From: Moritella sp.
GTDB lineage: Bacteria > Pseudomonadota > Gammaproteobacteria > Enterobacterales > Moritellaceae
Direction of reading: 5' to 3'
Assembly: GCF_013215705.1 (NCBI RefSeq)
Contig: NZ_JABSQR010000010.1
Location: 62,001-126,000 of the forward strand
DNA length: 64,000 nucleotides
Shown in pieces: positions 1 through 64,000 of the stretch; positions within the stretch are counted from its first letter, which is position 1; each line of letters starts with the position of its first letter. Made by a program: the position numbers and the translations under genes. The notes beneath the pieces are model-generated. The model was given only the letters and a program-made list of their open reading frames with translations, was not told the origin of the DNA and made no database searches.

Positions 1-1
1 G

Positions 2-3000
2 GTTTTCGCACTGCAAACGCCTTACCATATCGCACAAGCTCTCGCTGCTGAGGAGGGGCCGTCCGAGATTATAGGCAATGAGTTATTGAACGATAATAAC
101 AGTAGTCCATCTGAATATCCGATGGCGCCTATTCAGCATTGGTTTTTTGAACAACAGCTTAAGCATGCCGCTCATTGGAATCAATCGGTACTCTTGAGTC
201 ACGATAACGTGTTAGACGTTACTTGTTTTACTAAAGCCGTAGAACAAGTGTTAGCAACGCATCAGCAATTAGCGATGAATTTCACACCGACTAAAAATAG
301 CGATTATCAGCAGTTTATTGGCAATCATCAGGTTGAAGTTTGTTCACACACTATTCATAGCGAAGCATTGCAATCTCAATTATCAAGTCTGCAAAGTACG
401 TTATCACTGAGTGGAACTGCACCTATCCGAGTCGATTTATTTAAGTTAAGTGATCAACCACAAGGACGTATTTTATTTACGGCCCATCATTTGGTTATCG
501 ATGCTGTTTCTTGGCGTATATTGGTTACGCAAATTTGGCAAACTTACCAGTTATTGAGTCATGGGCTTTCTACTGATGGTTCGTTAGAAACATACCAAAC
601 CACATCTTATCAAGCATGGGTTGATGATTTATTACAGTGGCCTGAACATAAGATCAAGGCGGCACGTGATTATTGGTCGCCGATGGCAAGCGAAGCTCAA
701 GAAATGCAACAAGCTTGGGTGTCATTGCCGATGAATAACTTAGACAATGCCCAAACAATTGAAAATCATATCCGCGATGTTGATGTTATTGAAGTCAAAC
801 TACCTGCTCACTTGACTGAAAAATTGATTTCTAAGTCCTTGTCTGCTTACCAACTAAAAATTGATGAATTAATGCTAGCTGCTGTGACATTCGCAATGTC
901 GCAATGGCGTGGTTCTAATACAATGTTGATTGAACTAGAAAGTCACGGGCGTCATCATGATGACCTCGATTTATCACAAACGATAGGTTGGTTCACGAGT
1001 CGCTATCCAGTGTTATTAGCATCTATTGATAATTGTTCATCAGATTTACTGATGCGTCAGCATATTCTGTCTATTAAAGATCAGTTACGCGCAGTGCCTG
1101 ATTATGGGCAAGGTTTTGGTGTGCTGAAGTATCTGCATAATGAAGTGACGGAGCTTGTTACACCTGCTTTAGTATTTAATTATCTTGGTCAAATTGATAA
1201 AGGCATGATGAGTCAAGGCGTTGGACTCGCGCCTGAGCAAATTCCTAATCAACGCCACGGCGATAATACTCGACCACAATGGTTAGACTTAAATGCAATG
1301 ATTACCGGCGGTAAATTAAATATGCGCTGGAATTATAATACCTTGGTGAATACAAAAGATGAGATCAAGTTGTTGGCATTGACTGTCATCGAGTACTTGT
1401 CAAAAATGATTGAACATTGTGAGCATACTGATAATGCGATATCAAAATCTGAAGTACCATTATTGACGTTAACCCAACCCGAGCTTGATAGCTTAGTAGA
1501 CTTAATACCAGCCCCCCAAGACACCATTAAGGATATATATCCTTTAACGCCGTTACAAAATGGCATGTTGTTCCACACATTGTCAGAACAAAGCTTAGGT
1601 ATGTATGTAAACCAAAGTCTGGTTGAACTAGATGGAGAACTTGATGTTAAGGCATTAGAATCTGCTTGGCAGTGGGTAATCAATCAACATGATATGTTAC
1701 GTACAGGTTTTATTTGGCAACAACTAGATGAACCTATTCAATATGTTGTTAAAGAGTCACAAGTTGATTGGCAAAATATTAATTACCTTGGAAAAATAAC
1801 AAGCGAAGCAGAAGCTGAATTGAAGGTATTAGCCGAACAAGAGGTTGATACCGGGTTTGAGTTAAATAAAGCTGGCTTGATGCGTTTTAAATTAGTGAGA
1901 TTAGCAGAAAATCATCACTGTCTAATTTGGACTCGACATCATTTAATTGTGGATGGTTGGTGTACTAATTTGGTTATAAGAGAAGTACAACAAGCGTACC
2001 TTGCTATATGTGCTAATCGTACCCCCGCTATTTCGAACCGCCCACCGTTCCGAAATTTCATTGAATGGTTAGATAATCGAGAACTTAAGGAGAGTGAAGC
2101 ATATTGGCAGCACTGTCTGAATGGTTATGAAACGATGGCGAGATTGCCTAGACCCTTTAATAGTCATTCGGGTGTCTCTCAGCAAACTGAACATTTATCA
2201 ATAGAACAGACAGCGTCACTGAAGTTATTAGCCGCGAAAAATCGCTTAACATTGAATTCGCTTTGCCAAGCAGTATGGGCGTTAACACTGCAACGATATA
2301 CAGGCAGTAATGATTTAGTCTTTGGTGTTACGAGTGCAGGTCGACCCGATGATTTGGCTAATGCGAATGATATCGTCGGTGTGTTTATTACCAGTATTCC
2401 ACTTAGAGCACAACTTTCGGGTGAACAGAACTGGGTTGATTTAGCGCTTCAGCTGCAAGAACAAATGGCTGAGAGTCGAGAGCATGAACATGTTTCTTTG
2501 TCGAATATTCAGCGTTTAACGGGTCATCAAGTAGACTTATTTGATAACTTGCTAGTATTTGAAAATTACCCAGCAGATAAACAACCAATCGATCGCAGCC
2601 TCACATTAGCGGTACGTGAAACGACAGAGCGGAATAATTACCCGCTGACGATGATTATTATTCCACACCAACGCCTTGATTTTAGAATAGTCAGTAATAA
2701 TAGTCAGTTAGATTCAAGTATTGCGAATGCGTTACTTGCTGACTTTATGACGTTATTAGCGACATTAGCAAAAGGTGATAGATCTGAACAAACAGGTGAC
2801 GCATTAAGTTGTAAGGGGCTAGTTGATGAGCTAAATACTCATTCTGAGCAATCTCCAGCTTGGTTATTGAACCAAACTCAGTATGACTTTAGTCATCACC
2901 CCGATACGCTTTCTGCATGGCTTGAGCAACAAGCTCAGCTGACACCAGATGCAATAGCGTTAGTTTGTCAGCCTCAGGGACATGAGCAAGACATGGTATT

Positions 3001-4798
3001 AACTTATGCCCAATTACACGAAAAATCGGCTCAGTTAGCACATTACTTAATTAATGAACACGGCTGTAAATCAGAAGATAAAGTGGCTGTTTGCATGACG
3101 CGTTCACCACAAATGGTGATCAGTTTATTAGCTATTTTAAAAGCGGGTTGCGCTTATTTACCACTTGATCCCGAGCACCCATCACAACGTTTAGCTTATA
3201 TTGCGGAAGATGCGAATGCAAAAGTAGTATTAACGCTAGAAACATGCCGCAATACGTTATCGAGTGAGCTTCAAAAAACGGCCGTTATTGTGGATGCAGA
3301 ATTGAAGATCTGTGCGAGCTACCCAACGACGGCACCTAAAGTTTGTATTTCACCAGCGCAGCTAGCGTATGTGTTGTATACATCTGGCTCAACGGGTCAG
3401 CCTAAAGGTGTTGCGATTCCTCATGCCGGTATTGTTAACCGTCTGGCTTGGATGCAGCAGCAATATACATTAACAGATCAAGATGTGGTGTTACAGAAGA
3501 CACCTTATAGTTTTGATGTATCTGTTTGGGAGTTTTTCTGGCCGCTAATTACGGGCGCAAAACTGGTTGTTGCAGAACCGAATGCACATAGAGACAGTGC
3601 GCGCTTAGCTGCAATTATCCAGCAGCATCAGGTCACTACTATTCACTTTGTCCCTGCGATGTTGCAAGCATTTCTTGACCACTCTACGGTGAGTGATTGT
3701 CGTTCGCTCAAACGAGTCATTTGCAGCGGTGAAGCTTTACCTTATCAACTACAGCAGCAATTTTTCCAAAGCTTTGATGCTCAGCTACATAATTTATATG
3801 GCCCAACGGAAGCCTCTATTGATGTGACTTTTTGGGACTGTCGAAGTCAAGATATCCCAAATGTCGTTCCGATTGGTCATCCTATTGCCAATATGCAAAC
3901 TTGGATCCTGGATGAGGCACTAAATACTGTCCCTGTCGGTGTCGAAGGAGAGCTTTATCTCGCAGGGGTTGGTTTGGCGCGAGGTTACTTAGGCCGTGAT
4001 GACTTAACGGAAAAAGCATTTATTGCGAATCCGTTTGCCGTAGAAGGCGCTAATACGGACGCTCAATTTAGTCGTCTGTATCGCACTGGTGATATTGTGC
4101 GTTATCGACCTGATGGTGCAATTGAATATGTGGGACGAGCTGATTTCCAGGTGAAAATTAGAGGGTTACGTATTGAGCTAGGGGAGATTGAAGCCTGCAT
4201 AGCTGAACATCCCGAAGTGAAAGAAGTTGTCGTGATTGCTCGCCGTAGCGGCGAGACTAATGATTATTTAGCCGCCTATGTTGTGGCAGAAGAGACATCT
4301 GAGGGGCCGCTGGATGACTTGTTGATGTGGCAGGCATTCCTACTCACCAAACTGCCTGATTATATGATGCCGACGTTTGTGACTGTGTTAGCACAAATGC
4401 CCGTGACCAATAACGGCAAGATAGATCGTTCTGCATTACCTGAACCTAAATCATCTGGTCACGCTTTTGTGGCACCAGCAACCCCGACAGAGCATAAAGT
4501 CGCTTTATTGTGGCAAGACTTGTTAGGTGTCGAAGCGGTTGGACGAACAGATAACTTCTTTGCGTTAGGCGGACATTCATTATTAATCACGCGTCTTGTT
4601 AATCAGATAAATAATATTTTCAGTTTAAATATTAGTCTAACGGATGTGTTAGCCATGACGGTGCTTGAACAGCAAGCAAGTTACATCGATATGCTGATGG
4701 CACAATCTCAACAACAGTCACAATCACAATCACAATCACAATCACAATCACAATCACAAATTGAATCTGAAGAGCAATGGGAGAGTTTTGAGCTATGA
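2..4798 (+). CDS. NRPS, C-terminal part (PCP end-E-C-A(Ser)-PCP), 5' end outside window
   Basis: The reading frame is open from base 2 with no stop. The residues before the TTG at 86 (VFALQTPYHIAQAL) resemble the last helix of a carrier protein, so the gene starts upstream and the TTG is internal. Domains in order: an epimerase (about 104-1440; HHLVIDAVSW at 485, FNYLGQ near 1180), a condensation domain (about 1530-2800; YPLTPLQNGMLFH, HHLIVDGWC near 1936), an adenylation domain (about 2900-4440; YTSGSTGQPKG, YGPTEAS, NGKIDR) and a carrier protein (GGHS, serine codon at 4577). The residues I read in the adenylation pocket, DVWHISLID(K), match the known serine code. The condensation domain follows an epimerase, so a D-aminoacyl donor is expected. 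The protein ends in a Ser-Gln repeat and an acidic tail (EEQWESFEL), probably a docking peptide for the next synthetase, which it overlaps by ATGA. Confidence 0.93.
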   Translation, partial: VFALQTPYHIAQALAAEEGPSEIIGNELLNDNNSSPSEYPMAPIQHWFFEQQLKHAAHWNQSVLLSHDNVLDVTCFTKAVEQVLATHQQLAMNFTPTKNSDYQQFIGNHQVEVCSHTIHSEALQSQLSSLQSTLSLSGTAPIRVDLFKLSDQPQGRILFTAHHLVIDAVSWRILVTQIWQTYQLLSHGLSTDGSLETYQTTSYQAWVDDLLQWPEHKIKAARDYWSPMASEAQEMQQAWVSLPMNNLDNAQTIENHIRDVDVIEVKLPAHLTEKLISKSLSAYQLKIDELMLAAVTFAMSQWRGSNTMLIELESHGRHHDDLDLSQTIGWFTSRYPVLLASIDNCSSDLLMRQHILSIKDQLRAVPDYGQGFGVLKYLHNEVTELVTPALVFNYLGQIDKGMMSQGVGLAPEQIPNQRHGDNTRPQWLDLNAMITGGKLNMRWNYNTLVNTKDEIKLLALTVIEYLSKMIEHCEHTDNAISKSEVPLLTLTQPELDSLVDLIPAPQDTIKDIYPLTPLQNGMLFHTLSEQSLGMYVNQSLVELDGELDVKALESAWQWVINQHDMLRTGFIWQQLDEPIQYVVKESQVDWQNINYLGKITSEAEAELKVLAEQEVDTGFELNKAGLMRFKLVRLAENHHCLIWTRHHLIVDGWCTNLVIREVQQAYLAICANRTPAISNRPPFRNFIEWLDNRELKESEAYWQHCLNGYETMARLPRPFNSHSGVSQQTEHLSIEQTASLKLLAAKNRLTLNSLCQAVWALTLQRYTGSNDLVFGVTSAGRPDDLANANDIVGVFITSIPLRAQLSGEQNWVDLALQLQEQMAESREHEHVSLSNIQRLTGHQVDLFDNLLVFENYPADKQPIDRSLTLAVRETTERNNYPLTMIIIPHQRLDFRIVSNNSQLDSSIANALLADFMTLLATLAKGDRSEQTGDALSCKGLVDELNTHSEQSPAWLLNQTQYDFSHHPDTLSAWLEQQAQLTPDAIALVCQPQGHEQDMVLTYAQLHEKSAQLAHYLINEHGCKSEDKVAVCMTRSPQMVISLLAILKAGCAYLPLDPEHPSQRLAYIAEDANAKVVLTLETCRNTLSSELQKTAVIVDAELKICASYPTTAPKVCISPAQLAYVLYTSGSTGQPKGVAIPHAGIVNRLAWMQQQYTLTDQDVVLQKTPYSFDVSVWEFFWPLITGAKLVVAEPNAHRDSARLAAIIQQHQVTTIHFVPAMLQAFLDHSTVSDCRSLKRVICSGEALPYQLQQQFFQSFDAQLHNLYGPTEASIDVTFWDCRSQDIPNVVPIGHPIANMQTWILDEALNTVPVGVEGELYLAGVGLARGYLGRDDLTEKAFIANPFAVEGANTDAQFSRLYRTGDIVRYRPDGAIEYVGRADFQVKIRGLRIELGEIEACIAEHPEVKEVVVIARRSGETNDYLAAYVVAEETSEGPLDDLLMWQAFLLTKLPDYMMPTFVTVLAQMPVTNNGKIDRSALPEPKSSGHAFVAPATPTEHKVALLWQDLLGVEAVGRTDNFFALGGHSLLITRLVNQINNIFSLNISLTDVLAMTVLEQQASYIDMLMAQSQQQSQSQSQSQSQSQSQIESEEQWESFEL
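4718..4759 (+). repeat. TCACAA hexamer microsatellite, 7 copies, in frame
   Basis: Seven perfect tandem copies of TCACAA encode (Ser-Gln)7 between the last carrier domain and the acidic C-terminal tail of the NRPS. A hexamer changes copy number without a frameshift, so slippage would only lengthen or shorten a flexible linker. Confidence 0.95.
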
Positions 4799-7700
4799 GT
4801 ATTGCGGTTTATATTACAGAGTTATTTCAGCGCAATATTCGTATTAGCCTTGAAAATGGAAAATTAAAAGTGGACGCCCCGAAAGGGGCTATAACGACTG
4901 AGATTAAGCAAGAATTAATGAGCAAAAAACAGGCGCTTATTGATTATTGGCAAGAGCAGCAAAATATTAGCCAATTGCCTGCGCTAACCGCTGTAGATCG
5001 TAGTCAACGTGATTTACCTATGTCATCAGCGCAGCAACGATTGTGGTTTTTACAGCAGCTTGAACCAGAGAGTAGCCAATACAATGTGAATGCATTATTG
5101 GCGTTAAAAGGTAACGTGAATACGGTATTATTACGCCAAGCCTTTGCTGATTTGGTTATTGATCATGAGATCTTTTATACTGCATTTGCAGAGAAAATGG
5201 GGCGTGCTGATGTACAACTTCTGTCGCCTGAATTAGTTGCAGATGCGGTAAAAATTGATGAGATAAACTTGCAGCATTGTGATCAAAATATTGAACACAA
5301 AGATTATCAAGATGCCATTAAACAGGCGATGTCAGCACCGTTCAACTTGGCTGAACCGCCGTTATTTCGTTTAGTTCAATTGAAGATGAGCGATAGTTTG
5401 TCGCATTTGGTACTTAGCTTTCACCATATTGTTATTGATCATTGGTCGTTACAATTATTAACTAAACTTTTATTACAAAAATATAAAGCAGTACAAAAAT
5501 GTCAGAATAACGTGGATAGTTTGGGTTGTGATAAAGGCGTTACGCAGCCAAAAACTGTATTGCAATATTTAGATTATGCGCATTGGCATAATCAATTATT
5601 AGCAGGAGATCATTATCAAAAGTTAAAAGATTATTGGCTACAAACGTTAGGTACTGAGGACTATTGTTTAAGTTTGACGACTGATCATCCTAGAACGTTA
5701 GACACAGGTCATCAGGGTGCTAGGTATAGTATAACGTTGGAACATGAAACGTTTACCGCTTTAAAGGAAACGAGTCTTGCACTCGGTTGTACACCCAATA
5801 CAATATTGTTAGCAGCATACCAGTGGTTATTGGCTCGTCACTCGGGAATGACAGATATTCGAGTCGCTTGTCCAGTAGCTGAGCGTGGTCATGCTGATCT
5901 TGAGCATATGCTAGGCTTATTTGTAAATACGATGGTTGTCCGTGCAGAGTTGTGTTCTGGGATGACTGTGAGTGCTTGGCTAGCTGTTGTACATAAGTCG
6001 ATATCAGGCGCGCAAAAACACGCTGCGATGCCATTCGAAAAACTTGTTGATGAACTCAGCGATTCCCGCGAAGGTGAGCACGAGCCACTTGTACAAACAA
6101 TGTTTAATTATCTCGCGGTTGATGCAGCTGAGTCTGTCATGATTGATGACATGCGTGTTACCGCATTGGCGATACCTGAATTTCAGGCAAAATTTGATTT
6201 ATCATTATTCGTGGTTAATGATGGACAGGGAATTAACCTATCATTCCAATATAAAACGCAATTATTTGAATCTAGCACTATCGCACGATTAGCTGAACAG
6301 TATATTTCAGGGCTTAAGTATCTATTGTCAGCGCAAGATAAACCGCTTGCGAACCATTCCGCACTTTCTGCTCAAGAGTGGCAACAGCAGCAACAATGGA
6401 ATGCCACTAACACCGCGTTCGATACACCTGCGACCTTGACCGACGCTTTGATTGCACAGCAACAAGCAACACCAAGCAATATAGCATTACGCTACCAATC
6501 GCTTAGTTGGACCTACCAAGAACTCGGCGATAGAGTCAACCAGCTAGCAAATTGGCTGGTGGAACAAGGCTGCCAACCAGAAGATAAAGTGGCGATATGC
6601 ATGACCCGTTCACCGCAAATGGTGGTGAGTATTTTAGCTACAGTAACAGCGGGATGTGCATATTTACCGTTAGATCCAGAACATCCTCAGCAACGCATTG
6701 ATTATATTTTAGATCACGCGAAACCGTGTGTGATTTTAGCGATGCCTGAATTTAAACAAGGATTATCCGAGTCAAATCAGTCTCATAATCTATGGGTGTT
6801 GGATGATTCATTTAGCTTGATTGCATCACAAAGCACAGCGTTTAAAGCGTCATCTAATGTCAGCAGCCAGCTTGCCTATGTGCTGTACACATCGGGTTCG
6901 ACGGGACAACCGAAAGGTGTCGCTGTACCGCATAGTGGCGTGATGAATCGAATCGCGTGGATGCAGGCTGAATATGGCTTGTCTGCAGATGATATCGTGT
7001 TACAAAAAACCCCTTATAGTTTTGATGTATCAGTATGGGAATTCTTTTGGCCATTAATGACGGGGTCAACACTGGTATTAGCGGGGGCTGGTGAGCATAA
7101 AGACAGTCAACGACTGATTGAGTTAATCAATGAGTACAAAGTGACCACGCTGCATTTTGTGCCTGCGATGTTACAGGTTTTCTTAGATAACCCAGATGCG
7201 AATAGCTGTGTATCTTTATCGCGTATATTCTGTAGTGGTGAGGCTTTACCCTATCAATTACAGCAGCAATGTCTATCTAGTTTAACGGCTGAATTACATA
7301 ATCTGTATGGTCCAACGGAAGCTTCTATTGATGTGACTTATTGGGATTGCCGCAAGCAACATATTAAAGATGTGGTCCCGATTGGCTTTCCTATCGCAAA
7401 CATTCAAACTTGGATCTTAGATAGTGAATTGAATCCTGTACCCGTCGGGGTTAGTGGTGAGTTATACCTTGCTGGTATTGGTTTGGCTAGAGGATACTTG
7501 AATCGTCCAGACCTTACCGCAGAAGCCTTTATTCCTAATCCGTTCGCTGAGTCTGGCGCTATTGGCGATGCCCAATATAGTCGCTTGTACTGTACTGGAG
7601 ATGTAGCTCGTTATCGTCACGATGGCAGTATTGAATATGTAGGGCGCGCCGATTTTCAAGTGAAGATTCGTGGATTACGTATTGAGTTAGGTGAAATTGA

Positions 7701-10700
7701 AGCACGTATAGCAGAGTTAGATGCGGTTAAAGAAGTTGTGGTTATGGCACGTAAAGAGGAACAAAGTGCAACATACTTGGCTGCTTATGTTGTTGCATCT
7801 GACCGTAAAGCATTACCGGAACTTGATGAGTGGCAAACGCTGCTCTCAGCATCACTGCCTGAATATATGATCCCAACAGTGTTTGTCGCTTTGGACGAAA
7901 TGCCGTTGAGTCAAAATGGTAAAGTGGATCGTAAAGCACTTCCACAACCTGATTTAGCTGCGCTAAATAGCAGTGATTATATTGCACCTACTTCTAGCAA
8001 CGAAAGTATTTTAGTCGATATTTGGCAGTCTCTATTAAATATCAAGCAGGTTGGGATTAATGATAACTTTTTCGCTATTGGTGGTGATTCCATTATTAGC
8101 TTGCAGGTTGTTGCTCGCGCGCGTGAAGCAGGGTTAACACTGCAACCAAAAGATATTTTCCGTCACCAAACGGTCAAAGCATTGTCCGCGGTAGCAACAC
8201 AAGAAGCTCAAGTCAGTTATAACCAAGATGATGTTTATGGCGATATCCCGTTAACGGCGATACAAGATTGGTATTTAGCGCAACCTTTGCATAATCCTAA
8301 CCAGTTTAACCAAGCGATTTTATTGGCAAGTAATAATGACATAGTGCCTGAATATCTACAGCAGGCGCTAACACATCTTGTATTATCTCATCCTATGCTG
8401 GCTGCTCGATTTATGGAGTCTAAAAATAAGCAAGGACAAGCTTGGACACAAAATACGTCTATTGATGACGAAATGACGATAGCATTCAATGTTATTGATT
8501 TTTCTGATTGTGGCTCGGTACAGAAACAGGCTGAAATAACCAAATTATGTCAACGTGAGCAGACGCAGCTACAGCTACAAACAGGTGCGGTTTTCCGTGC
8601 ATCATTACTACGTTTTGGATCTTTGCAAGATGGACGTACGGACTATCGCTTACTGCTTGTTGCCCACCACCTGGTTATCGATGGTGTATCGTGGCGGATC
8701 ATATTAGATCAACTCAGCCATGATTATCAGCGTCTAGAACGCGGCGGAAAATTGGCCGATATCGTCTATCAAACCACCCCCTTTAAACGTTGGGCTGAAC
8801 AAGGACTGCTGCAATCGATAGATGCTGAAGGCGTGGCACTTTGGCATGCATGGGTGAGCAATACCATGAATAGACAAGCGATTAAGTCACAGTTACCGCT
8901 TGATCGTATTGTTAACAGTTTCCAACCTGGAGAGCAGGCTAATCAGCGATTTAGTTTAAGCTTAGCGCATTCTGAACGCTTGTTACGTGAGGCTGGACAA
9001 CCTCTTCGCGCTCGTATTGATGAATTATGTTTAGCTGCGCTGTCTAAAACATTAACTGAGTGGACCACAAATCCCAATCATTTGATCAACCTAGAAGGTC
9101 ATGGTCGCGATCTATTAGATATGGATGTGAGCCAAACCGTTGGTTGGTTTACGCGTTTATATCCAGCAGTACTTAGCGCTGAACCAAATAGCTGGCGAGA
9201 ACAGATATTACAAACTCGTCGTCAACTCAGTGCGTTACCGGAGCAGATAGTACCTTTTAGTTTAGCGCAGCCTTTGCTTACTACACAGGTTAAACCACAA
9301 ATCGTATTTAATTATTTAGGTCAGCTTGATACTCAGCAAGGCTTTATGCAGAAAGCGCCTGAACAATTATCTGAATTTAGAGACCTAGCTAACCCATTAG
9401 CGTGGTTATTAGAAGTAAATGTCTTTATGCAAGCAGGGTTGTTAAAGGTTAATCTGCAATATGCACAACAGGCCTTTTTACCTGAAACGATTGAATATTT
9501 AGCCCAAGCATACCAAAGCCATTTAGAACATATGCTTAATGAGCTCTGTGGGGTGAATCAAGTTAGCAATAATCTTCAATGTTTACCGGGTGCGATTGCG
9601 GCTGATTTTCCACTTGCCAACATCACTGATATCCAAGCTCAAACGCTCGTTGAGAAATATAGCAACCAAGTTGTGGAAGATCTCTACCCGTTGACACCGG
9701 TGCAACAAGGCATGTTATTCCATTGTTTAGATCACAGTGATGCTTACATTAGCCAAAGTATCGTTAAATGCGAAGGTGAGTTAAATACGTCGGTCTTTGC
9801 TCAAGCTTGGCAGGCGGTTGTCGATAATCACCCCGCATTACGCACCGAATTGGTTATCGATGGTGTTGATGAACCGCATCAAGTTGTACTAAAACAGGCT
9901 GATTTATCTGTTGTTGAATACGATTGGCAGGGGCTTTCTGTTGAACGTAAAGCCGAAGCCCTTGCTGAATTACGTAATACCGAGCTAGCCGCTATCGAGT
10001 TGGATATCGCGCCATTAATGCGAGTTGCTTTAATTTGTCATGCTAAAGATGACTTCCAATTGGTCTGGACTATTCACCATTTGATTATGGATGGCTGGTG
10101 CTTGAATTTATTGGTCAGTGAAGTCATGCAAGGGTATGCTTTATTGTCGAATAAAGAGCCGAATCAAAAGTCGAATCCAGAATCTAACCCTTTGCAAAAA
10201 ATAGAACCCGCGGTGCCGTTTAGCGACTTTATGGTTTGGTTACAGAAGAGAGATGAAACTGCCGCCGAGGATTATTGGCGTCAGCAATTAGCCGGTATTG
10301 AACAACCTAATAGGTTACCTGCAGCATATGTACAACCTGTTTCTAACACTTGTCTACCAGAGGAATGTTATAGCATTTCACATCATATGATTGGTGAAGA
10401 TAAATCTCGTCAGCTAGATGCACTTTGCCAACATCATGCGCTGACCTTAAATACGATGATTCAGGGATTATGGGGAATGGTTCTGTCCCGTTATATGGGG
10501 AGCCTTGATATTGTTTATGGTGTTACCACCTCTGGTCGCCCCGCTGATTTACCGGGTGCAGACAAAATACTGGGTGTATTTATTAATACATTACCTCTGC
10601 GCCTAAAGCTAGACACAGAGAGGAAATTAGGTGATTGGTTAACTGATATCCAGACTGAAAATCTCACAATGAGAGACTTTGAACAGACGCCTTTGGCTAA

Positions 10701-13700
10701 AATTCATCGGGTGACATCGGTGCCTCAAGAAATGAGCTTATTTGAAAGTTTGTTAGTGTTTGAAAACTTACCAGCAAGTGATAATAAACCTCAAGAAGGT
10801 TTGTCTTTAGCATTGGAAGAACATCATGTACGGAATAACTTCCCACTGACCTTACGTGTAGTGCCAAAAACAGAGTTACAATTTGATCTATTGATTGATA
10901 GAGAAAGGGTCGATTTAGCGCTTGCGACGCAAATGGTTACTTCGTTAATACAACTCATTGAGATGGTACTGACGGAGAAGAATGCGCTTGATAAATCGTT
11001 AAATGCACACTTAACCGGTTTAGTTTCTGGTTTAACCGTGGTCAACTTACCTGATGCTCCGGTAGGGACCTTATTAGAACGGATCAGATGTCAGCCTGCA
11101 GAGACCCCGGCGTTGCTATTTAGTCAAGATGATAGTCAATTGAGCATGAGTTACCAACAACTTATTGCTCAGGCCGGATTACTCGCATCTAAGTTACCGG
11201 AACTCAACAATAAAGAGTCTGTTATTGCGATATGCTTACCACGTCAACAAGAACAAATTATTGCTATGTTGGCGGCGTGGTGGAAAGGGGCCGCATGGTT
11301 ATGCATTGATGCTGAGCTACCTGTCGAGCGTATTAAATACATGCTTGAGGATGCGGGTGTTGATTATGTACTTGGTATTGAACAGCCTGAATATTGGCAA
11401 CAACTATCGACCCCTTGGTTCGATGTTTCATCTGCAGCCTTGATTCAAACCACGGGCGCTGTGGCCAGTATAATCCCTGCCACCCCATTGAATATGTCTG
11501 ATACTGCGTATGTAATTTATACTTCGGGTTCAACGGGGCAGCCTAAAGGCGTAGCGGTAAGCCATGGTAATGCGCTTAGTTATATTGATGCATTTTTCGC
11601 AAGAATTGATATTGCAAGTGATGCCAGTATGACGACGCTCGCTACCGTCTCTGCTGATTTAGGGCTTACTTCGGTACTTGGTGCATTAGCAACGGGTCGA
11701 GCCTTAATGCTGATACCCGCTGAATTGAATTTCAACCCACCTGAACTGGCTGAATATTTGGCTCGTTATCCTGTGGATGTATTGAAAATTGTACCTTCCC
11801 ATCTAAAAGCAATGTTAGCCGTAGATGAACCAGAGCGGCTATTACCGCGTCAGTGTCTTATTTCTGGTGGTGAGTCTTTGACTGAAGAGCTGGTAACATG
11901 GTTATCCAAGCAAGCACCTAAGATGACGATTGTTAATCACTATGGACCGACGGAAGCGACGATTGGTTGTATAGCTAAAGTTATCAAGAATGAAGAACCA
12001 GTATTACTCGGTAAACCATTAAGTAATAGCACTGCGATGGTTGTTGATGGTCATGGCATTCCCGTTGCGCAAGGTGTGGCTGGTGAATTATGGCTTGCAG
12101 GACATGGTATTGCGAAAGGCTACTTGAATAAACCCGAGCAGACGGCGATTAGTTTTGTCAATATTCCGCTTATGCCTGAGCTAGGTCAAGAAGGTGAAGA
12201 GGTTGGTTCTATACGTGTTTATAAAACTGGCGACAAGGTTTACCAAACACAAGAAGGTGAACTTGTTTACCTGGGTCGAATGGATGATCAGGTTAAGATC
12301 CGAGGTTATCGAGTTGAATTGAATGAGGTTTCAGCGCAACTATTAGACATTGATATGTTAGTGGATGCAATTGCGGTCGTTGTTCCGGGTCCATCAGGAA
12401 ACCGACTGGCAGCCTGTATTGTTCTGAATGAAGTGATGCAGGGAGGACTTAGTGATAGTGCGTTACTAGACAAAATTAAGCACCAGTTATCAAGCATGTT
12501 ACCTGATTACATGGTGCCTACTCTGTGGCACGTTGCTAAATCGCTACCCTTAAATCGTAATGGTAAAGTTGATCGTCAACAAGTGATAGCGCTGCTGAAT
12601 ACGCCTGTTAAGGCTGAGCTTAGTCAAGTCAAAGCCGTTGTTGAAGAGTCCAAATCAACAAGCGATGTTATGACTGAACTTTGGCAAGGTTTATTAGGTT
12701 GTGAAATAGCATTAAACGACAATTTATTCAGCTTAGGCGCTGATTCAATAGTCTGTTTACAATTTATCGCTAAAGCGCGTAAACATCAGTTTAAATTTAC
12801 ACCGAAGCAAATATTTAACGCTCCTACGGTCAGTGAGTTAAGTCTATTGGCTGACAAAATGATTGCGAAAGTTGTGATTGAGTCAAAAGAAAGCATCACA
12901 GTGAACATACCTGTTAAGGCTGAAATTAACCAAGTCACAATGGTTGTTGAAGACGCGAAATCAACAAGCGATATTATGACTGAACTTTGGCAAGGTTTAT
13001 TAGGTTGTGAAGTCGGATTAAACGACAATTTATTCAGCTTAGGCGCAGATTCAATTGTATGTTTACAATTTATCGCTAAAGCGCGTAAACATCAGTTTAA
13101 ATTTACACCTAAGCAAATATTTAATGCGCCTACGGTCAGTGAGTTAAGTCTATTAGCTGAAAAAATGATGACGAAAGTTGTGGTCGAGCCAAAAGAAAGT
13201 ATCACTGTAGATAGCGTTGTTCCTGTTTCTTTACCTATCGAGTCTGATTTATTACCTATCCAGCATTGGTTCTTTGAAGTTGAACAACCTGTTATGCATC
13301 ACTGGAATCAAGCAGTGATGTTAAAATTACCGGAACAAGTTGACCATAGCGCAATGGCTCAGGCAATTGACGCAATAGTGACAAAGCATCCAGCTTTAGC
13401 TGCAAGGTTTACTTTTGATGAGAAACATCGTCAGTACCGCCAGTTGGATAGTGGTGAAACCGCAGGTATTTATGCCGCTTTTGATAATCAGCAATTAGCT
13501 AATATTGATAGTTTGGTACAGGCATGTCAGCAAAGTTTAAACTTAACATCTGGTCCATTATTTAAAGTTGTCACGTTCAACTTACAAGATGGTAGTGCGC
13601 GATTATTACTGATTGCTCATCACCTTGTCGTTGATGGTGTATCTTGGCGTATTATTGGTCATGATCTGCAGCGAGCCTATCAAGCTTACCTCAGTGGTGA

Positions 13701-16700
13701 GTATATAGAACTAGGTTCAGAACATATGTCGATGGCAGAATGGCAACGAAGCTTAACCCATTACCCTAAAGATAAACTAGATCTGGCTAGACAGTTCTGG
13801 CTTCCTATGGCGGCTCGTTCTTTGGATGGCATACTTATTCCTGGAGCACAAAATGGCACGATTGCTGAGTCAGAAAAAATAGAGCAGATCTTTAGTACGT
13901 CGTTAACTCAGTCACTCATCGAGATGGGTATTATTGAACAACGTTCTGGCTGCGAAGTTGCGATGCTTACGGCGTTATCAACAACGTTATGCGAGGTATT
14001 TAATAAAGATAAGGTAATGATTGAATTAGAAGGACATGGCCGTTATCCATGGCTTGAAGATCAAGACCTTAGTGAATCGGTTGGGTGGTTTACAACGCGC
14101 TATCCGGTTTCATTTAATGCTGAATCTTGTTCGTTATCAGCTGTCGGTAAATCGTTATCTCAAGTGCCAGATCAAGGTCTTGGTTATGGCGTACTACGTT
14201 ATTTACAACAAGAGTTCGCTTTTGAACATCCACAATTGGTCTTCAATTTCCTTGGGCAAGTGGGAACAAATAGTAGTGAATGGCAACTTGTTAGTAATGG
14301 CTCTGGTCAGTCTCGCCATCCATCAAGCATTCGTCGTCAGCTCATTGACGTAACTGCGCAAATTAGAGATGGCCAGTTGCAAATATCATGGCAATTCCCT
14401 GGTGTGCTTAACAACAAATTAGCTGGGTTAGTTAAGTTATTTGAGGAGAAACTCAGTAACCTTATAGCACCGACATTAAATCCACATTATGCGCTAACAC
14501 CAATGCAGCAGGGCATGTTCTTACATAGCTCATCTTCGTCAGAATCTTTGTATTTTAATCAAACAGTGGTAGAACTGAATGGCGAATTAGATACTTCGGC
14601 ATTCATTCAAGCATGGCTGCAAACTGTCAATGCTGAACAAGCGCTAAAAGCGGTATTTGAGGAAACCAGTAATGGAGAACCAGTACAGTGGTTTGCTAAG
14701 GACGCAGAATTACCCGTTCATCGTTATAACTGGCTCGGTTTAGATAAAAGGGAACAGCAACAGCGTCTTGATGCTTTGTGTATAGAAGATCGCGCGCAAG
14801 GCTTTAATCTAGCTCAGCCACCTTTAATGAGATTGCACTTGATCCATATAGCCGAGGGACAGTATTGGTTAATTTGGAGCCGTCATCATTTAATCGTCGA
14901 TGCTTGGTGTTCTTCATTAGTGATTAAAGATGTACTGCATCGTTATTTGAATTTAACTGGGCAAGTACTTTCAACGCCGCCGGTACGCCCGCAATTTGAG
15001 CTATACCTTAATTGGTTAGCGCGTCAAGATATGACACAAAGTCACCAGTTTTGGCGTGACCAATTAGCCGATTTTAATACACCGTTAGTATTAGCTAAAG
15101 GCAATCAAGATGATGGTTTTTATCTTGATGATTATAAGTTGTCAGCGTCATTAACTCAAAATATCAAAGATATGTCCAAGCGCGAAGGGGTAACGCTGAA
15201 TGCGGTTATCCAATCGGCTTGGGCATTAACGTTGGCACGACATAGTGGTAAGCATGATGTTGTTTTTGGAATGACGTCATCGGGTCGACCTGCAGATCTT
15301 GAGCAGGCTCAGCAGATCATTGGTATTTTTATTAATACGCTGCCTGTTCGAGTTAACCTTATTGAGACAATGACAGTGCCACAGCTACTGCAAAATACTC
15401 ATCAACAAGGTGCAGAATTACGAGAACATGAATATACGCCATTGGTTGATATTCATGCTCAAAGTGAGTTGAGTGCAGGGCAAAGCTTGTTTGATACGTT
15501 ATTGGTATTCGAAAATGAAGCTATGTCTGAATCATCTGAAATATCACAGCACTTATCTGTGCGCCCTTTAAGTGGATATGAGCGTAATAGCATTCCGCTA
15601 ACGATTACCATTATGCCTGATCAGCAGTTGGTGTTCAGAGTCGGTTGTAATGGAGACAAACTTTCTTATATTGCATCTAAGCATATGCTGGCGAGTTTAG
15701 AGTCGATTTTGACCCAGATGGTTGAAGCAGAGTCTCAACCATTAGGCTTATTATTAGGTGCTGAGGGTGCCAGCGCTAGCAATGAATTTGTGGGTGAAAG
15801 TCAAAAGCAGTGGGCAGATAATTGGTGTCTTGAAAAGCAGATACTCAATGTTGCGAAATATTCGCCTGATGCTATCGCTATATGTGATCAAGATTGTGAA
15901 CTCACTTATACGCAGTTGATAAGCAGAGTGACTCACCTTGCCCAGGCGCTTAGTGAGCGGGGTATTGGGGTGAATAGTTCAGTTGCAATTTGCCAGCAGC
16001 GAAATACCGAACTCCTCGTTTCATTATTAGCTGTTTTGTGGTCTGGCGCGGCCTATATCCCTCTCGATCCTAATCAACCAAGTGCAAGATTAGCATTGAT
16101 TTTAGCGCAAGCAGAACCGGATATCATTTTAGTCGATGAGCAAGCTATCGAACTATCAACGGGGAGTGTACAGACGACGTTAGCATCTTTATTACAAAAT
16201 TGTACGAAGGATGAATCATGGTTGGATGCACAACCATTACCGCACCCTGAACAATTGGCATACACGATTTTCACGTCGGGTTCGACAGGCATTCCAAAAG
16301 GCGTGCAAATTTCACGACGAGCGTTTGCTAATTTCCTACAGAGTATGATGGAAATCACAGGACTTAGTGCTAAAGATAAGCTACTTGCTGTCACGACTTT
16401 GGGCTTTGATATTGCTGGGTTAGAGCTGTTTTTACCTTTGCTTGTTGGTGGCCAAGTGGTGATGGCAAGTTATGATGCTTCACGTGATGGGCAGCAACTG
16501 GCAGAACTGATTAAACAGCAATGCATCACTGTTATGCAGGCAACACCGATAACGTGGCAAATGTTGACAGAGCAAGCATCTTTAAATTGGTCAAACCTCA
16601 CCGTTATCACTGGTGGTGAGGCGCTACAGCCGTCATTAGCACAGAGTATTGTGGCAAAGGGGGCAAGGTTATTTAATGTTTACGGCCCAACAGAAACGAC

Positions 16701-18441
16701 TGTTTGGTCATCAGCTGTAGCGCTAAATAAGCACAGTGCTGCACAACCACATTTAGGTTCGCCAATTGCAAATACTGATTTCTATGTATTGGATGACTGG
16801 TTCAATCCCGTTGTTAACGGTGTTGAAGGCGAGTTGTTTATTGGAGGCGAAGGTCTAGCTCGGGGTTATACTAACCAACCTAGTTTAACTGCAGAGGTGT
16901 TCATGCCCGATCCGTTTAGTACTATTGCTGGTGCAAGAATGTATCAAACAGGAGACGTGGTATGCATAAATAACCAAGGCAATATGGAATTTATTGGCCG
17001 AAAAGATTTCCAGATGAAATTGCGTGGTTATCGAATTGAAGCAGGGGAGATTGAGGCTATTTTAAACGCGTACCCAGGCGTGAAGGATGCCGTCATTCAA
17101 CTTTGTTATGTCGACACGCCACATGCTTGTTTAGTGGGCTATGTGACTGCGATTCAAAGTATGCATCTTGATATTGGTTCGTTAATGGCTCAACTCCGAG
17201 ACGCGTTACCATCTTATATGGTTCCGCAGTCCATTGTCGTATTAGAGGCAATGCCATTAAATGCGAATAATAAAATAGATCGTAAAGCCTTACCAAATCC
17301 GGAGCAAAGTACCAAGGTCGGATTACCGCCGAGTTCTGAAATGGAGCTTTGGTTAGCCAGCACATGGGGTAGCTTATTAGGGGGGGGATCGGTTTTTGCT
17401 GATGATGACTTCTTTGTTTTAGGCGGGAATTCATTACTTGCTGGGCGGATGATCGCATTATTAAAACAGCAGAAAAATATAAACCTGAATTTAACGCTGT
17501 TATTTCGCTATCCAGTGCTACGTGATCTTGCTGCCGCTATTATGCAGGTTGATAAATCAGAACTTATTTCAGCCTCTTCTTTAGTTGTAGCACTTAAACA
17601 AGGTGTTAATGACGATGGCCAACAGCAATCACCCTTATTTATATTTCACCCTGCAGGAGGCCACGTTCAGGCTTATGCGGAGCTAGTTGCGTCATTACCG
17701 CCTGAAAATACAGTATATGGTATTCAGTCACCTCAGTTACTTGATTTATCTTTAGTGCCAGATAGCGTTGATGAGTTTGCTAAATTGTATGTAAAAGCGT
17801 TGCAGTCTGTTCAACCTAAAGGACCCTACCGCCTATTGGGCTGGTCTTTTGGCGCATGGTTAGCGATTGCTGTAACCAATCAACTAGAAGCGTCTGGTCA
17901 GACTGTGGAGTGGTTAGGTATTGTGGATGCTAGAGCCGATGCGCATCGTGCCAAGCTTAACTTACCTGCGTTTCCAATAGTAGCAAGGTACCTAGCTTGT
18001 TTAGATAATGAGACTCGCGAGTTATTACTAGATAAATACAGGTTAGAATTAGGTTCGTTGGAAGCGGATTTACAACAAGTACAAACAGAGGAGAGAGATG
18101 ACATTGCATTTGAATATTTAAGTGATTTATTGGCTATCCATAAGCCTCTGATTAATAGAGACTCGGGAGCCAGTGAAATGCATTATATGCAGATGAAACT
18201 GTTTATGAAATGTCACCTATTAATGCAAAGCCATAGATTACAGCCTGTTTCAGTTCCAATGGCAGTCTGGTGGGCGACAGGTACTTTAACCGATAGAGAG
18301 TATCAGTTAGGTGCAAAAGAGAATGAGTGGCAAGATTATGGCTCAGTATCGATATCTATATTGACTGGTGACCATCAAAGTATTATTCGTGACCCTTTGT
18401 TAACGAATGAGATTGCTAATTCGTTAGGCGTCATTTCGTAA
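4795..18441 (+). CDS. Terminal NRPS, 4548 aa: dock-C-A(Ser)-PCP-E-C-A(Asp)-PCP-PCP-E-C-A(Gly)-PCP-TE
   Basis: This three-module synthetase ends the assembly line. Residues 1-55 resemble a TubC-type N-terminal docking domain. Module 1: C (H210-H211-IVI-D215-H216, with His in place of the usual Gly), A (pocket DVWHFSLID, serine), PCP (S1099), E (HH 1291-1292). Module 2: C (HHLIMDGW at 1761), A (DLTKIGHIG, close to the known aspartate code), two nearly identical PCPs (S2651, S2753), E (HH 2942-2943). Module 3: C (HHLIVDAW at 3364, Gly to Ala), A (DILQIGVVW, close to known glycine codes), PCP (S4213) and a type I thioesterase (GWSFG, S4351; H4527). The first C domain looks LCL and the two after epimerases look DCL. 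The expected order is L-Ser (previous protein), D-Ser, D-Asp, Gly, then release or cyclisation. Specificities were read by eye. Confidence 0.95.
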   Translation: MSIAVYITELFQRNIRISLENGKLKVDAPKGAITTEIKQELMSKKQALIDYWQEQQNISQLPALTAVDRSQRDLPMSSAQQRLWFLQQLEPESSQYNVNALLALKGNVNTVLLRQAFADLVIDHEIFYTAFAEKMGRADVQLLSPELVADAVKIDEINLQHCDQNIEHKDYQDAIKQAMSAPFNLAEPPLFRLVQLKMSDSLSHLVLSFHHIVIDHWSLQLLTKLLLQKYKAVQKCQNNVDSLGCDKGVTQPKTVLQYLDYAHWHNQLLAGDHYQKLKDYWLQTLGTEDYCLSLTTDHPRTLDTGHQGARYSITLEHETFTALKETSLALGCTPNTILLAAYQWLLARHSGMTDIRVACPVAERGHADLEHMLGLFVNTMVVRAELCSGMTVSAWLAVVHKSISGAQKHAAMPFEKLVDELSDSREGEHEPLVQTMFNYLAVDAAESVMIDDMRVTALAIPEFQAKFDLSLFVVNDGQGINLSFQYKTQLFESSTIARLAEQYISGLKYLLSAQDKPLANHSALSAQEWQQQQQWNATNTAFDTPATLTDALIAQQQATPSNIALRYQSLSWTYQELGDRVNQLANWLVEQGCQPEDKVAICMTRSPQMVVSILATVTAGCAYLPLDPEHPQQRIDYILDHAKPCVILAMPEFKQGLSESNQSHNLWVLDDSFSLIASQSTAFKASSNVSSQLAYVLYTSGSTGQPKGVAVPHSGVMNRIAWMQAEYGLSADDIVLQKTPYSFDVSVWEFFWPLMTGSTLVLAGAGEHKDSQRLIELINEYKVTTLHFVPAMLQVFLDNPDANSCVSLSRIFCSGEALPYQLQQQCLSSLTAELHNLYGPTEASIDVTYWDCRKQHIKDVVPIGFPIANIQTWILDSELNPVPVGVSGELYLAGIGLARGYLNRPDLTAEAFIPNPFAESGAIGDAQYSRLYCTGDVARYRHDGSIEYVGRADFQVKIRGLRIELGEIEARIAELDAVKEVVVMARKEEQSATYLAAYVVASDRKALPELDEWQTLLSASLPEYMIPTVFVALDEMPLSQNGKVDRKALPQPDLAALNSSDYIAPTSSNESILVDIWQSLLNIKQVGINDNFFAIGGDSIISLQVVARAREAGLTLQPKDIFRHQTVKALSAVATQEAQVSYNQDDVYGDIPLTAIQDWYLAQPLHNPNQFNQAILLASNNDIVPEYLQQALTHLVLSHPMLAARFMESKNKQGQAWTQNTSIDDEMTIAFNVIDFSDCGSVQKQAEITKLCQREQTQLQLQTGAVFRASLLRFGSLQDGRTDYRLLLVAHHLVIDGVSWRIILDQLSHDYQRLERGGKLADIVYQTTPFKRWAEQGLLQSIDAEGVALWHAWVSNTMNRQAIKSQLPLDRIVNSFQPGEQANQRFSLSLAHSERLLREAGQPLRARIDELCLAALSKTLTEWTTNPNHLINLEGHGRDLLDMDVSQTVGWFTRLYPAVLSAEPNSWREQILQTRRQLSALPEQIVPFSLAQPLLTTQVKPQIVFNYLGQLDTQQGFMQKAPEQLSEFRDLANPLAWLLEVNVFMQAGLLKVNLQYAQQAFLPETIEYLAQAYQSHLEHMLNELCGVNQVSNNLQCLPGAIAADFPLANITDIQAQTLVEKYSNQVVEDLYPLTPVQQGMLFHCLDHSDAYISQSIVKCEGELNTSVFAQAWQAVVDNHPALRTELVIDGVDEPHQVVLKQADLSVVEYDWQGLSVERKAEALAELRNTELAAIELDIAPLMRVALICHAKDDFQLVWTIHHLIMDGWCLNLLVSEVMQGYALLSNKEPNQKSNPESNPLQKIEPAVPFSDFMVWLQKRDETAAEDYWRQQLAGIEQPNRLPAAYVQPVSNTCLPEECYSISHHMIGEDKSRQLDALCQHHALTLNTMIQGLWGMVLSRYMGSLDIVYGVTTSGRPADLPGADKILGVFINTLPLRLKLDTERKLGDWLTDIQTENLTMRDFEQTPLAKIHRVTSVPQEMSLFESLLVFENLPASDNKPQEGLSLALEEHHVRNNFPLTLRVVPKTELQFDLLIDRERVDLALATQMVTSLIQLIEMVLTEKNALDKSLNAHLTGLVSGLTVVNLPDAPVGTLLERIRCQPAETPALLFSQDDSQLSMSYQQLIAQAGLLASKLPELNNKESVIAICLPRQQEQIIAMLAAWWKGAAWLCIDAELPVERIKYMLEDAGVDYVLGIEQPEYWQQLSTPWFDVSSAALIQTTGAVASIIPATPLNMSDTAYVIYTSGSTGQPKGVAVSHGNALSYIDAFFARIDIASDASMTTLATVSADLGLTSVLGALATGRALMLIPAELNFNPPELAEYLARYPVDVLKIVPSHLKAMLAVDEPERLLPRQCLISGGESLTEELVTWLSKQAPKMTIVNHYGPTEATIGCIAKVIKNEEPVLLGKPLSNSTAMVVDGHGIPVAQGVAGELWLAGHGIAKGYLNKPEQTAISFVNIPLMPELGQEGEEVGSIRVYKTGDKVYQTQEGELVYLGRMDDQVKIRGYRVELNEVSAQLLDIDMLVDAIAVVVPGPSGNRLAACIVLNEVMQGGLSDSALLDKIKHQLSSMLPDYMVPTLWHVAKSLPLNRNGKVDRQQVIALLNTPVKAELSQVKAVVEESKSTSDVMTELWQGLLGCEIALNDNLFSLGADSIVCLQFIAKARKHQFKFTPKQIFNAPTVSELSLLADKMIAKVVIESKESITVNIPVKAEINQVTMVVEDAKSTSDIMTELWQGLLGCEVGLNDNLFSLGADSIVCLQFIAKARKHQFKFTPKQIFNAPTVSELSLLAEKMMTKVVVEPKESITVDSVVPVSLPIESDLLPIQHWFFEVEQPVMHHWNQAVMLKLPEQVDHSAMAQAIDAIVTKHPALAARFTFDEKHRQYRQLDSGETAGIYAAFDNQQLANIDSLVQACQQSLNLTSGPLFKVVTFNLQDGSARLLLIAHHLVVDGVSWRIIGHDLQRAYQAYLSGEYIELGSEHMSMAEWQRSLTHYPKDKLDLARQFWLPMAARSLDGILIPGAQNGTIAESEKIEQIFSTSLTQSLIEMGIIEQRSGCEVAMLTALSTTLCEVFNKDKVMIELEGHGRYPWLEDQDLSESVGWFTTRYPVSFNAESCSLSAVGKSLSQVPDQGLGYGVLRYLQQEFAFEHPQLVFNFLGQVGTNSSEWQLVSNGSGQSRHPSSIRRQLIDVTAQIRDGQLQISWQFPGVLNNKLAGLVKLFEEKLSNLIAPTLNPHYALTPMQQGMFLHSSSSSESLYFNQTVVELNGELDTSAFIQAWLQTVNAEQALKAVFEETSNGEPVQWFAKDAELPVHRYNWLGLDKREQQQRLDALCIEDRAQGFNLAQPPLMRLHLIHIAEGQYWLIWSRHHLIVDAWCSSLVIKDVLHRYLNLTGQVLSTPPVRPQFELYLNWLARQDMTQSHQFWRDQLADFNTPLVLAKGNQDDGFYLDDYKLSASLTQNIKDMSKREGVTLNAVIQSAWALTLARHSGKHDVVFGMTSSGRPADLEQAQQIIGIFINTLPVRVNLIETMTVPQLLQNTHQQGAELREHEYTPLVDIHAQSELSAGQSLFDTLLVFENEAMSESSEISQHLSVRPLSGYERNSIPLTITIMPDQQLVFRVGCNGDKLSYIASKHMLASLESILTQMVEAESQPLGLLLGAEGASASNEFVGESQKQWADNWCLEKQILNVAKYSPDAIAICDQDCELTYTQLISRVTHLAQALSERGIGVNSSVAICQQRNTELLVSLLAVLWSGAAYIPLDPNQPSARLALILAQAEPDIILVDEQAIELSTGSVQTTLASLLQNCTKDESWLDAQPLPHPEQLAYTIFTSGSTGIPKGVQISRRAFANFLQSMMEITGLSAKDKLLAVTTLGFDIAGLELFLPLLVGGQVVMASYDASRDGQQLAELIKQQCITVMQATPITWQMLTEQASLNWSNLTVITGGEALQPSLAQSIVAKGARLFNVYGPTETTVWSSAVALNKHSAAQPHLGSPIANTDFYVLDDWFNPVVNGVEGELFIGGEGLARGYTNQPSLTAEVFMPDPFSTIAGARMYQTGDVVCINNQGNMEFIGRKDFQMKLRGYRIEAGEIEAILNAYPGVKDAVIQLCYVDTPHACLVGYVTAIQSMHLDIGSLMAQLRDALPSYMVPQSIVVLEAMPLNANNKIDRKALPNPEQSTKVGLPPSSEMELWLASTWGSLLGGGSVFADDDFFVLGGNSLLAGRMIALLKQQKNINLNLTLLFRYPVLRDLAAAIMQVDKSELISASSLVVALKQGVNDDGQQQSPLFIFHPAGGHVQAYAELVASLPPENTVYGIQSPQLLDLSLVPDSVDEFAKLYVKALQSVQPKGPYRLLGWSFGAWLAIAVTNQLEASGQTVEWLGIVDARADAHRAKLNLPAFPIVARYLACLDNETRELLLDKYRLELGSLEADLQQVQTEERDDIAFEYLSDLLAIHKPLINRDSGASEMHYMQMKLFMKCHLLMQSHRLQPVSVPMAVWWATGTLTDREYQLGAKENEWQDYGSVSISILTGDHQSIIRDPLLTNEIANSLGVIS
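12604..13215 (+). repeat. 306-bp tandem duplication giving twin carrier domains
   Basis: Two adjacent copies, 12604-12909 and 12910-13215, are offset by exactly 306 bases (102 residues). Both start with the same CCTGTTAAGGCTGA stretch. Each encodes one complete carrier protein with the motif LGADSI. The copies differ at only a few codons, mostly in the linkers, which points to a recent in-frame duplication or ongoing gene conversion. Confidence 0.93.
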
Positions 18442-18465
18442 TATTACTTAGTCTCAGTTCGGTTT

Positions 18466-18526
18466 AAGTCATCGCCATTAATCCATTATTTTCTGAATGG
18501 GTAATGTTAAGCGATGACTTTTCTGG
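18466..18526 (+). terminator. Probable terminator of the NRPS operon
   Basis: A perfect 10-bp inverted repeat, AAGTCATCGC (18466-18475) and GCGATGACTT (18511-18520), lies 25 bases after the NRPS stop codon. CATTA/TAATG pairs inside it can lengthen the stem. It is followed by a modest T-rich run. The long loop makes it less certain than a compact hairpin. Confidence 0.5.
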
Positions 18527-18736
18527 TTTTGGGTCATCATTGTTTCTGTTGTTAGCTGTGTGGCAAGGATATCGTCAAGGTGGTTCTCAAACTATTGTTA
18601 AATATATAAAATGGATAAAGAGAAATATGTAGCTATAGCGACCTTTCTTTTATGATTTGATTGAGAGGGGGTTGTTGATCAGCTAGATCTATTTATCTCA
18701 CTAGCAAAATATCTGAAACAACGATATTAAAATGAC

Positions 18737-19198
18737 TTTGGACTTCCTGCGGATAAAAGCATCTATTTAGATTATGGAATTGACCGCCAGCGCATGAAAA
18801 ATCGCACGTGAATAGTAGGTCAATCATTTGCTTTCGGTTATATCGGTACTGATATTCCCGCGAAAGGTATCCATAAATTGATCTAGGCATTTGGAATGCT
18901 TAAAGGCGATGCGACGTTGCGTATTTGGGGACGTAGTTGGGGACAGGAAACCAAAGTATTAAAAGATATTGCGAATAGTTTACCGGAAGGAAAATCGACG
19001 CAGGTTGAATTGATGGCAGAGTGCCAGTGGTTAAAGCTAATCTGCAACTGTGGGGTTATTACCGGTAAAAATAGCAGTGGCGACCAAGATGGTTATTTCA
19101 GTAAATTCGAACTAAGCATCGCTGTAGAAAAACGCGCTTTAGCTTGGTTAAGAATGATTGAAAGTAAACAACAAAGCTTGCAAGTTGCTGTTTTGTAG
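18737..19198 (+). pseudogene. Decayed glycosyltransferase-like fragment
   Basis: One continuous frame encodes FGLPADKSIYLDYGIDRQRM, then (after a TGA at 18809) FAFGYIGTDIPAKGIHKLI, then (after a TAG at 18884) AFGMLKGDATLRIWGRSWG and onward to a stop at 19198. The middle part resembles the start of the nucleotide-binding half of GT-B (family 4 type) glycosyltransferases, where F-G-Y-I-G ... K-G-I ... L-I-x-A-F is usual. No start or N-terminal half is visible and two stops interrupt the frame, so it is a remnant. The last 60 residues (VELMAECQWLKLICNCG region) I do not recognise. The downstream piece alone could be read as a 100-aa ORF from 18896, but the homology crossing the stops argues against that. 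Confidence 0.6.
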
Positions 19199-19240
19199 TT
19201 TGAGCTACTGAATATCTCAAGCTGTAACAAAAATATTATA

Positions 19241-19272
19241 GTTGTGCGAGATTATTGTTGTGCGAGATCATA
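19241..19272. repeat. 16-bp tandem direct repeat
   Basis: GTTGTGCGAGATTATT is followed at once by GTTGTGCGAGATCATA, which matches at 14 of 16 positions. It lies about 100 bases upstream of the GGDEF-EAL gene. It could be a duplicated regulator site or a chance duplication. Confidence 0.7.
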
Positions 19273-19370
19273 ATTGTAGGATATTCACGTGTGTTATTCG
19301 CGGTTGTCATTTGCAATATTATTATAAACAAGGCAACATGCATTTTTATGATACATAGTGATATATTATA

Positions 19371-22145
19371 TTGTTCCCGCCAGTAAAAAATAGCCTTCGG
19401 ATCTACTTTGCTATCGCGATCTACGTGATATGGGTGATCGTTTTTTCGGCATTTAATTATGTGAAAGAAAAGCAACACCTTTACTCTGAGCTGGACCAAA
19501 GGTTGGAAGATGCTGCGCTGATCATTCCCGCCATCTTACCCAAGGGATTTCATCATAAGGACATGAACAAAGTCGATCTGTCTAAGCAACAGGATCTTGC
19601 TATTACCTTAGCGTTATCAGAATATACTCGACGCTCTGATATTGTTTATCTCTATACGCTTATCTTGCGGGATAATGAAATTTTATATACCTCTTCAAGT
19701 GCTTCTGATACTGAGCTAAATGCCAATAAACTTGCGTTTAACTATTTTGAGTATTACGACGACGCGGCGCCGGACATTGCGGCTATTTTTAAACAAAACC
19801 AAAGCCAAATTCATGAGAGTCGTGATAAGTGGGGCGATTTTCGCAGTATCCTCATTCCTATTAAGGCAGGTGATGGTCGCGTATATATTGTGGGTGCCGA
19901 TCTTTCAATTGGTCATATTGATACGCTATTAAATGAAACCCTATATTACACCTTAATCGTTTCGGCATTATTTCTACTATTTGCCTGTCCGTTATTTGTT
20001 GTGCTCTGTTTAGAACCTCGTCGGCAGGTCAAAATTTTGGCAAAAAAGGTAACAAAACAAACGTCTAAGTTGGTTGAAAGTGAAGCTAAGCTCACTTCCA
20101 TTTTTGAGTATTCTCCTGTTGGCATTTTCCACTATGATCATAACGGTATAATCCAAAAAACCAACAAACGTTTCGAAGAAATTCTCGATTCTGACAGGGA
20201 TACACTTATTGGTTTTAATATGCTAGAACTGCTTGAAGAGACCGAGTTGCTCAACATGGTGCAGCAGTCACTACAAGGTAAAGTGAGTGTTTATGAAGGC
20301 CCTTATACATCCGTATCCGGTCAACGGTTTATGCATTTACAAGCTAATTTTGTCCCGCTTTATTCCAGTTCTGGAGAGATAGAAGGCGGTATCGGCGTAT
20401 ATAATGATACAACGGAAATACAGCGCAGTACTGCTAATTTAAAAAAGCTGTCTATGGTTGTTGAATACAGTCCTGAGAGTATATTGATAACTGATATTAA
20501 CGGTATTATTGAGTATGTAAATCCTAAGTTTACCGCAATAACCGGTTTTACTGCAGCCGAAGTTTTCGGTAAAAAAGCCAATGTTTTTCGTTCGAAGGAT
20601 ACGTCTGATCGTGTATACAAAAATATGTGGGCAACGATATTATCAGGCCAAGAATGGCGTGGAGAATTAAAAAACTGCAAGAAAAATGGTGAACTATTTT
20701 GGGCTCAAGTCTGTATTGTACCAGTCACAAATGATGGTGTTATAACCCATTTTATTGGTATCCAAGCCGATGTGACCGAGGCCAGAATTGCGTCGCAAAA
20801 AATATCCTATCAGGCAACGCATGACATGCTGACCGGATTAATTAACCGTTATGAATTTGAAAGACTACTTGCGCAAAGCATCACGTCTGCACAACACGAT
20901 ACTACTCATGTATTATGTTTTTTAGATCTGGATCAGTTTAAAATTATCAATGATACCTGTGGGCATATGGCCGGAGATGAACTGCTGCGCCAGTTAGGCC
21001 TGCTGTTAGCTGAAAATATTAAACCCCAAGATACATTAGCCCGTTTAGGCGGTGATGAATTTGCCATTTTAATGACGCAATGTGGCCTCGCGCAGGCCGA
21101 GAAAACTGCGCAGAATATATTGGAATTAATTGCTAATTTTCAGTTTATGTGGGAAAAAAATATATTCAGTATCGGTGCGAGCATCGGTTTAGCTGAGATT
21201 AACAGTCAAACTAAAAACACCACAGAAATATTAATTGGTGTTGATTCAGCCTGTTATGCAGCTAAAGATTTAGGTCGTAACCGTATTCATATCTATCACG
21301 CCGAGGATGAATTGTTAGCCAAACGCGATGGTGAATTTCGTTGGGTTAATGAGCTAAAATATGCATTAAATGAAAATAGATTTGAACTCTATGCACAACC
21401 TATCGTGTCGCTCTCAGACCCTTCGCAAAAGCGTATTTACGAAGTGCTACTTCGCCTGCGTACACGCAGTGGTGACATAGTGCCCCCCGGTGCATTTTTG
21501 CCTGCTGCAGAACGTTATAATCTATCAAATGCTATCGACCGTTGGGTTGTTGATCATACCTTTGCCTGGATGGAACAGCATTTTCAGCAACTCGATGATG
21601 TTGATCATCTGGCGATCAATTTGTCTGGTGCATCATTAGGCAGTAATACGCTGCTTAATCATATTATGCAGCAGATCACATTGCATAACTTACCGCCAAG
21701 TATGCTCAAGTTTGAAATTACAGAAACTGCGGCGATCAGTAACTTGCGCGATGCGACCTTATTTATCAAAACATTAAGTGAGTTTGGTTGTCAGTTTGCG
21801 CTGGATGATTTTGGCAGTGGTTTATCTTCATTTGCTTACTTGAAAAATCTACCTGTGTGTACATTGAAGATCGACGGTATGTTTGTTAAAGATATTTTGG
21901 ACGATCCGATCGACGAAGCTATGGTTAAATCAATCAATGATATTGGTCATGTCATGGGCATGAAAACCATAGCTGAATTTGTTGAAAATGACGCTATCAG
22001 GCAGCGATTACAGGATATGGGCGTCGATTTTGCCCAAGGTTATGGGATCGGAAAACCGGCTCCGATCGACGATATTCTGCAACCTCAGCGCGCTGGTGAT
22101 GTTTATAATCCGACCGAGAATCTTAAGGCCCAAGCTATAAACTAA
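19371..22145 (+). CDS. Membrane PAS-PAS-GGDEF-EAL cyclic-di-GMP protein
   Basis: A 924-aa inner-membrane signalling protein expected to make and/or degrade cyclic di-GMP. It has a transmembrane helix at about residues 10-30, an extracytoplasmic sensor region of about 160 residues, a second helix at about 190-215 and two PAS domains (about 235-350 and 360-470). A diguanylate cyclase domain follows with an intact GGDEF at 560-564, and then a phosphodiesterase domain. There the EAL signature reads EVL (E691), with the catalytic Glu kept, and DDFGSG is present. Both activities are therefore possible. The start is TTG at 19371, just after an in-frame stop at 19359, with no clear ribosome-binding site; an internal start is possible. 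It stands alone between two decayed genes. Confidence 0.93.
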   Translation: MFPPVKNSLRIYFAIAIYVIWVIVFSAFNYVKEKQHLYSELDQRLEDAALIIPAILPKGFHHKDMNKVDLSKQQDLAITLALSEYTRRSDIVYLYTLILRDNEILYTSSSASDTELNANKLAFNYFEYYDDAAPDIAAIFKQNQSQIHESRDKWGDFRSILIPIKAGDGRVYIVGADLSIGHIDTLLNETLYYTLIVSALFLLFACPLFVVLCLEPRRQVKILAKKVTKQTSKLVESEAKLTSIFEYSPVGIFHYDHNGIIQKTNKRFEEILDSDRDTLIGFNMLELLEETELLNMVQQSLQGKVSVYEGPYTSVSGQRFMHLQANFVPLYSSSGEIEGGIGVYNDTTEIQRSTANLKKLSMVVEYSPESILITDINGIIEYVNPKFTAITGFTAAEVFGKKANVFRSKDTSDRVYKNMWATILSGQEWRGELKNCKKNGELFWAQVCIVPVTNDGVITHFIGIQADVTEARIASQKISYQATHDMLTGLINRYEFERLLAQSITSAQHDTTHVLCFLDLDQFKIINDTCGHMAGDELLRQLGLLLAENIKPQDTLARLGGDEFAILMTQCGLAQAEKTAQNILELIANFQFMWEKNIFSIGASIGLAEINSQTKNTTEILIGVDSACYAAKDLGRNRIHIYHAEDELLAKRDGEFRWVNELKYALNENRFELYAQPIVSLSDPSQKRIYEVLLRLRTRSGDIVPPGAFLPAAERYNLSNAIDRWVVDHTFAWMEQHFQQLDDVDHLAINLSGASLGSNTLLNHIMQQITLHNLPPSMLKFEITETAAISNLRDATLFIKTLSEFGCQFALDDFGSGLSSFAYLKNLPVCTLKIDGMFVKDILDDPIDEAMVKSINDIGHVMGMKTIAEFVENDAIRQRLQDMGVDFAQGYGIGKPAPIDDILQPQRAGDVYNPTENLKAQAIN

Positions 22146-22171
22146 AACTGGTTCTGGTTTATGTCACATGA

Positions 22172-22363
22172 AATATTGCTCAATTAGCAGAAAACAAATA
22201 CGAAATTACCCTCGCAGTTGCTGGCTTTGAATTAAGTGAAATAGACATCGAAGTGAAGGGGGCTGATCTGGCGAATGGCTTACTTACGTTATAGCTAGAT
22301 CGCAATGTACCAGAAGCATTGCAACCACGTAAAATTTCAATCGAGGCTTTTTTGTTCTTGTAA
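22172..22363 (+). pseudogene. Decayed small heat-shock protein (IbpA/Hsp20-like)
   Basis: The frame reads AENKYEITLAVAGFELSEID, continues with IEVKG and jumps to ADLANGLLTL. It then meets a TAG at 22292 and continues LDRNVPEALQPRKISIE to a stop at 22361. This follows the order of the alpha-crystallin domain of IbpA-type chaperones (ENKY.ITLAVAGF ... LENGLLTI.L...VPE...PRKI.I) but lacks the central strands and the start. An internal deletion plus a nonsense codon make it a remnant. Identification is by recognition of the family pattern. Confidence 0.75.
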
Positions 22364-22412
22364 TACTTTAATGTCTAAACGTTAACCATATGTTACTAAT
22401 TTTGCGATATAT

Positions 22413-22445
22413 TATAGATTTGTGTACACTCCATACAAATCTATA
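22413..22445. promoter_or_regulatory. 11-bp perfect inverted repeat before the DUF2946 gene
   Basis: TATAGATTTGT (22413-22423) and ACAAATCTATA (22435-22445) form a perfect palindrome with an 11-base spacer, ending 9 bases before the ATG at 22455. In RNA it would be a hairpin next to the start codon. In DNA it could be an operator for a dimeric repressor. No T-run follows, so it is not a terminator. Confidence 0.6.
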
Positions 22446-22454
22446 GAGTATCGT

Positions 22455-22805
22455 ATGAAACACAGTTCTTATTTTAAAAAATCAATGTTGCTTGCTAGCC
22501 TGCTTAGTTGGGTTTTAGTCACGCTGATGCCGGTGATTAACGCCAATAATGGTGTTGGTGTATGGGCGACGTTGTGTACCGTTAATGGATTGGAACTGGT
22601 TCAGATCGAAGAAGGTAAACCTCAAACCCATGAGGGGAAACCTTGCCCATTCAGCCATTATTCTTCTTTTCATGATCTTGCGTTATTAACCCTGCCTGTA
22701 TTGGGTCGTGTTAGTGTTTCAATTCAAGATTATTACTCGTTTTTAGCGCATAACGTGCGTTATCAATGGCAAGTTCCTCGCGCACCGCCTGTCATTCTTT
22801 CGTAA
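22455..22805 (+). CDS. DUF2946-like secreted or membrane protein
   Basis: A 116-aa protein with an N-terminal hydrophobic signal or anchor (MLLASLLSWVLVTLMPVINA). A short domain follows with the pattern VWATLCTVNGLELVQ ... GKPCPFSHYSS and a Pro-rich end (PRAPPVILS). This resembles DUF2946, a family of unknown biochemistry often found beside TonB receptors and PepSY proteins in metal-related loci. I chose the ATG at 22455 over the GTG at 22422 because the latter would fall inside the inverted repeat and would put extra polar residues before the signal. The PepSY gene follows 311 bases downstream. Confidence 0.6.
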   Translation: MKHSSYFKKSMLLASLLSWVLVTLMPVINANNGVGVWATLCTVNGLELVQIEEGKPQTHEGKPCPFSHYSSFHDLALLTLPVLGRVSVSIQDYYSFLAHNVRYQWQVPRAPPVILS

Positions 22806-23116
22806 CTTAAATTATCACTGTACTACAACACTGACGTTATCAATGTACCGTTAAACCTTTGCGTTTAATCGGGGATTGATGATGAAAAAATTTAGTTATA
22901 CCAATTGCATTAAATAAGTGATCAATTATTTCGCCGGAAAAAGTGACAATAACCAGACGTTAATTGCCGTAACTAGTTATTCTAATTACAAAATTAACAA
23001 CGCAGTTAGTGGCAGTTTTAACCAGAAAGAATGACCATCTATTTATTGTGATTGGTATTAATACGGATGACCGTCGTTCACTCGATAGGGATTTTGTAGA
23101 AAGGAAAATGCAAAAA
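22806..23116. other. Gap between DUF2946 and PepSY genes, possible gene remnant
   Basis: After a TTGATG context at about 22876 there is a start-like MMKKFSYTNCIK that stops at once. Its 3' part (ATACCAATTGCATTAAATAA) resembles an intergenic repeat I associate with marine gammaproteobacteria, though this is from memory. A short open frame follows, INYFAGKSDNNQTLIAVTSY and about 17 more residues. This may be the scar of a deleted gene. I see no intact gene here. Confidence 0.35.
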
Positions 23117-24592
23117 ATGTCGACCATTAATCAGCCTGTAAATATCGCGCCGTCTAACCGCGAGGCACTTGCACGCTCAAAATTACGTTACTTTTTAACT
23201 TGGCGCTGGCACTTTTATGCCGGGTTATTTGTGATCCCGTTTATGTTAATGCTGAGCCTGACCGGTTTAGTCATGTTGTTTGATGATGAAATTGAATTTA
23301 GTCGTTATCAGTCATTATTAGAAGTGTCACCACAAGTATCCACCGTAGCTACATCTCTGCAAATGGAAAATGTACTTGCTGCTTATCCTAATGCAAGGGT
23401 AACTCAGTTTATACCGGCGCCAAGCCGCGATCTTGCTAACCGTTTTTCTATTACGCTTGAATCAGGAAAAACGGTGTTTGTTACTGTGGATCCCTATAAC
23501 GGAGATATACTCGGCACGATTGATCGCAGTGATAGCTGGTATGAATTAGCGAATGATATACACGGTACTTTATTGCTGGGGGATTGGGGTGATTACCTTA
23601 TTGAAATAGCGGCGAGCTTAGGCGTGATCTTATTAGTGACAGGGGTTTATTTGTGGATACCACGAGACAATGCCAGCAAAGCCGGTTTTCTTAAAGTGAG
23701 AATGACAAGTGGATCACGTATTCTCATGCGCGACCTACATGCCAATATTGGCGGATTGTTGTCTTTTGTTTTGCTATTTTTCTTTATTTCAGGCCTCGCG
23801 TGGGCAAGTGTTTGGGGTGGTAAATTTGTGCAAGCGTGGAGTAGTTTCCCTGCAGAAAAGTGGGATGATGTGCCACTGTCGACACAAACTCATGCGTCAA
23901 TGAACCACGGTAGTGAAGAAGAAATGCCGTGGAATTTAGAGCAAACACTGATGCCTGAATCACATGATCATGCCGCGATGTTAGCAGCAGGAGCGGGGTC
24001 GATGCAGCATGATACAGAGATGGCTCATGATATGAATATGCACACAAAGGCTAAAATTGCTATCGATGAAATACTAGATCAAGCTGATATGCTTGGGTTT
24101 ACTCAGTTTAAGCTTAACTTCCCTCGCAGTGAGACTGGGGTTTATACGCTAGCAGCGAATACCATGAGCGGGGATATTTCCGATCCAAGATTAGATAGAA
24201 CCACGCATATCGATCAGTACTCAGGTCGGGTCTTAGCAGATGTAACCTGGAATGAATACAACCCAATGGCCAAGTTCATGGCGGCGGGTATTGCACTTCA
24301 TCAAGGTGATGTCAGCGTATTGAATAAAGTCGTTAATGTACTCTTTTGTTTAGCGTTTATCTTTATTGCAATATCCGGTGCTGTGATGTGGTTTATCCGC
24401 CGTCCTACAGGAAAGAAAGTGCTTGGTGCGCCACCACGATTTGAACATGAGGGTGTTTGGAAAGTAGGGTTAATCACTATCACCGTATTATCGTTTATGT
24501 TGCCTATGGCTGGTGGCGTTATAGCCTTAGTATTGTTTATTGATTGGCTTGTGTTCAATCGCATGAATAGACTAAAACTGGCATTGAATTAG
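23117..24592 (+). CDS. PepSY-associated membrane protein with His/Met-rich loop
   Basis: A 491-aa inner-membrane protein of the PepSY-TM family. It has a first helix (HFYAGLFVIPFMLMLSLTGL), a PepSY-like stretch (VFVTVDPYNGDILG), helices near nt 23590-23660 and 23735-23820, a long periplasmic loop and two further C-terminal helices. The loop (nt about 23880-24060) carries many His and Met residues (NHGSEEEM, ESHDHAAM, MQHDTEMAHDMNMHTK), which suggests binding of copper or another soft metal. Family members often act with iron or copper uptake systems, but the exact role is unknown. The ATG at 23117 sits 11 bases after AGGA; an ATG at 23108 is the alternative. Confidence 0.85.
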   Translation: MSTINQPVNIAPSNREALARSKLRYFLTWRWHFYAGLFVIPFMLMLSLTGLVMLFDDEIEFSRYQSLLEVSPQVSTVATSLQMENVLAAYPNARVTQFIPAPSRDLANRFSITLESGKTVFVTVDPYNGDILGTIDRSDSWYELANDIHGTLLLGDWGDYLIEIAASLGVILLVTGVYLWIPRDNASKAGFLKVRMTSGSRILMRDLHANIGGLLSFVLLFFFISGLAWASVWGGKFVQAWSSFPAEKWDDVPLSTQTHASMNHGSEEEMPWNLEQTLMPESHDHAAMLAAGAGSMQHDTEMAHDMNMHTKAKIAIDEILDQADMLGFTQFKLNFPRSETGVYTLAANTMSGDISDPRLDRTTHIDQYSGRVLADVTWNEYNPMAKFMAAGIALHQGDVSVLNKVVNVLFCLAFIFIAISGAVMWFIRRPTGKKVLGAPPRFEHEGVWKVGLITITVLSFMLPMAGGVIALVLFIDWLVFNRMNRLKLALN

Positions 24593-24630
24593 TTTTTTAA
24601 ACCTAGATCGATGCAGATACAAATAACGAT

Positions 24631-24661
24631 AAAGCCTGTTTGAAAGCAGGCTTTTGTCGTT
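24631..24661 (+). terminator. Rho-independent terminator after the PepSY gene
   Basis: AAAGCCTG and CAGGCTTT pair across an 8-base loop and are followed by TTTTGTCGTTTT, 38 bases after the PepSY stop codon. Confidence 0.85.
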
Positions 24662-24996
24662 TTAATTCCTCAACGTTATATTCACCAAGTTAAACGCTAA
24701 GCAGTATTAAAATATATTCCCTTTCTAAATAAAATTGACCTATCAACATTGGTGTTAGTGCTTTGTTGCAATCTCGCCTAATAGTTACATTTCTAATGAT
24801 TACGGTTGAAACTATTAATTTATTTACGACTATTTTACCACTGATTAACATAGATTTTACGACAGGGTAATATGCTTTTAAAACAGTTGTTTAACCTGTT
24901 GTTTATCGGTTGTTTATGTATGAGTTATTTTATTGTAAGCATCTGAGCGACAAGGTTGGGGGTTGATAGTTACAGCTCTAACTATTATAGTTGTAG
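24662..24996. other. Intergenic, presumed bet promoter region
   Basis: This stretch between the terminator and the betI operator is AT-rich with no credible ORF. It should hold the betI promoter. A TTGATA at 24963 followed by TTATAG about 16 bases later is a weak candidate. Nothing else stands out. Confidence 0.4.
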
Positions 24997-25016
24997 TTAA
25001 TTGAGCGTTCAATTAA
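24997..25016. promoter_or_regulatory. Probable BetI operator palindrome
   Basis: TTAATTGA-GCGT-TCAATTAA is a perfect 8-4-8 palindrome 61 bases before the betI start. TetR-family repressors bind such dyads, and BetI controls its own operon in related bacteria. Position and symmetry make this the natural BetI site. Binding is inferred. Confidence 0.75.
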
Positions 25017-25077
25017 CAATTTTTAACAACAGTTAAGCATTTAATTATCAACAACCAAACATGGATAATTACTTTTT

Positions 25078-25683
25078 ATGCCCAGACCAGCAATGAAAAC
25101 GGTAAGACAACAACAGCTGATTGACGCGACGTTGATCTCTGTTGAACGTTACGGTTTACATCACACCACAATCAATACCATTAGTGGTTTAGCTGGACTG
25201 TCATCTGGCCTTATCAGCCATTATTTTGGTGGTAAGCAAGGTCTTATTGAAGCAACGCTCAAATACTTACTCGATGAACTTAAACAAGCATTATTAAGCC
25301 GTATTTTAGGAAAAAACTTATCAGCAGCGGAACGCTTGTCGATGATCGTCGAGTCTAATTTTACTGAATTTCAACGCTCAACTGCAGCGACTAAAACTTG
25401 GTTAAGTTTTTGGTCTCAAGCAGTCCACGATCCTGGATTAGCCAGACTGCAACACATCAACAGCCAGCGTTTGTATAGCAACCTCGCCTTTGCATTTAAA
25501 CAATTAATGCCTGATGACGTGGCGATTAATGCTGCGAAACAAACCGCAGCGATGATTGACGGCTTTTGGCTGCGAAGTGCCTTGAGTAGTTGCCCTGAAA
25601 AAGAATTCGAACAAGCCCAAATTTTATGTAAAGCCTTTATCGAGGCTGTGATCATGCAGCACGGAGAAAATAAATGTCGTTAG
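25078..25683 (+). CDS. betI: BetI, TetR-family repressor of choline-betaine genes
   Basis: A 201-aa regulator with a TetR helix-turn-helix (residues about 10-55: [10 protein letters not shown] ... [20 protein letters not shown]) and the C-terminal ligand domain typical of BetI. In enterics and vibrios BetI represses the bet operon and is relieved by choline. It starts with ATG, is first in the operon, overlaps betB by 10 bases, and lies 61 bases downstream of a perfect palindrome. Length and neighbours match BetI. Confidence 0.93.
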
Positions 25684-27137
25684 TTACTTATAAAAATTAT
25701 GTCCACGGACAGCCTCTCTCCAATGACTCGGGTGAAACCTTTGAAGTCATTAATCCGGCTAACGGAGAAGTAAGTTATCTCGTCGAAGTTGCTGATGCGA
25801 GTATTCAGCAAGCGACAATTGAAAGTGCAAAAGTGGGTTTCGCTACTTGGTCTAAAATGACGCCGATGGAACGTAACCGTATTTTATTAAAAGCAGTGGC
25901 CTTGTTACGTGAGCGTAATGACGAACTGGCTGTTATCGAAGTGCAAGACACAGGTAAACCTTGGCAAGAAGCCTCAGTGGTAGATGTGGTAACGGGTGCC
26001 GATTCAATTGAGTTCTTTGCTGGTATCGCACCAAGCATCGAAGGTAATCAACAACAGGTCGGTGATGATTTTTATTATACCCGCCGTGAACCATTAGGCA
26101 TTTGCGCTGGTATTGGCGCCTGGAATTATCCACTGCAGATCGCATGTTGGAAAGCCGCGCCGGCATTGGCTTGCGGTAATGTGATGATCTTTAAACCATC
26201 AGAAGAAACACCACGCGGCGCAATCAAGTTGGCTGAAATATTTACCGAAGCGGGCGTACCAGATGGCGTGTTCAACGTTGTTCAAGGTGATGGTCGTGTT
26301 GGCGCTTGGTTAACCACACATGACGATATTGCTAAAGTATCTTTCACTGGTGAAGTCGGTACTGGCAAAAAAGTGATGGCAGCAGCGGCGGGCTCACTGA
26401 AAGAAGTGACGATGGAATTAGGTGGTAAATCACCGCTTATCATCTTTGATGACGCTGACATTGATAATGCCGTATCGGCTGCGATGCTGGCAAACTTTTA
26501 TACTCAAGGTGAAGTGTGTACCAACGGTACGCGTGTATTTGTGCAAGACGCCATTTACCCGCGCTTTATCGAAAAATTACGTGAACGTACCGAGAACAAC
26601 ATCATCTGTGGCGATCCGATGGATCCTAAGACTAACTTTGGTGCGTTGATCTCGAAAGAGCATCAAGACAAGGTACTGAGTTTTATTGAAATAGGTAAAT
26701 CAGAAGGTGCTGAACTCCTTACCGGTGGTCATGCCTTACAACCTGACAATGCGCCGAATGGTTACTTTGTTGCACCCACTATTTTCACCCAGTGCACTGA
26801 TGAGATGACATTAAGCAAAGAAGAGATCTTTGGTCCTGTCATGTCGGTATTCACCTTCACAGATGAAGATGAAGTCGTTCGCCGTGCTAATGATACCCGC
26901 TTAGGTTTAGCGGCTGGTGTATTTACGCAAGACATTACCCGTGCTCACCGTGTTATTCATCAAATGCAAGCCGGTATCTGTTGGATCAATGCGTATGGCG
27001 CGTCACCTGCAGAAATGCCTGTAGGCGGATATAAAATGTCTGGTATTGGTCGTGAAAACGGTAGCGAAACCTTAAAAGCGTATACCCAGATTAAAGCTGT
27101 GTATGTTGGTATGCAACCACTTGAAAGTCCATTTTAA
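25674..27137 (+). CDS. betB: Betaine aldehyde dehydrogenase
   Basis: A 487-aa NAD(P)-dependent aldehyde dehydrogenase that oxidises betaine aldehyde to glycine betaine, the second step of osmoprotectant synthesis. The sequence shows the general-base Glu in MELGGKSP, the catalytic Cys in [11 protein letters not shown], the cofactor loop [10 protein letters not shown], and the BetB-like C-terminus ([16 protein letters not shown]). Its ATG lies inside the end of betI, so the two are probably translationally coupled, and betA follows after 9 bases. Confidence 0.95.
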
Positions 27138-27146
27138 GGAGCGCAT

Positions 27147-28838
27147 ATGAGTCAAGTACAGGAACGGTATGATTACATCATTGTTGGCGCGGGTAGTGCG
27201 GGTTGTGTATTAGCCAACCGCTTATCAGCAGATCCAGCCAACAAGGTGTTGTTATTAGAAACCGGTGGCAGTGATAAAAGTATTTTTATTCAAATGCCAA
27301 CTGCGTTATCTATTCCGATGAATAGTGCGAAATATGCGTGGCAGTTTGAAACCCAAGCTGAACCTTATTTGGATAATCGCCGTATGCATTGCCCTCGAGG
27401 CAAGGTATTAGGCGGATCATCTTCTATCAATGGCATGGTTTACGTGCGTGGTCATGCCCGTGATTTTGATGAGTGGCAGCAAAGCGGGGCAAAGGATTGG
27501 GATTATGCCCATTGCTTACCTTACTTTAAAAAAGCGGAAAGCTGGGCATTTGGTGGCGATGATTATCGTGGTGACACAGGACCACTTGCTGTCAATAACG
27601 GCAACAACATGAAAAACCCATTGTATAAAGCATTTGTCGATGCCGGTGTTGATGCCGGTTATATGGCGACCGATGATTATAACGGGTCGCAGCAAGAGGG
27701 TTTTGGCCCGATGCACATGACCATCAAGAATGGTGTGCGTTGGTCGACAGCGAATGCGTATTTAAAGCCTGTCATGCACCGCAGTAATTTGACTGTGATC
27801 ACCCATGCTTTGGTACACAAGGTATTGGTCGAGGGCAAACAAGCGGTAGGGGTACGGTTTGAACGTAAGGGCAAGCTAACCACACTGCATTGCAATAAAG
27901 AAGTCATCCTTTCAGCTGGTTCTATTGGTTCTCCGCATATCCTGCAATTATCGGGTATCGGTAAAGCAAGTACGCTAGCTGATGCTGGTATTGAGCAAGT
28001 ACATGAATTACCGGGAGTAGGCGAGAATCTTCAAGATCATCTCGAATTCTATTTCCAATTCAAGTGTCTAAAGCCGATTTCCCTTAATGGCAAACTCGAT
28101 CCGTTAAACAAACTGTTTATTGGTGCCCGCTGGTTCTTTACTAAGACAGGGTTAGGGGCAACGAATCACTTCGAGTCTTGTGGTTTTATTCGTTCAAAAC
28201 CGGGATTAGAGTGGCCTGATATACAGTACCACTTTTTACCTGCCGCAATGCGTTATGACGGTAAAGAAGCGTTTGCTGGGCATGGTTTTCAGGTGCATGT
28301 TGGTCATAACAAACCGAAGAGCCGTGGCTTTGTAAAAGTGGTCTCTAACGATGCACATGTTGCGCCGCATATTCAGTTTAACTATCTCTCTCATGCTGAA
28401 GATATAGCAGGTTTTCGGGCTTGTGTACGGTTAACGCGTGAGATCATTAATCAACCAGGACTGGATGAATACCGCGGTGAAGAGATCCAACCGGGAATCG
28501 ATATTCAAACGGATGAAGAGATCGATCGTTTTGTCAGAAGCGCGGTAGAAAGTGCTTATCATCCTTCTTGTTCGTGCAAGATGGGCGAAGATCCAATGGC
28601 GGTGGTTGATTCAGAAACCAGAGTGCATGGTATTGACGGGCTAAGGGTGGTTGACTCCTCTATTTTCCCTTCCATTCCCAATGGCAATCTTAACTCACCG
28701 ACTATTATGCTGGCAGAGCGCGCCGCTGATCTTATCTTGGGCAATACACCACTTGCAGCAAGTACTGCCAATGTAACCTTGGCCCCTGAGTGGCAGAAAA
28801 CACAAAGGTTACAGGATCCTAAACGGCAGACTGTTTAA
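27147..28838 (+). CDS. betA: Choline dehydrogenase
   Basis: A 563-aa FAD-dependent GMC-family oxidoreductase that converts choline to betaine aldehyde at the membrane. It has the N-terminal dinucleotide-binding motif [17 protein letters not shown], the GMC signature around [14 protein letters not shown], and the C-terminal active-site region with His ([10 protein letters not shown]) and [22 protein letters not shown] ribosome-binding site sits 6 bases before the ATG. Third gene of the betIBA operon. Length is normal for the family. Confidence 0.95.
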
Positions 28839-28954
28839 AACTATTTTTAATGAAATAGACCTAATGCGTTGTGTAAACGGCGCATTAGCAATATATAACC
28901 AAGTTACTTCAAGATGCAAAATCAGCAACCGAAAGTAGCTTGGTATAGGTATCA

Positions 28955-28989
28955 GACCAGCCTAAGCCACTCTGGCTGAATGGTCTTTT
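28955..28989 (+). terminator. Terminator after betA
   Basis: GACCA and TGGTC enclose an inner AGCCA-CTC-TGGCT hairpin and are followed by TTTT. The surrounding gap (28839-29154) has no ORF. Its remainder presumably holds the promoter of the BCCT gene. Confidence 0.75.
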
Positions 28990-29154
28990 AATACCAAACT
29001 CAATTTATCAGGGTTTAAATATCGGTAATACGATATTTAAGGTTTGAGGGTTAATGCTATCTAAAAAAGGTTGCTAGCTTAAACGTTGAGGGCGGATTTT
29101 AAAACACAAGACGGATTAAGCTTGTGCTTTATATGATATTTACATGGAGTTTAA

Positions 29155-30375
29155 ATGATGACTACCTGGCTTAGCATCGGTATTTTATTTACCTTTGCTG
29201 CAATTGCATTTGTAATTTTTCGTTGGGGTAATGTGCGCTGTGTCGGCGTTACGCCTGTTCGTACGTTTACCTTTATCGCTATTTTATTTACCTCGGGTTT
29301 GGACGTGGGACTGATCATGTTTCCGCTGACCGAATTTGCTGGTTATGCAAATCTTGCGGCAAGCCCTGAATACAGCTTTAGTAATCCGCTGGCCATTGAA
29401 TTTGGTTTCTGGGCATTCCTGATCTGGGCGTTTTACTTTTTAACGTGTTTCTATTTTTGTGTTATTGAACCAAGAGTGAAATTCTTTGAGATCCCATTAA
29501 TTAAATTCATCAATAACTTTATTATTATTGGTACTTGTGCGTTTACTGCTTACTTGTTACTGACCAATCTACCTTGGTATTTACCAGAGCTAGGTGATGG
29601 CGAAACGATAGTAGGTAGTTTCTATCTGATTGTGTTTGTTGTTATCGCAGCGGCGGTTTATTCAAGTACCAGTATTCGTTATGTGCGTATATTAAGTTTA
29701 GCTAGTACTTGGTTATTCTTAGGTCTGATCGTCGTGATGTGGGCTGGCGCGTTCTTATCTGAAGGATCAAGTGTCAGTGAGTTTGCAACTACCTTTGCGT
29801 TGATTGGCGATTATTTTGGTAATATACATCACTTTGTTTTACCTATGAATGATTACCATGAATTTTACTTATTCTGGTGGTTCTCTTGGAGCATCATGAT
29901 TGGTCAATTCACCTCTCGTTTTGTTGGTGGCATGAAAACCTATCAAGTACTGATTGCAATGATGGTATTCCCGTCTATTCCAATCGCAGTGTGGTTCTCG
30001 GTACTTTACTACTACAGTGTGAATGAGATCGCGACAACTGGTTTCTATAACCTGGCGATGATATTAGTGGGCATCACCTTTGTGATTAACTCACTGGATT
30101 CATTAGTGCGACTTTATACTGATAATTTAAACTTAACTGTAGAACGTTTCGGTAAGGCTAAATACATTATTGGTAATGTGCTATTAATGAGTGGCTTGAC
30201 GTTATTGTTTAAACTGGATTTCTTACAAATTCAGTGGGTTGGTGCATTAGCAATCGCACTTATTATCGGCTGTTTCGGTTATATTATGGCGAAAAAATAC
30301 AAGCAGGTTGCAGCGATTGAATGTTCACCTAAAGAAAATAAAATTGATTTTAATAAAATTGAATTAGTGAACTAA
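29155..30375 (+). CDS. Short BCCT-family choline/betaine transporter
   Basis: A 406-aa membrane protein with about ten hydrophobic segments. The stretch FWWFSWSIMIGQFTSRFVGG followed by PSIPIAVWFSVLYYYS resembles the BCCT signature (WWISWAPFVGMFIARISRG ... WF), so it probably imports choline or betaine using an ion gradient. Most BCCT carriers have about 500 residues or more and 12 helices. This one seems to lack part of the N-terminal region and the tail, and the aromatic substrate box is only partly recognisable. It lies between betIBA and the betaine ABC transporter, with its own gap and terminator. Substrate is inferred from context. Confidence 0.75.
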   Translation: MMTTWLSIGILFTFAAIAFVIFRWGNVRCVGVTPVRTFTFIAILFTSGLDVGLIMFPLTEFAGYANLAASPEYSFSNPLAIEFGFWAFLIWAFYFLTCFYFCVIEPRVKFFEIPLIKFINNFIIIGTCAFTAYLLLTNLPWYLPELGDGETIVGSFYLIVFVVIAAAVYSSTSIRYVRILSLASTWLFLGLIVVMWAGAFLSEGSSVSEFATTFALIGDYFGNIHHFVLPMNDYHEFYLFWWFSWSIMIGQFTSRFVGGMKTYQVLIAMMVFPSIPIAVWFSVLYYYSVNEIATTGFYNLAMILVGITFVINSLDSLVRLYTDNLNLTVERFGKAKYIIGNVLLMSGLTLLFKLDFLQIQWVGALAIALIIGCFGYIMAKKYKQVAAIECSPKENKIDFNKIELVN

Positions 30376-30434
30376 CATAGTCTCCACGCTCGTTTGAACG
30401 CATAAATTGGTTCGATAGTGGTTAGGAATACAAC

Positions 30435-30472
30435 AAAAGCAAAATAACGTTTAGGTGTTATTTTGCTTTTTT
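30435..30472 (+). terminator. Strong rho-independent terminator after the BCCT gene
   Basis: AAGCAAAATAAC and GTTATTTTGCTT pair across an 8-base loop and are followed by a T-run. It lies between the BCCT gene and the MarR gene. Confidence 0.92.
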
Positions 30473-30545
30473 CACATTTGCAGTATGAGTCTGGTGCACA
30501 TTTCTGTTATTGTTTCGAAAAATAGGGGCGAATTTTGGAAGAGTT

Positions 30546-31022
30546 ATGGAAAAGTATGAAGAATTATTAGTTTCATTGCGCCAAGTGATCAGAGCCATTG
30601 ATATACATTCTCGCCAGCTGAATAAACAGTCCGGTTTAACGGGTCCTCAGCTTATGGTGATGCAAAATATTGCAGCGCTTGATGCGCCACTAGCGAAAGA
30701 CATAGCCAAAGAGATCGCCTTAAGTGCCGCGACCGTCACTACGATTATCGACAGACTTGAGAGTCGGACGTTGGTGATCCGGACGCGAAGTAAAACCGAC
30801 AAACGTAAAGTGCATTTGTCACTGAGTGAATCAGGTAAACTATTACTGAGTAGTTCGCCCAAGCCGCTTCAAGACCATTTTATCAAGCGTTATCAAAATC
30901 TTGAAGAGTGGGAACAAAGTCAGCTATTGTCCGCTGTCGAACGTATAGCCTCAATGATGGATGCAGAAAAATTAGATGCTGCGCCAGTATTATTGGTTGG
31001 TCAAATTCAGGCGGAAGAATAA
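30546..31022 (+). CDS. MarR-family transcriptional regulator
   Basis: A 158-aa winged-helix regulator. The pattern LTGPQLMVMQNIA ... AKDIAKEIALSAATVTTIIDRLESRTLVIR ... DKRKVHLSLSESGK is the MarR DNA-binding core (residues about 30-110). I chose ATG 30546, with GGAAGAG just before it, over an upstream TTG at 30510. It precedes the betaine/choline ABC transporter by 164 bases in the same direction, so it may control that transporter. The ligand is unknown. Confidence 0.88.
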   Translation: MEKYEELLVSLRQVIRAIDIHSRQLNKQSGLTGPQLMVMQNIAALDAPLAKDIAKEIALSAATVTTIIDRLESRTLVIRTRSKTDKRKVHLSLSESGKLLLSSSPKPLQDHFIKRYQNLEEWEQSQLLSAVERIASMMDAEKLDAAPVLLVGQIQAEE

Positions 31023-31186
31023 CTTTTTTACTTAACTGATTTTATAACACTTTTACCTTTTTCTAGTATTAATTGCCGTGAGATGTTTTAGTCATGTTTG
31101 CGGTTTTTAGTACTTGTATAAGCTTTTAGTCGCTATTTCCTGTAATATTAGTGGTACTTCATTACAATAATAAGGATATTATTAAT

Positions 31187-32191
31187 ATGCAGAAAATTTT
31201 CGCTACCTCACTACTTCTTGCTTCTACATCTCTTTCTACCTTCGCTAATGCGAGTGAATGCGGCAGTGTTACCATTGCTGACATGAACTGGAATTCAGCC
31301 ACCTTAATTGCCAATATTGACCGCTTCATTCTCGAACATGGTTTTGATTGTGACGCTGAACTTGTTCCCGGCGATACGATGCCAACGGGCACCGCTATGA
31401 TTGAAAAAGGCCAACCTGATATTGCCCCTGAATTCTGGAGTAACTCGATGAAATCGGCGCTTGATCAAGGTGTTAAAGATGGGCGTATTCGTTATGCCGG
31501 TGTCACTCTTAGTGATGGCGGTGAAGAAGGATTCTGGGTGCCAGCCTATATGGTTGAGAAAGACCCAAGCTTAGCGACTATTGCTGGCATTAAAGCTAAT
31601 GCGAAACTATTCGAACACCCTGAAGATCCGAGTAAGTCGGCATTTATGGGCTGCCCTGCAGGTTGGAACTGTCAAATATCAACATCGCAACTCTTTGAGG
31701 CGATGGATTTAGCCGCTTCTGGTTTTGATTTAATTGATCCCGGTTCCGGTGCGGGTTTATCGGGTTCTATTGCTAAAGCCTATGAGCGCGAAGAAGCTTG
31801 GTTTGGTTATTACTGGGCACCGACCGCTGTATTGGGTAAATACAACATGGTTAAGGTTGATTTTGGTACCGGTATCGATGAAAAACATTTCAAGGAATGT
31901 ATCACCCAAAATGATTGCTTAACCCCTAAAGCAACCATGTATCCGCCTTCTGCAGTAGACTCTGTAGTTACCGAAGCATTTGCAGCGAGAGCACCTGAAG
32001 TAATGGCTTACCTTGCAGCCCGTTCATTTAAGAATGCTCAGATGAATGAATTACTTGCTTGGATGGAAGATCAACAAGCTGATGGTGAATACAGTGTTGA
32101 ACACTTCATTATCAATTATGAAGATACCTGGTCACAGTGGGTTGATTCAGCAACCGCGAAGAAAATCAAGAAAGCAGTCTCAGCACTATAG
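31187..32191 (+). CDS. proX: Glycine betaine/choline ABC transporter, substrate-binding protein
   Basis: A 334-aa periplasmic protein with a clear signal peptide (KIFATSLLLASTSLSTFANA) and an OpuAC/ProX-type domain. Recognisable parts are IADMNWNSATLIANIDRFIL, PTGTAMIEKGQPDIAPEFW and YYWAPTAVLGKYNMVKVDFG. It would bind betaine, choline or related quaternary amines and deliver them to the permease next door. The ATG at 31187 after TAAGGAT is preferred over a GTG at 31151 because it gives a proper signal peptide. A hairpin terminator separates it from the permease, as is common where the binding protein is made in excess. Confidence 0.9.
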   Translation: MQKIFATSLLLASTSLSTFANASECGSVTIADMNWNSATLIANIDRFILEHGFDCDAELVPGDTMPTGTAMIEKGQPDIAPEFWSNSMKSALDQGVKDGRIRYAGVTLSDGGEEGFWVPAYMVEKDPSLATIAGIKANAKLFEHPEDPSKSAFMGCPAGWNCQISTSQLFEAMDLAASGFDLIDPGSGAGLSGSIAKAYEREEAWFGYYWAPTAVLGKYNMVKVDFGTGIDEKHFKECITQNDCLTPKATMYPPSAVDSVVTEAFAARAPEVMAYLAARSFKNAQMNELLAWMEDQQADGEYSVEHFIINYEDTWSQWVDSATAKKIKKAVSAL

Positions 32192-32257
32192 CCTTTCATT
32201 ATACGCAAACTACTTCAGTTTGCTGATTATGCAGATTGAAGTAGCTTGAGTATATAT

Positions 32258-32282
32258 AGCCCGAATCATTCGGGCTTTTTCA
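32258..32282 (+). terminator. Intercistronic terminator/attenuator between proX- and proW-like genes
   Basis: AGCCCGAA and TTCGGGCT enclose a 3-base loop and are followed by TTTTT, 18 bases before the permease ATG. It would let only part of the transcription continue into the permease and ATPase genes. Confidence 0.9.
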
Positions 32283-32299
32283 TCTTAGGAAACAATAAT

Positions 32300-33190
32300 A
32301 TGTCAGACAGTTCATGGCTTTCGGAAATACCGCAGCTAGATCGTCACCAATTACTCGGTATTAGAAAAACATTGGATGGCGCTTATCGCAGTTTTTCGCG
32401 TGAATACGGTGATAGTATTGAAGCATTTTTTGATCCCTTGCTTACTTTTCTCATCTGGTTTGAAAAATTATTACTCAGCAGCCCTTGGTGGTTAGTGATT
32501 GCGGTGCTTGCGGTGTTTGCTTATATTGCTAGTCGCTCTTGGAAATTAACCTTAGGCGTTGTTGTGGCCTTTTTCCTCATCGGCTTTTTTGGTATGTGGG
32601 ACAATACGATGCGAACCATGAGTATTATTCTCATCTCTACTATGCTCGCGGTGATCATCGGTATTCCGATCGGGATCTCGATGGCACGCTCTGATCGTGT
32701 TCAGTCCGTCGTGACGCCCATCTTAGACATTATGCAAACCATGCCAGCCTTCGTGTATTTGATCCCTGTGGTGATGTTATTAGGCATAGGTAAAATACCC
32801 GGTGTTATCGCTGTTATTATCTACGCCGTGCCGCCTGTTATTCGCTTAACGAACTTAGGTATCCGTCTGGTAGACAAAGAAGTATTAGAGGCGGCGACGG
32901 CTTATGGTGCTAGCCCTATGCAACGTTTATTTGGTGTGCAGTTACCGCTGGCGATGCCTAATATTATGGCCGGTATCAATCAGACGATTATGATGGCACT
33001 GGCTATGGTGGTGATCGCATCTATGATTGGTGTGAAAGGCTTAGGCCAACCGGTATTGAAATCAATTACCAATCAATATTTCACCCTTGGCTTGATGAAT
33101 GGTTTGGCCATTGTCGCGCTAGCGATTATCTTTGATCGGATCTCGCAAAGTTACGCAAAACGTACGTTACAAAATTTTGGAGGGCAGTAA
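32300..33190 (+). CDS. proW: Glycine betaine/choline ABC transporter, permease
   Basis: A 296-aa inner-membrane permease of the ProU type. Hydrophobic helices start at about residue 55. The binding-protein-dependent transport signature is seen around EAATAYGASPMQRLFGVQLPLAMPNI (EAA loop, nt about 32889-32960), which contacts the ATPase. The ATG at 32300 follows TAGGA by 9 bases; an upstream in-frame extension through the terminator hairpin is not likely to be translated. The ATPase gene follows after one base. Confidence 0.93.
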   Translation: MSDSSWLSEIPQLDRHQLLGIRKTLDGAYRSFSREYGDSIEAFFDPLLTFLIWFEKLLLSSPWWLVIAVLAVFAYIASRSWKLTLGVVVAFFLIGFFGMWDNTMRTMSIILISTMLAVIIGIPIGISMARSDRVQSVVTPILDIMQTMPAFVYLIPVVMLLGIGKIPGVIAVIIYAVPPVIRLTNLGIRLVDKEVLEAATAYGASPMQRLFGVQLPLAMPNIMAGINQTIMMALAMVVIASMIGVKGLGQPVLKSITNQYFTLGLMNGLAIVALAIIFDRISQSYAKRTLQNFGGQ

Positions 33191-33191
33191 G

Positions 33192-34439
33192 ATGAATTCG
33201 CATGACAAGAGCAGTTCGAATGAGCAGAAAAGCCCGTTAATTCGTATTAAGAATTTATACAAAATTTTTGGTAAAAATGAGAAAAAGGTGCTGGAGCTAG
33301 TCAAAGCGGGTAAATCCAAAGATGCTATTCTAGCCGAAACGGGTCATACCGTGGGTTTATCGGATATTAACCTAGATATTTATCCGGGCGAAATATTCGT
33401 GATCATGGGGTTGTCAGGTTCGGGTAAATCAACCTTGATCCGTCATTTTAACCGCTTAATTGAACCAACTGCCGGGGAAATAGAAATCGCGGGTAGTGAT
33501 GTCATGCAACTGTCGAGTAAAGATCTGCAAGGTTTTCGTCGTAATAAAATGTCGATGGTATTCCAACGTTTCGGCTTAATGCCACATCGCACCGTGTTAG
33601 AAAATATTGGTTATGGTTTGCAAGTGAAAGGCGTCAAGAAGGCGGAATGGAAGCGATGCGCAACACAGTGGTTGGAAACGGTAGGTTTGGATGGTTATGC
33701 TAATCAATACCCAAGACAGCTGTCTGGTGGGCAACAGCAACGTGTCGGTTTAGCCCGCGCCTTGTGTACCGATGCCGATATTCTGTTAATGGATGAAGCA
33801 TTTTCAGCATTGGATCCTTTGATCCGCAGCGAAATGCAAGACCAGTTGATTGAGTTGCAGGAAAAACTACATAAAACTATCGTTTTTATTACCCATGATC
33901 TTGATGAAGCATTACGCTTAGGTGATCGCATTGCTATTTTGCGTGATGGGGTATTAGTACAACAAGGGACACCGGTTGATATTTTGCTTAACCCGATTGA
34001 TGATTATGTTGAAGCCTTTGTTAAAGATGTAAATCGCGCGCGCGCATTGACGGTGGAAACGGTGATGCAGCCGCAAATTTGTCGTATCTCTGCTGCAACA
34101 ATCGGTGAAGCAGTATTACAAATGCGCAAGTCAAAACAAGATTATGGTTATGTTATTAATGCGGATGGTTATCAAGGCGTGATCACACAAGATACCTTGG
34201 ATAATATTGAAAAAAGTGATTACAACAATACGCTTGATGCGTCGTTATTAGATGATGTGCCTGCGGTGCAAAGCGATGCGTTACTGGAAAGTGTGATTCC
34301 TGAAATGCTGGATAATCAATTACCACTGCCTGTATTAAACGAGGATGGTGAGGTTGAGGGGCACTTGTGTCGCTCTACACTGGTCGAAGTATTAAGTGAT
34401 CAGCCGAGTGTGGAAAAGGATAAAGTAACTCGCGTTTAA
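33192..34439 (+). CDS. proV: Glycine betaine/choline ABC transporter, ATPase with CBS domains
   Basis: A 415-aa ATPase of the ProV/OpuAA type that powers betaine or choline uptake. It carries Walker A (GLSGSGKST), the Q-loop (VFQRFGLMPHRTV), the signature LSGGQQQRVGLARAL, Walker B (ILLMDEAFSALD) and the switch His (ITHDLDEA). The insert LELVKAGKSKDAILAETG is typical of ProV. About 120 C-terminal residues fit paired CBS domains, which sense ionic strength in OpuA. The start at 33192 has GGAGGGCAG upstream. Confidence 0.94.
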   Translation: MNSHDKSSSNEQKSPLIRIKNLYKIFGKNEKKVLELVKAGKSKDAILAETGHTVGLSDINLDIYPGEIFVIMGLSGSGKSTLIRHFNRLIEPTAGEIEIAGSDVMQLSSKDLQGFRRNKMSMVFQRFGLMPHRTVLENIGYGLQVKGVKKAEWKRCATQWLETVGLDGYANQYPRQLSGGQQQRVGLARALCTDADILLMDEAFSALDPLIRSEMQDQLIELQEKLHKTIVFITHDLDEALRLGDRIAILRDGVLVQQGTPVDILLNPIDDYVEAFVKDVNRARALTVETVMQPQICRISAATIGEAVLQMRKSKQDYGYVINADGYQGVITQDTLDNIEKSDYNNTLDASLLDDVPAVQSDALLESVIPEMLDNQLPLPVLNEDGEVEGHLCRSTLVEVLSDQPSVEKDKVTRV

Positions 34440-34811
34440 TGGCTCGTGATGATGTATTGATTGTAAGATAAATATAAAAATGCCTATTACAGCAGGTCGG
34501 AGGTACTAGGCATTAAGTACTCATTATTCTAGAAACAGTGCCCTTCGTCATCATTGGCATTCCACCTGCTGAATCAACGTGTAATACCACTACATATTTG
34601 AAGTTATAATCTTTGTTAGTCACTTAGCTGACGCCCGATATCCGTCATTATACTGTGCTTTTCTTATATCCTTTTTTCTTACCGAAATCTACGTTAACGC
34701 TGTGCAAAAATGAACAACGCCTTTTTAATAATGACCATTCAGTAAAGGCATACTTTTATACATACTAACCTCGCTTCATAACGATAACTTTAGTTTATAG
34801 ACGAGGGAAAT
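34440..34811. other. Intergenic gap with a dispersed repeat copy
   Basis: There is no credible ORF. It holds an imperfect inverted repeat ATGCCTATTAC ... GTACTAGGCAT (about 34480-34512), without a T-run, that overlaps a 46-bp repeat whose partner lies at 39163. The last 100 bases should contain the promoter of the next operon. Confidence 0.5.
34495..34540. repeat. 46-bp dispersed repeat, copy 1
   Basis: GGTCGGAGGTACTAGGCATT... matches 39163-39208 in all but a few positions. The two copies flank the 34812-38999 gene set in direct orientation. Confidence 0.85.
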
Positions 34812-35480
34812 ATGAAAACACTTATTATTGGTGCTAACGGACAGATTGGTAAAAAACTAGTATCTGAATGTATTGATTTAGGTTTGGATATACGCGTGAT
34901 GATCCGTGATGAAAGCCAAATGAGCTATTTCACAAGATTGGGTGTCGACGCTGTTGTAGGTGATCTAGAAGGTGATATTAGCCATGCTTTCAATAGTTGT
35001 GAGCAGGTGGTTTTCAGTGCTGGTTCAGGGTCTAAAAGTTGTCCTAAAAAAACCTTGTTAGTTGATCTATGGGGCTCTATTCGCGCTGTTGAAGAGAGTG
35101 AAAAGCAAGGGATTAAACATTTCATCATGGTCAGTTCATTAAAATCCTGCGATCCCCTTCGCGGTCCCCAACCAATTCGTCATTATCTAGTAGCAAGAAA
35201 CCGTGCTGACGATAGATTAATTAATTCCACATTAAATTATACCTTGTTGCGTCCTGGCCGGTTACTTGATACCGAAGGTACAGGCAAGATCACTAGCAAT
35301 TTTGATTGGAATGATATTAAAAATACTAATTCAACTATTACCCGTGATGATGTCGTCAGTACTATTTTAGCTGCAATAATTACCCCGCATAGAACGAATC
35401 GAACGTTAGATTTTATACAGGGTGACGTGGTAATCGAAGATTTTATGAATGACTTGTTAATAGGTGAGGTTGCCGTATGA
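34812..35480 (+). CDS. NAD(P)-binding epimerase/reductase-like protein (NmrA/SDR type)
   Basis: A 222-aa Rossmann-fold protein of the atypical short-chain dehydrogenase group. It has TLIIGANGQIGKKLV (GxxGxxG cofactor motif) at residues 3-17, then RVMIRD, DLEGD, VFSAGSGS, HFIMVSS and YTLLRPGRL, in the order seen in YwnB/NmrA-like proteins. The usual YxxxK is replaced by an RHYLVAR region, so catalysis is uncertain; such proteins may be reductases, epimerases or redox sensors. It overlaps the dioxygenase gene by ATGA, which suggests a shared pathway. Confidence 0.82.
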   Translation: MKTLIIGANGQIGKKLVSECIDLGLDIRVMIRDESQMSYFTRLGVDAVVGDLEGDISHAFNSCEQVVFSAGSGSKSCPKKTLLVDLWGSIRAVEESEKQGIKHFIMVSSLKSCDPLRGPQPIRHYLVARNRADDRLINSTLNYTLLRPGRLLDTEGTGKITSNFDWNDIKNTNSTITRDDVVSTILAAIITPHRTNRTLDFIQGDVVIEDFMNDLLIGEVAV

Positions 35481-36487
35481 GTAATATGATTGACTTTGTT
35501 AATAACCGTTCTGCTTGGGAACCTCAGGATCTACTAAGTGAAGACAGCTGGAAGTATTATCTTACGCCTGCAGATATCACTGAACTAGATAATGCGTTGG
35601 CTTATGTGGTGAGCAATAATATTACGCTCGAATTAATGAGCATGGATAACTTTGTGCTACCTAGTTTAGGTTTGAAATTAAAAGACATTCGTCGTGCGAT
35701 TGAAAGTGACCGCGGTATTACAGTGCTTAAAGGCTTACCTGTGGCCAGATACTCACGTCACGAATTAACACTGATTTTTACCGGCATTGGTGTTTATTTA
35801 GGTTATCCCCTACGCCAAAGTTTAGATGGCGAGCTGCTACAAGAAGTATATAACAAAGGTGAAAGCCTTTACGCGAACACTGGTCGTGGTACTAACTCCA
35901 GTGACCCGTTACCGTGGCATACCGACCGAAGTGATATTGTCTCATTACTTTGTATTAGTAAATCCGAGACCGGTGGCGAGAGTAAATTAGCCAGTTTAAC
36001 CAATGTATTTAACAAAATAAAAATTGAGCGACCTGACTTAGCAGAAACTCTCTGTTCTCCCTATTTTCATGGGCGAGCGCCCTTCGAACGTGGAGGGTTG
36101 CAACCTTGGTATTCATTACCCATATTTACAGAATATCAGGGCAAGTTTGCTAGTCGTTACTTACGTCGATTTATTGAATTAGGTCAAGATCACCCTGAAG
36201 TGCCGCGATTTACGGCATTGCAAATTGAAGCGTTAGATTATTTAGATGCAAGATTAGAAAAAGAAGATGTTTGTCTAAACCTTGCCTTTGATGAAGGCGA
36301 CATGCAATTCATTAATAACTTTACCATATGCCATTCACGCAACGCCTATACCGATAGTAAAGCACAATCTAGATTGCTAATGAGATTGTGGTTAGCCGCT
36401 TACGCCGGTAGAGATTTAGCACCTGAGTTTTCTCCACTTTACGGCACAACACAAGGTGGTGTAGCGCGTGGTGGCATTCTTTTCTAA
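35477..36487 (+). CDS. TauD/TfdA-family Fe(II)/2-oxoglutarate dioxygenase
   Basis: A 336-aa oxygenase. The metal triad is visible as HTD (H148, D150) in LPWHTDRSD and the distal H286 in ICHSRNAYTD. An Arg for 2-oxoglutarate follows in LLMRLWLAA. Family members hydroxylate or cleave small molecules such as taurine, amino acids or betaines. The substrate cannot be told from sequence. It lies in an operon with a Rossmann-fold protein and an unknown protein. Syringomycin-type Asp hydroxylases belong to the same superfamily, so a link to the Asp-loading NRPS module 17 kb away is possible but only speculative. Confidence 0.87.
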   Translation: MSNMIDFVNNRSAWEPQDLLSEDSWKYYLTPADITELDNALAYVVSNNITLELMSMDNFVLPSLGLKLKDIRRAIESDRGITVLKGLPVARYSRHELTLIFTGIGVYLGYPLRQSLDGELLQEVYNKGESLYANTGRGTNSSDPLPWHTDRSDIVSLLCISKSETGGESKLASLTNVFNKIKIERPDLAETLCSPYFHGRAPFERGGLQPWYSLPIFTEYQGKFASRYLRRFIELGQDHPEVPRFTALQIEALDYLDARLEKEDVCLNLAFDEGDMQFINNFTICHSRNAYTDSKAQSRLLMRLWLAAYAGRDLAPEFSPLYGTTQGGVARGGILF

Positions 36488-36509
36488 ATTATTATCTAGG
36501 ATCTTAATT

Positions 36510-37145
36510 ATGTTACAGAACAACAATATCGCAGTACAGCAGGACAAAGCGTTAACGTTACTCGAAAGTATCATTCAAATTCCTGACGATTATGCTTTAG
36601 TGAATTGTTTGCTTTTAAATCATGATGATCAACCTATATTCGTATTCCGTTACGAGCATGTAAATGGCGTATGTAAGGGATTAGGTGGTGAGCATTTTTC
36701 AGTCAGTATTGATCTAGCCGCGACCAAAGTGATGGGATTCATGCATATCGAAAAGCAGCATTGTGGCCCTGGCTTACCTACAGATGATGTGGCAAGACAG
36801 CTAGCTATCGAGTTTTTACCGCAAGTAGCAGCTGATTTAGTTGATAGCTATGAAGTCAAATGGATCATGCGCCAACTCGAAGAACCGAACAAGATACCGC
36901 ATGAGAGTCCGTTCCCATTCCGAGATGAAAATGATCATAAATGTCTAGTGACTGGTGTCAGAGTTAAATTCTTTTTCGAAAAACTGGGTGCTTGGGGCTG
37001 GGTTATTGTTGGTCGTAATAATAAAGTGATTGCGTTTGAACGTGAGATTATCTGGAGTACAACGCTAAACCGTCGTTCTACACCTGCATGGTTGCATGAT
37101 AATTTTGTGGAAGAACTGGTGTCAGAACTTGGCCGTCTTAAATAA
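36510..37145 (+). CDS. Protein of unknown function, 211 aa
   Basis: I do not recognise this soluble protein. There is no signal peptide or membrane helix. It has a mixed alpha/beta composition, a central HIEKQHCGPGLPTDD segment and an aromatic stretch EKLGAWGWVIVGRNNKVIAFERE. The ATG at 36510 follows TCTAGGATCTTAATT. A GTG at 36468 would overlap the dioxygenase gene and add 14 residues. It sits 22 bases after the dioxygenase, so it is probably in the same operon and may act in the same pathway. Confidence 0.75.
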   Translation: MLQNNNIAVQQDKALTLLESIIQIPDDYALVNCLLLNHDDQPIFVFRYEHVNGVCKGLGGEHFSVSIDLAATKVMGFMHIEKQHCGPGLPTDDVARQLAIEFLPQVAADLVDSYEVKWIMRQLEEPNKIPHESPFPFRDENDHKCLVTGVRVKFFFEKLGAWGWVIVGRNNKVIAFEREIIWSTTLNRRSTPAWLHDNFVEELVSELGRLK

Positions 37146-37160
37146 CGCATTAGCACAGAG

Positions 37161-37206
37161 TTTAATGAGTTAATGAGTTAATGAGTTAATGAGTTAATGA
37201 GTTAAA
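37161..37206. repeat. Octamer TTAATGAG tandem repeat, about 5 copies
   Basis: Five consecutive copies of an 8-base unit (TTAATGAG, ending in TTAAA) lie between two + strand genes, 62 bases before the next ATG. A change in copy number would shift promoter or leader spacing for the downstream gene. Confidence 0.93.
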
Positions 37207-37267
37207 TTTAATAACAAGGTGGGTACTAGCCCATCTTTTTATTGTCTTGGTATTTAAAGGAATAAAA

Positions 37268-37558
37268 ATGTCTGAAATATGGAAGTCGATTGAACTCATC
37301 GTTATTAATGAAAATCTGCTCAACGAGGCAAAAAACGAACTAATGAAGCTACAGACGGCAACAGAAAAAGAACCGGGTAATATTCAATTCTCAATTAGTC
37401 AGTCAACGGAAGTGCCGCTTAACTTTACGCTTTGGGAACGCTGGGTAGATCTACAAGCATTGCATGATCACTTAAGTGCACCTTATACGCAGTTTTACTT
37501 TTCACTTAAGTTAACGAAAGTGGGGCGCAGTCACAGTATGCTTCCATTAACAGCATAA
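37268..37558 (+). CDS. ABM-type (antibiotic biosynthesis monooxygenase-like) small protein
   Basis: A 96-aa dimeric ferredoxin-like fold protein. The pattern IELIVINENLLNEAKNELMK ... EPGNIQFSISQS ... FTLWERWVDLQALHDHLSAP matches ABM domain proteins such as YgiN and LsrG. Family members oxidise quinones without a cofactor, act on small aldehydes, or have no known activity. The ATG at 37268 follows AAAGGAATAAAA. The octamer repeat lies upstream. It is convergent with the LysR gene, 37 bases away. Confidence 0.8.
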   Translation: MSEIWKSIELIVINENLLNEAKNELMKLQTATEKEPGNIQFSISQSTEVPLNFTLWERWVDLQALHDHLSAPYTQFYFSLKLTKVGRSHSMLPLTA

Positions 37559-37595
37559 TTAACTGTTAAAGGACGTTAATGCGTAATGACTGTTA

Positions 37596-38429
37596 CTAAA
37601 AAATATACGTTTTTAACCAGTTAATAAAGGCTTGTATTTTTGGACTATCTCTGGATTCACGATGGTATAATAACCAAATCTCAGTCGTGAAATCGTCGGG
37701 TAGAGACTGTACTTTTTTAATATCAGCGTGCGTGTCAGCAAGAAAGCAAGGTAGTATCGCTTGCCCTATACCGGCCTTCACCGCTTCAAGTTGACTTAAA
37801 ATTGAGGACGCACTGCATTTCACGTTGGCGTTAGGAAAAAGCGTACTCAGCCATTGAGATGCAGGAGCCGAGTTATTATTAAAGCCAACCCATTCGTCAT
37901 CTCCAGCGTGATTTGAAACGTGATGATAAACGCCCCACTGAACGTGTTTTACTTTTCGACCAATTAAGTGCTCGGGCGGTGTGGATGTTGAGCGTATTGC
38001 AATATCAAACGCATGATTAGTAATTGTATTGAATTCATATGATGTGCTGAACTCGAGTTTGATGTCTGGATATAGCAGATTGAATGAGCTTAGGTGTGGA
38101 CAGATCAAGCTGTTTAGAATGGCTTCTGTTGTTGTTATCTGCAGTAAGCCGCTCGGGTGGTTATTTTCACTCTCTATATTCCTTTTCCACTGATATATTT
38201 CGGCCTCCATTTTTTCACCAGCAGCAATAAGCAACTTACCATTATCTGTGGGTGTATAACCTGAGGGTGACTTATTAAATAATGTTGTATTGGTTTCGGT
38301 TTCTAATTTCTTTAATCCACGAATCACAGTCGCGTGAGTCACATTAAGTGCTTCTGCTGCACCTGATGCAGATCCTTTGCGATAAGTGAAGAGAGCATAA
38401 CGGATCAAGCCCCAATTTAAGTTGTACAT
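37596..38429 (-). CDS. LysR-family transcriptional regulator
   Basis: A 277-aa regulator, slightly shorter than the usual 295-310. It has an N-terminal winged helix (residues 1-60: GSASGAAEALNVTHATVIRGLKKLE) and a periplasmic-binding-like effector domain. It is divergent from the broken azoreductase-like gene with a 130-base gap, an arrangement typical for a LysR protein controlling its neighbour and itself. With the presumed target inactivated, its remaining role is unclear. Confidence 0.93.
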   Translation of the reverse strand: MYNLNWGLIRYALFTYRKGSASGAAEALNVTHATVIRGLKKLETETNTTLFNKSPSGYTPTDNGKLLIAAGEKMEAEIYQWKRNIESENNHPSGLLQITTTEAILNSLICPHLSSFNLLYPDIKLEFSTSYEFNTITNHAFDIAIRSTSTPPEHLIGRKVKHVQWGVYHHVSNHAGDDEWVGFNNNSAPASQWLSTLFPNANVKCSASSILSQLEAVKAGIGQAILPCFLADTHADIKKVQSLPDDFTTEIWLLYHRESRDSPKIQAFINWLKTYIF

Positions 38430-38531
38430 TTTCTCACATCCTATTGTTCTATTTTTGATATTCCATCATCAGTAACAGCCCGTGTAGTATACCTCTAATC
38501 CTGTAACGAAGTGCGATAACTTTATTGGTAA

Positions 38532-38999
38532 GGCGCTGAATACATAGTCGACCATATTGACTTGTGGGACGTTGAATTACCGCATATGAATGGTGATATC
38601 TTAGATGCAAAGTATATTATTTTTTCTGGTCAGGAATTAACAGCACAGCAGCAGGCAAGTTGGTTTGCTTTGACTGAACATATCGATCGATTCGCCGCTG
38701 CAGATTTAGTGATTATTGCTGCGCCGACTTGGAACTGGGGTATACCTTATGTTTTGAAACATTATATCGATGTTGTTACTCAACCTCAGTTAACCTTTAA
38801 CTGGACGCCTGAAGACGAAGACTTTGTTATTAAATACCTAAAATTGTGGTTAACAACCTGTATGGGCTGCGAATTGAAAATGATTAATATGACACTTAGT
38901 GCGGCAGGTGAAGAAGAACTGCAAAAATCGTATGTGCAAGCGAATGAAAAAATTGACGAAATATGTAATCTGATGAATAGCGTTGAGGCATTAATATAG
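38532..38999 (+). pseudogene. Truncated FMN-dependent NADH-azoreductase/quinone reductase-like gene
   Basis: The frame is open from 38532, after a TAA at 38529. It reads GAEYIVDHIDLWDVELPHMN, then ADLVIIAAPTWNWGIPYVLK and HYIDVVTQPQLTFNWTPED, which fit the middle of AzoR-like flavodoxin-fold enzymes. The first 30 or so residues, with the N-terminal phosphate-binding strand, are missing. The segment after TPEDED jumps to IKYLKLWLTTCMGC, so the usual strand ending in SRGG is also gone. Two losses in conserved places suggest a pseudogene, though a 145-aa protein from TTG 38562 could still be made. It is divergent from a LysR gene. Confidence 0.7.
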
Positions 39000-39030
39000 C
39001 CGAAATATAACATCGTGATCTTTAGCATAT

Positions 39031-39056
39031 AGCCTAGTTAATAGCAGGCTTTTTTG
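39031..39056 (+). terminator. Probable terminator after the azoreductase remnant
   Basis: AGCCT and AGGCT pair across a 10-base loop and are followed by TTTTTTG. The stem is short but well placed, 32 bases after the stop codon. Confidence 0.6.
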
Positions 39057-39264
39057 TTTGCCCAGCAAAGCTGGCAACCCCGTTCATTTGCAAGAAAGTG
39101 AAGTCACCCTGACTAAGGGAAAGATAATCCGAATGGCAAGGGCGCTACTGGCCAACGGTGGGGTCGGAGGTAATAGGCATTAAGTACTCATCGTTCCAGA
39201 AACAGTGATCAGCTTCAACATATTTATAAATAGTGAGTGAAATAATAAATATGTTAGTGATAAA
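39057..39264. other. Intergenic gap upstream of nosR
   Basis: It has no start-to-stop ORF of note. About 39060-39210 is richer in G and C than its surroundings and contains copy 2 of the 46-bp repeat, so this stretch may be the remnant of an inserted element. I could not assign it. Confidence 0.4.
39163..39208. repeat. 46-bp dispersed repeat, copy 2
   Basis: GGTCGGAGGTAATAGGCATT... is nearly identical to 34495-34540 and has the same orientation. Confidence 0.85.
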
Positions 39265-39278
39265 TTGACTTAAGTCAT
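39265..39278. promoter_or_regulatory. FNR/DNR-type binding site candidate upstream of nosR
   Basis: TTGACTTAAGTCAT contains the 12-bp perfect palindrome TGACTTAAGTCA and matches the TTGAY-N4-RTCAA pattern of the FNR/DNR/NnrR regulators at all but the last position. It lies 82 bases before the nosR start, a suitable place for oxygen- or NO-dependent control of denitrification genes. Confidence 0.65.
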
Positions 39279-39359
39279 TCGTCATCTCCAAAGAGGTACT
39301 TATGATGCTCCTTATGACTGCAACTTACTCGTAATAAGTTGCAAAATTAAGGGGCGATT

Positions 39360-41531
39360 GTGGTTAATTATAGTTATTTAGTTAATAAAAAAAGTAGATT
39401 CCAGCAATGGGTATCGGCTTGTATCACTGTGATGATGCTGATGACCACTTTCTTTATACCGCCAAGTTATGCATTATTTGTTAGTCCGCCAAAAGATCCG
39501 ATGCCGTTTATTCAGGCGCTATTCCCCGATGCTACCGCTATTTCTGATAAAACCCCAACGGAAGTTGGTGGTTATCCTATCTGGACTATTCGTAAAAACG
39601 ATGAAGTCTTAGGTTATGCCTTTGAAACCAACGATATCGCTAGGATCCCTGCTTATTCTGGTGAGCCAGTTAATATGTTGGTGGCAATCGATCCACAAGG
39701 CACATACCTTACTGCAAAAGTATTAGAACATCACGAACCCATTATTCTAGCGGGTATTCCAGAGAGTAAACTATGGGCTTTCACTGATCAATATGCTGGT
39801 TTATCGGTGCGAGATAGGCTAAAAGTGGGTGGTAATAATAGTGAGAATTACGTCGCTATTGATGGTCTATCAGGCGCAACTGTTACCGTAATGGTGATGA
39901 ACGTCGGGATCACCAAGGCCGCCAAGAAAGTCGCACAAGCACTGGCTATCATCAAAAAATCCAGTGGTATTATCCAACCTATTTCAACCATTAAAACCGA
40001 GTTATTTGAGCCCGCTGACTGGACGCAACTAACCGGTGATGGCTCTATTCGTAAGTTATACCTGAACCGTGAAGCCGTTGATAACAGTTTTGTCGGCACT
40101 GCTGCAGAGCATGTAGACGAAGCCGATAGTGATGAAAAGCAAGATATGTTTGCTGAGATCTATTTCACCCTTGTTGATATTCCCACCATAGGTAAAAACT
40201 TATTCAGTGCTTCTGATTACCAATGGCTAACCGCCAACCTTAAATCTGGTGAGCATCTGGTTGGGGTATTTGGAAACGGTTACTCATTTAAAGGCTCAGG
40301 TTATGTGCGCGGTGGTATTTTTGACCGTATCCAAGTTCATCAACAAGATAATTCGATCTCTTTTCGGGATCTGCAGCATGAACGTGTCACCGATATTTTT
40401 ATTGCTGGGGCACCGAAATTTAAAGAGATGTCGGTATTTAGAATCGCAGCACACCACGAGTTTGATCCCGGTGCCGAGTGGGCGTTTGAACTGTTAGTTC
40501 GCCGTCAAACCGGTCCTGTTGATAGTTTGTTTAATAGCTTTAGAGGTCAGTATGACATGCTGGATAAGTATGTAGATACCCCGCCAGCTATTATACCTCC
40601 ACCTGAGTTAACCCTGACTCAACAGGTATGGCAAGAGCGTAATACCGAAGTCATCCTCCTTATTGGACTCATGGTGGTATTACTGCTGATCTTGTTTTTC
40701 CAAGATGTGTTGGTTAGGCATCCTAAGTTCATGCATAACTTGCGTCATGGTTTTCTGGTGGTCACCGTCGTACTTATCGGTTGGTCATGGGGCGGACAGT
40801 TATCCATTGTTAATGTGTTTACCTTCTTACAAGCCCTGATGCATGACTTTTCATGGGATCTGTTCTTGCTTGACCCGATCATCTTTATCTTATGGTGCGC
40901 AGCGGCTGTCACCGTGCTGTTGTGGGGCCGCGCAGTATATTGCGGTTGGTTATGCCCATTTGGCGCCTTACAAGAACTGGTCAACGTGTTTGGCCGCTTT
41001 ATTAAATTACCGCAAATCGAATTGCCGTACGCCGTGCATGAACGTTTGTGGGCAATCAAATACTTAATTTTACTCGCCTTATTTGGTGTATCACTCGAGT
41101 CACTGGCAGCCGCAGAACAGCTTGCTGAAATTGAACCTTTTAAAACCACGTTCTTATTAAAATTTGATCGTGAATGGCCATTCGTTGCTTGGGCAAGCTT
41201 GTTACTCTTATCGAGTTTATTTAATCGTAAAACATTCTGTCGCTATTTATGCCCGTTAGGTGCGGCATTATCCGTACCCAGCAAACTGAGTTTGTTCCAG
41301 TGGCTTAAACGCCGCTCTGAATGTGGTCAGCCCTGTAAAACATGTGCCAAAGAATGTGAGATCCAGGCCATACAACCAAACGGCGAGATCAATATGCGTG
41401 AGTGCCATTACTGTCTGGATTGCCAGGTGACGTATTTTAACGAGGAAAAATGTCCACCATTGAAAAAATTGGCCAGAAAGAAAAGAAAAATAAGCGATGA
41501 GCAAATTATCGCCATTACGAATACTGAATAA
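39360..41531 (+). CDS. nosR: NosR, membrane flavoprotein/iron-sulfur protein for N2O reduction
   Basis: A 723-aa protein that supplies electrons to, and supports expression and maturation of, nitrous oxide reductase. It has an N-terminal hydrophobic signal/anchor, a periplasmic FMN-binding domain with the attachment motif DGLSGATVT (nt about 39860-39890), and several membrane helices (nt about 40640-41220). Two cytoplasmic CxxxCP motifs follow (CGWLCPFGA near 40940, CRYLCPLGA near 41239). The Cys-rich C-terminus (CGQPCKTCAKEC, CHYCLDC) fits two [4Fe-4S] clusters. The GTG start follows AAGGGGCG. First gene of nosRZDFYL. Confidence 0.95.
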   Translation: MVNYSYLVNKKSRFQQWVSACITVMMLMTTFFIPPSYALFVSPPKDPMPFIQALFPDATAISDKTPTEVGGYPIWTIRKNDEVLGYAFETNDIARIPAYSGEPVNMLVAIDPQGTYLTAKVLEHHEPIILAGIPESKLWAFTDQYAGLSVRDRLKVGGNNSENYVAIDGLSGATVTVMVMNVGITKAAKKVAQALAIIKKSSGIIQPISTIKTELFEPADWTQLTGDGSIRKLYLNREAVDNSFVGTAAEHVDEADSDEKQDMFAEIYFTLVDIPTIGKNLFSASDYQWLTANLKSGEHLVGVFGNGYSFKGSGYVRGGIFDRIQVHQQDNSISFRDLQHERVTDIFIAGAPKFKEMSVFRIAAHHEFDPGAEWAFELLVRRQTGPVDSLFNSFRGQYDMLDKYVDTPPAIIPPPELTLTQQVWQERNTEVILLIGLMVVLLLILFFQDVLVRHPKFMHNLRHGFLVVTVVLIGWSWGGQLSIVNVFTFLQALMHDFSWDLFLLDPIIFILWCAAAVTVLLWGRAVYCGWLCPFGALQELVNVFGRFIKLPQIELPYAVHERLWAIKYLILLALFGVSLESLAAAEQLAEIEPFKTTFLLKFDREWPFVAWASLLLLSSLFNRKTFCRYLCPLGAALSVPSKLSLFQWLKRRSECGQPCKTCAKECEIQAIQPNGEINMRECHYCLDCQVTYFNEEKCPPLKKLARKKRKISDEQIIAITNTE

Positions 41532-41605
41532 AGAGCAGCTAACACCTCATAAATAGAAGTTAATCGCATCGAAATAAACACAATTTTAATATCACGGAGA
41601 ATCTT

Positions 41606-43507
41606 ATGCTAGATGTTAAAAATAACAATATTGAAGTATCTGAAGAAACAACGTTAGAGAATGCAGATCGTCGTAGTTTATTTAGCAAAACGGCTATGTT
41701 AGGTGCGGGTGCGGTATTAGCACCGATGTCAGCAGCAATGTTTTCGTCAATGGCACAAGCAAAACGTGTCGAATATGCAAATAGCCCAGTAGTACACCCA
41801 GGGGAACTGGATGAATATTATGGCTTCTGGAGTGGCGGTCAATCTGGTGAAGTACGTATCATGGGTTTACCTTCAATGCGTGAATTAATGCGTATTCCTG
41901 TTTTTAATATCGACAGCGCGACAGGCTGGGGTTTAACAAACGAAAGTAAACGCATTAAAGGCGAAAGCGCGCATATTCTGGCGGGTGATGCGCATCATCC
42001 CCACATGAGTATGACGGATGGTCGTTATAACGGTAAATATGTGTTCATTAATGATAAAGCCAATTCACGTATTGCTCGTATTCGTTGTGATGTCATGAAA
42101 ACAGATAAAATGCTCACTATTCCAAACGTACAAGGTGTGCATGGTTTACGTGTGCAAAAAGTACCTTACACTAAATACGTGATCTGTAATGGTGAGTTCG
42201 AAATTCCAATGGACAATGATGGTAAAGCATTGATGGAAGACGTAAGCACATACCGTTCGCTGTTTAATGTGATAAATGCAGAAACAATGGAAATGGCGTT
42301 CCAGGTGATGGTAGACGGTAACCTTGATAATACCGATGCTGATTACGATGGTAAATATTTCGCCTCAACCTGTTATAACTCCGAAATGGGCATGAGCTTA
42401 GGGGAAATGATCTCTTCTGAGCGTGACCATGTGGTGGTATTCAGCCTAGCGCGTTGTGAAGCGGCGCTAAAAGCCGGTAAATTCAAAACTTATAATGGCA
42501 ATAATGTGCCTGTTTTAGATGGTCGTAAAGGCTCTGAGCTTACCCGTTATATCCCAGTACCTAAATCACCGCACGGTATTAATATCTCCCCAAATGGTAA
42601 ATATTTTGTGTCTAATGGTAAGTTATCGCCAACGGTTTCAATTATTGCTGTTGATAAGCTGGATGCTTTGTTCAGTGATAAGATCAAACCGCGGGATACC
42701 ATTGTAGCAGAACCAGAATTAGGTTTAGGGCCACTGCATACGGCATTTGATAACCGTGGTTTTGCCTATACAACGTTATTCCTTGATAGCCAAATTGTGA
42801 AATGGGATGTAGAAGAAGCGATCCGTGCCCACAATGGTGAAAAAATTAATTATATAAAACAAAAACTGGATGTGCATTATCAACCCGGCCATAACCACAC
42901 GTCACAAGGTGAAACGCGTGACGCTGATGGTAAATGGTTAGTCGCTTTATGTAAATTCTCGAAAGACCGTTTCTTAAATGTGGGACCTTTACGTGCAGAA
43001 AACGATCAGTTAATTGATATTTCTGGTGACGAAATGAAGCTGGTACATGATGGTCCCGCGTTCGCTGAACCGCATGACGTTATCATTGTTCATCGCAGTA
43101 AAGTGAAACCACATAAACTGTGGACGCGTGATGATCCTATGTTTGCTGAAACGGTGGCTATGGCACAAGCGGACGGTGTTAACGTGATGGCGGATAACAA
43201 AGTTATTCGTGATGGCAACAAAGTACGTGTGTACATGACTTCTGTTGCGCCCGTTTATGGCTTGAACGAGTTCAAGGTTAAATTAGGTGATGAAGTCACG
43301 GTTGTGGTGACTAACTTAGATATGGTTGAAGACGTTACCCATGGTTTCTGTATGACCAATCACGGTGTACAAATGGAGATCAGTCCACAAGCCACTGCTT
43401 CAATTACCTTCACTGCGGATAAACCGGGAGTGCAATGGTATTACTGCAACTGGTTCTGCCATGCGCTACACATGGAAATGCGTGGTCGTATGCTAGTGGA
43501 AGCATAA
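41606..43507 (+). CDS. nosZ: NosZ, nitrous oxide reductase (clade I, Tat-exported)
   Basis: A 633-aa periplasmic copper enzyme that reduces N2O to N2, the last step of denitrification. A twin-arginine signal is visible ([11 protein letters not shown]22-R23, with a hydrophobic stretch ending ..MAQA), which places it in clade I. The body is the seven-bladed propeller with CuZ-ligand His residues ([38 protein letters not shown]). The C-terminal cupredoxin domain has the CuA motif [12 protein letters not shown] near residue 613. All key features look intact, so it should be functional. A GGAG site precedes the ATG. Confidence 0.97.
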
Positions 43508-43554
43508 CCGTTAATAAGGCGTAATAAGGTCGAGTAATAGGCTGGATAAATGAG

Positions 43555-43584
43555 GGGGAGTCGCATTATTATTGCTCCCCTTTG
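43555..43584 (+). terminator. Hairpin after nosZ, possible partial terminator
   Basis: GGGGAG and CTCCCC pair across a 14-base loop and are followed by TTTGTGG, a poor T-run. It could stabilise the nosZ transcript or reduce transcription into nosD. Confidence 0.5.
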
Positions 43585-43645
43585 TGGTATTTAACTATTA
43601 TGTTTAATTATGGTTGTTATATTAATTATAGAAAAGAGAGTGTTA

Positions 43646-45070
43646 ATGGCTAAACATGCATTTACCGTATTAACATCATTTATTTTATTCCTCTGTTTGC
43701 CATTGGCTGTTTTTGCGGCAAATATTTATGTTACCAGCGATGATAATCTGCAAACATCGTTAGATCTGGCGGATGATGGTGATGTCGTTGTAATTGCTGC
43801 GGGTGAATATATCGGTAATTTTACCGTTGATCATGCTATTACTGTCACTGGTGAAATGGATGCTGTCACCGGTGAAAAACGGGCTGTGATTAATGCCAAT
43901 GGTGAAGGTCATGCCATTGAGTTACGAAATTCAAATATTACCATTCAAAACCTGACCATCATTAACTGGGGCAGTGACTTAACAGAGCAGAATTCAGGTA
44001 TCTACACGGATAAAAAATCCACTAACATCACCATACAAGATAATAAGCTCAGTGGTGATGGCTTTGGCATCTGGATCCAACGTAGCCAAGATGTCGTCGT
44101 TAAAAACAATACCATTAAAGGGAATGCCAAATTACGTTCGTCTGATCGCGGCAATGGTATTCAGCTTTCTATGGTTCAAAAAGCCTTAGTAGTAGGCAAT
44201 ACGGTGAGCGAAACTCGAGATGGTTTGTATGTTATTTCCAGCCAAGATAATGAGCTGAGAAACAATACCCTGCACGATCTGCGTTTTGGTGTGCATTACA
44301 TGTATTCGCATAACAACAAGGTATTGAATAACTTTTCTTATAATAACCGAGTTGGTTATGCCTTAATGAGCTCTCGTCAGTTGGTTGTGTCTGGTAATCG
44401 CAGTTTGAATACTGAAAACTATGGTTTTTTACTCAATTTTATTACCTTTTCGGAAATCTCCAACAATCATATAAAAGACGTGTGGACCAAGCCTGAAAAT
44501 AAGGTTTTAGGTCGGGATGGTAAAGGTTTATTCATCTATAACTCGGGTTATAACACCATCAAATATAATACGGTTGATACTGCCGAGATTGGTATTCACC
44601 TAACCGCGGGTTCTGAGCATTCAAAGGTATACGGTAATAACTTTATTAATAACCCCATCCAAGTGAAATATGTGTCCAACCAACGCCAAGAATGGAGTGT
44701 TGATGGCGTCGGTAATTACTGGAGTAACTATTTGGGCTGGGATCTCGATGGTGACGGTAAAGGTGATACCGCCTTTGAGCCGAATGACGGTATTGATAAG
44801 ATGATATGGCAATATCCAGAAGCGAAAGTCTTGCTTGATAGTCCTGCTGTGCTGTTATTACGTTGGGTTCAAAATCAATTCCCGATATTAAAACCCGGCG
44901 GTGTAAAAGACAGCCATCCATTAATGACGCCGAGTCGTATTGTCACCATCCTAGATCCAGAAAGTGCGATAGCTAACAATCATGTTGTACAAAATAGCGC
45001 TTTTGTAACAAACAATACTTTAACAAAAAATACGTTCACAACAAGTAGCGAGGCAACAGACTTATTATGA
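43646..45070 (+). CDS. nosD: NosD, periplasmic copper-site assembly protein
   Basis: A 474-aa secreted protein with a signal peptide (TVLTSFILFLCLPLAVFA) and right-handed beta-helix repeats (runs such as NITIQNLTI, NVTISE-like turns and NNKVLNN), as expected for NosD. NosD works with NosF and NosY to supply sulfide or assemble the CuZ site of NosZ. The ATG at 43646 after GAGAG gives a good signal peptide; an in-frame ATG at 43610 adds 12 residues and is less likely. It overlaps nosF by ATGA. Confidence 0.93.
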   Translation: MAKHAFTVLTSFILFLCLPLAVFAANIYVTSDDNLQTSLDLADDGDVVVIAAGEYIGNFTVDHAITVTGEMDAVTGEKRAVINANGEGHAIELRNSNITIQNLTIINWGSDLTEQNSGIYTDKKSTNITIQDNKLSGDGFGIWIQRSQDVVVKNNTIKGNAKLRSSDRGNGIQLSMVQKALVVGNTVSETRDGLYVISSQDNELRNNTLHDLRFGVHYMYSHNNKVLNNFSYNNRVGYALMSSRQLVVSGNRSLNTENYGFLLNFITFSEISNNHIKDVWTKPENKVLGRDGKGLFIYNSGYNTIKYNTVDTAEIGIHLTAGSEHSKVYGNNFINNPIQVKYVSNQRQEWSVDGVGNYWSNYLGWDLDGDGKGDTAFEPNDGIDKMIWQYPEAKVLLDSPAVLLLRWVQNQFPILKPGGVKDSHPLMTPSRIVTILDPESAIANNHVVQNSAFVTNNTLTKNTFTTSSEATDLL

Positions 45071-45981
45071 CCGCTTCAATCGTATCAATGACAAATGTAA
45101 GCAAGCATTTTCAGCAATTAAAAGCATTAAACAATGTTTCACTACAGCTTGCAGAAGGTGAAGTTCTGGGGTTGTTTGGCCATAACGGTGCAGGCAAAAC
45201 CACCATGATGAAAATTATCTTAGGGATTGAAAAAACCAGCAGTGGTGATGTCACTATTTTTGGTCGTGATCCGCAATCGAAACAAGCATGGCAAGACCGC
45301 CGTCATATCGGTTACCTACCTGAGAACGTGAGTTTTTATGATCACTTAACCGGTGTAGAAGTACTGCGTTATTTTGCCAAGTTAAAATCGGTACCACGTC
45401 GACAAGTTGCCGAGTTACTGGCATTAGTGGGGCTGACTCACGCAATGCAGCGTAAGGTTAAAACCTATTCCAAAGGCATGCGACAACGATTAGGGTTAGC
45501 GCAAGCCTTTCTTGGCGAGCCAAAACTGTTGTTATTGGATGAACCCACGATAGGTTTAGATCCCACTGCGACCCAAGAATTTTATCATTCTGTTGATCGC
45601 TTGAAACAGCGTGGCGCCAGCATTATTTTATGCTCCCACGTATTGCCTGGGGTTGAGCAACATATTGGCCGTGCGATGATCTTATCGGGAGGGCAAGTGA
45701 TCGCGATTGGTAGTTTGGCGCAATTACGTGCACAAGCCAGTTTACCTGTGGTGATCCATACCCTAGGTATCACGGAACCGTTAAATTCAGACCCATTGTT
45801 AACGCGTTACAAGGGCGACAAGGATAGCTTACATGTGCAGGAGCACGAAAAGATGGCCGTATTAAAACAAATTATGTCATATGACAGCGTGGTTGATGTG
45901 CGTGTGGAACCGGCCAGTTTAGAGCAGTTGTATCAGTACTATTTAGCGAATGGTACCCCAATTCAAGGAGCCGCATCATGA
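45067..45981 (+). CDS. nosF: NosF, ABC transporter ATPase
   Basis: A 304-aa ATPase that powers the NosFY transporter needed for CuZ assembly. Walker A (GHNGAGKTT), signature (YSKGMRQRLGLAQ), Walker B (LLLLDEPTIGLD) and the switch His (LCSHVL) are all present. The C-terminal extension of about 80 residues is usual for this subfamily. Overlaps nosD and nosY by four bases on either side. Confidence 0.94.
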   Translation: MTASIVSMTNVSKHFQQLKALNNVSLQLAEGEVLGLFGHNGAGKTTMMKIILGIEKTSSGDVTIFGRDPQSKQAWQDRRHIGYLPENVSFYDHLTGVEVLRYFAKLKSVPRRQVAELLALVGLTHAMQRKVKTYSKGMRQRLGLAQAFLGEPKLLLLDEPTIGLDPTATQEFYHSVDRLKQRGASIILCSHVLPGVEQHIGRAMILSGGQVIAIGSLAQLRAQASLPVVIHTLGITEPLNSDPLLTRYKGDKDSLHVQEHEKMAVLKQIMSYDSVVDVRVEPASLEQLYQYYLANGTPIQGAAS

Positions 45982-46796
45982 ATGCAATTTTAGCGGTTGC
46001 GAGTAAAGAGTTTCAAGATGGATTAAGAAACCGTTGGTTTGTGTCTATTACTGCTGTGTTTGCCATTTTATCGTTAGGACTGAGTTATTACGGCGCTGCG
46101 GCATCTGGCGGAGAAGGGGGCGGTTCGCTGTCTTCAACGATTGCGAGTTTGTCTAGTCTTGCGGTATTTCTGATCCCGCTCATTGCATTATTACTGAGTT
46201 ACGACAGTTTTGTCGGCGAGCAGGAAGCGGGCACCTTGTTATTGTTACTGACTTATCCGCTGAGTAAGGGACAGCTGTTACTGGGTAAATTTGTCGGGCA
46301 AGGGGCTATTATTACGTTAGCGACGGCGCTGGGTTTTGGTAGTGCCGCGGTGATGATGGGCTTTCAATCTGGGTTTGAGGGGGTATTTGCTGCCTTTGGG
46401 TTATTTATTGTTACCGCCACCTTGCTCGGGCTGGTATTTATCAGTGTGGCTTACGTGATCAGCATTGCCGTGAATGAGAAATCACAAGCCGCAGGTATCG
46501 CATTATTGGTGTGGTTTTTCTTTGTATTGGTATTTGATCTGGCTGTGCTGGCTGCACTCGTGAGTGTGGACGATGGTTTGACCCAGCAGGGGCTAGTGAA
46601 TGTGATGATGTTTAATCCTGCCGATGTGTTTAGGTTGATTAACCTTGCCGCCCTTGATCGCGGTGATGTTAATGGCGTGATCGCGGTGGCGATTAATTCG
46701 AGTCAATCTATTACCGTATTAATGACGATCATGGTGGCGTGGATAGTGGTGCCGTTGACGGTGGCGAGAATTGTGTTTGCGAATAAAAAATTATAA
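45978..46796 (+). CDS. nosY: NosY, ABC transporter permease
   Basis: A 272-aa ABC-2 type membrane protein with six hydrophobic segments, starting ASKEFQDGLRNRWF, a typical NosY N-terminus. It pairs with NosF to move a sulfur compound or otherwise support maturation of the NosZ copper centre. It starts inside the end of nosF (ATGA) and is followed by nosL after 35 bases. Confidence 0.93.
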   Translation: MNAILAVASKEFQDGLRNRWFVSITAVFAILSLGLSYYGAAASGGEGGGSLSSTIASLSSLAVFLIPLIALLLSYDSFVGEQEAGTLLLLLTYPLSKGQLLLGKFVGQGAIITLATALGFGSAAVMMGFQSGFEGVFAAFGLFIVTATLLGLVFISVAYVISIAVNEKSQAAGIALLVWFFFVLVFDLAVLAALVSVDDGLTQQGLVNVMMFNPADVFRLINLAALDRGDVNGVIAVAINSSQSITVLMTIMVAWIVVPLTVARIVFANKKL

Positions 46797-46831
46797 TTAC
46801 AAAATTGCATTAAATTAATGAAGGAATATTT

Positions 46832-47326
46832 ATGTTTAACTCAAAATTAAGAATCTTGTCTCTCGGGATGTTGCTGGCATTTGCTGTTGGCTGCGGAGAA
46901 CAAACTGAGCAGCAGGCGATGGTACAGCAAGCGATGAAGATTGAACAAGCGGATAGTTGTCATTTATGTGGCATGATAATCAGTAATTTCCCAGGGCCGA
47001 AGGGGGAAAGCTATGCATCAACCCAAGACGATATTAATAAATTTTGCTCTACACGGGATCTGTTTGGTTTTATTCTACAACCCGAAAATAAACGCCAAGT
47101 GAAAGAGGTGTTTGTTCATGACATGAGTAAAACACCTTGGGGTCAACCGAACGACGAGTACTTCATTGATGCCAAACAGGCTTGGTTTGTCATCGGTTCC
47201 ACTAAAACTGGTGCAATGGGGAAAACGTTAGCGAGCTTTAGTATTAAATCGGATGCTGAAGTCTTTATGCAGGAATTCGGTGGTCAGTTGTATCAATTTG
47301 ATGACATCACGCTTGCTGATCTTTAA
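46832..47326 (+). CDS. nosL: NosL, outer-membrane copper chaperone lipoprotein
   Basis: A 164-aa lipoprotein. The lipobox is AVGC at residue about 21. The copper-binding motif CHLCGM lies near residue 46 (DSCHLCGMII). It delivers Cu(I) to apo-NosZ. The order nosRZDFYL is canonical. No nosX (ApbE-like flavin transferase) follows, so flavinylation of NosR must rely on a gene elsewhere. Confidence 0.93.
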   Translation: MFNSKLRILSLGMLLAFAVGCGEQTEQQAMVQQAMKIEQADSCHLCGMIISNFPGPKGESYASTQDDINKFCSTRDLFGFILQPENKRQVKEVFVHDMSKTPWGQPNDEYFIDAKQAWFVIGSTKTGAMGKTLASFSIKSDAEVFMQEFGGQLYQFDDITLADL

Positions 47327-47481
47327 TTAACTCTCCCTGTGAACGTGGCTTATGTTGTAATGAACAGGCTGCGTTTACTCATCCACATGTCTTTACTTCT
47401 TACCTACAAGTTTATTATTTATAGCGACATAAATGGTCTGCTGCTATCTTTGAATCATATATTCAAACGTTAGGAGTATAT

Positions 47482-48123
47482 ATGCTATCAACTGAAAACA
47501 TCATCACGCAAGTGAAACGTAGTGTTCAGCTGCTATCTGCAACCTACATTGTACTGTTTGGCTTATTGTTTACTATCACGATGATAAGCGGTTATTACAA
47601 TATACCGATCTCGTCGTTTACCCGTGATCCAACTGTGGTGCTGGGGGGGCCTTCGTATATTGGTTTTATATCTAACATAGGTATATTATTTTGGGCTTTT
47701 ACTGCGGCGATCTGTCTTTTTTCTTCAGTTATTCATAAGCAAGGCAATAACCAAGCGACCTCTCAATTTTTGCTCTATTCAGGGTTACTTACCTTGTGGT
47801 TGTTATTGGATGATATGTTTATGTTGCATGATTCATTGCTACCTAATCATTTGATGATACCTGAAAAACTGGTTTACTTAGGCTACGTAACAATCGTTCT
47901 AGTTTATCTGGTTAAATTCAGAACTGAAATATTGAACCACGAGTACGCAACTTTATTTATCGCTTTTAGCTTCTTTGCACTGTCAGTTTTGGCTGATTTA
48001 TTGTTAGAACAACAAGGGTTTGAATTTTTGCTCGAGGATGGCTTGAAGTTATTCGGGATTGTTACCTGGTTTATATTCTTTTTCAGAACATGCCGAGTTT
48101 ATCTTCAACGGGAGGGCGTGTGA
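47482..48123 (+). CDS. Membrane protein of unknown function, 213 aa
   Basis: I do not recognise a family. The protein has about six hydrophobic segments (for example YIVLFGLLFTITMISGYY, GILFWAFTAAICLFSSVI, FLLYSGLLTLWLLLDDMFML, LFIAFSFFALSVLADLLL). It has an acidic-His motif at the end of helix 3 (LLDDMFMLHDSLLPNHL) that could bind a metal or be catalytic, in a pattern reminiscent of membrane hydrolases. The start follows TTAGGAG. It stands 155 bases after nosL and seems separate from it, ending at a bidirectional terminator. Confidence 0.8.
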   Translation: MLSTENIITQVKRSVQLLSATYIVLFGLLFTITMISGYYNIPISSFTRDPTVVLGGPSYIGFISNIGILFWAFTAAICLFSSVIHKQGNNQATSQFLLYSGLLTLWLLLDDMFMLHDSLLPNHLMIPEKLVYLGYVTIVLVYLVKFRTEILNHEYATLFIAFSFFALSVLADLLLEQQGFEFLLEDGLKLFGIVTWFIFFFRTCRVYLQREGV

Positions 48124-48186
48124 AAATGAGTCAGTAACTAACTATGGCTCAGTAATCATTAAACACAAATAATCAGTGGCAGTCAT

Positions 48187-48222
48187 AAACACACATACAG
48201 TTCCCTTGTCATGTGTGTTTTC
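48187..48222. terminator. Bidirectional terminator between convergent genes
   Basis: AAACACACAT and ATGTGTGTTT pair across a 14-base loop, with T-rich ends on both strands. It lies between the stop codons of the 213-aa membrane protein (+) and the 88-aa gene (-). Confidence 0.75.
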
Positions 48223-48253
48223 GGTGTGCATTGCTGCAGACGGTATCGCCTAA

Positions 48254-48520
48254 TTAAACAACTACGTATTGTTTTGCTTGTCTTGCTTCAACGATATATC
48301 TTCTTTTTAGCTTTTTAGCCATGTCTGGTGTTAGATCTGAATGCAACATTTCTAATGTGCTTTGACCTTTACTTTTCAGGTACGCGACAACTAATGGACG
48401 TGTTGGGTCTGCGTGATTTTTAGCCCATTCATAGCTTTTTACTGCGTTTGCTGGTGGCGTTTTTTTCGCTGCGATATATACACTACCATCAGGAAAAGAT
48501 ACACGGTAAATATTGATCAT
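48254..48520 (-). CDS. Small conserved-looking protein of unknown function, 88 aa
   Basis: A basic protein beginning IYRVSFPDGSVYIAAKKTPP and continuing NAVKSYEWAKNHADPTRPLV. The first 20 residues faintly recall the start of GIY-YIG domains (Y.I....G.VYIG), but the fold cannot be assigned from this. It is monocistronic, with a leader carrying AGTGAG before the ATG and a shared terminator after it, and its codon use looks native. I consider it a real gene. Confidence 0.65.
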   Translation of the reverse strand: MINIYRVSFPDGSVYIAAKKTPPANAVKSYEWAKNHADPTRPLVVAYLKSKGQSTLEMLHSDLTPDMAKKLKRRYIVEARQAKQYVVV

Positions 48521-48826
48521 TTTGTTCTCACTTTAATCTTCGTCATCAAAATACTAAATTTTATCGACCTAGTATGACAGCTTTTCGAGTGTTAAACATA
48601 ATTACTTAGATCTCGCACCGAGCCAATTGTACTTATTGCTTGAATCCAGTACCACTTAGTTAATGCAATAGGTATTAAACGCGGATGGTTTAAGTAATTA
48701 ACCCGCTTGTATCGACATAATCTTGGTCATACCGTTGGCATTGTCTGTTATGTACACCGGAACCGACATTGTACCGTGAGGTAAATTATTGAGTTTAACG
48801 AGGTGAATTCATATATTAATGAATGA
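48521..48826. other. Intergenic region upstream of the APE cluster
   Basis: No ORF is visible. It should hold the divergent promoters of the 88-aa gene (-) and of the APE cluster (+). A terminator at 48827-48862 in + orientation ends something within this gap, so a small RNA or leader transcript may lie here. Confidence 0.4.
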
Positions 48827-48862
48827 GCGATGATTACAGTTTTAGTGGTCATCGCTTTTTTT
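48827..48862 (+). terminator. Terminator-like hairpin with no gene before it
   Basis: GCGATGA and TCATCGC pair across a 15-base loop and are followed by TTTTTTT, 96 bases before the methyltransferase ATG. The nearest upstream gene on this strand ends 700 bases earlier at another terminator, so this is a leader attenuator or the end of a small RNA. Confidence 0.75.
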
Positions 48863-48958
48863 ATGACGGAAAACATGATGTTAATAAGGAAACGAATAGT
48901 TATTTATATTAGACTCGTAAACATATATTAGCGTGTTGAATTAACTCATGGAGTAATA

Positions 48959-50029
48959 ATGGCTTTTTATGATAAACCAGCTGAAGTCTCAGCGTTTAAT
49001 GCAAAGTTTGAAGCACAGAAGATTGCCTTTGCACCCGTTGCATTTCAGGTGGCGCGTTGCCTATTAAAGTTTGGTATTTTAAAAGCGGTTGATGACGAAG
49101 GTAAGCAAGGCATTAGTTTGTCAGCATTGACAAACAAGCTTGATACCAGTGAATACGGTATCAGTGTATTGCTTGATATGGGATTAAGCATGGGGCTAGT
49201 GTGGCAACAAGATGACAACTTTATTTTAGATAAAGTGGGTTACTTTTTGCTTCACGATGATATGGCATTAAAGAATCTCGATTTTACCCACCATGTTTGT
49301 TACCAAGGTCTGTTTGATTTAGATAAAGCCATTGAAACCGGCACGCCTGCTGGCCTGCATGTATTTGGTGATTGGAAAACGATTTATCCGGGTCTGAGTC
49401 AATTACCCGAAGAAGCGAAAAGAAGTTGGTTTGAATTTGATCATTACTATTCAGACCATGCCTTTCCTGAAGTACTGGCATTATTGTTTGAACACAAGCC
49501 AAAACACATTTTAGATGTGGGTGGCAATACCGGTAAATGGTCATTAGCGTGTACCAAGCATGATGAAAACGTCAACGTTACTATCATGGATTTACCGGGG
49601 CAGCTTAATGTGGCATTGGCAAATGCGAAAGAGGCGGGTGTTGACGATCGTATTCACGGCCATGAAACCGATTTACTTGATGAAAGCCGCACCTTCTTTG
49701 CTGGTGCCGATACCATCTGGATGAGTCAGTTTTTAGACTGTTTTAGCAAAAGCGAGATCTTAAGTATTCTTAAACGTGCTGCTGACGTTATGACAGCCGA
49801 TAGTCGTTTATATATCTTAGAAACGTTCTGGGATAGACAGCCCTACGAAGCGGGTGCTTATTGTGTCAATGCTACGTCTATCTACTTTACTGCTATGGCC
49901 AATGGCAATAGTCGTATGTATCACTCTAAAGATATGATGCGTTTGATCCAAGAAGCGGGTATGTATATTGACCAAGATACCGATGATTTGGGTCTTGGCC
50001 ATACGCTTCTCGCTTGTAAAAAGAAATAA
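48959..50029 (+). CDS. SAM-dependent methyltransferase of the aryl polyene cluster
   Basis: A 356-aa enzyme with an N-terminal dimerisation winged-helix region (residues about 15-100) and a class I methyltransferase domain with the SAM motif HILDVGGNTGKWSL (near residue 185), then IMDLPGQLNVA and WMSQFLDCF. It resembles the O-methyltransferase family 2. In known APE pathways a methyltransferase methylates the aryl head group (4-hydroxy-3-methyl- or 3,5-dimethylphenyl), and this gene is the likely counterpart. A GGAG site precedes the ATG. A terminator separates it from the next gene. Confidence 0.85.
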   Translation: MAFYDKPAEVSAFNAKFEAQKIAFAPVAFQVARCLLKFGILKAVDDEGKQGISLSALTNKLDTSEYGISVLLDMGLSMGLVWQQDDNFILDKVGYFLLHDDMALKNLDFTHHVCYQGLFDLDKAIETGTPAGLHVFGDWKTIYPGLSQLPEEAKRSWFEFDHYYSDHAFPEVLALLFEHKPKHILDVGGNTGKWSLACTKHDENVNVTIMDLPGQLNVALANAKEAGVDDRIHGHETDLLDESRTFFAGADTIWMSQFLDCFSKSEILSILKRAADVMTADSRLYILETFWDRQPYEAGAYCVNATSIYFTAMANGNSRMYHSKDMMRLIQEAGMYIDQDTDDLGLGHTLLACKKK

Positions 50030-50202
50030 TCGAGAATATTGACAGTAATATTTTGTAAGCGAAAGTAAGCGTTGTTATTGTTGCATTTACAATCAAATAG
50101 TCATTATCAGCTTATAAAATAGAATAAACCATCCGATGTAACCAGTTGATAGTTATTGCGTTTTAAATTTAGCTGTTGATTTATTGTTCACGATTAATTA
50201 TT

Positions 50203-50236
50203 ATGGCGGCATATTTATTGCCGCCATTTTAGTTTT
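50203..50236 (+). terminator. Hairpin between the methyltransferase and APE core operon
   Basis: ATGGCGGC and GCCGCCAT pair across a 9-base loop and are followed by TTTAGTTTT. It ends one base before the AGGAG of the next gene, so it may act as an attenuator or, if folded, partly hide the ribosome-binding site. Confidence 0.75.
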
Positions 50237-50247
50237 AGGAGAAACCG

Positions 50248-51120
50248 TTGAAGTTACATCTAGAAAGTATTAGCTCTTGGTCAACTTCCGGCGCTGAAAA
50301 AACTAACAATACTGACGGCATGCAAAAAAAATCATCAGTTTGGCCAAAGTTAGAGTTTGTGCCGGCAATGCAACGTCGACGTTTAAGCCCTTTCGCTAAG
50401 ATTGCACTGTATACGGCTGAAAATGCGCTCTCTGCAGCGTCTACATTGGCTGAAACATCAGTGTCTGAAGCACCAGAACTTGAAATGTCAGAACTTGAAA
50501 TATCAAAACAATTAGCACAAATTGATATTGTATTCTCGAGTCGTCATGGTGATTTACACAAAACATCAACATTACTGACTGATCTTGCTGCAGAGCAAGA
50601 TATTTCACCGACCGCATTCAGTACTTCTGTTCATAATGCGGTGCCGGGCTTATACAGTATCCTCAAGCAAAATAAACAAGCAATTAACGCCATATCTGCA
50701 GGTAAAGATAGCTTCTTTTATGCGTTTGTTGATGCCTACGCGCGACTAAAATCAGGTCGAGCCAATAAGCTACTTATCGTGCATGTTGACCGTGAACTGC
50801 CAGAATTGTATTCCCAGTTTCAAGATGAACAGCAAGTGGATCATGCGGTTGCTATGGTGGTGACGCTAACGCCTACGCCAGCGACAATTGCCAATATCGA
50901 CATTAATTTTAGCACCTTCTCGGGCGCTGACAACGGCGATAAGCAAGGCGTTCAACAAGATACGGCTGAATTGAATTTGCCCGCAGCCTTGTGTTTTATT
51001 AACTGGTTTGATACCAACTTAGGTTTAACACCAAAAATAGTATCAAAATCAACGTTACAATATACGTCTGATCGCCATATTTGGACTTGTGATTTAATCT
51101 CCGGATCAATGAATGTTTAA
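50248..51120 (+). CDS. Chain-length-factor-like beta-ketoacyl synthase (APE)
   Basis: A 290-aa protein with the beta-ketoacyl synthase-like fold of the short type found in APE clusters (Pfam family near PF13723). Recognisable are MQRRRLSPFAKIAL, VFSSRHGDLHKT, SVHNAVPGLYSI and AGKDSFFYAFVDA. The active-site Cys of true ketosynthases is not in place, so it probably partners a catalytic ketosynthase as a chain-length factor. The start is TTG with a strong AGGAG 6 bases upstream. First gene of a long overlapping operon; it overlaps the next by 8 bases. Confidence 0.85.
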   Translation: MKLHLESISSWSTSGAEKTNNTDGMQKKSSVWPKLEFVPAMQRRRLSPFAKIALYTAENALSAASTLAETSVSEAPELEMSELEISKQLAQIDIVFSSRHGDLHKTSTLLTDLAAEQDISPTAFSTSVHNAVPGLYSILKQNKQAINAISAGKDSFFYAFVDAYARLKSGRANKLLIVHVDRELPELYSQFQDEQQVDHAVAMVVTLTPTPATIANIDINFSTFSGADNGDKQGVQQDTAELNLPAALCFINWFDTNLGLTPKIVSKSTLQYTSDRHIWTCDLISGSMNV

Positions 51121-51904
51121 GGCACTTAACTATGTTTATAAAGCGCTTAATTATCTTTGGCGTTTATTTGCTACGGCTACGTGCTTTAGCTTATTTGGCG
51201 TGGGTGGGTTGATACTGACGGTGTTGGTATTTCCGCTACAGAAATTGTGTATTCGTGGTGAGCAAGCGCAAAAACGTGCAGCCCGTAAAACCGTACATTA
51301 TAGTTTCCGGCTTTTTATTGCCACCATGGCGTTTACGCGGATCTTCGCATTTGATCTGCGTGATAGAGCAACGTTGGCTCAACTGCAAGGTCAGTTAGTG
51401 CTTGCTAATCATCCCTCGTTGATTGATGTGGTGGTATTGCTGTCTATTATCCCCAATGCTGATTGCGTGGTAAAAGCCCATTTATTTAGCAATCCCTTTA
51501 TTCGTGGGGTGATAAAAAATGCCGGTTATATCAGTAACGCTGACCCCGAAGCCTTGCTCGATGCGTGTAAATCATCATTAGATCAGGGTAATAATCTGAT
51601 TATATTCCCTGAAGGTACACGTACCGTACCGGGAAAAGAAGTAGTTTTTCAACGTGGAGCAGCCAATATCGCCTTACGTTGTCAGGTACCAATTACCACA
51701 GTATTAATTAATGTCACGCCAAGTACATTAACCAAAGCAGAATCTTGGTATCAGATCCCAAGCGAAAAAGCTAAATTTATGCTGCAGTTAACACGTAATG
51801 TACCGTCAATTTCAACTGCAGCAACACCTATGAGTAAACAAGTTCGCCATTATTGCCGTGAACTTGAAAGTTATTTTAAACAGGAACTACAGATCCATGA
51901 CTGA
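51113..51904 (+). CDS. PlsC-type lysophospholipid/acyl acyltransferase (APE)
   Basis: A 263-aa membrane-associated acyltransferase. It has an N-terminal hydrophobic segment (FATATCFSLFGVGGLILTVLV), the catalytic block LANHPSLIDVVVLL (Asn-His-x4-Asp), and the substrate-binding FPEGTRT. In APE clusters such enzymes are thought to attach the polyene or a fatty chain to a lipid anchor. It overlaps both neighbours by 8 bases. Confidence 0.88.
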   Translation: MFKALNYVYKALNYLWRLFATATCFSLFGVGGLILTVLVFPLQKLCIRGEQAQKRAARKTVHYSFRLFIATMAFTRIFAFDLRDRATLAQLQGQLVLANHPSLIDVVVLLSIIPNADCVVKAHLFSNPFIRGVIKNAGYISNADPEALLDACKSSLDQGNNLIIFPEGTRTVPGKEVVFQRGAANIALRCQVPITTVLINVTPSTLTKAESWYQIPSEKAKFMLQLTRNVPSISTAATPMSKQVRHYCRELESYFKQELQIHD

Positions 51905-52160
51905 ATTAAAAACTGAGCTAAAGCAGCTTATTATTGCGGAACTAGACCTTGAAGATATTGAAGTTGAAGATATTAACGATGCGGATGCATTGTTTGTTGA
52001 AGGCTTAGGTTTAGATAGTATCGATGCGCTTGAATTAGGTCTGATCCTAAAGAAACATTACAACATCAAAATCGATGCAAACTCGGAAGAGATTAAACAC
52101 CATTTTTCATCGATTAATGCATTAAGTGCATTCATTACTCAGACTCGCACAGCGGCTTAA
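51897..52160 (+). CDS. Acyl carrier protein 1 (APE)
   Basis: An 87-aa acidic carrier protein with the phosphopantetheine site GLGLDSIDALEL (S41). The ATG at 51897 overlaps the acyltransferase stop, which fits this operon's style; an upstream in-frame start would run far into that gene. It carries the growing aryl polyene intermediates. The second carrier follows after 13 bases. Confidence 0.92.
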   Translation: MTELKTELKQLIIAELDLEDIEVEDINDADALFVEGLGLDSIDALELGLILKKHYNIKIDANSEEIKHHFSSINALSAFITQTRTAA

Positions 52161-52173
52161 TTAAGGATTTTCC

Positions 52174-52425
52174 ATGCAATCTAGAGAACAGATCTACCAA
52201 ACACTAGCCGATATCTTAATTGAAGAATTTGAAATTGAAGCCGATGATATTAGCTTGGAAGCTAATTTATATACTGACTTAGACTTAGACAGTATTGATG
52301 CCATTGATTTAGTGATTAAATTACGCGACATTACTAACGAAAAAATTGAACCTGAAGTGTTTAAATTAGTACGTACAGTAGAAGACGTTGTAAACGAAAT
52401 CGAAAAACTAACGTTAACGAAATAA
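52174..52425 (+). CDS. Acyl carrier protein 2 (APE)
   Basis: An 83-aa acidic carrier protein with the site LDLDSIDAIDL (S40). APE pathways use two different carrier proteins, one mainly for the starter and one for elongation; which is which cannot be told here. The start follows AAGGATTTTCC. Confidence 0.92.
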   Translation: MQSREQIYQTLADILIEEFEIEADDISLEANLYTDLDLDSIDAIDLVIKLRDITNEKIEPEVFKLVRTVEDVVNEIEKLTLTK

Positions 52426-52470
52426 TCGTTGTTCGCTTAGTGCATCGGTGAGTCATATGTTGAAGACTTT

Positions 52471-53091
52471 ATGTTGAAAAAAATAGTTACTGTGCTGTTG
52501 GGATTGTGCTTATTGCTCTATCCCTTTGCTGTCTATTTAGGACTAAATTATGTTAGTCCTTTTTGGCTTGCCCTGGGTTTGTTAGCCTTGTTAATGTCGC
52601 GTTTAGTGATGTTACGTGGGGTCTTAAATAAAATGCCGTGGTTGTTACCTGCTACCGCACTGGGTGGCTTAGCGATAGTTACCTCGTTATTCACGGACTC
52701 TGATATTGGTTTTAAGTTATACCCACTGATGGTCAACTTTGCCATGCTGGCGGTATTTGCGTATTCATACCTTAAACCGCCCACCGTCATTGAAACGTTT
52801 GCGCGATTACAAGATCCGAACTTACCTGAACATGCGATTAATTACACCCGTAAAGTTACCTTAGTGTGGTGTGCTTTCTTCATCATTAATGCCAGTATTT
52901 CATTGTACACGGCGTTATATTGCTCATTTAAAGTGTGGACTCTTTATAACGGTTTCATTGCTTATATCCTGATTGGCAGTCTATGTGCGGTTGAATTTGT
53001 TGTGCGCCTGTTTGTACAGCGTCAGCACGCCAAGGATAATGCCGAAATCAGTGACAACTCAAGCATTGAAACTGCGAACAAGGAAGCTTAA
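52471..53091 (+). CDS. APE-cluster membrane protein (COG4648-like)
   Basis: A 206-aa protein with about six hydrophobic segments (for example IVTVLLGLCLLLYPFAVYLG, SPFWLALGLLALLMSRLVML, LYNGFIAYILIGSLCAVEFV) and a polar tail. Proteins of this kind lie between the ACPs and the AMP ligase in APE clusters. The function is unknown, possibly a scaffold for the pathway at the membrane. The next gene starts 3 bases after its stop. Confidence 0.75.
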   Translation: MLKKIVTVLLGLCLLLYPFAVYLGLNYVSPFWLALGLLALLMSRLVMLRGVLNKMPWLLPATALGGLAIVTSLFTDSDIGFKLYPLMVNFAMLAVFAYSYLKPPTVIETFARLQDPNLPEHAINYTRKVTLVWCAFFIINASISLYTALYCSFKVWTLYNGFIAYILIGSLCAVEFVVRLFVQRQHAKDNAEISDNSSIETANKEA

Positions 53092-53094
53092 GCA

Positions 53095-54546
53095 ATGACG
53101 GAACTGTCGCTATGTCAGCGTGATATTTGCTTTTACCTTAACAAGCAAGCCTACAGTTTTGAGCAATTTAATGCGGATATTAGCCATACTCGGCAGGTGA
53201 TCCGCCAAACGCATGCCGACAGTGTGTTGTTATTTCATCAATCAAGCTATCAGTTTAGTGTTGGTTTTTTTGCCCTCGCACTAGAAGGTCGGCACATTGT
53301 TATGCCACCTAATGCACAGCAGCAAACGCTCATGTATATCGCGCCGCAATGTCAGGCTACGCTCGGTGATATAAATGTCGACGGTCTCGATGCGATCAAC
53401 ACGCCATTAATTGATACGCCTTTAATCAACGAGAGTAGTAGTGCCAGACATGATGTGCTTGCTGCTCAGATCCAGCCATTACAAAATAGAGCGGAGCTGT
53501 TTACACCATTAGACTGTCAAATTACCTTTTTCACTTCGGGTTCGACCGGACAGCATAAACCGATTGTGAAACAGTTTAGTCAGCTTAACTGCGAAGTTGA
53601 TGTATTGATTAAAACTTTTACTGCGCGGTTAGAAAACTCACAGTTGTTGTTAAGCACGGTTTCTCATCAGCATATCTATGGGCTGTTATTTAAACTGTTG
53701 TTGCCGTTAAAATCTGGCTTGGCCATTGTTAACGATACCTTTGAATACCCAGAACATATTAGTCAATATTTAAGTAAAGAGTTAACCGAAGGGTTAGATA
53801 AAGAGTTAACTGAAAAGTTAGCTGATGGCACCCGAACGGCATTGTTGATCTCAAGCCCTGCACACCTAAAACGCCTGAGTTTAGACAATGTCTTGATGCC
53901 GAACAAAGCGCAATTACAAGCTGTGTTTAGTTCGGGCGGCCCGTTACCGTTTGAAATCGCGAAAACGTTATGTAAGCAATTATCGCAAGCACCCATTGAA
54001 GTATTTGGCAGTACCGAAACCGGTGGTATCGCCTGGCGACAGTGTCAAGAGTCTACCCCGAGTGCGTGGCAGGTTTTCCCTGATATTAGCTATCGTGTGA
54101 TGGCTGAAACTGCACAGTTGGTATTAACATCGCCCTATATTAATGACGCTAATTACGTGACAGAAGATCGCGTTCAGCGTATTGATGAGCAGCACTTTGC
54201 AATGTTAGGCCGCGCCGATCGCACGATTAAACACGAAGAAAAACGCCTTAACCTCGATCATATGGAACGCTGTTTACGGCAACATGTGCTGGTTAATGAG
54301 GTGCGGGTACTCGTACTCGATGGCGTCAAAAAGCAAGTGTTAGCAACAGTGATTGAATTGACCGAAGAAGGGCAGGCATTACTGAACGAACAAAGTAAAA
54401 AATCATTGAATGATAGCTTTAAACAGCATTTACTCGGTGAGTTTGAACGTATCTGTGTACCTAAGAAATGGCGCTACCCAGCACAAATGCCATTTAATTC
54501 TCAAGGTAAATTAGTGATTAAAGAATTGGAGAAATTGTTTGACTGA
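53095..54546 (+). CDS. AMP-dependent acyl/aryl ligase (APE starter activation)
   Basis: A 483-aa adenylate-forming enzyme with the P-loop TFFTSGSTGQHKPI (nt about 53525-53565), VFGSTETGGIAWRQ, LGRADRTIKHEEKRLNLDHME and a C-terminal catalytic Lys in NSQGKLV. It would activate the aryl carboxylic acid made from the ammonia-lyase product and load it on an ACP. It is the typical next gene after the membrane protein in APE clusters. GGAAG precedes the ATG. Confidence 0.88.
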   Translation: MTELSLCQRDICFYLNKQAYSFEQFNADISHTRQVIRQTHADSVLLFHQSSYQFSVGFFALALEGRHIVMPPNAQQQTLMYIAPQCQATLGDINVDGLDAINTPLIDTPLINESSSARHDVLAAQIQPLQNRAELFTPLDCQITFFTSGSTGQHKPIVKQFSQLNCEVDVLIKTFTARLENSQLLLSTVSHQHIYGLLFKLLLPLKSGLAIVNDTFEYPEHISQYLSKELTEGLDKELTEKLADGTRTALLISSPAHLKRLSLDNVLMPNKAQLQAVFSSGGPLPFEIAKTLCKQLSQAPIEVFGSTETGGIAWRQCQESTPSAWQVFPDISYRVMAETAQLVLTSPYINDANYVTEDRVQRIDEQHFAMLGRADRTIKHEEKRLNLDHMERCLRQHVLVNEVRVLVLDGVKKQVLATVIELTEEGQALLNEQSKKSLNDSFKQHLLGEFERICVPKKWRYPAQMPFNSQGKLVIKELEKLFD

Positions 54547-54979
54547 ATTAGTAAAAGTGGATGCCAGGATCCTGAATAAAGTGCTAAGTGATGACCGCGC
54601 TGTATTAACCTTGCATATCCCGACAGACCTAGATTACTTTAAAGGTCATTTCGATCAAGCACCAATTTTAGCCGGTGTGGTGCAATTGCATTGGGCGGCA
54701 AAGTTCGCACAACAATACTTAGACATTAGCGCAACGGATGTGATGGATATTCAAGTGCTGAAGTTTCAGGAAATGATCTTACCGGGTCAAGAAATTGTGC
54801 TCACGCTCACTAAAAAATCAACCGAGAAAGTGTTATTCAGTTATCAATCGACACCGCTAAACGGTGATATTAAATCTCATTCTTCTGGTCGACTTATTTT
54901 TGCTGAAACAGCCGTTCATCATGTTTTAGAAGACATAACGCTAACTATTTCAGAAGACAATAAAGCAGGTGAAGTGTGA
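54539..54979 (+). CDS. Hotdog-fold dehydratase (ApeI-like)
   Basis: A 146-aa hotdog protein with LDYFKGHFDQAPILAGVVQLHW, the FabA/FabZ-type active-site region (HF...P...GV.Q). It would dehydrate 3-hydroxyacyl-ACP intermediates during polyene growth. It starts with TTG after GGAGA, within the end of the ligase gene (8-base overlap), and overlaps the glycosyltransferase by GTGA. Confidence 0.85.
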   Translation: MTELVKVDARILNKVLSDDRAVLTLHIPTDLDYFKGHFDQAPILAGVVQLHWAAKFAQQYLDISATDVMDIQVLKFQEMILPGQEIVLTLTKKSTEKVLFSYQSTPLNGDIKSHSSGRLIFAETAVHHVLEDITLTISEDNKAGEV

Positions 54980-55713
54980 GTTATTGCATTGTCATTCCTA
55001 ATTATAACCACACCGTCGTGATTGATCAGTTATTAAGGTCTTTAGCGGCATTCAATTTACCAGTGATCATGGTGAACGATGGCAGTGATGCTGATAGTAG
55101 CGGATTTATGCAGGCGTTGGCTGATAGGTACAGTTATGTGACGCTAGTCAGTCATCCCTATAATCAGGGCAAAGGTGCTGCAGTGCAAACAGGTTTTAAA
55201 CAGGCTGATAAAATGGGTTTTACCCACGTGGTCCAAGTGGATGCTGATGGTCAGCATGATATTACTGATATCAGTAAATTGGTTGAATTATCACAGGCGC
55301 AGCCAAATCAGCTTATCAGTGGCAGACCAATTTATAATGAATCGGTACCGAAACATCGCTATTATGCCCGTTATTTAACTCATGTTTGGGTATGGATTGA
55401 AACGCTATCATTTGATATCAAAGATACCATGTGTGGTTTTCGGGTGTACCCACTGGCTGAGACATTAGGCTTGTTAGCGAAACATGGCTCTCTTGGCCAC
55501 TACATGGCGTTTGATACCGAGATCATGGTGCGTTTATATTGGGATGGTGTAGAAACGACGTTCTTACCAACCAAGGTTAACTACCCTGAAAATGGCGTAT
55601 CGCATTTCCGTTTATGGGAAGACAACGTGGCTATTTCCTGGATGCACACCCGTTTAGTGTTTGGCATGTTAACACGTTTACCGCAGTTATTATTGCGTAA
55701 ACTGGGGAAATAG
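54976..55713 (+). CDS. Family 2 glycosyltransferase (APE)
   Basis: A 245-aa GT-A fold enzyme: YCIVIPNYNH, VIMVNDGSDADS, the NQGKGAAVQTGF loop and VQVDADGQHD (the metal-binding Asp motif) are clear, as in dolichol-phosphate-mannose-synthase-like enzymes. In APE clusters a glycosyltransferase is thought to decorate the pigment or its anchor. GTG start with 4-base overlap to the dehydratase. Confidence 0.9.
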   Translation: MSYCIVIPNYNHTVVIDQLLRSLAAFNLPVIMVNDGSDADSSGFMQALADRYSYVTLVSHPYNQGKGAAVQTGFKQADKMGFTHVVQVDADGQHDITDISKLVELSQAQPNQLISGRPIYNESVPKHRYYARYLTHVWVWIETLSFDIKDTMCGFRVYPLAETLGLLAKHGSLGHYMAFDTEIMVRLYWDGVETTFLPTKVNYPENGVSHFRLWEDNVAISWMHTRLVFGMLTRLPQLLLRKLGK

Positions 55714-55719
55714 TACGAT

Positions 55720-56664
55720 ATGACTACCACAGTACACTGGTCAAAAATGCAAGAACGCGGTACCTACCTTGGTATGAAAACATTACTGTTTTGCTACCGA
55801 ATTCTAGGCCGTACCGGTTTATCTATTATTCTTTATCCTGTGATTGTGTATTTGTATTTCACCGGTGGGGAAAGTAAAAAAGCCTCGTTAAATTACCTTG
55901 GCAAAGTTGCCAAGCGTAAAGGCAGTTCGAAACAGCCGGGTCATCGAGAAGGTATTAAACATTTCTATACTTTTGCCCAAGGCGCATTTGATAAGATCGA
56001 TGCTTGGACAGGCAAGATCACTATCGATCAAGTGCAGTACAGTTATGACGAAAAATTTAAAAAATTACTCGAAGATAATAAGGGCGCAGTATTTATTGGC
56101 TCGCACTTGGGTAATTTGGAAGTATGTCGCACGCTCAGTGTGGGTAAGTATAAAACCCGTATTAATGTATTGGTCTTTACGCATCATGCGATTGAATTTA
56201 ATAAGATAATGCAAAAGATTAACCCCAATGTGAATGTTAACTTCATTCAAGTGTCAGATGTGGGTGTTGATTTAGCCATTTTATTAAAACAACGCGTAGA
56301 AGCGGGTGAGAAGGTCGTTATTGTCGGTGACCGCACTAGTACAACGTCTCCTGGACGCGTGGTTTATGCCGATTTTTTAGGTCAGCAAGCGCCGTTTTCA
56401 CAAGGGCCATTTATTCTCGCTTCGTTGCTGGAATGTCCTGTGTATTATCTGTTTTGTTTGAAAGACGGTAACAAATATCGCCTTATTTTCGAGCATGTAT
56501 CAGATAAGTTGAAGTTTGCACGTAAAACCAGACAAGCCGATATCGGCGAGTTAATTAATCAATATGCGCAAAGGTTAGAACACTTTTGTCTGCAATACCC
56601 GTATCAATGGTTTAACTTTTTTGATTTTTGGCAAGAAGACCATAAAGTAGAACGTAAGAAATAG
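55720..56664 (+). CDS. LpxL/HtrB-like lipid acyltransferase (APE)
   Basis: A 314-aa membrane-bound acyltransferase of the lipid A late-acyltransferase family. It has an N-terminal hydrophobic anchor (LSIILYPVIVYLYFTGG), the catalytic HLGNLEVCRTL (His-x4-Glu) at nt about 56103, and VGDRTSTTSPGRV. It probably acylates the lipid-linked pigment. Only six bases separate it from the glycosyltransferase. Confidence 0.88.
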   Translation: MTTTVHWSKMQERGTYLGMKTLLFCYRILGRTGLSIILYPVIVYLYFTGGESKKASLNYLGKVAKRKGSSKQPGHREGIKHFYTFAQGAFDKIDAWTGKITIDQVQYSYDEKFKKLLEDNKGAVFIGSHLGNLEVCRTLSVGKYKTRINVLVFTHHAIEFNKIMQKINPNVNVNFIQVSDVGVDLAILLKQRVEAGEKVVIVGDRTSTTSPGRVVYADFLGQQAPFSQGPFILASLLECPVYYLFCLKDGNKYRLIFEHVSDKLKFARKTRQADIGELINQYAQRLEHFCLQYPYQWFNFFDFWQEDHKVERKK

Positions 56665-56677
56665 TTTGGAGAAGTCA

Positions 56678-58225
56678 GTGGCTACCACTAAAGCAACAAT
56701 TAAGTTTGGCGAATCACGTTTAACGATTGAAGATATCGTTGCAATTTCGAAACAAGAAAAGCATGTCAGTATCAGTAATGCACCTGAATTAACCAATAAG
56801 ATCGATTCAGCGTTAGCCTTCTTAGACAGCTTATTAAAAGAAGATGGGGTTATTTATGGCGTAACCACAGGTTATGGCGATTCTGTCACCGTAAAAGTAC
56901 CCCTTCACCTGGTACATGAATTGCCATTACACCTTACCCGTTTTCATGGTTGTGGTTTAGGGCAGTTATTCAGTGTTGCCGAAGGCCGTGCTGTGTTAGC
57001 GACGCGTCTTACTTCGTTAGCCCAAGGTTATTCTGGCGTCAGCTGGGAAATGCTACATTTATTGGCTGCATACTTAGAACACGACATTATTCCAGCGATC
57101 CCACAAGAAGGCTCGGTTGGCGCAAGTGGCGATTTAACCCCGTTATCTTATGTTGCTGGCGCATTAATTGGCGAGCGTGATGTGTATTACAAAGACCAGA
57201 TCCGTAACAGTGGTGAAGTCATGCGCGAGGTGGGTTTAACACCGTTAGTATTGCGCCCTAAAGAAGGGTTGGCGATCATGAACGGCACGGCAGTAATGAC
57301 GGCTGTTGCTTGTTTAGCGTTTGATCGTGCTAACTATCTGACTAAACTGGCGGCGCGTATTACTGCCATGGCGAGTCTGTCTATTCAAGGTAATAGCCAT
57401 CATTTCGACGAGATCTTATTCTCGGTAAAACCACATCCAGGTCAGCAACAAGTGGCGACCTGGATCCGTAATGATTTAAACCACGCTGAGCATCCGCGTA
57501 ATGCTGACCGTTTACAAGATCGTTACTCTATTCGTTGTGCGCCGCACGTTATCGGGGTATTACAAGATTCACTGCCTTGGTTCCGTCAAATGATTGAGAA
57601 CGAGCTGAACTCGGCGAATGATAACCCGATCATTGATGGTCAAGGTGAGCACGTATTACACGGTGGTCATTTTTACGGTGGTCATATCGCGATGGCGATG
57701 GATAGCATGAAAACTGCGGTTGCTAACCTAGCCGATCTTGCTGACCGTCAGTTAGCGTCTTTGGTTGATACTAAATATAGTAATGGCTTGCCATCAAACT
57801 TATCCATGAGCAGTGAAGAACGTCGTTATATTAACCACGGTTTTAAAGCCATGCAGATTGGCGCATCAGCGTACACCGCGGAAGCATTGAAACAAACCAT
57901 GCCGGCCAGTGTGTTCTCACGCTCTACTGAATGTCATAACCAAGATAAAGTAAGCATGGGTACGATTGCCTCGCGCGATGCAATGCGTGTTTTACAATTG
58001 ACAGAGCAAGTATTAGCGACGACATTATTGGCGACAGTACAAGGTCTACGCATTCGTATTGAACGTAAAGAGTTAGATTTAGCCAGTTTACCTGCCGCTG
58101 TGCAAGCAATGTATAACGACATTTGCAGCTTCTTTGAACCGCTAGTAGAAGACCGACCAATGGAAAGTCTATTACGCTTTACAATTGATGCGATTCAAAC
58201 CCAGCGTTGGGCGCTTTATCAATAA
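56678..58225 (+). CDS. Aromatic amino acid ammonia-lyase (HAL/TAL-like, APE starter)
   Basis: A 515-aa MIO-dependent lyase. The Ala-Ser-Gly that cyclises to the MIO cofactor is residues 149-151 (GSVGASGDLTPLSY). VTTGYGDS provides the catalytic Tyr and NGTAVMT follows. At the substrate-selectivity position histidine lyases have Ser-His and tyrosine lyases His-Leu or similar; here it reads Phe-His (RFHGCGLG), so specificity is not settled. In APE pathways it should deaminate tyrosine or a derivative to an aryl acrylic acid. I chose GTG 56678, after GGAGAAG, over the TTG at 56666. Confidence 0.92.
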   Translation: MATTKATIKFGESRLTIEDIVAISKQEKHVSISNAPELTNKIDSALAFLDSLLKEDGVIYGVTTGYGDSVTVKVPLHLVHELPLHLTRFHGCGLGQLFSVAEGRAVLATRLTSLAQGYSGVSWEMLHLLAAYLEHDIIPAIPQEGSVGASGDLTPLSYVAGALIGERDVYYKDQIRNSGEVMREVGLTPLVLRPKEGLAIMNGTAVMTAVACLAFDRANYLTKLAARITAMASLSIQGNSHHFDEILFSVKPHPGQQQVATWIRNDLNHAEHPRNADRLQDRYSIRCAPHVIGVLQDSLPWFRQMIENELNSANDNPIIDGQGEHVLHGGHFYGGHIAMAMDSMKTAVANLADLADRQLASLVDTKYSNGLPSNLSMSSEERRYINHGFKAMQIGASAYTAEALKQTMPASVFSRSTECHNQDKVSMGTIASRDAMRVLQLTEQVLATTLLATVQGLRIRIERKELDLASLPAAVQAMYNDICSFFEPLVEDRPMESLLRFTIDAIQTQRWALYQ

Positions 58226-58265
58226 TCGCTTATCAGAAGCAAGATACCAGCAAGGTAATAAATAA

Positions 58266-58694
58266 ATGAGCAAAAATAGTCTGTTATCAGAATCCGTTAT
58301 AATTGACGTACCGTTTCATGATTGTGATCCGATGAATGTTGTTTGGCACGGTAACTATGCGCGTTACTTTGAAGTCGCTCGCAGCGCGCTATTACGTAAA
58401 ATGAATTACGATTATGAAGATATGAGTAAATCAGGTTACGTGTGGCCAATTGTTGATATGCGCGTGAAGTATATTGCTTCGGCACGTTATGCACAGAAGA
58501 TAAAAGTGGATGCACACTTAGTTGAAGCTGAATCGCGCTTGAAAATGGAGTATGTAATCACCTGCTTAGAAACGGGTAAGAAGTTAACTAAAGCATCGAC
58601 TATCCAGTTAGCGGTTGATTTAGAAACACAAGAATTGCAATTTGTGACACCTGCTGTTTTTACTGATAAGTTAAACGGTGAACTAAATGGGTAG
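58266..58694 (+). CDS. Hotdog acyl-thioesterase (4HBT type, APE)
   Basis: A 142-aa thioesterase with the motif VPFHDCDPMNVVWHGNYARYFEVARSALL split around the catalytic Asp in HDCDPMN. It is similar to YbgC and 4-hydroxybenzoyl-CoA thioesterases. It probably releases or edits pathway acyl thioesters. It overlaps the LolA-like gene by 8 bases. Confidence 0.88.
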   Translation: MSKNSLLSESVIIDVPFHDCDPMNVVWHGNYARYFEVARSALLRKMNYDYEDMSKSGYVWPIVDMRVKYIASARYAQKIKVDAHLVEAESRLKMEYVITCLETGKKLTKASTIQLAVDLETQELQFVTPAVFTDKLNGELNG

Positions 58695-59340
58695 TTGGTT
58701 ACGACTGCTGCTATTAATGTCATTGGCTGGCAACGTATTTGCAGCTGACTTAAATGCAGATGAAATTGAGGCCTTAAGCTCAGATTCAGCGACACCACTG
58801 TCACTATTATCGCAGTTTAAACCGTTGACAATAGCCAGTGGCACGTTTGTGCAAAACAAGTATTTCACGATACTGAAAAACCCGATAACGTCAACGGGTG
58901 AACTGTATTTAGATCAAGCCTTGGGTTTTGTCTGGCATACCAGTAAACCGATTGCGTCGACCATGATACTCAAAGACGATGGGTTGTTTTCTATTGATCA
59001 TCGTCAGCAGCAAAAGCAGATCAATAATGCCACGCCCATTGCCACCGTACTCATGAGTGCCTTGTCTGGGGATCTTGCTGCGCTCGAAAGTCAATTTAGC
59101 TTAGCGGTCACTTCATTAACAAAAGTACCATTAACAAACACTGCATCTGCAAACCAAACCTGTATTGAGTTAACGCCAAAAGACGCGACGATAGCCAAAG
59201 TGATGCGGGTGATTGAGTTATGCGGGAAGGATGCTGTCGAGCATTTAGTATTATTTGAAACCTCGGGTAACCGTACCGAGATTGAACTTAGTTTGACTGC
59301 GGTTGATGAACTGCCAAAGGCTATTCGTGAGCAACTCTAA
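58687..59340 (+). CDS. LolA-like outer-membrane lipoprotein carrier (APE)
   Basis: A 217-aa periplasmic protein with a short signal peptide (LRLLLLMSLAGNVFAADL) and the LolA-type pattern SGTFVQNKYFTILKNPITSTGELYLD split across two beta strands, then GFVWHTSKPI. It may carry the lipidic pigment across the periplasm, handing over between the MMPL exporter and the DUF3261 lipoprotein encoded next. Confidence 0.85.
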   Translation: MGSWLRLLLLMSLAGNVFAADLNADEIEALSSDSATPLSLLSQFKPLTIASGTFVQNKYFTILKNPITSTGELYLDQALGFVWHTSKPIASTMILKDDGLFSIDHRQQQKQINNATPIATVLMSALSGDLAALESQFSLAVTSLTKVPLTNTASANQTCIELTPKDATIAKVMRVIELCGKDAVEHLVLFETSGNRTEIELSLTAVDELPKAIREQL

Positions 59341-61810
59341 TTTTAGTAACAACAGTAATATTCGTCACTGTGCTAACAATAATAGTAACAGTGATCGTAT
59401 CAATAACAGTAACAGTAACAGTAACAATAGCGCGAACAAAAAAGTTGGGCTTAAATGTTACTTACTGCAATTGGTTGCGGTATTGCTATTAGCGGGTTAT
59501 CAACTTGGTTGGGGACAATGGCAGATAGAGACTAACATTCTGTCGTTATTACCGACCGATAGCCAAGCGCAAGCAAGCCAGAAACACAATATACAGCAAG
59601 CCAAGGCTGCATTATTCCAACAAGCTAATCAACGGGTGCTGGTGGCTATATCTGGTGAACAGGCGATCCCGGCATATCGCCAGTTAGCGACCGAAATTAC
59701 GTCATTTGATGGTATTGAAAATGAAGCAATGGCAGTCCCTGACATTAGCGAGGTGATTGAGTTTTACCAACCTTATCGTGATAGTGTCATGACTGATGAC
59801 TATCAAGCTTTGTTAAGCACTCCTCAAGCTATATTAAATGCACCGCAAGCCATTAATAACTTTGTGTTAGGCAAGTTAACCCAAGTCAGCGACCCGTTCG
59901 TTAGCGGTAGTTTAGCTATTGCCCCACGACTTAATTTGGCTGATTTCTTAGCGACAGGTTTAACCCAGTTACAATCGTTTGAAACTGAACAGGGCATTAT
60001 TGTCGTCAATAAAAATGGATTAAAGCATTACATCATGCCAATTAAGGTTGATGTTGATGGCTTCTCGGTGAAACAAACTCAAGTCTTTTCGCAGCAGTTG
60101 CAAGCAGAGTTCCAACGATTAGAAAGCAAGTTTGATGTGGATGTGCTGTACAGTGGGGTGTTATTCCACACCGCAGAATCCAGTCAGCAAGCCGAATATG
60201 AAATGTCGACCTTTGGCGTTATCTCATTACTCGCCGTGTTATTGATGATTTTGATGGTATTTCGCAGTGCAAAACCGGTTAATTTGGCGCTGCTGGTATT
60301 AACCATCTCGGTGGTTTATGGATTAACGGCAGTCGTTACTTTATTCAATCAATTGCATTTACTCACTTTAGTCTTTGCTGTGACCTTAATTGGTATCGTG
60401 ATTGATTACTGTTTTCATGCCTTTGTTAGCTTAAATACGGCTGGCGGTATTAAATCGATTCGTACCGCCTTGTGTTTAGGGTTTATCACCACGGCGCTGG
60501 GTTATGCGGCACTTATCATGTCGCCGTTATCCTTATTGAGTCAAGTTGCTGTATTCATGATCTTTGGCTTGTTCGGCGCACTGTTAACTGTGCTGCTATT
60601 ACTGCCTTATTTCAATCTAAGTGGCAACATCAGCGTAACCCCAAGTGTTTGGATATTAACAGATAAGCTAAATATCTGGTTAACAAGGTTGCATCAGCAA
60701 CGCCGTATTGTGTTTGTGATATTGAGTTTAGGGTTAGTCAGCGCGATCGTCATCGATGACATTAATTTTAATGATGATATTCGGTTACTTAATTCCAGCC
60801 CCGCATTTTTGATTGATAACGAGATCCAGATGGCGAAGTTGATGGGTTATCAACACAGTCAGCGTATTGTGATCAGTGCGGATGACAGTGAAACCTTATT
60901 ACAACGTCAAGAAATGCTGCTAACGCGTTTACAATCAGAACAGCAGCAGCAACCAGACTTAACGGTAAAAAGTATTGCCAGTTTATTACCGTCGGTAGCC
61001 AAGCAACAAGCAAATAACGATCTGCTTAAAGGCGCTGAGCAACAACAGGTTTTCCAGCAGGGATTAGCGATCTTAGGATTAACCGATACGGTAGATGATT
61101 TTAAACCGTTAACGTTAGCTGCGTTTAATTCGGGTCCATTGCAGGCTTTATCTGCAGTGTATATTTATCAATACCAAATTAGTGATGACAATGAGAAGTA
61201 CGCCTTGTGGGTTGAAACTTCCGGTGTTGCATTAAATAGTGAATTACAGCAATGGATTGCAGCGCAACCAGACATGAGCATTGATAATAAACCGGCGGAA
61301 GTGTCTGCGGCATTAAGCCATTACCGCCAAGCGTTATCGTTACTGTTTGTAGGGGCAATATTAGTGGTGACGATGGTATTGTGTTTACGCTTTGGTTTAG
61401 CGCAAGGTTTGTTAGGGCTATTAAGTATTGTAGTCAGTGCTAGCGGTGCCTTGTTATTAACGCAATTAACCTTGGGTCATCTTAATATTTTCAATTTGTT
61501 AGCGGTATTACTTATTCTCGCCTTAGCCATTGATTATGTGATTTTTTATCAAGAACACGGGTTGCAGCGTAATACCGTTTTAGCGATAACTTTATCGGCT
61601 ATTTCATCTGCGCTGGTATTTGGTGTACTTGCGTTAAGTGTGACACCTGCGGTAGAAAGTTTCGGCTTAACTGTTATGTTTGGCATTTTGTTAGTCTTTC
61701 TATTAGCGCCACTAAGCGCGAAACAAGTCACGGCTCTGAGTATCACACACGTTGAGACCGAAAATAGAGGTGACGATGTGAGTAATAACAGTATTGAGGT
61801 AGCAAAATGA
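59327..61810 (+). CDS. MMPL/RND-type exporter (APE)
   Basis: An 827-aa inner-membrane exporter with two groups of helices separated by periplasmic domains, in the MmpL/RND pattern. The first helix is at about nt 59460-59510; helix blocks follow at about 60200-60620 and 61320-61720. It would move the APE lipid out of the inner membrane. The start is uncertain. The GTG at 59327 overlaps the LolA-like gene by 14 bases; an in-frame TTG at 59303 also exists. Before the first helix is an odd Asn/Ser-rich cytoplasmic stretch of about 40 residues encoded by AACAGT-type repeats. Confidence 0.9.
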   Translation: MSNSNFSNNSNIRHCANNNSNSDRINNSNSNSNNSANKKVGLKCYLLQLVAVLLLAGYQLGWGQWQIETNILSLLPTDSQAQASQKHNIQQAKAALFQQANQRVLVAISGEQAIPAYRQLATEITSFDGIENEAMAVPDISEVIEFYQPYRDSVMTDDYQALLSTPQAILNAPQAINNFVLGKLTQVSDPFVSGSLAIAPRLNLADFLATGLTQLQSFETEQGIIVVNKNGLKHYIMPIKVDVDGFSVKQTQVFSQQLQAEFQRLESKFDVDVLYSGVLFHTAESSQQAEYEMSTFGVISLLAVLLMILMVFRSAKPVNLALLVLTISVVYGLTAVVTLFNQLHLLTLVFAVTLIGIVIDYCFHAFVSLNTAGGIKSIRTALCLGFITTALGYAALIMSPLSLLSQVAVFMIFGLFGALLTVLLLLPYFNLSGNISVTPSVWILTDKLNIWLTRLHQQRRIVFVILSLGLVSAIVIDDINFNDDIRLLNSSPAFLIDNEIQMAKLMGYQHSQRIVISADDSETLLQRQEMLLTRLQSEQQQQPDLTVKSIASLLPSVAKQQANNDLLKGAEQQQVFQQGLAILGLTDTVDDFKPLTLAAFNSGPLQALSAVYIYQYQISDDNEKYALWVETSGVALNSELQQWIAAQPDMSIDNKPAEVSAALSHYRQALSLLFVGAILVVTMVLCLRFGLAQGLLGLLSIVVSASGALLLTQLTLGHLNIFNLLAVLLILALAIDYVIFYQEHGLQRNTVLAITLSAISSALVFGVLALSVTPAVESFGLTVMFGILLVFLLAPLSAKQVTALSITHVETENRGDDVSNNSIEVAK
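59405..59428 (+). repeat. AACAGT hexamer repeat coding Asn-Ser
   Basis: Three AACAGT units plus one AACAAT, in frame, at the N-terminus of the MMPL exporter. Neighbouring related units at about 59350-59395 (AACAACAGT, AACAATAATAGTAACAGT) make the whole 59345-59430 stretch low in complexity. Confidence 0.9.
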
Positions 61811-62445
61811 AGTGGACCTGTTTGCCGAGATTAAATGTATTGGGATTACGTACACTGGGATTAAATATACCGCGATTAAGCGCTGTGTTATTAACGGCCT
61901 TATTATTAACGGGCTGTATTAGCATGCCAAAAAGCCATTTAGTTACTATGGCACCAGGTGTCACCTTGCAGCTGACTGCGCCGCCAGCAGCATTACAGAT
62001 GCAGACGAAAACGCAATTAATTGAAGCGCAGTTTGACGGTAAAACCCAAAGTTTATTAGCTCAAGTTGAGTTTACTGAGACTGAGATCAAGTTAGTCGCG
62101 ATGACCCCCTCGGGTATTCCGTTGTTTGATGTATTGTGGAGCGTGACTGACGAGGCTGTGATTCATCAATATGTGCCCGTACCGGGATTGGATATCAGTT
62201 ATGTGATCGCAGATCTGCAATGGGTGAACTGGCCGTTGGCGCAATTACAGTCAGCGACCAATGGTTCGTTCAAAGAAAAATTTAGCAATAATACAGGTCA
62301 AACTGCAACGGACTGGACCCGCACGTTAACCCTAAATGGTCAGGTTGTTTTGACCGTCGAAAAATTCGATAATCGCTATATCCTTCAGCATTTACTGCGT
62401 GATTATCAAATAACAATAACAGAATTAAGTAAGGTGTCACTGTGA
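61807..62445 (+). CDS. DUF3261-like outer-membrane lipoprotein (APE)
   Basis: A 212-aa lipoprotein. The lipobox LLTGC follows a hydrophobic stretch (SAVLLTALLLTGC). The body, with LLAQVEFTETEIKLVAMTPS and LQWVNWPLAQLQ, has a LolB-like beta pattern typical of the DUF3261 proteins of APE clusters. It may accept the pigment lipid from the LolA-like carrier at the outer membrane. It overlaps the MMPL gene by ATGA and the ketosynthase by GTGA. Confidence 0.82.
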   Translation: MKWTCLPRLNVLGLRTLGLNIPRLSAVLLTALLLTGCISMPKSHLVTMAPGVTLQLTAPPAALQMQTKTQLIEAQFDGKTQSLLAQVEFTETEIKLVAMTPSGIPLFDVLWSVTDEAVIHQYVPVPGLDISYVIADLQWVNWPLAQLQSATNGSFKEKFSNNTGQTATDWTRTLTLNGQVVLTVEKFDNRYILQHLLRDYQITITELSKVSL

Positions 62446-63659
62446 GTATCTGTCTAAAAGATTTTGGTGTGGTGTGTGCTTTAGGTGATTCGAAAGCCTC
62501 TGTCGCTGCTGCACTACTAAAAGGTTACCGAGGCGGATTGGTGCTTGATAGCGAGTTGCCAAACGCAGAGCCTCAATATGTTGGGCGTGTACCTGATGCA
62601 ACTTTTGATAAAACAGTCTCTGGCTTAGAGGCGGATGCTAACGGTAAGTTTTTTACCCGTAATGATAAGCTTAGTCAGTTAGCTTATTTACAAATTGCCG
62701 ATACGCTAGCGCCGTTAATTGCTGAATTTGGTCAGCAACGTATCGCGGTAGTGATAGGGACCAGTACTTCAGGCATTGAATACGGCGAACACGCTCTAAA
62801 GCAAAAACTCGCGACAGGCGAATACCCAGATAACTACCATTACAAAATGCAGGAAATGGGCACCACGGCGCAGTTTATTGCGGATTTATGTCAAGCCAAA
62901 GGACCTGTTTATAGTATTTCGACAGCCTGTTCATCCAGTGGTAAAGCGTTGGTGAGTGCGCAAGCATTACTGGACGCTGATTTAGCGGATGTGGTGATTG
63001 CGGGTGGTGTTGATAGCTTAGCAAAACTTACCGTTAATGGTTTCAAGGCATTAGCATCCACAGCGGCCACACAGACTAACCCGTTTGCGGCAGACCGTGA
63101 TGGTATTAATATTGGTGAAGCGGCGGCGTTATTTGTCGTCACCAAAGAGCAGGGCGGGATTCAATTATTAGGGGCGGCTGAAACCTCTGATGCCCACCAT
63201 TTATCGGCACCGCATCCAGAAGGTGAGGGCGCACTACGGGCGATGCAAGCGGCATTGGCCGAAGCGCAGTTGCAAGGCTCACAAATAGATTATGTCAACC
63301 TGCATGGTACAGGCACGCCAAAGAATGATGACATGGAAGCTAAAGCCATGTTTAACGCTTGTGGCAGTGAGGTATTGTGTGGTTCAACAAAAGGCATGAC
63401 TGGGCACACATTAGGTGCCGCAGGTGCATTAGAAGCGGGTATCTGCTGGTTATTACTGCATGATGAATATAACCCAACGCATAAAGTGCCGACCAATGTC
63501 AGTGATGGTGAGGTAGATAACAGCCTTGCGACGATAAACCTAGTGGATACAAAGGCCAATGCCGATCGTAGGGCTAAGCATAAGTTACAAACCTGCATGA
63601 GTAATTCATTTGCTTTTGGCGGTAATAATATCAGTTTAGTGATAGGAAAACAGTCGTGA
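62442..63659 (+). CDS. Beta-ketoacyl-ACP synthase (APE elongating ketosynthase)
   Basis: A 405-aa FabF-like ketosynthase with the complete catalytic triad: C163 (STACSSSG), H288 (NLHGTGTPKND) and H322 (MTGHTLGAAG). It would condense malonyl-ACP with the aryl starter and longer intermediates, probably in complex with the Cys-less partner encoded at 50248. GTG start, overlapping the previous gene by four bases and followed by a GTGA overlap with the next. Confidence 0.93.
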   Translation: MSICLKDFGVVCALGDSKASVAAALLKGYRGGLVLDSELPNAEPQYVGRVPDATFDKTVSGLEADANGKFFTRNDKLSQLAYLQIADTLAPLIAEFGQQRIAVVIGTSTSGIEYGEHALKQKLATGEYPDNYHYKMQEMGTTAQFIADLCQAKGPVYSISTACSSSGKALVSAQALLDADLADVVIAGGVDSLAKLTVNGFKALASTAATQTNPFAADRDGINIGEAAALFVVTKEQGGIQLLGAAETSDAHHLSAPHPEGEGALRAMQAALAEAQLQGSQIDYVNLHGTGTPKNDDMEAKAMFNACGSEVLCGSTKGMTGHTLGAAGALEAGICWLLLHDEYNPTHKVPTNVSDGEVDNSLATINLVDTKANADRRAKHKLQTCMSNSFAFGGNNISLVIGKQS

Positions 63660-64000
63660 ACCAATCTCCAGTAGATAAATATCCGATAGCGGACGTATTA
63701 CCGCATAGCGCCCCGATGATCTTGCTCGATGAATTGGTGAGTTATGACGACGAAAACGTCAGTTGCCGAGTGACTATTACGCCCTCGAACCCTTTCTTTG
63801 ATAGCGCTAAACAGGGCGTACCAAGTTATGTTGGCTGCGAATATATGGCGCAGGCTATTGCGGCTTATGGTGGTGCTCATGCACTGGATGAGGCGGGCGA
63901 GGTTAAAATTGGCTTTCTGTTAGGTTCGCGTAAATATAACGCCGAAGTGGGGGTATTTAAAATCGCGCAGACCTTGCTAATCGAAGCTAAAAAACTAATT
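63656..64000 (+). CDS. Hotdog dehydratase (ApeP-like), cut by the right edge
   Basis: The GTG at 63656 overlaps the ketosynthase stop (GTGA). The frame then stays open to the window end for 115 codons. It reads YPIADVLPHSAPMILLDELV, then VPSYVGCEYMAQAIAAYGG and KIGFLLGSRKYN, a 3-hydroxyacyl-ACP dehydratase-like hotdog domain (FabZ pattern LPHRxPxLLxD). APE clusters carry two dehydratases, and this is the second. The 3' end, and probably ketoreductase and ketosynthase genes, lie beyond the window. Confidence 0.85.
   Translation, partial: MNQSPVDKYPIADVLPHSAPMILLDELVSYDDENVSCRVTITPSNPFFDSAKQGVPSYVGCEYMAQAIAAYGGAHALDEAGEVKIGFLLGSRKYNAEVGVFKIAQTLLIEAKKLI

Follow-up and report, generated by a model that had tools for sequence, protein, structure and literature searches.

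A seven-module lipopeptide siderophore assembly line predicted in Moritella sp., with a conserved module that lacks an adenylation domain

Introduction

Beta-hydroxyaspartate (OH-Asp) siderophores, nonribosomal peptide synthetase (NRPS) modules without an adenylation (A) domain and tandem carrier (T) domains are all of known kinds. In cyanochelin B of Leptolyngbya sp. NIES-3755 (plasmid AP017310), a stand-alone hydroxylase precedes an Asp module with an epimerization (E) domain and is taken to give D-threo-OH-Asp, according to the available part of the source (PMC12628792). The locus described here likewise has a stand-alone hydroxylase gene and then an Asp module with the C-A-T-E order, where C is a condensation domain. 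The same partial source describes cyanochelin B as an amphiphilic peptide with Gly, Ser and OH-Asp, as is predicted here, but with two OH-Asp, a thiazoline start and a PKS part, unlike the present line (PMC12628792). The plasmid also differs in bearing an extra C domain before the Asp module, and the two stretches of it that we mapped contain no A-less C-T-E module.

The potashchelins are peptides that bear a fatty-acyl group and contain OH-Asp, Ser and Gly, their line beginning with a FAAL, and the formomarinobactin cluster holds TauD, TonB, MbtH and NRPS genes, as far as the accessible portions of the sources go (PMC7100376, PMC13037486). Both are amphiphilic siderophores like our predicted product, but they carry hydroxy-Orn ligands in those portions, whereas no Orn-type pocket occurs here (PMC7100376, PMC13037486); and unlike the potashchelin line with its FAAL, ours has no further PF00501 place nearby. 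Pandorabactin, in the available part of its description, shares with our locus an MbtH gene, a type II thioesterase and one stand-alone hydroxylase, to which its two OH-Asp, both metal-binding, are credited; it contains L-erythro-OH-Asp, and it differs from our case in a hydroxamate as further ligand, a FAAL start and six modules with six A domains (PMC12144892). An A-less module supplied in trans, as would be the case here, is described for the syringomycin synthetase SyrE in the portion of the source at hand, where chlorinated Thr has an A-T protein of its own, SyrB1, whereas no separate A protein was found in our genome (PMC8949500).

Results

Domain organization of the window

The stretch of DNA analyzed, hereafter the window, comprises 64,000 nucleotides of a Moritella sp. 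genome (G000:C7:62001-126000), and the 34 kb before it were also examined; a window position equals the L001 position minus 14000. In the ORF listing, two long ORFs occupy the first 18.4 kb: 2..4798, which runs in across the left edge and is the end of NRPS2, and 4795..18441, the complete NRPS3 of 4548 aa. A Pfam domain search of the island found condensation and AMP-binding domains in the same gene, with condensation E-values within the window down to 2e-88, far beyond chance. Domain mapping gave the string E-C-A-T, then C-A-T-E-C-A-T-T-E-C-A-T-TE (TE, thioesterase), with the following features (module types and pockets by alignment, tree and domain mapping):

5' of window start, plus strand: C domain and two T domains of module 3, the A-less module (domain mapping)
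2..4798, plus strand: C-terminal 1598 aa of NRPS2 (whole gene L001:12076-18798)
107..1447, plus strand: E domain of the A-less module 3 (HHLVIDAVSW, ESHGR; motifs and domain mapping)
1526..4693, plus strand: module 4, DCL-type C, A (DVWHISLID, Ser), T
4795..18441, plus strand: NRPS3, 4548 aa, with an N-terminal TubC docking domain (ORF and domain search)
5005..9564, plus strand: module 5, LCL-type C, A (DVWHFSLID, Ser), T, E
9673..14445, plus strand: module 6, DCL-type C, A (DLTKIGHIG, Asp), tandem T-T, E
12670-12861 and 12976-13167, plus strand: the tandem carriers of module 6 (domain mapping)
14479..17547, plus strand: module 7, DCL-type C, A (DILQIGVVW, Gly), T
17626..18414, plus strand: TE domain, end of the line (domain mapping)

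A sequence-only reading of the window had proposed a line ending in D-Xaa, L-Ser, D-Ser, D-Asp and Gly. Alignment returned its four pocket codes, DVWHISLID, DVWHFSLID, DLTKIGHIG and DILQIGVVW, letter for letter, with no code in disagreement, though each has nine residues and not the ten then stated; the substrate names Ser, Asp and Gly, for all pockets in this work, are assigned from Stachelhaus codes. Domain mapping reproduced the order E, Ser, Ser-E, Asp-E, Gly-TE, with the terminal TE where that reading had placed it and E domains after the unnamed residue, the second Ser and Asp, as it had said. All three E domains carry the HHxxxDxxSW and ExHGR motifs in a motif scan; a third, strict E-domain pattern matched 8 of 18. 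The "D-Xaa" itself fared less well: its E domain is present, but there is no pocket to read, since the module has no A domain. The two carriers of the Asp module 6 were not part of the earlier account. They are tree neighbours on very short branches, and one related cluster (G010) has a single carrier there; the pair is probably a recent duplication.

The complete line and its surroundings

The earlier reading had advised extending the locus upstream, and this showed that the line begins 8.5 kb before the window, with NRPS1 at L001:5452 and NRPS2 at 12076. It had also proposed looking for siderophore receptors and hydroxylases beside the line, and both a TonB siderophore receptor and a TauD-type hydroxylase lie upstream (by domain search unless noted):

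L002:13319-14983: ABC exporter
L002:14983-19999: Opp-type solute-binding protein (SBP), two permeases and ATPase
L001:373-1029: nitroreductase
L001:1022-1738, minus strand: type II thioesterase
L001:1805-4102, minus strand: TonB receptor
L001:4193-4330, minus strand: MbtH
L001:4475-5440: stand-alone TauD hydroxylase (TauD family match)
L001:5452-12072: NRPS1 (ORF and domain search)
L001:12076-18798: NRPS2 (ORF and domain search)

By alignment, the upstream pockets are A1, DLTKVGHVG (Asp), and A2, DILQLGVVW (Gly), so the two residues ahead of the A-less module are Asp and Gly (modules 1 and 2). In two Vibrio clusters and a Marinomonas cluster, module 2 reads DILQLGLIW, which we take to be the classical Gly code. 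The full line thus counts seven modules, spread over three NRPSs: starter-C-Asp, Gly, [no A domain]-E, Ser, Ser-E, Asp-E, Gly-TE.

Two genes 3' of the NRPSs were considered as cluster members and set aside. A GGDEF/EAL gene (19371-22145) has a close match solely in G010 (267 aa), and a PepSY_TM gene (23009-24592) matched in one of six other clusters (52 aa, G010). The latter lies 4.5 kb 3' of the NRPS genes; a weak relative (24%) stands beside the receptor in genome G246, and an ORF of the MAG locus L021 resembles it by eye only. Further on, a BetI regulator, an aldehyde dehydrogenase and a GMC oxidoreductase (25078-28838), then an OpuAC-type binding protein and transport genes, look like an ordinary choline-betaine operon.

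Module 3 lacks an A domain in all seven related clusters

Domain mapping read module 3 as C-T-T-E. In Pfam, the N-terminal 698 aa of NRPS2 gave one condensation domain and two PP-binding stretches, and no AMP-binding domain. Our comparison took in the clusters in which the hydroxylase shares at least 73% identity with ours, a group set by that identity and not by the module 3 gap (the next hydroxylases are at 66-67%): G000 (the present genome), G007, G010, G011 (Vibrio ruber), G012 (Marinomonas lutimaris), G013 (Vibrio sp. MEBiC08052) and the Vibrio harveyi plasmid p.N8T11-A. Module 3 was A-less in all seven, with just 33-55 aa between its C domain and first T domain. The C motif HHxxxD was retained in 7/7, the T serines and the E motifs HHxxxDxxSW and ExHGR in the six clusters checked, and a tandem T was present in 6/7. 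Our genome is a draft assembly (4.86 Mb in 58 contigs), where a missing domain could stem from misassembly or a frameshift, but the same structure recurs in 7/7 sequences, including a 1-contig genome, a 3-contig genome and a complete plasmid. This conservation rules out such an artefact as the origin of the gap, and we give it practically no weight.

The island on p.N8T11-A, a 97-kb plasmid, spans L108 10631-38109; two of its NRPS reading frames are each broken by a stop, and its module 6 has three carriers. Another A-less module, of a different kind (C-T), was found by profiles in G246, which belongs to another family of the order and whose cluster has the same kind of hydroxylase; its NRPS (L062/L063) reads C-A-T-C-T-C-A-T.

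The residue probably added at module 3

For a tree we took 63 C domains out of ten clusters, with G000, G011 and G012 representing the group; two named rows were left out, as were domains no longer than 380 aa. The C domain of module 3 (C3) grouped (100/96) with L021_M2C, G949_M5C, G1078_M5C and G246_M5C, each of which is followed by an intact Asp A domain and tandem T domains. In another C tree, C3 joined the MAG relative L021 at 99/95. The L021 line reads starter-C-A(Gly)-T, then C-A(Asp, DLTKLGHIG)-T-T-E, and its second module reads as the same kind of module as module 3, with the A domain present. Its E domain scored highest with the E domain of module 3 (E3) and was left unplaced by the E tree.

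Carrier number followed the same line. Across the seven clusters, tandem or triple carriers occurred in 16 of 21 modules at positions 1, 3 and 6, versus 0 of 28 at positions 2, 4, 5 and 7 (Fisher p = 6e-9, a value that ignores relatedness, as counts from related clusters are not independent). Carrier trees placed the T domains of module 1 with those of module 3 weakly (88/91; 81/87). The C3 grouping and the tandem-carrier pattern together suggest that module 3 adds Asp, which we consider rather likely.

An unlikely alternative is that the Ser A domain of NRPS2 or a Gly A domain loads module 3, so that residue 3 would be D-Ser or Gly. The closest A domain downstream is that for Ser, which lies on the same polypeptide, a grouping of the T domain of module 5 (Ser) with that of module 3 was not rejected (p 0.25), and the T domains of the second L021 module score highest against that of module 5; against this, all four A-bearing relatives of C3 precede Asp, and tandem T domains are confined to Asp or A-less modules. 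It is also conceivable, at distinctly low probability, that the module is skipped and adds no residue, so that the product would be the hexapeptide acyl-OHAsp-Gly-Ser-D-Ser-D-OHAsp-Gly. The absence of the A domain in 7/7 clusters fits this, and the DCL-type C domain of module 4 could take achiral Gly; but decay would be expected of an unused module, whereas the C motif is intact in 7/7, the carrier serines and two E motifs in all six clusters checked, and the tandem T in 6/7. Mass would separate Asp at module 3 from these alternatives: with a C12:0 acyl chain, the calculated [M+H]+ is 882.36 for OH-Asp at residue 3, 838.37 for Ser, 808.36 for Gly and 751.34 if the module is skipped. For the linear acid with OH-Asp at residue 3, saturated acyl chains of C8 to C14 give calculated values of 826.29, 854.33, 882.36 and 910.39.

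The A domain that may load module 3

Our genome has 23 PF00501 places: 9 in two NRPS loci, 1 contig-edge fragment on contig C50 and 13 others. The second locus is an NRPS siderophore locus, G000:C3:268001-284796 (L003) and C50:1-7958 (L079), whose two parts are probably one locus split by a contig break. The C3-contig part has pockets DGEATGGVT twice and DVWHISLID (a cruder reading), a GNAT acyltransferase and a TonB receptor; the C50 part has MbtH, Peripla_BP_2 and FecCD transport genes, an ABC exporter and an NRPS start.

All 13 other ORFs scored 60-150 bits with an A-domain profile and lacked the A8 motif. The profile was built from the cluster's own domains, so that low scores elsewhere are partly expected; of the 22 control domains, the 21 NRPS A domains from four clusters scored 408-776 bits, all with the A8 motif, and one acyl-ligase-like domain (G758_M0A) failed. 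A stand-alone A protein as loader was thus rejected, 13 of 13 candidates failing both score and motif. As no NRPS-like A domain occurs among the 13, the loader is likely one of the line's six A domains or in the second NRPS locus. In yersiniabactin HMWP2, an A-less module is supplied in trans by an A domain shared within the line, and since no separate A protein was found in our genome, an A domain belonging to another module of this line would have to serve module 3 as well. The Asp A domain of module 1 or 6 as loader would fit the C3 grouping and the tandem-T pattern. The idea that A1 is the relocated A domain of module 3 was not upheld: a first tree joined A1 to the MAG Asp A domain (88/83), and a tree with more rows gave AU p 0.55 for A1 and 0.49 for A6, singling out no partner.

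Evidence for a siderophore

The TonB receptor scored 293.7 bits against TIGR01783 (NCBIfam; cut-off 223.5). It adjoins the hydroxylase in 7/7 clusters of the group (receptor 55-100% identical). The Opp-type SBP, two permeases, ATPase, nitroreductase and type II thioesterase are kept in 6/6 other clusters and the exporter in 5/5 other genomes, the plasmid stretch beginning inside the SBP gene and so not covering the exporter. MbtH, a small protein, matched in only 3/6 other clusters, and L021 matched the hydroxylase alone among the island genes. In our genome, a 25-bp stretch between MbtH and the hydroxylase holds two overlapping sites with 2 to 3 mismatches to the Fur consensus, which read on both strands make 4 matches versus 0.01 expected, suggesting that the island is probably Fur-regulated. 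The hydroxylase belongs to the TauD family, is 49% identical to the enzyme on the cyanochelin B plasmid and shares with it the HxE and the distal H.

In the accessible text of one source, the rule for calling a metallophore asks for an Asp hydroxylase that fits one of the profiles IBH_Asp, TBH_Asp and CyanoBH_Asp but does not fit SBH_Asp; the same text names non-siderophore OH-Asp clusters, turnercyclamycin and the syringomycin group (PMC12971057). Such non-metallophore relatives of the hydroxylase, as far as that source describes them (PMC12971057), along with the two Asp-Gly steps and the lipid-type starter C domain, would suit an OH-Asp lipopeptide that acts as an antibiotic or surfactant, akin to turnercyclamycin or the calcium-dependent lipopeptides. 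We hold this to be very unlikely, as the siderophore receptor and importer genes are conserved with the cluster and our genome has the Fur-box-like site. The gene content makes a siderophore island highly probable.

Probable lipid start, C-domain types and stereochemistry

The first C domain (C1) grouped (100/100) with first-module C domains of Pseudomonas-type clusters, in a tree without labelled reference starters. Those of G1078 and G246 come after an acyl-ligase-like gene; the own-genome scan found no such gene and no further PF00501 place near our line, so acyl-CoA would be used directly. A lipid start is, on this evidence, quite probable. The sequence-only reading had offered a metal chelator or a lipopeptide, and the receptor, TauD, MbtH, Fur-box-like site and C1 clade support it, probably as both together.

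C3 and C5 fell in the LCL-like half of the tree and C2, C4, C6 and C7 in the DCL-like half, labels that rest on what precedes each C domain and on motifs. C4, C6 and C7 come after E domains, as expected. C2 is DCL-type, yet module 1 has no E domain, which counts against our best explanation. Its nearest solved structures are C domains of the McyB, PvdL, surfactin, bacitracin and tyrocidine synthetases, and we take a number of these to be DCL. C2 as a dual C/E domain was rejected, for it lacks the FHH motif of such domains, which four C domains of G246 and G758 show.

Reitz in 2019 is said to have paired the hydroxylase with a noncanonical interface domain, C-like and close to the Asp module. 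In our line each module has a single C domain, the E domains bear E motifs and no extra C domain could be seen. An extra C domain does stand beside an Asp module in G246, G758, G949 and the cyanochelin plasmid AP017310 (C then C, or C ending the preceding gene); these are possibly interface domains, and none is in the clusters studied here. Following the cyanochelin B rule, residues 3 and 6 are predicted to be D-threo.

Distribution

The hydroxylase was found in 3 of 11 genomes of the genus. At the cut-offs set, it occurred in 5/394 genomes of the order draw (three from the same genus), 2/369 of the class draw (one being our genome) and 10/390 of the second-order draw (one also a class-draw match). 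The fetched DNA of 12 other genomes from these draws (G246, G156, G758 and nine more) held no seven-module line; G948 and G1135 had no NRPS gene in it, and the G156 stretch stops at a contig edge. An A-less C-T(-T)-E module was present in 3 of 36 named loci (one genome scan, each at most 21 kb).

We also compared 17 Pseudomonas loci with a TauD gene and a C-A(Asp)-T-T-E module (L006-L010, L012, L013, L018, L019, L022-L029). As in our locus, tandem carriers occur at an Asp module, here the first module in 16/17 (L018 has one T); the hydroxylase is 63-66% identical, and a TonB receptor is present in 17/17. The pockets of the eight read were Asp, then Dab-type. Unlike in our line, every module in the fetched 20.9 kb has an A domain.

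Discussion

Our best reading, which we hold at somewhat better than even confidence, is a lipopeptide siderophore acyl-(OH)Asp-Gly-D-(OH)Asp-Ser-D-Ser-D-(OH)Asp-Gly in which module 3 would receive its Asp in trans. The starter C domain would acylate Asp1 with a fatty acid, and Gly2 would be added. Module 3 would then obtain Asp from an Asp A domain of the line (module 1 or 6), and its E domain would convert this residue to D. Ser4, D-Ser5, D-Asp6 and Gly7 would come next, and the TE would release the chain. The hydroxylase would work on Asp bound to the carriers of modules 1, 3 and 6, and up to three OH-Asp would offer six oxygen donors for Fe(III). The complex would re-enter through the TonB receptor, and probably also the upstream Opp-type ABC importer. 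That all three Asp are hydroxylated we regard as an even chance.

Module 1 has an A domain, no E domain and a DCL-type C domain after it, while module 3 has an E domain and no A domain. The two may therefore be complementary in a tris(beta-hydroxyaspartate) lipopeptide, one A domain loading both in trans and one E domain serving both, with the tandem carriers as a shared platform for the single hydroxylase and all six donors from OH-Asp. This fuller scheme we put forward as an improbable one.

The open-licence literature yielded no described cluster with this module order, and hence no close match to a characterized cluster with a different product of the sort the earlier reading had allowed for; novelty is provisional. 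The same literature showed no peptide siderophore with three OH-Asp as sole ligands, which is a weak negative. The module 3 case shows that a "D-Xaa" in a pocket-based reading can conceal an absent domain. The product is testable, with calculated masses and named species. If the prediction is true, these bacteria would make a siderophore of three photoreactive beta-hydroxyaspartates, without hydroxamate or catechol, and the line would be a natural, conserved case of one A domain serving a distant module, which would bear on NRPS engineering.
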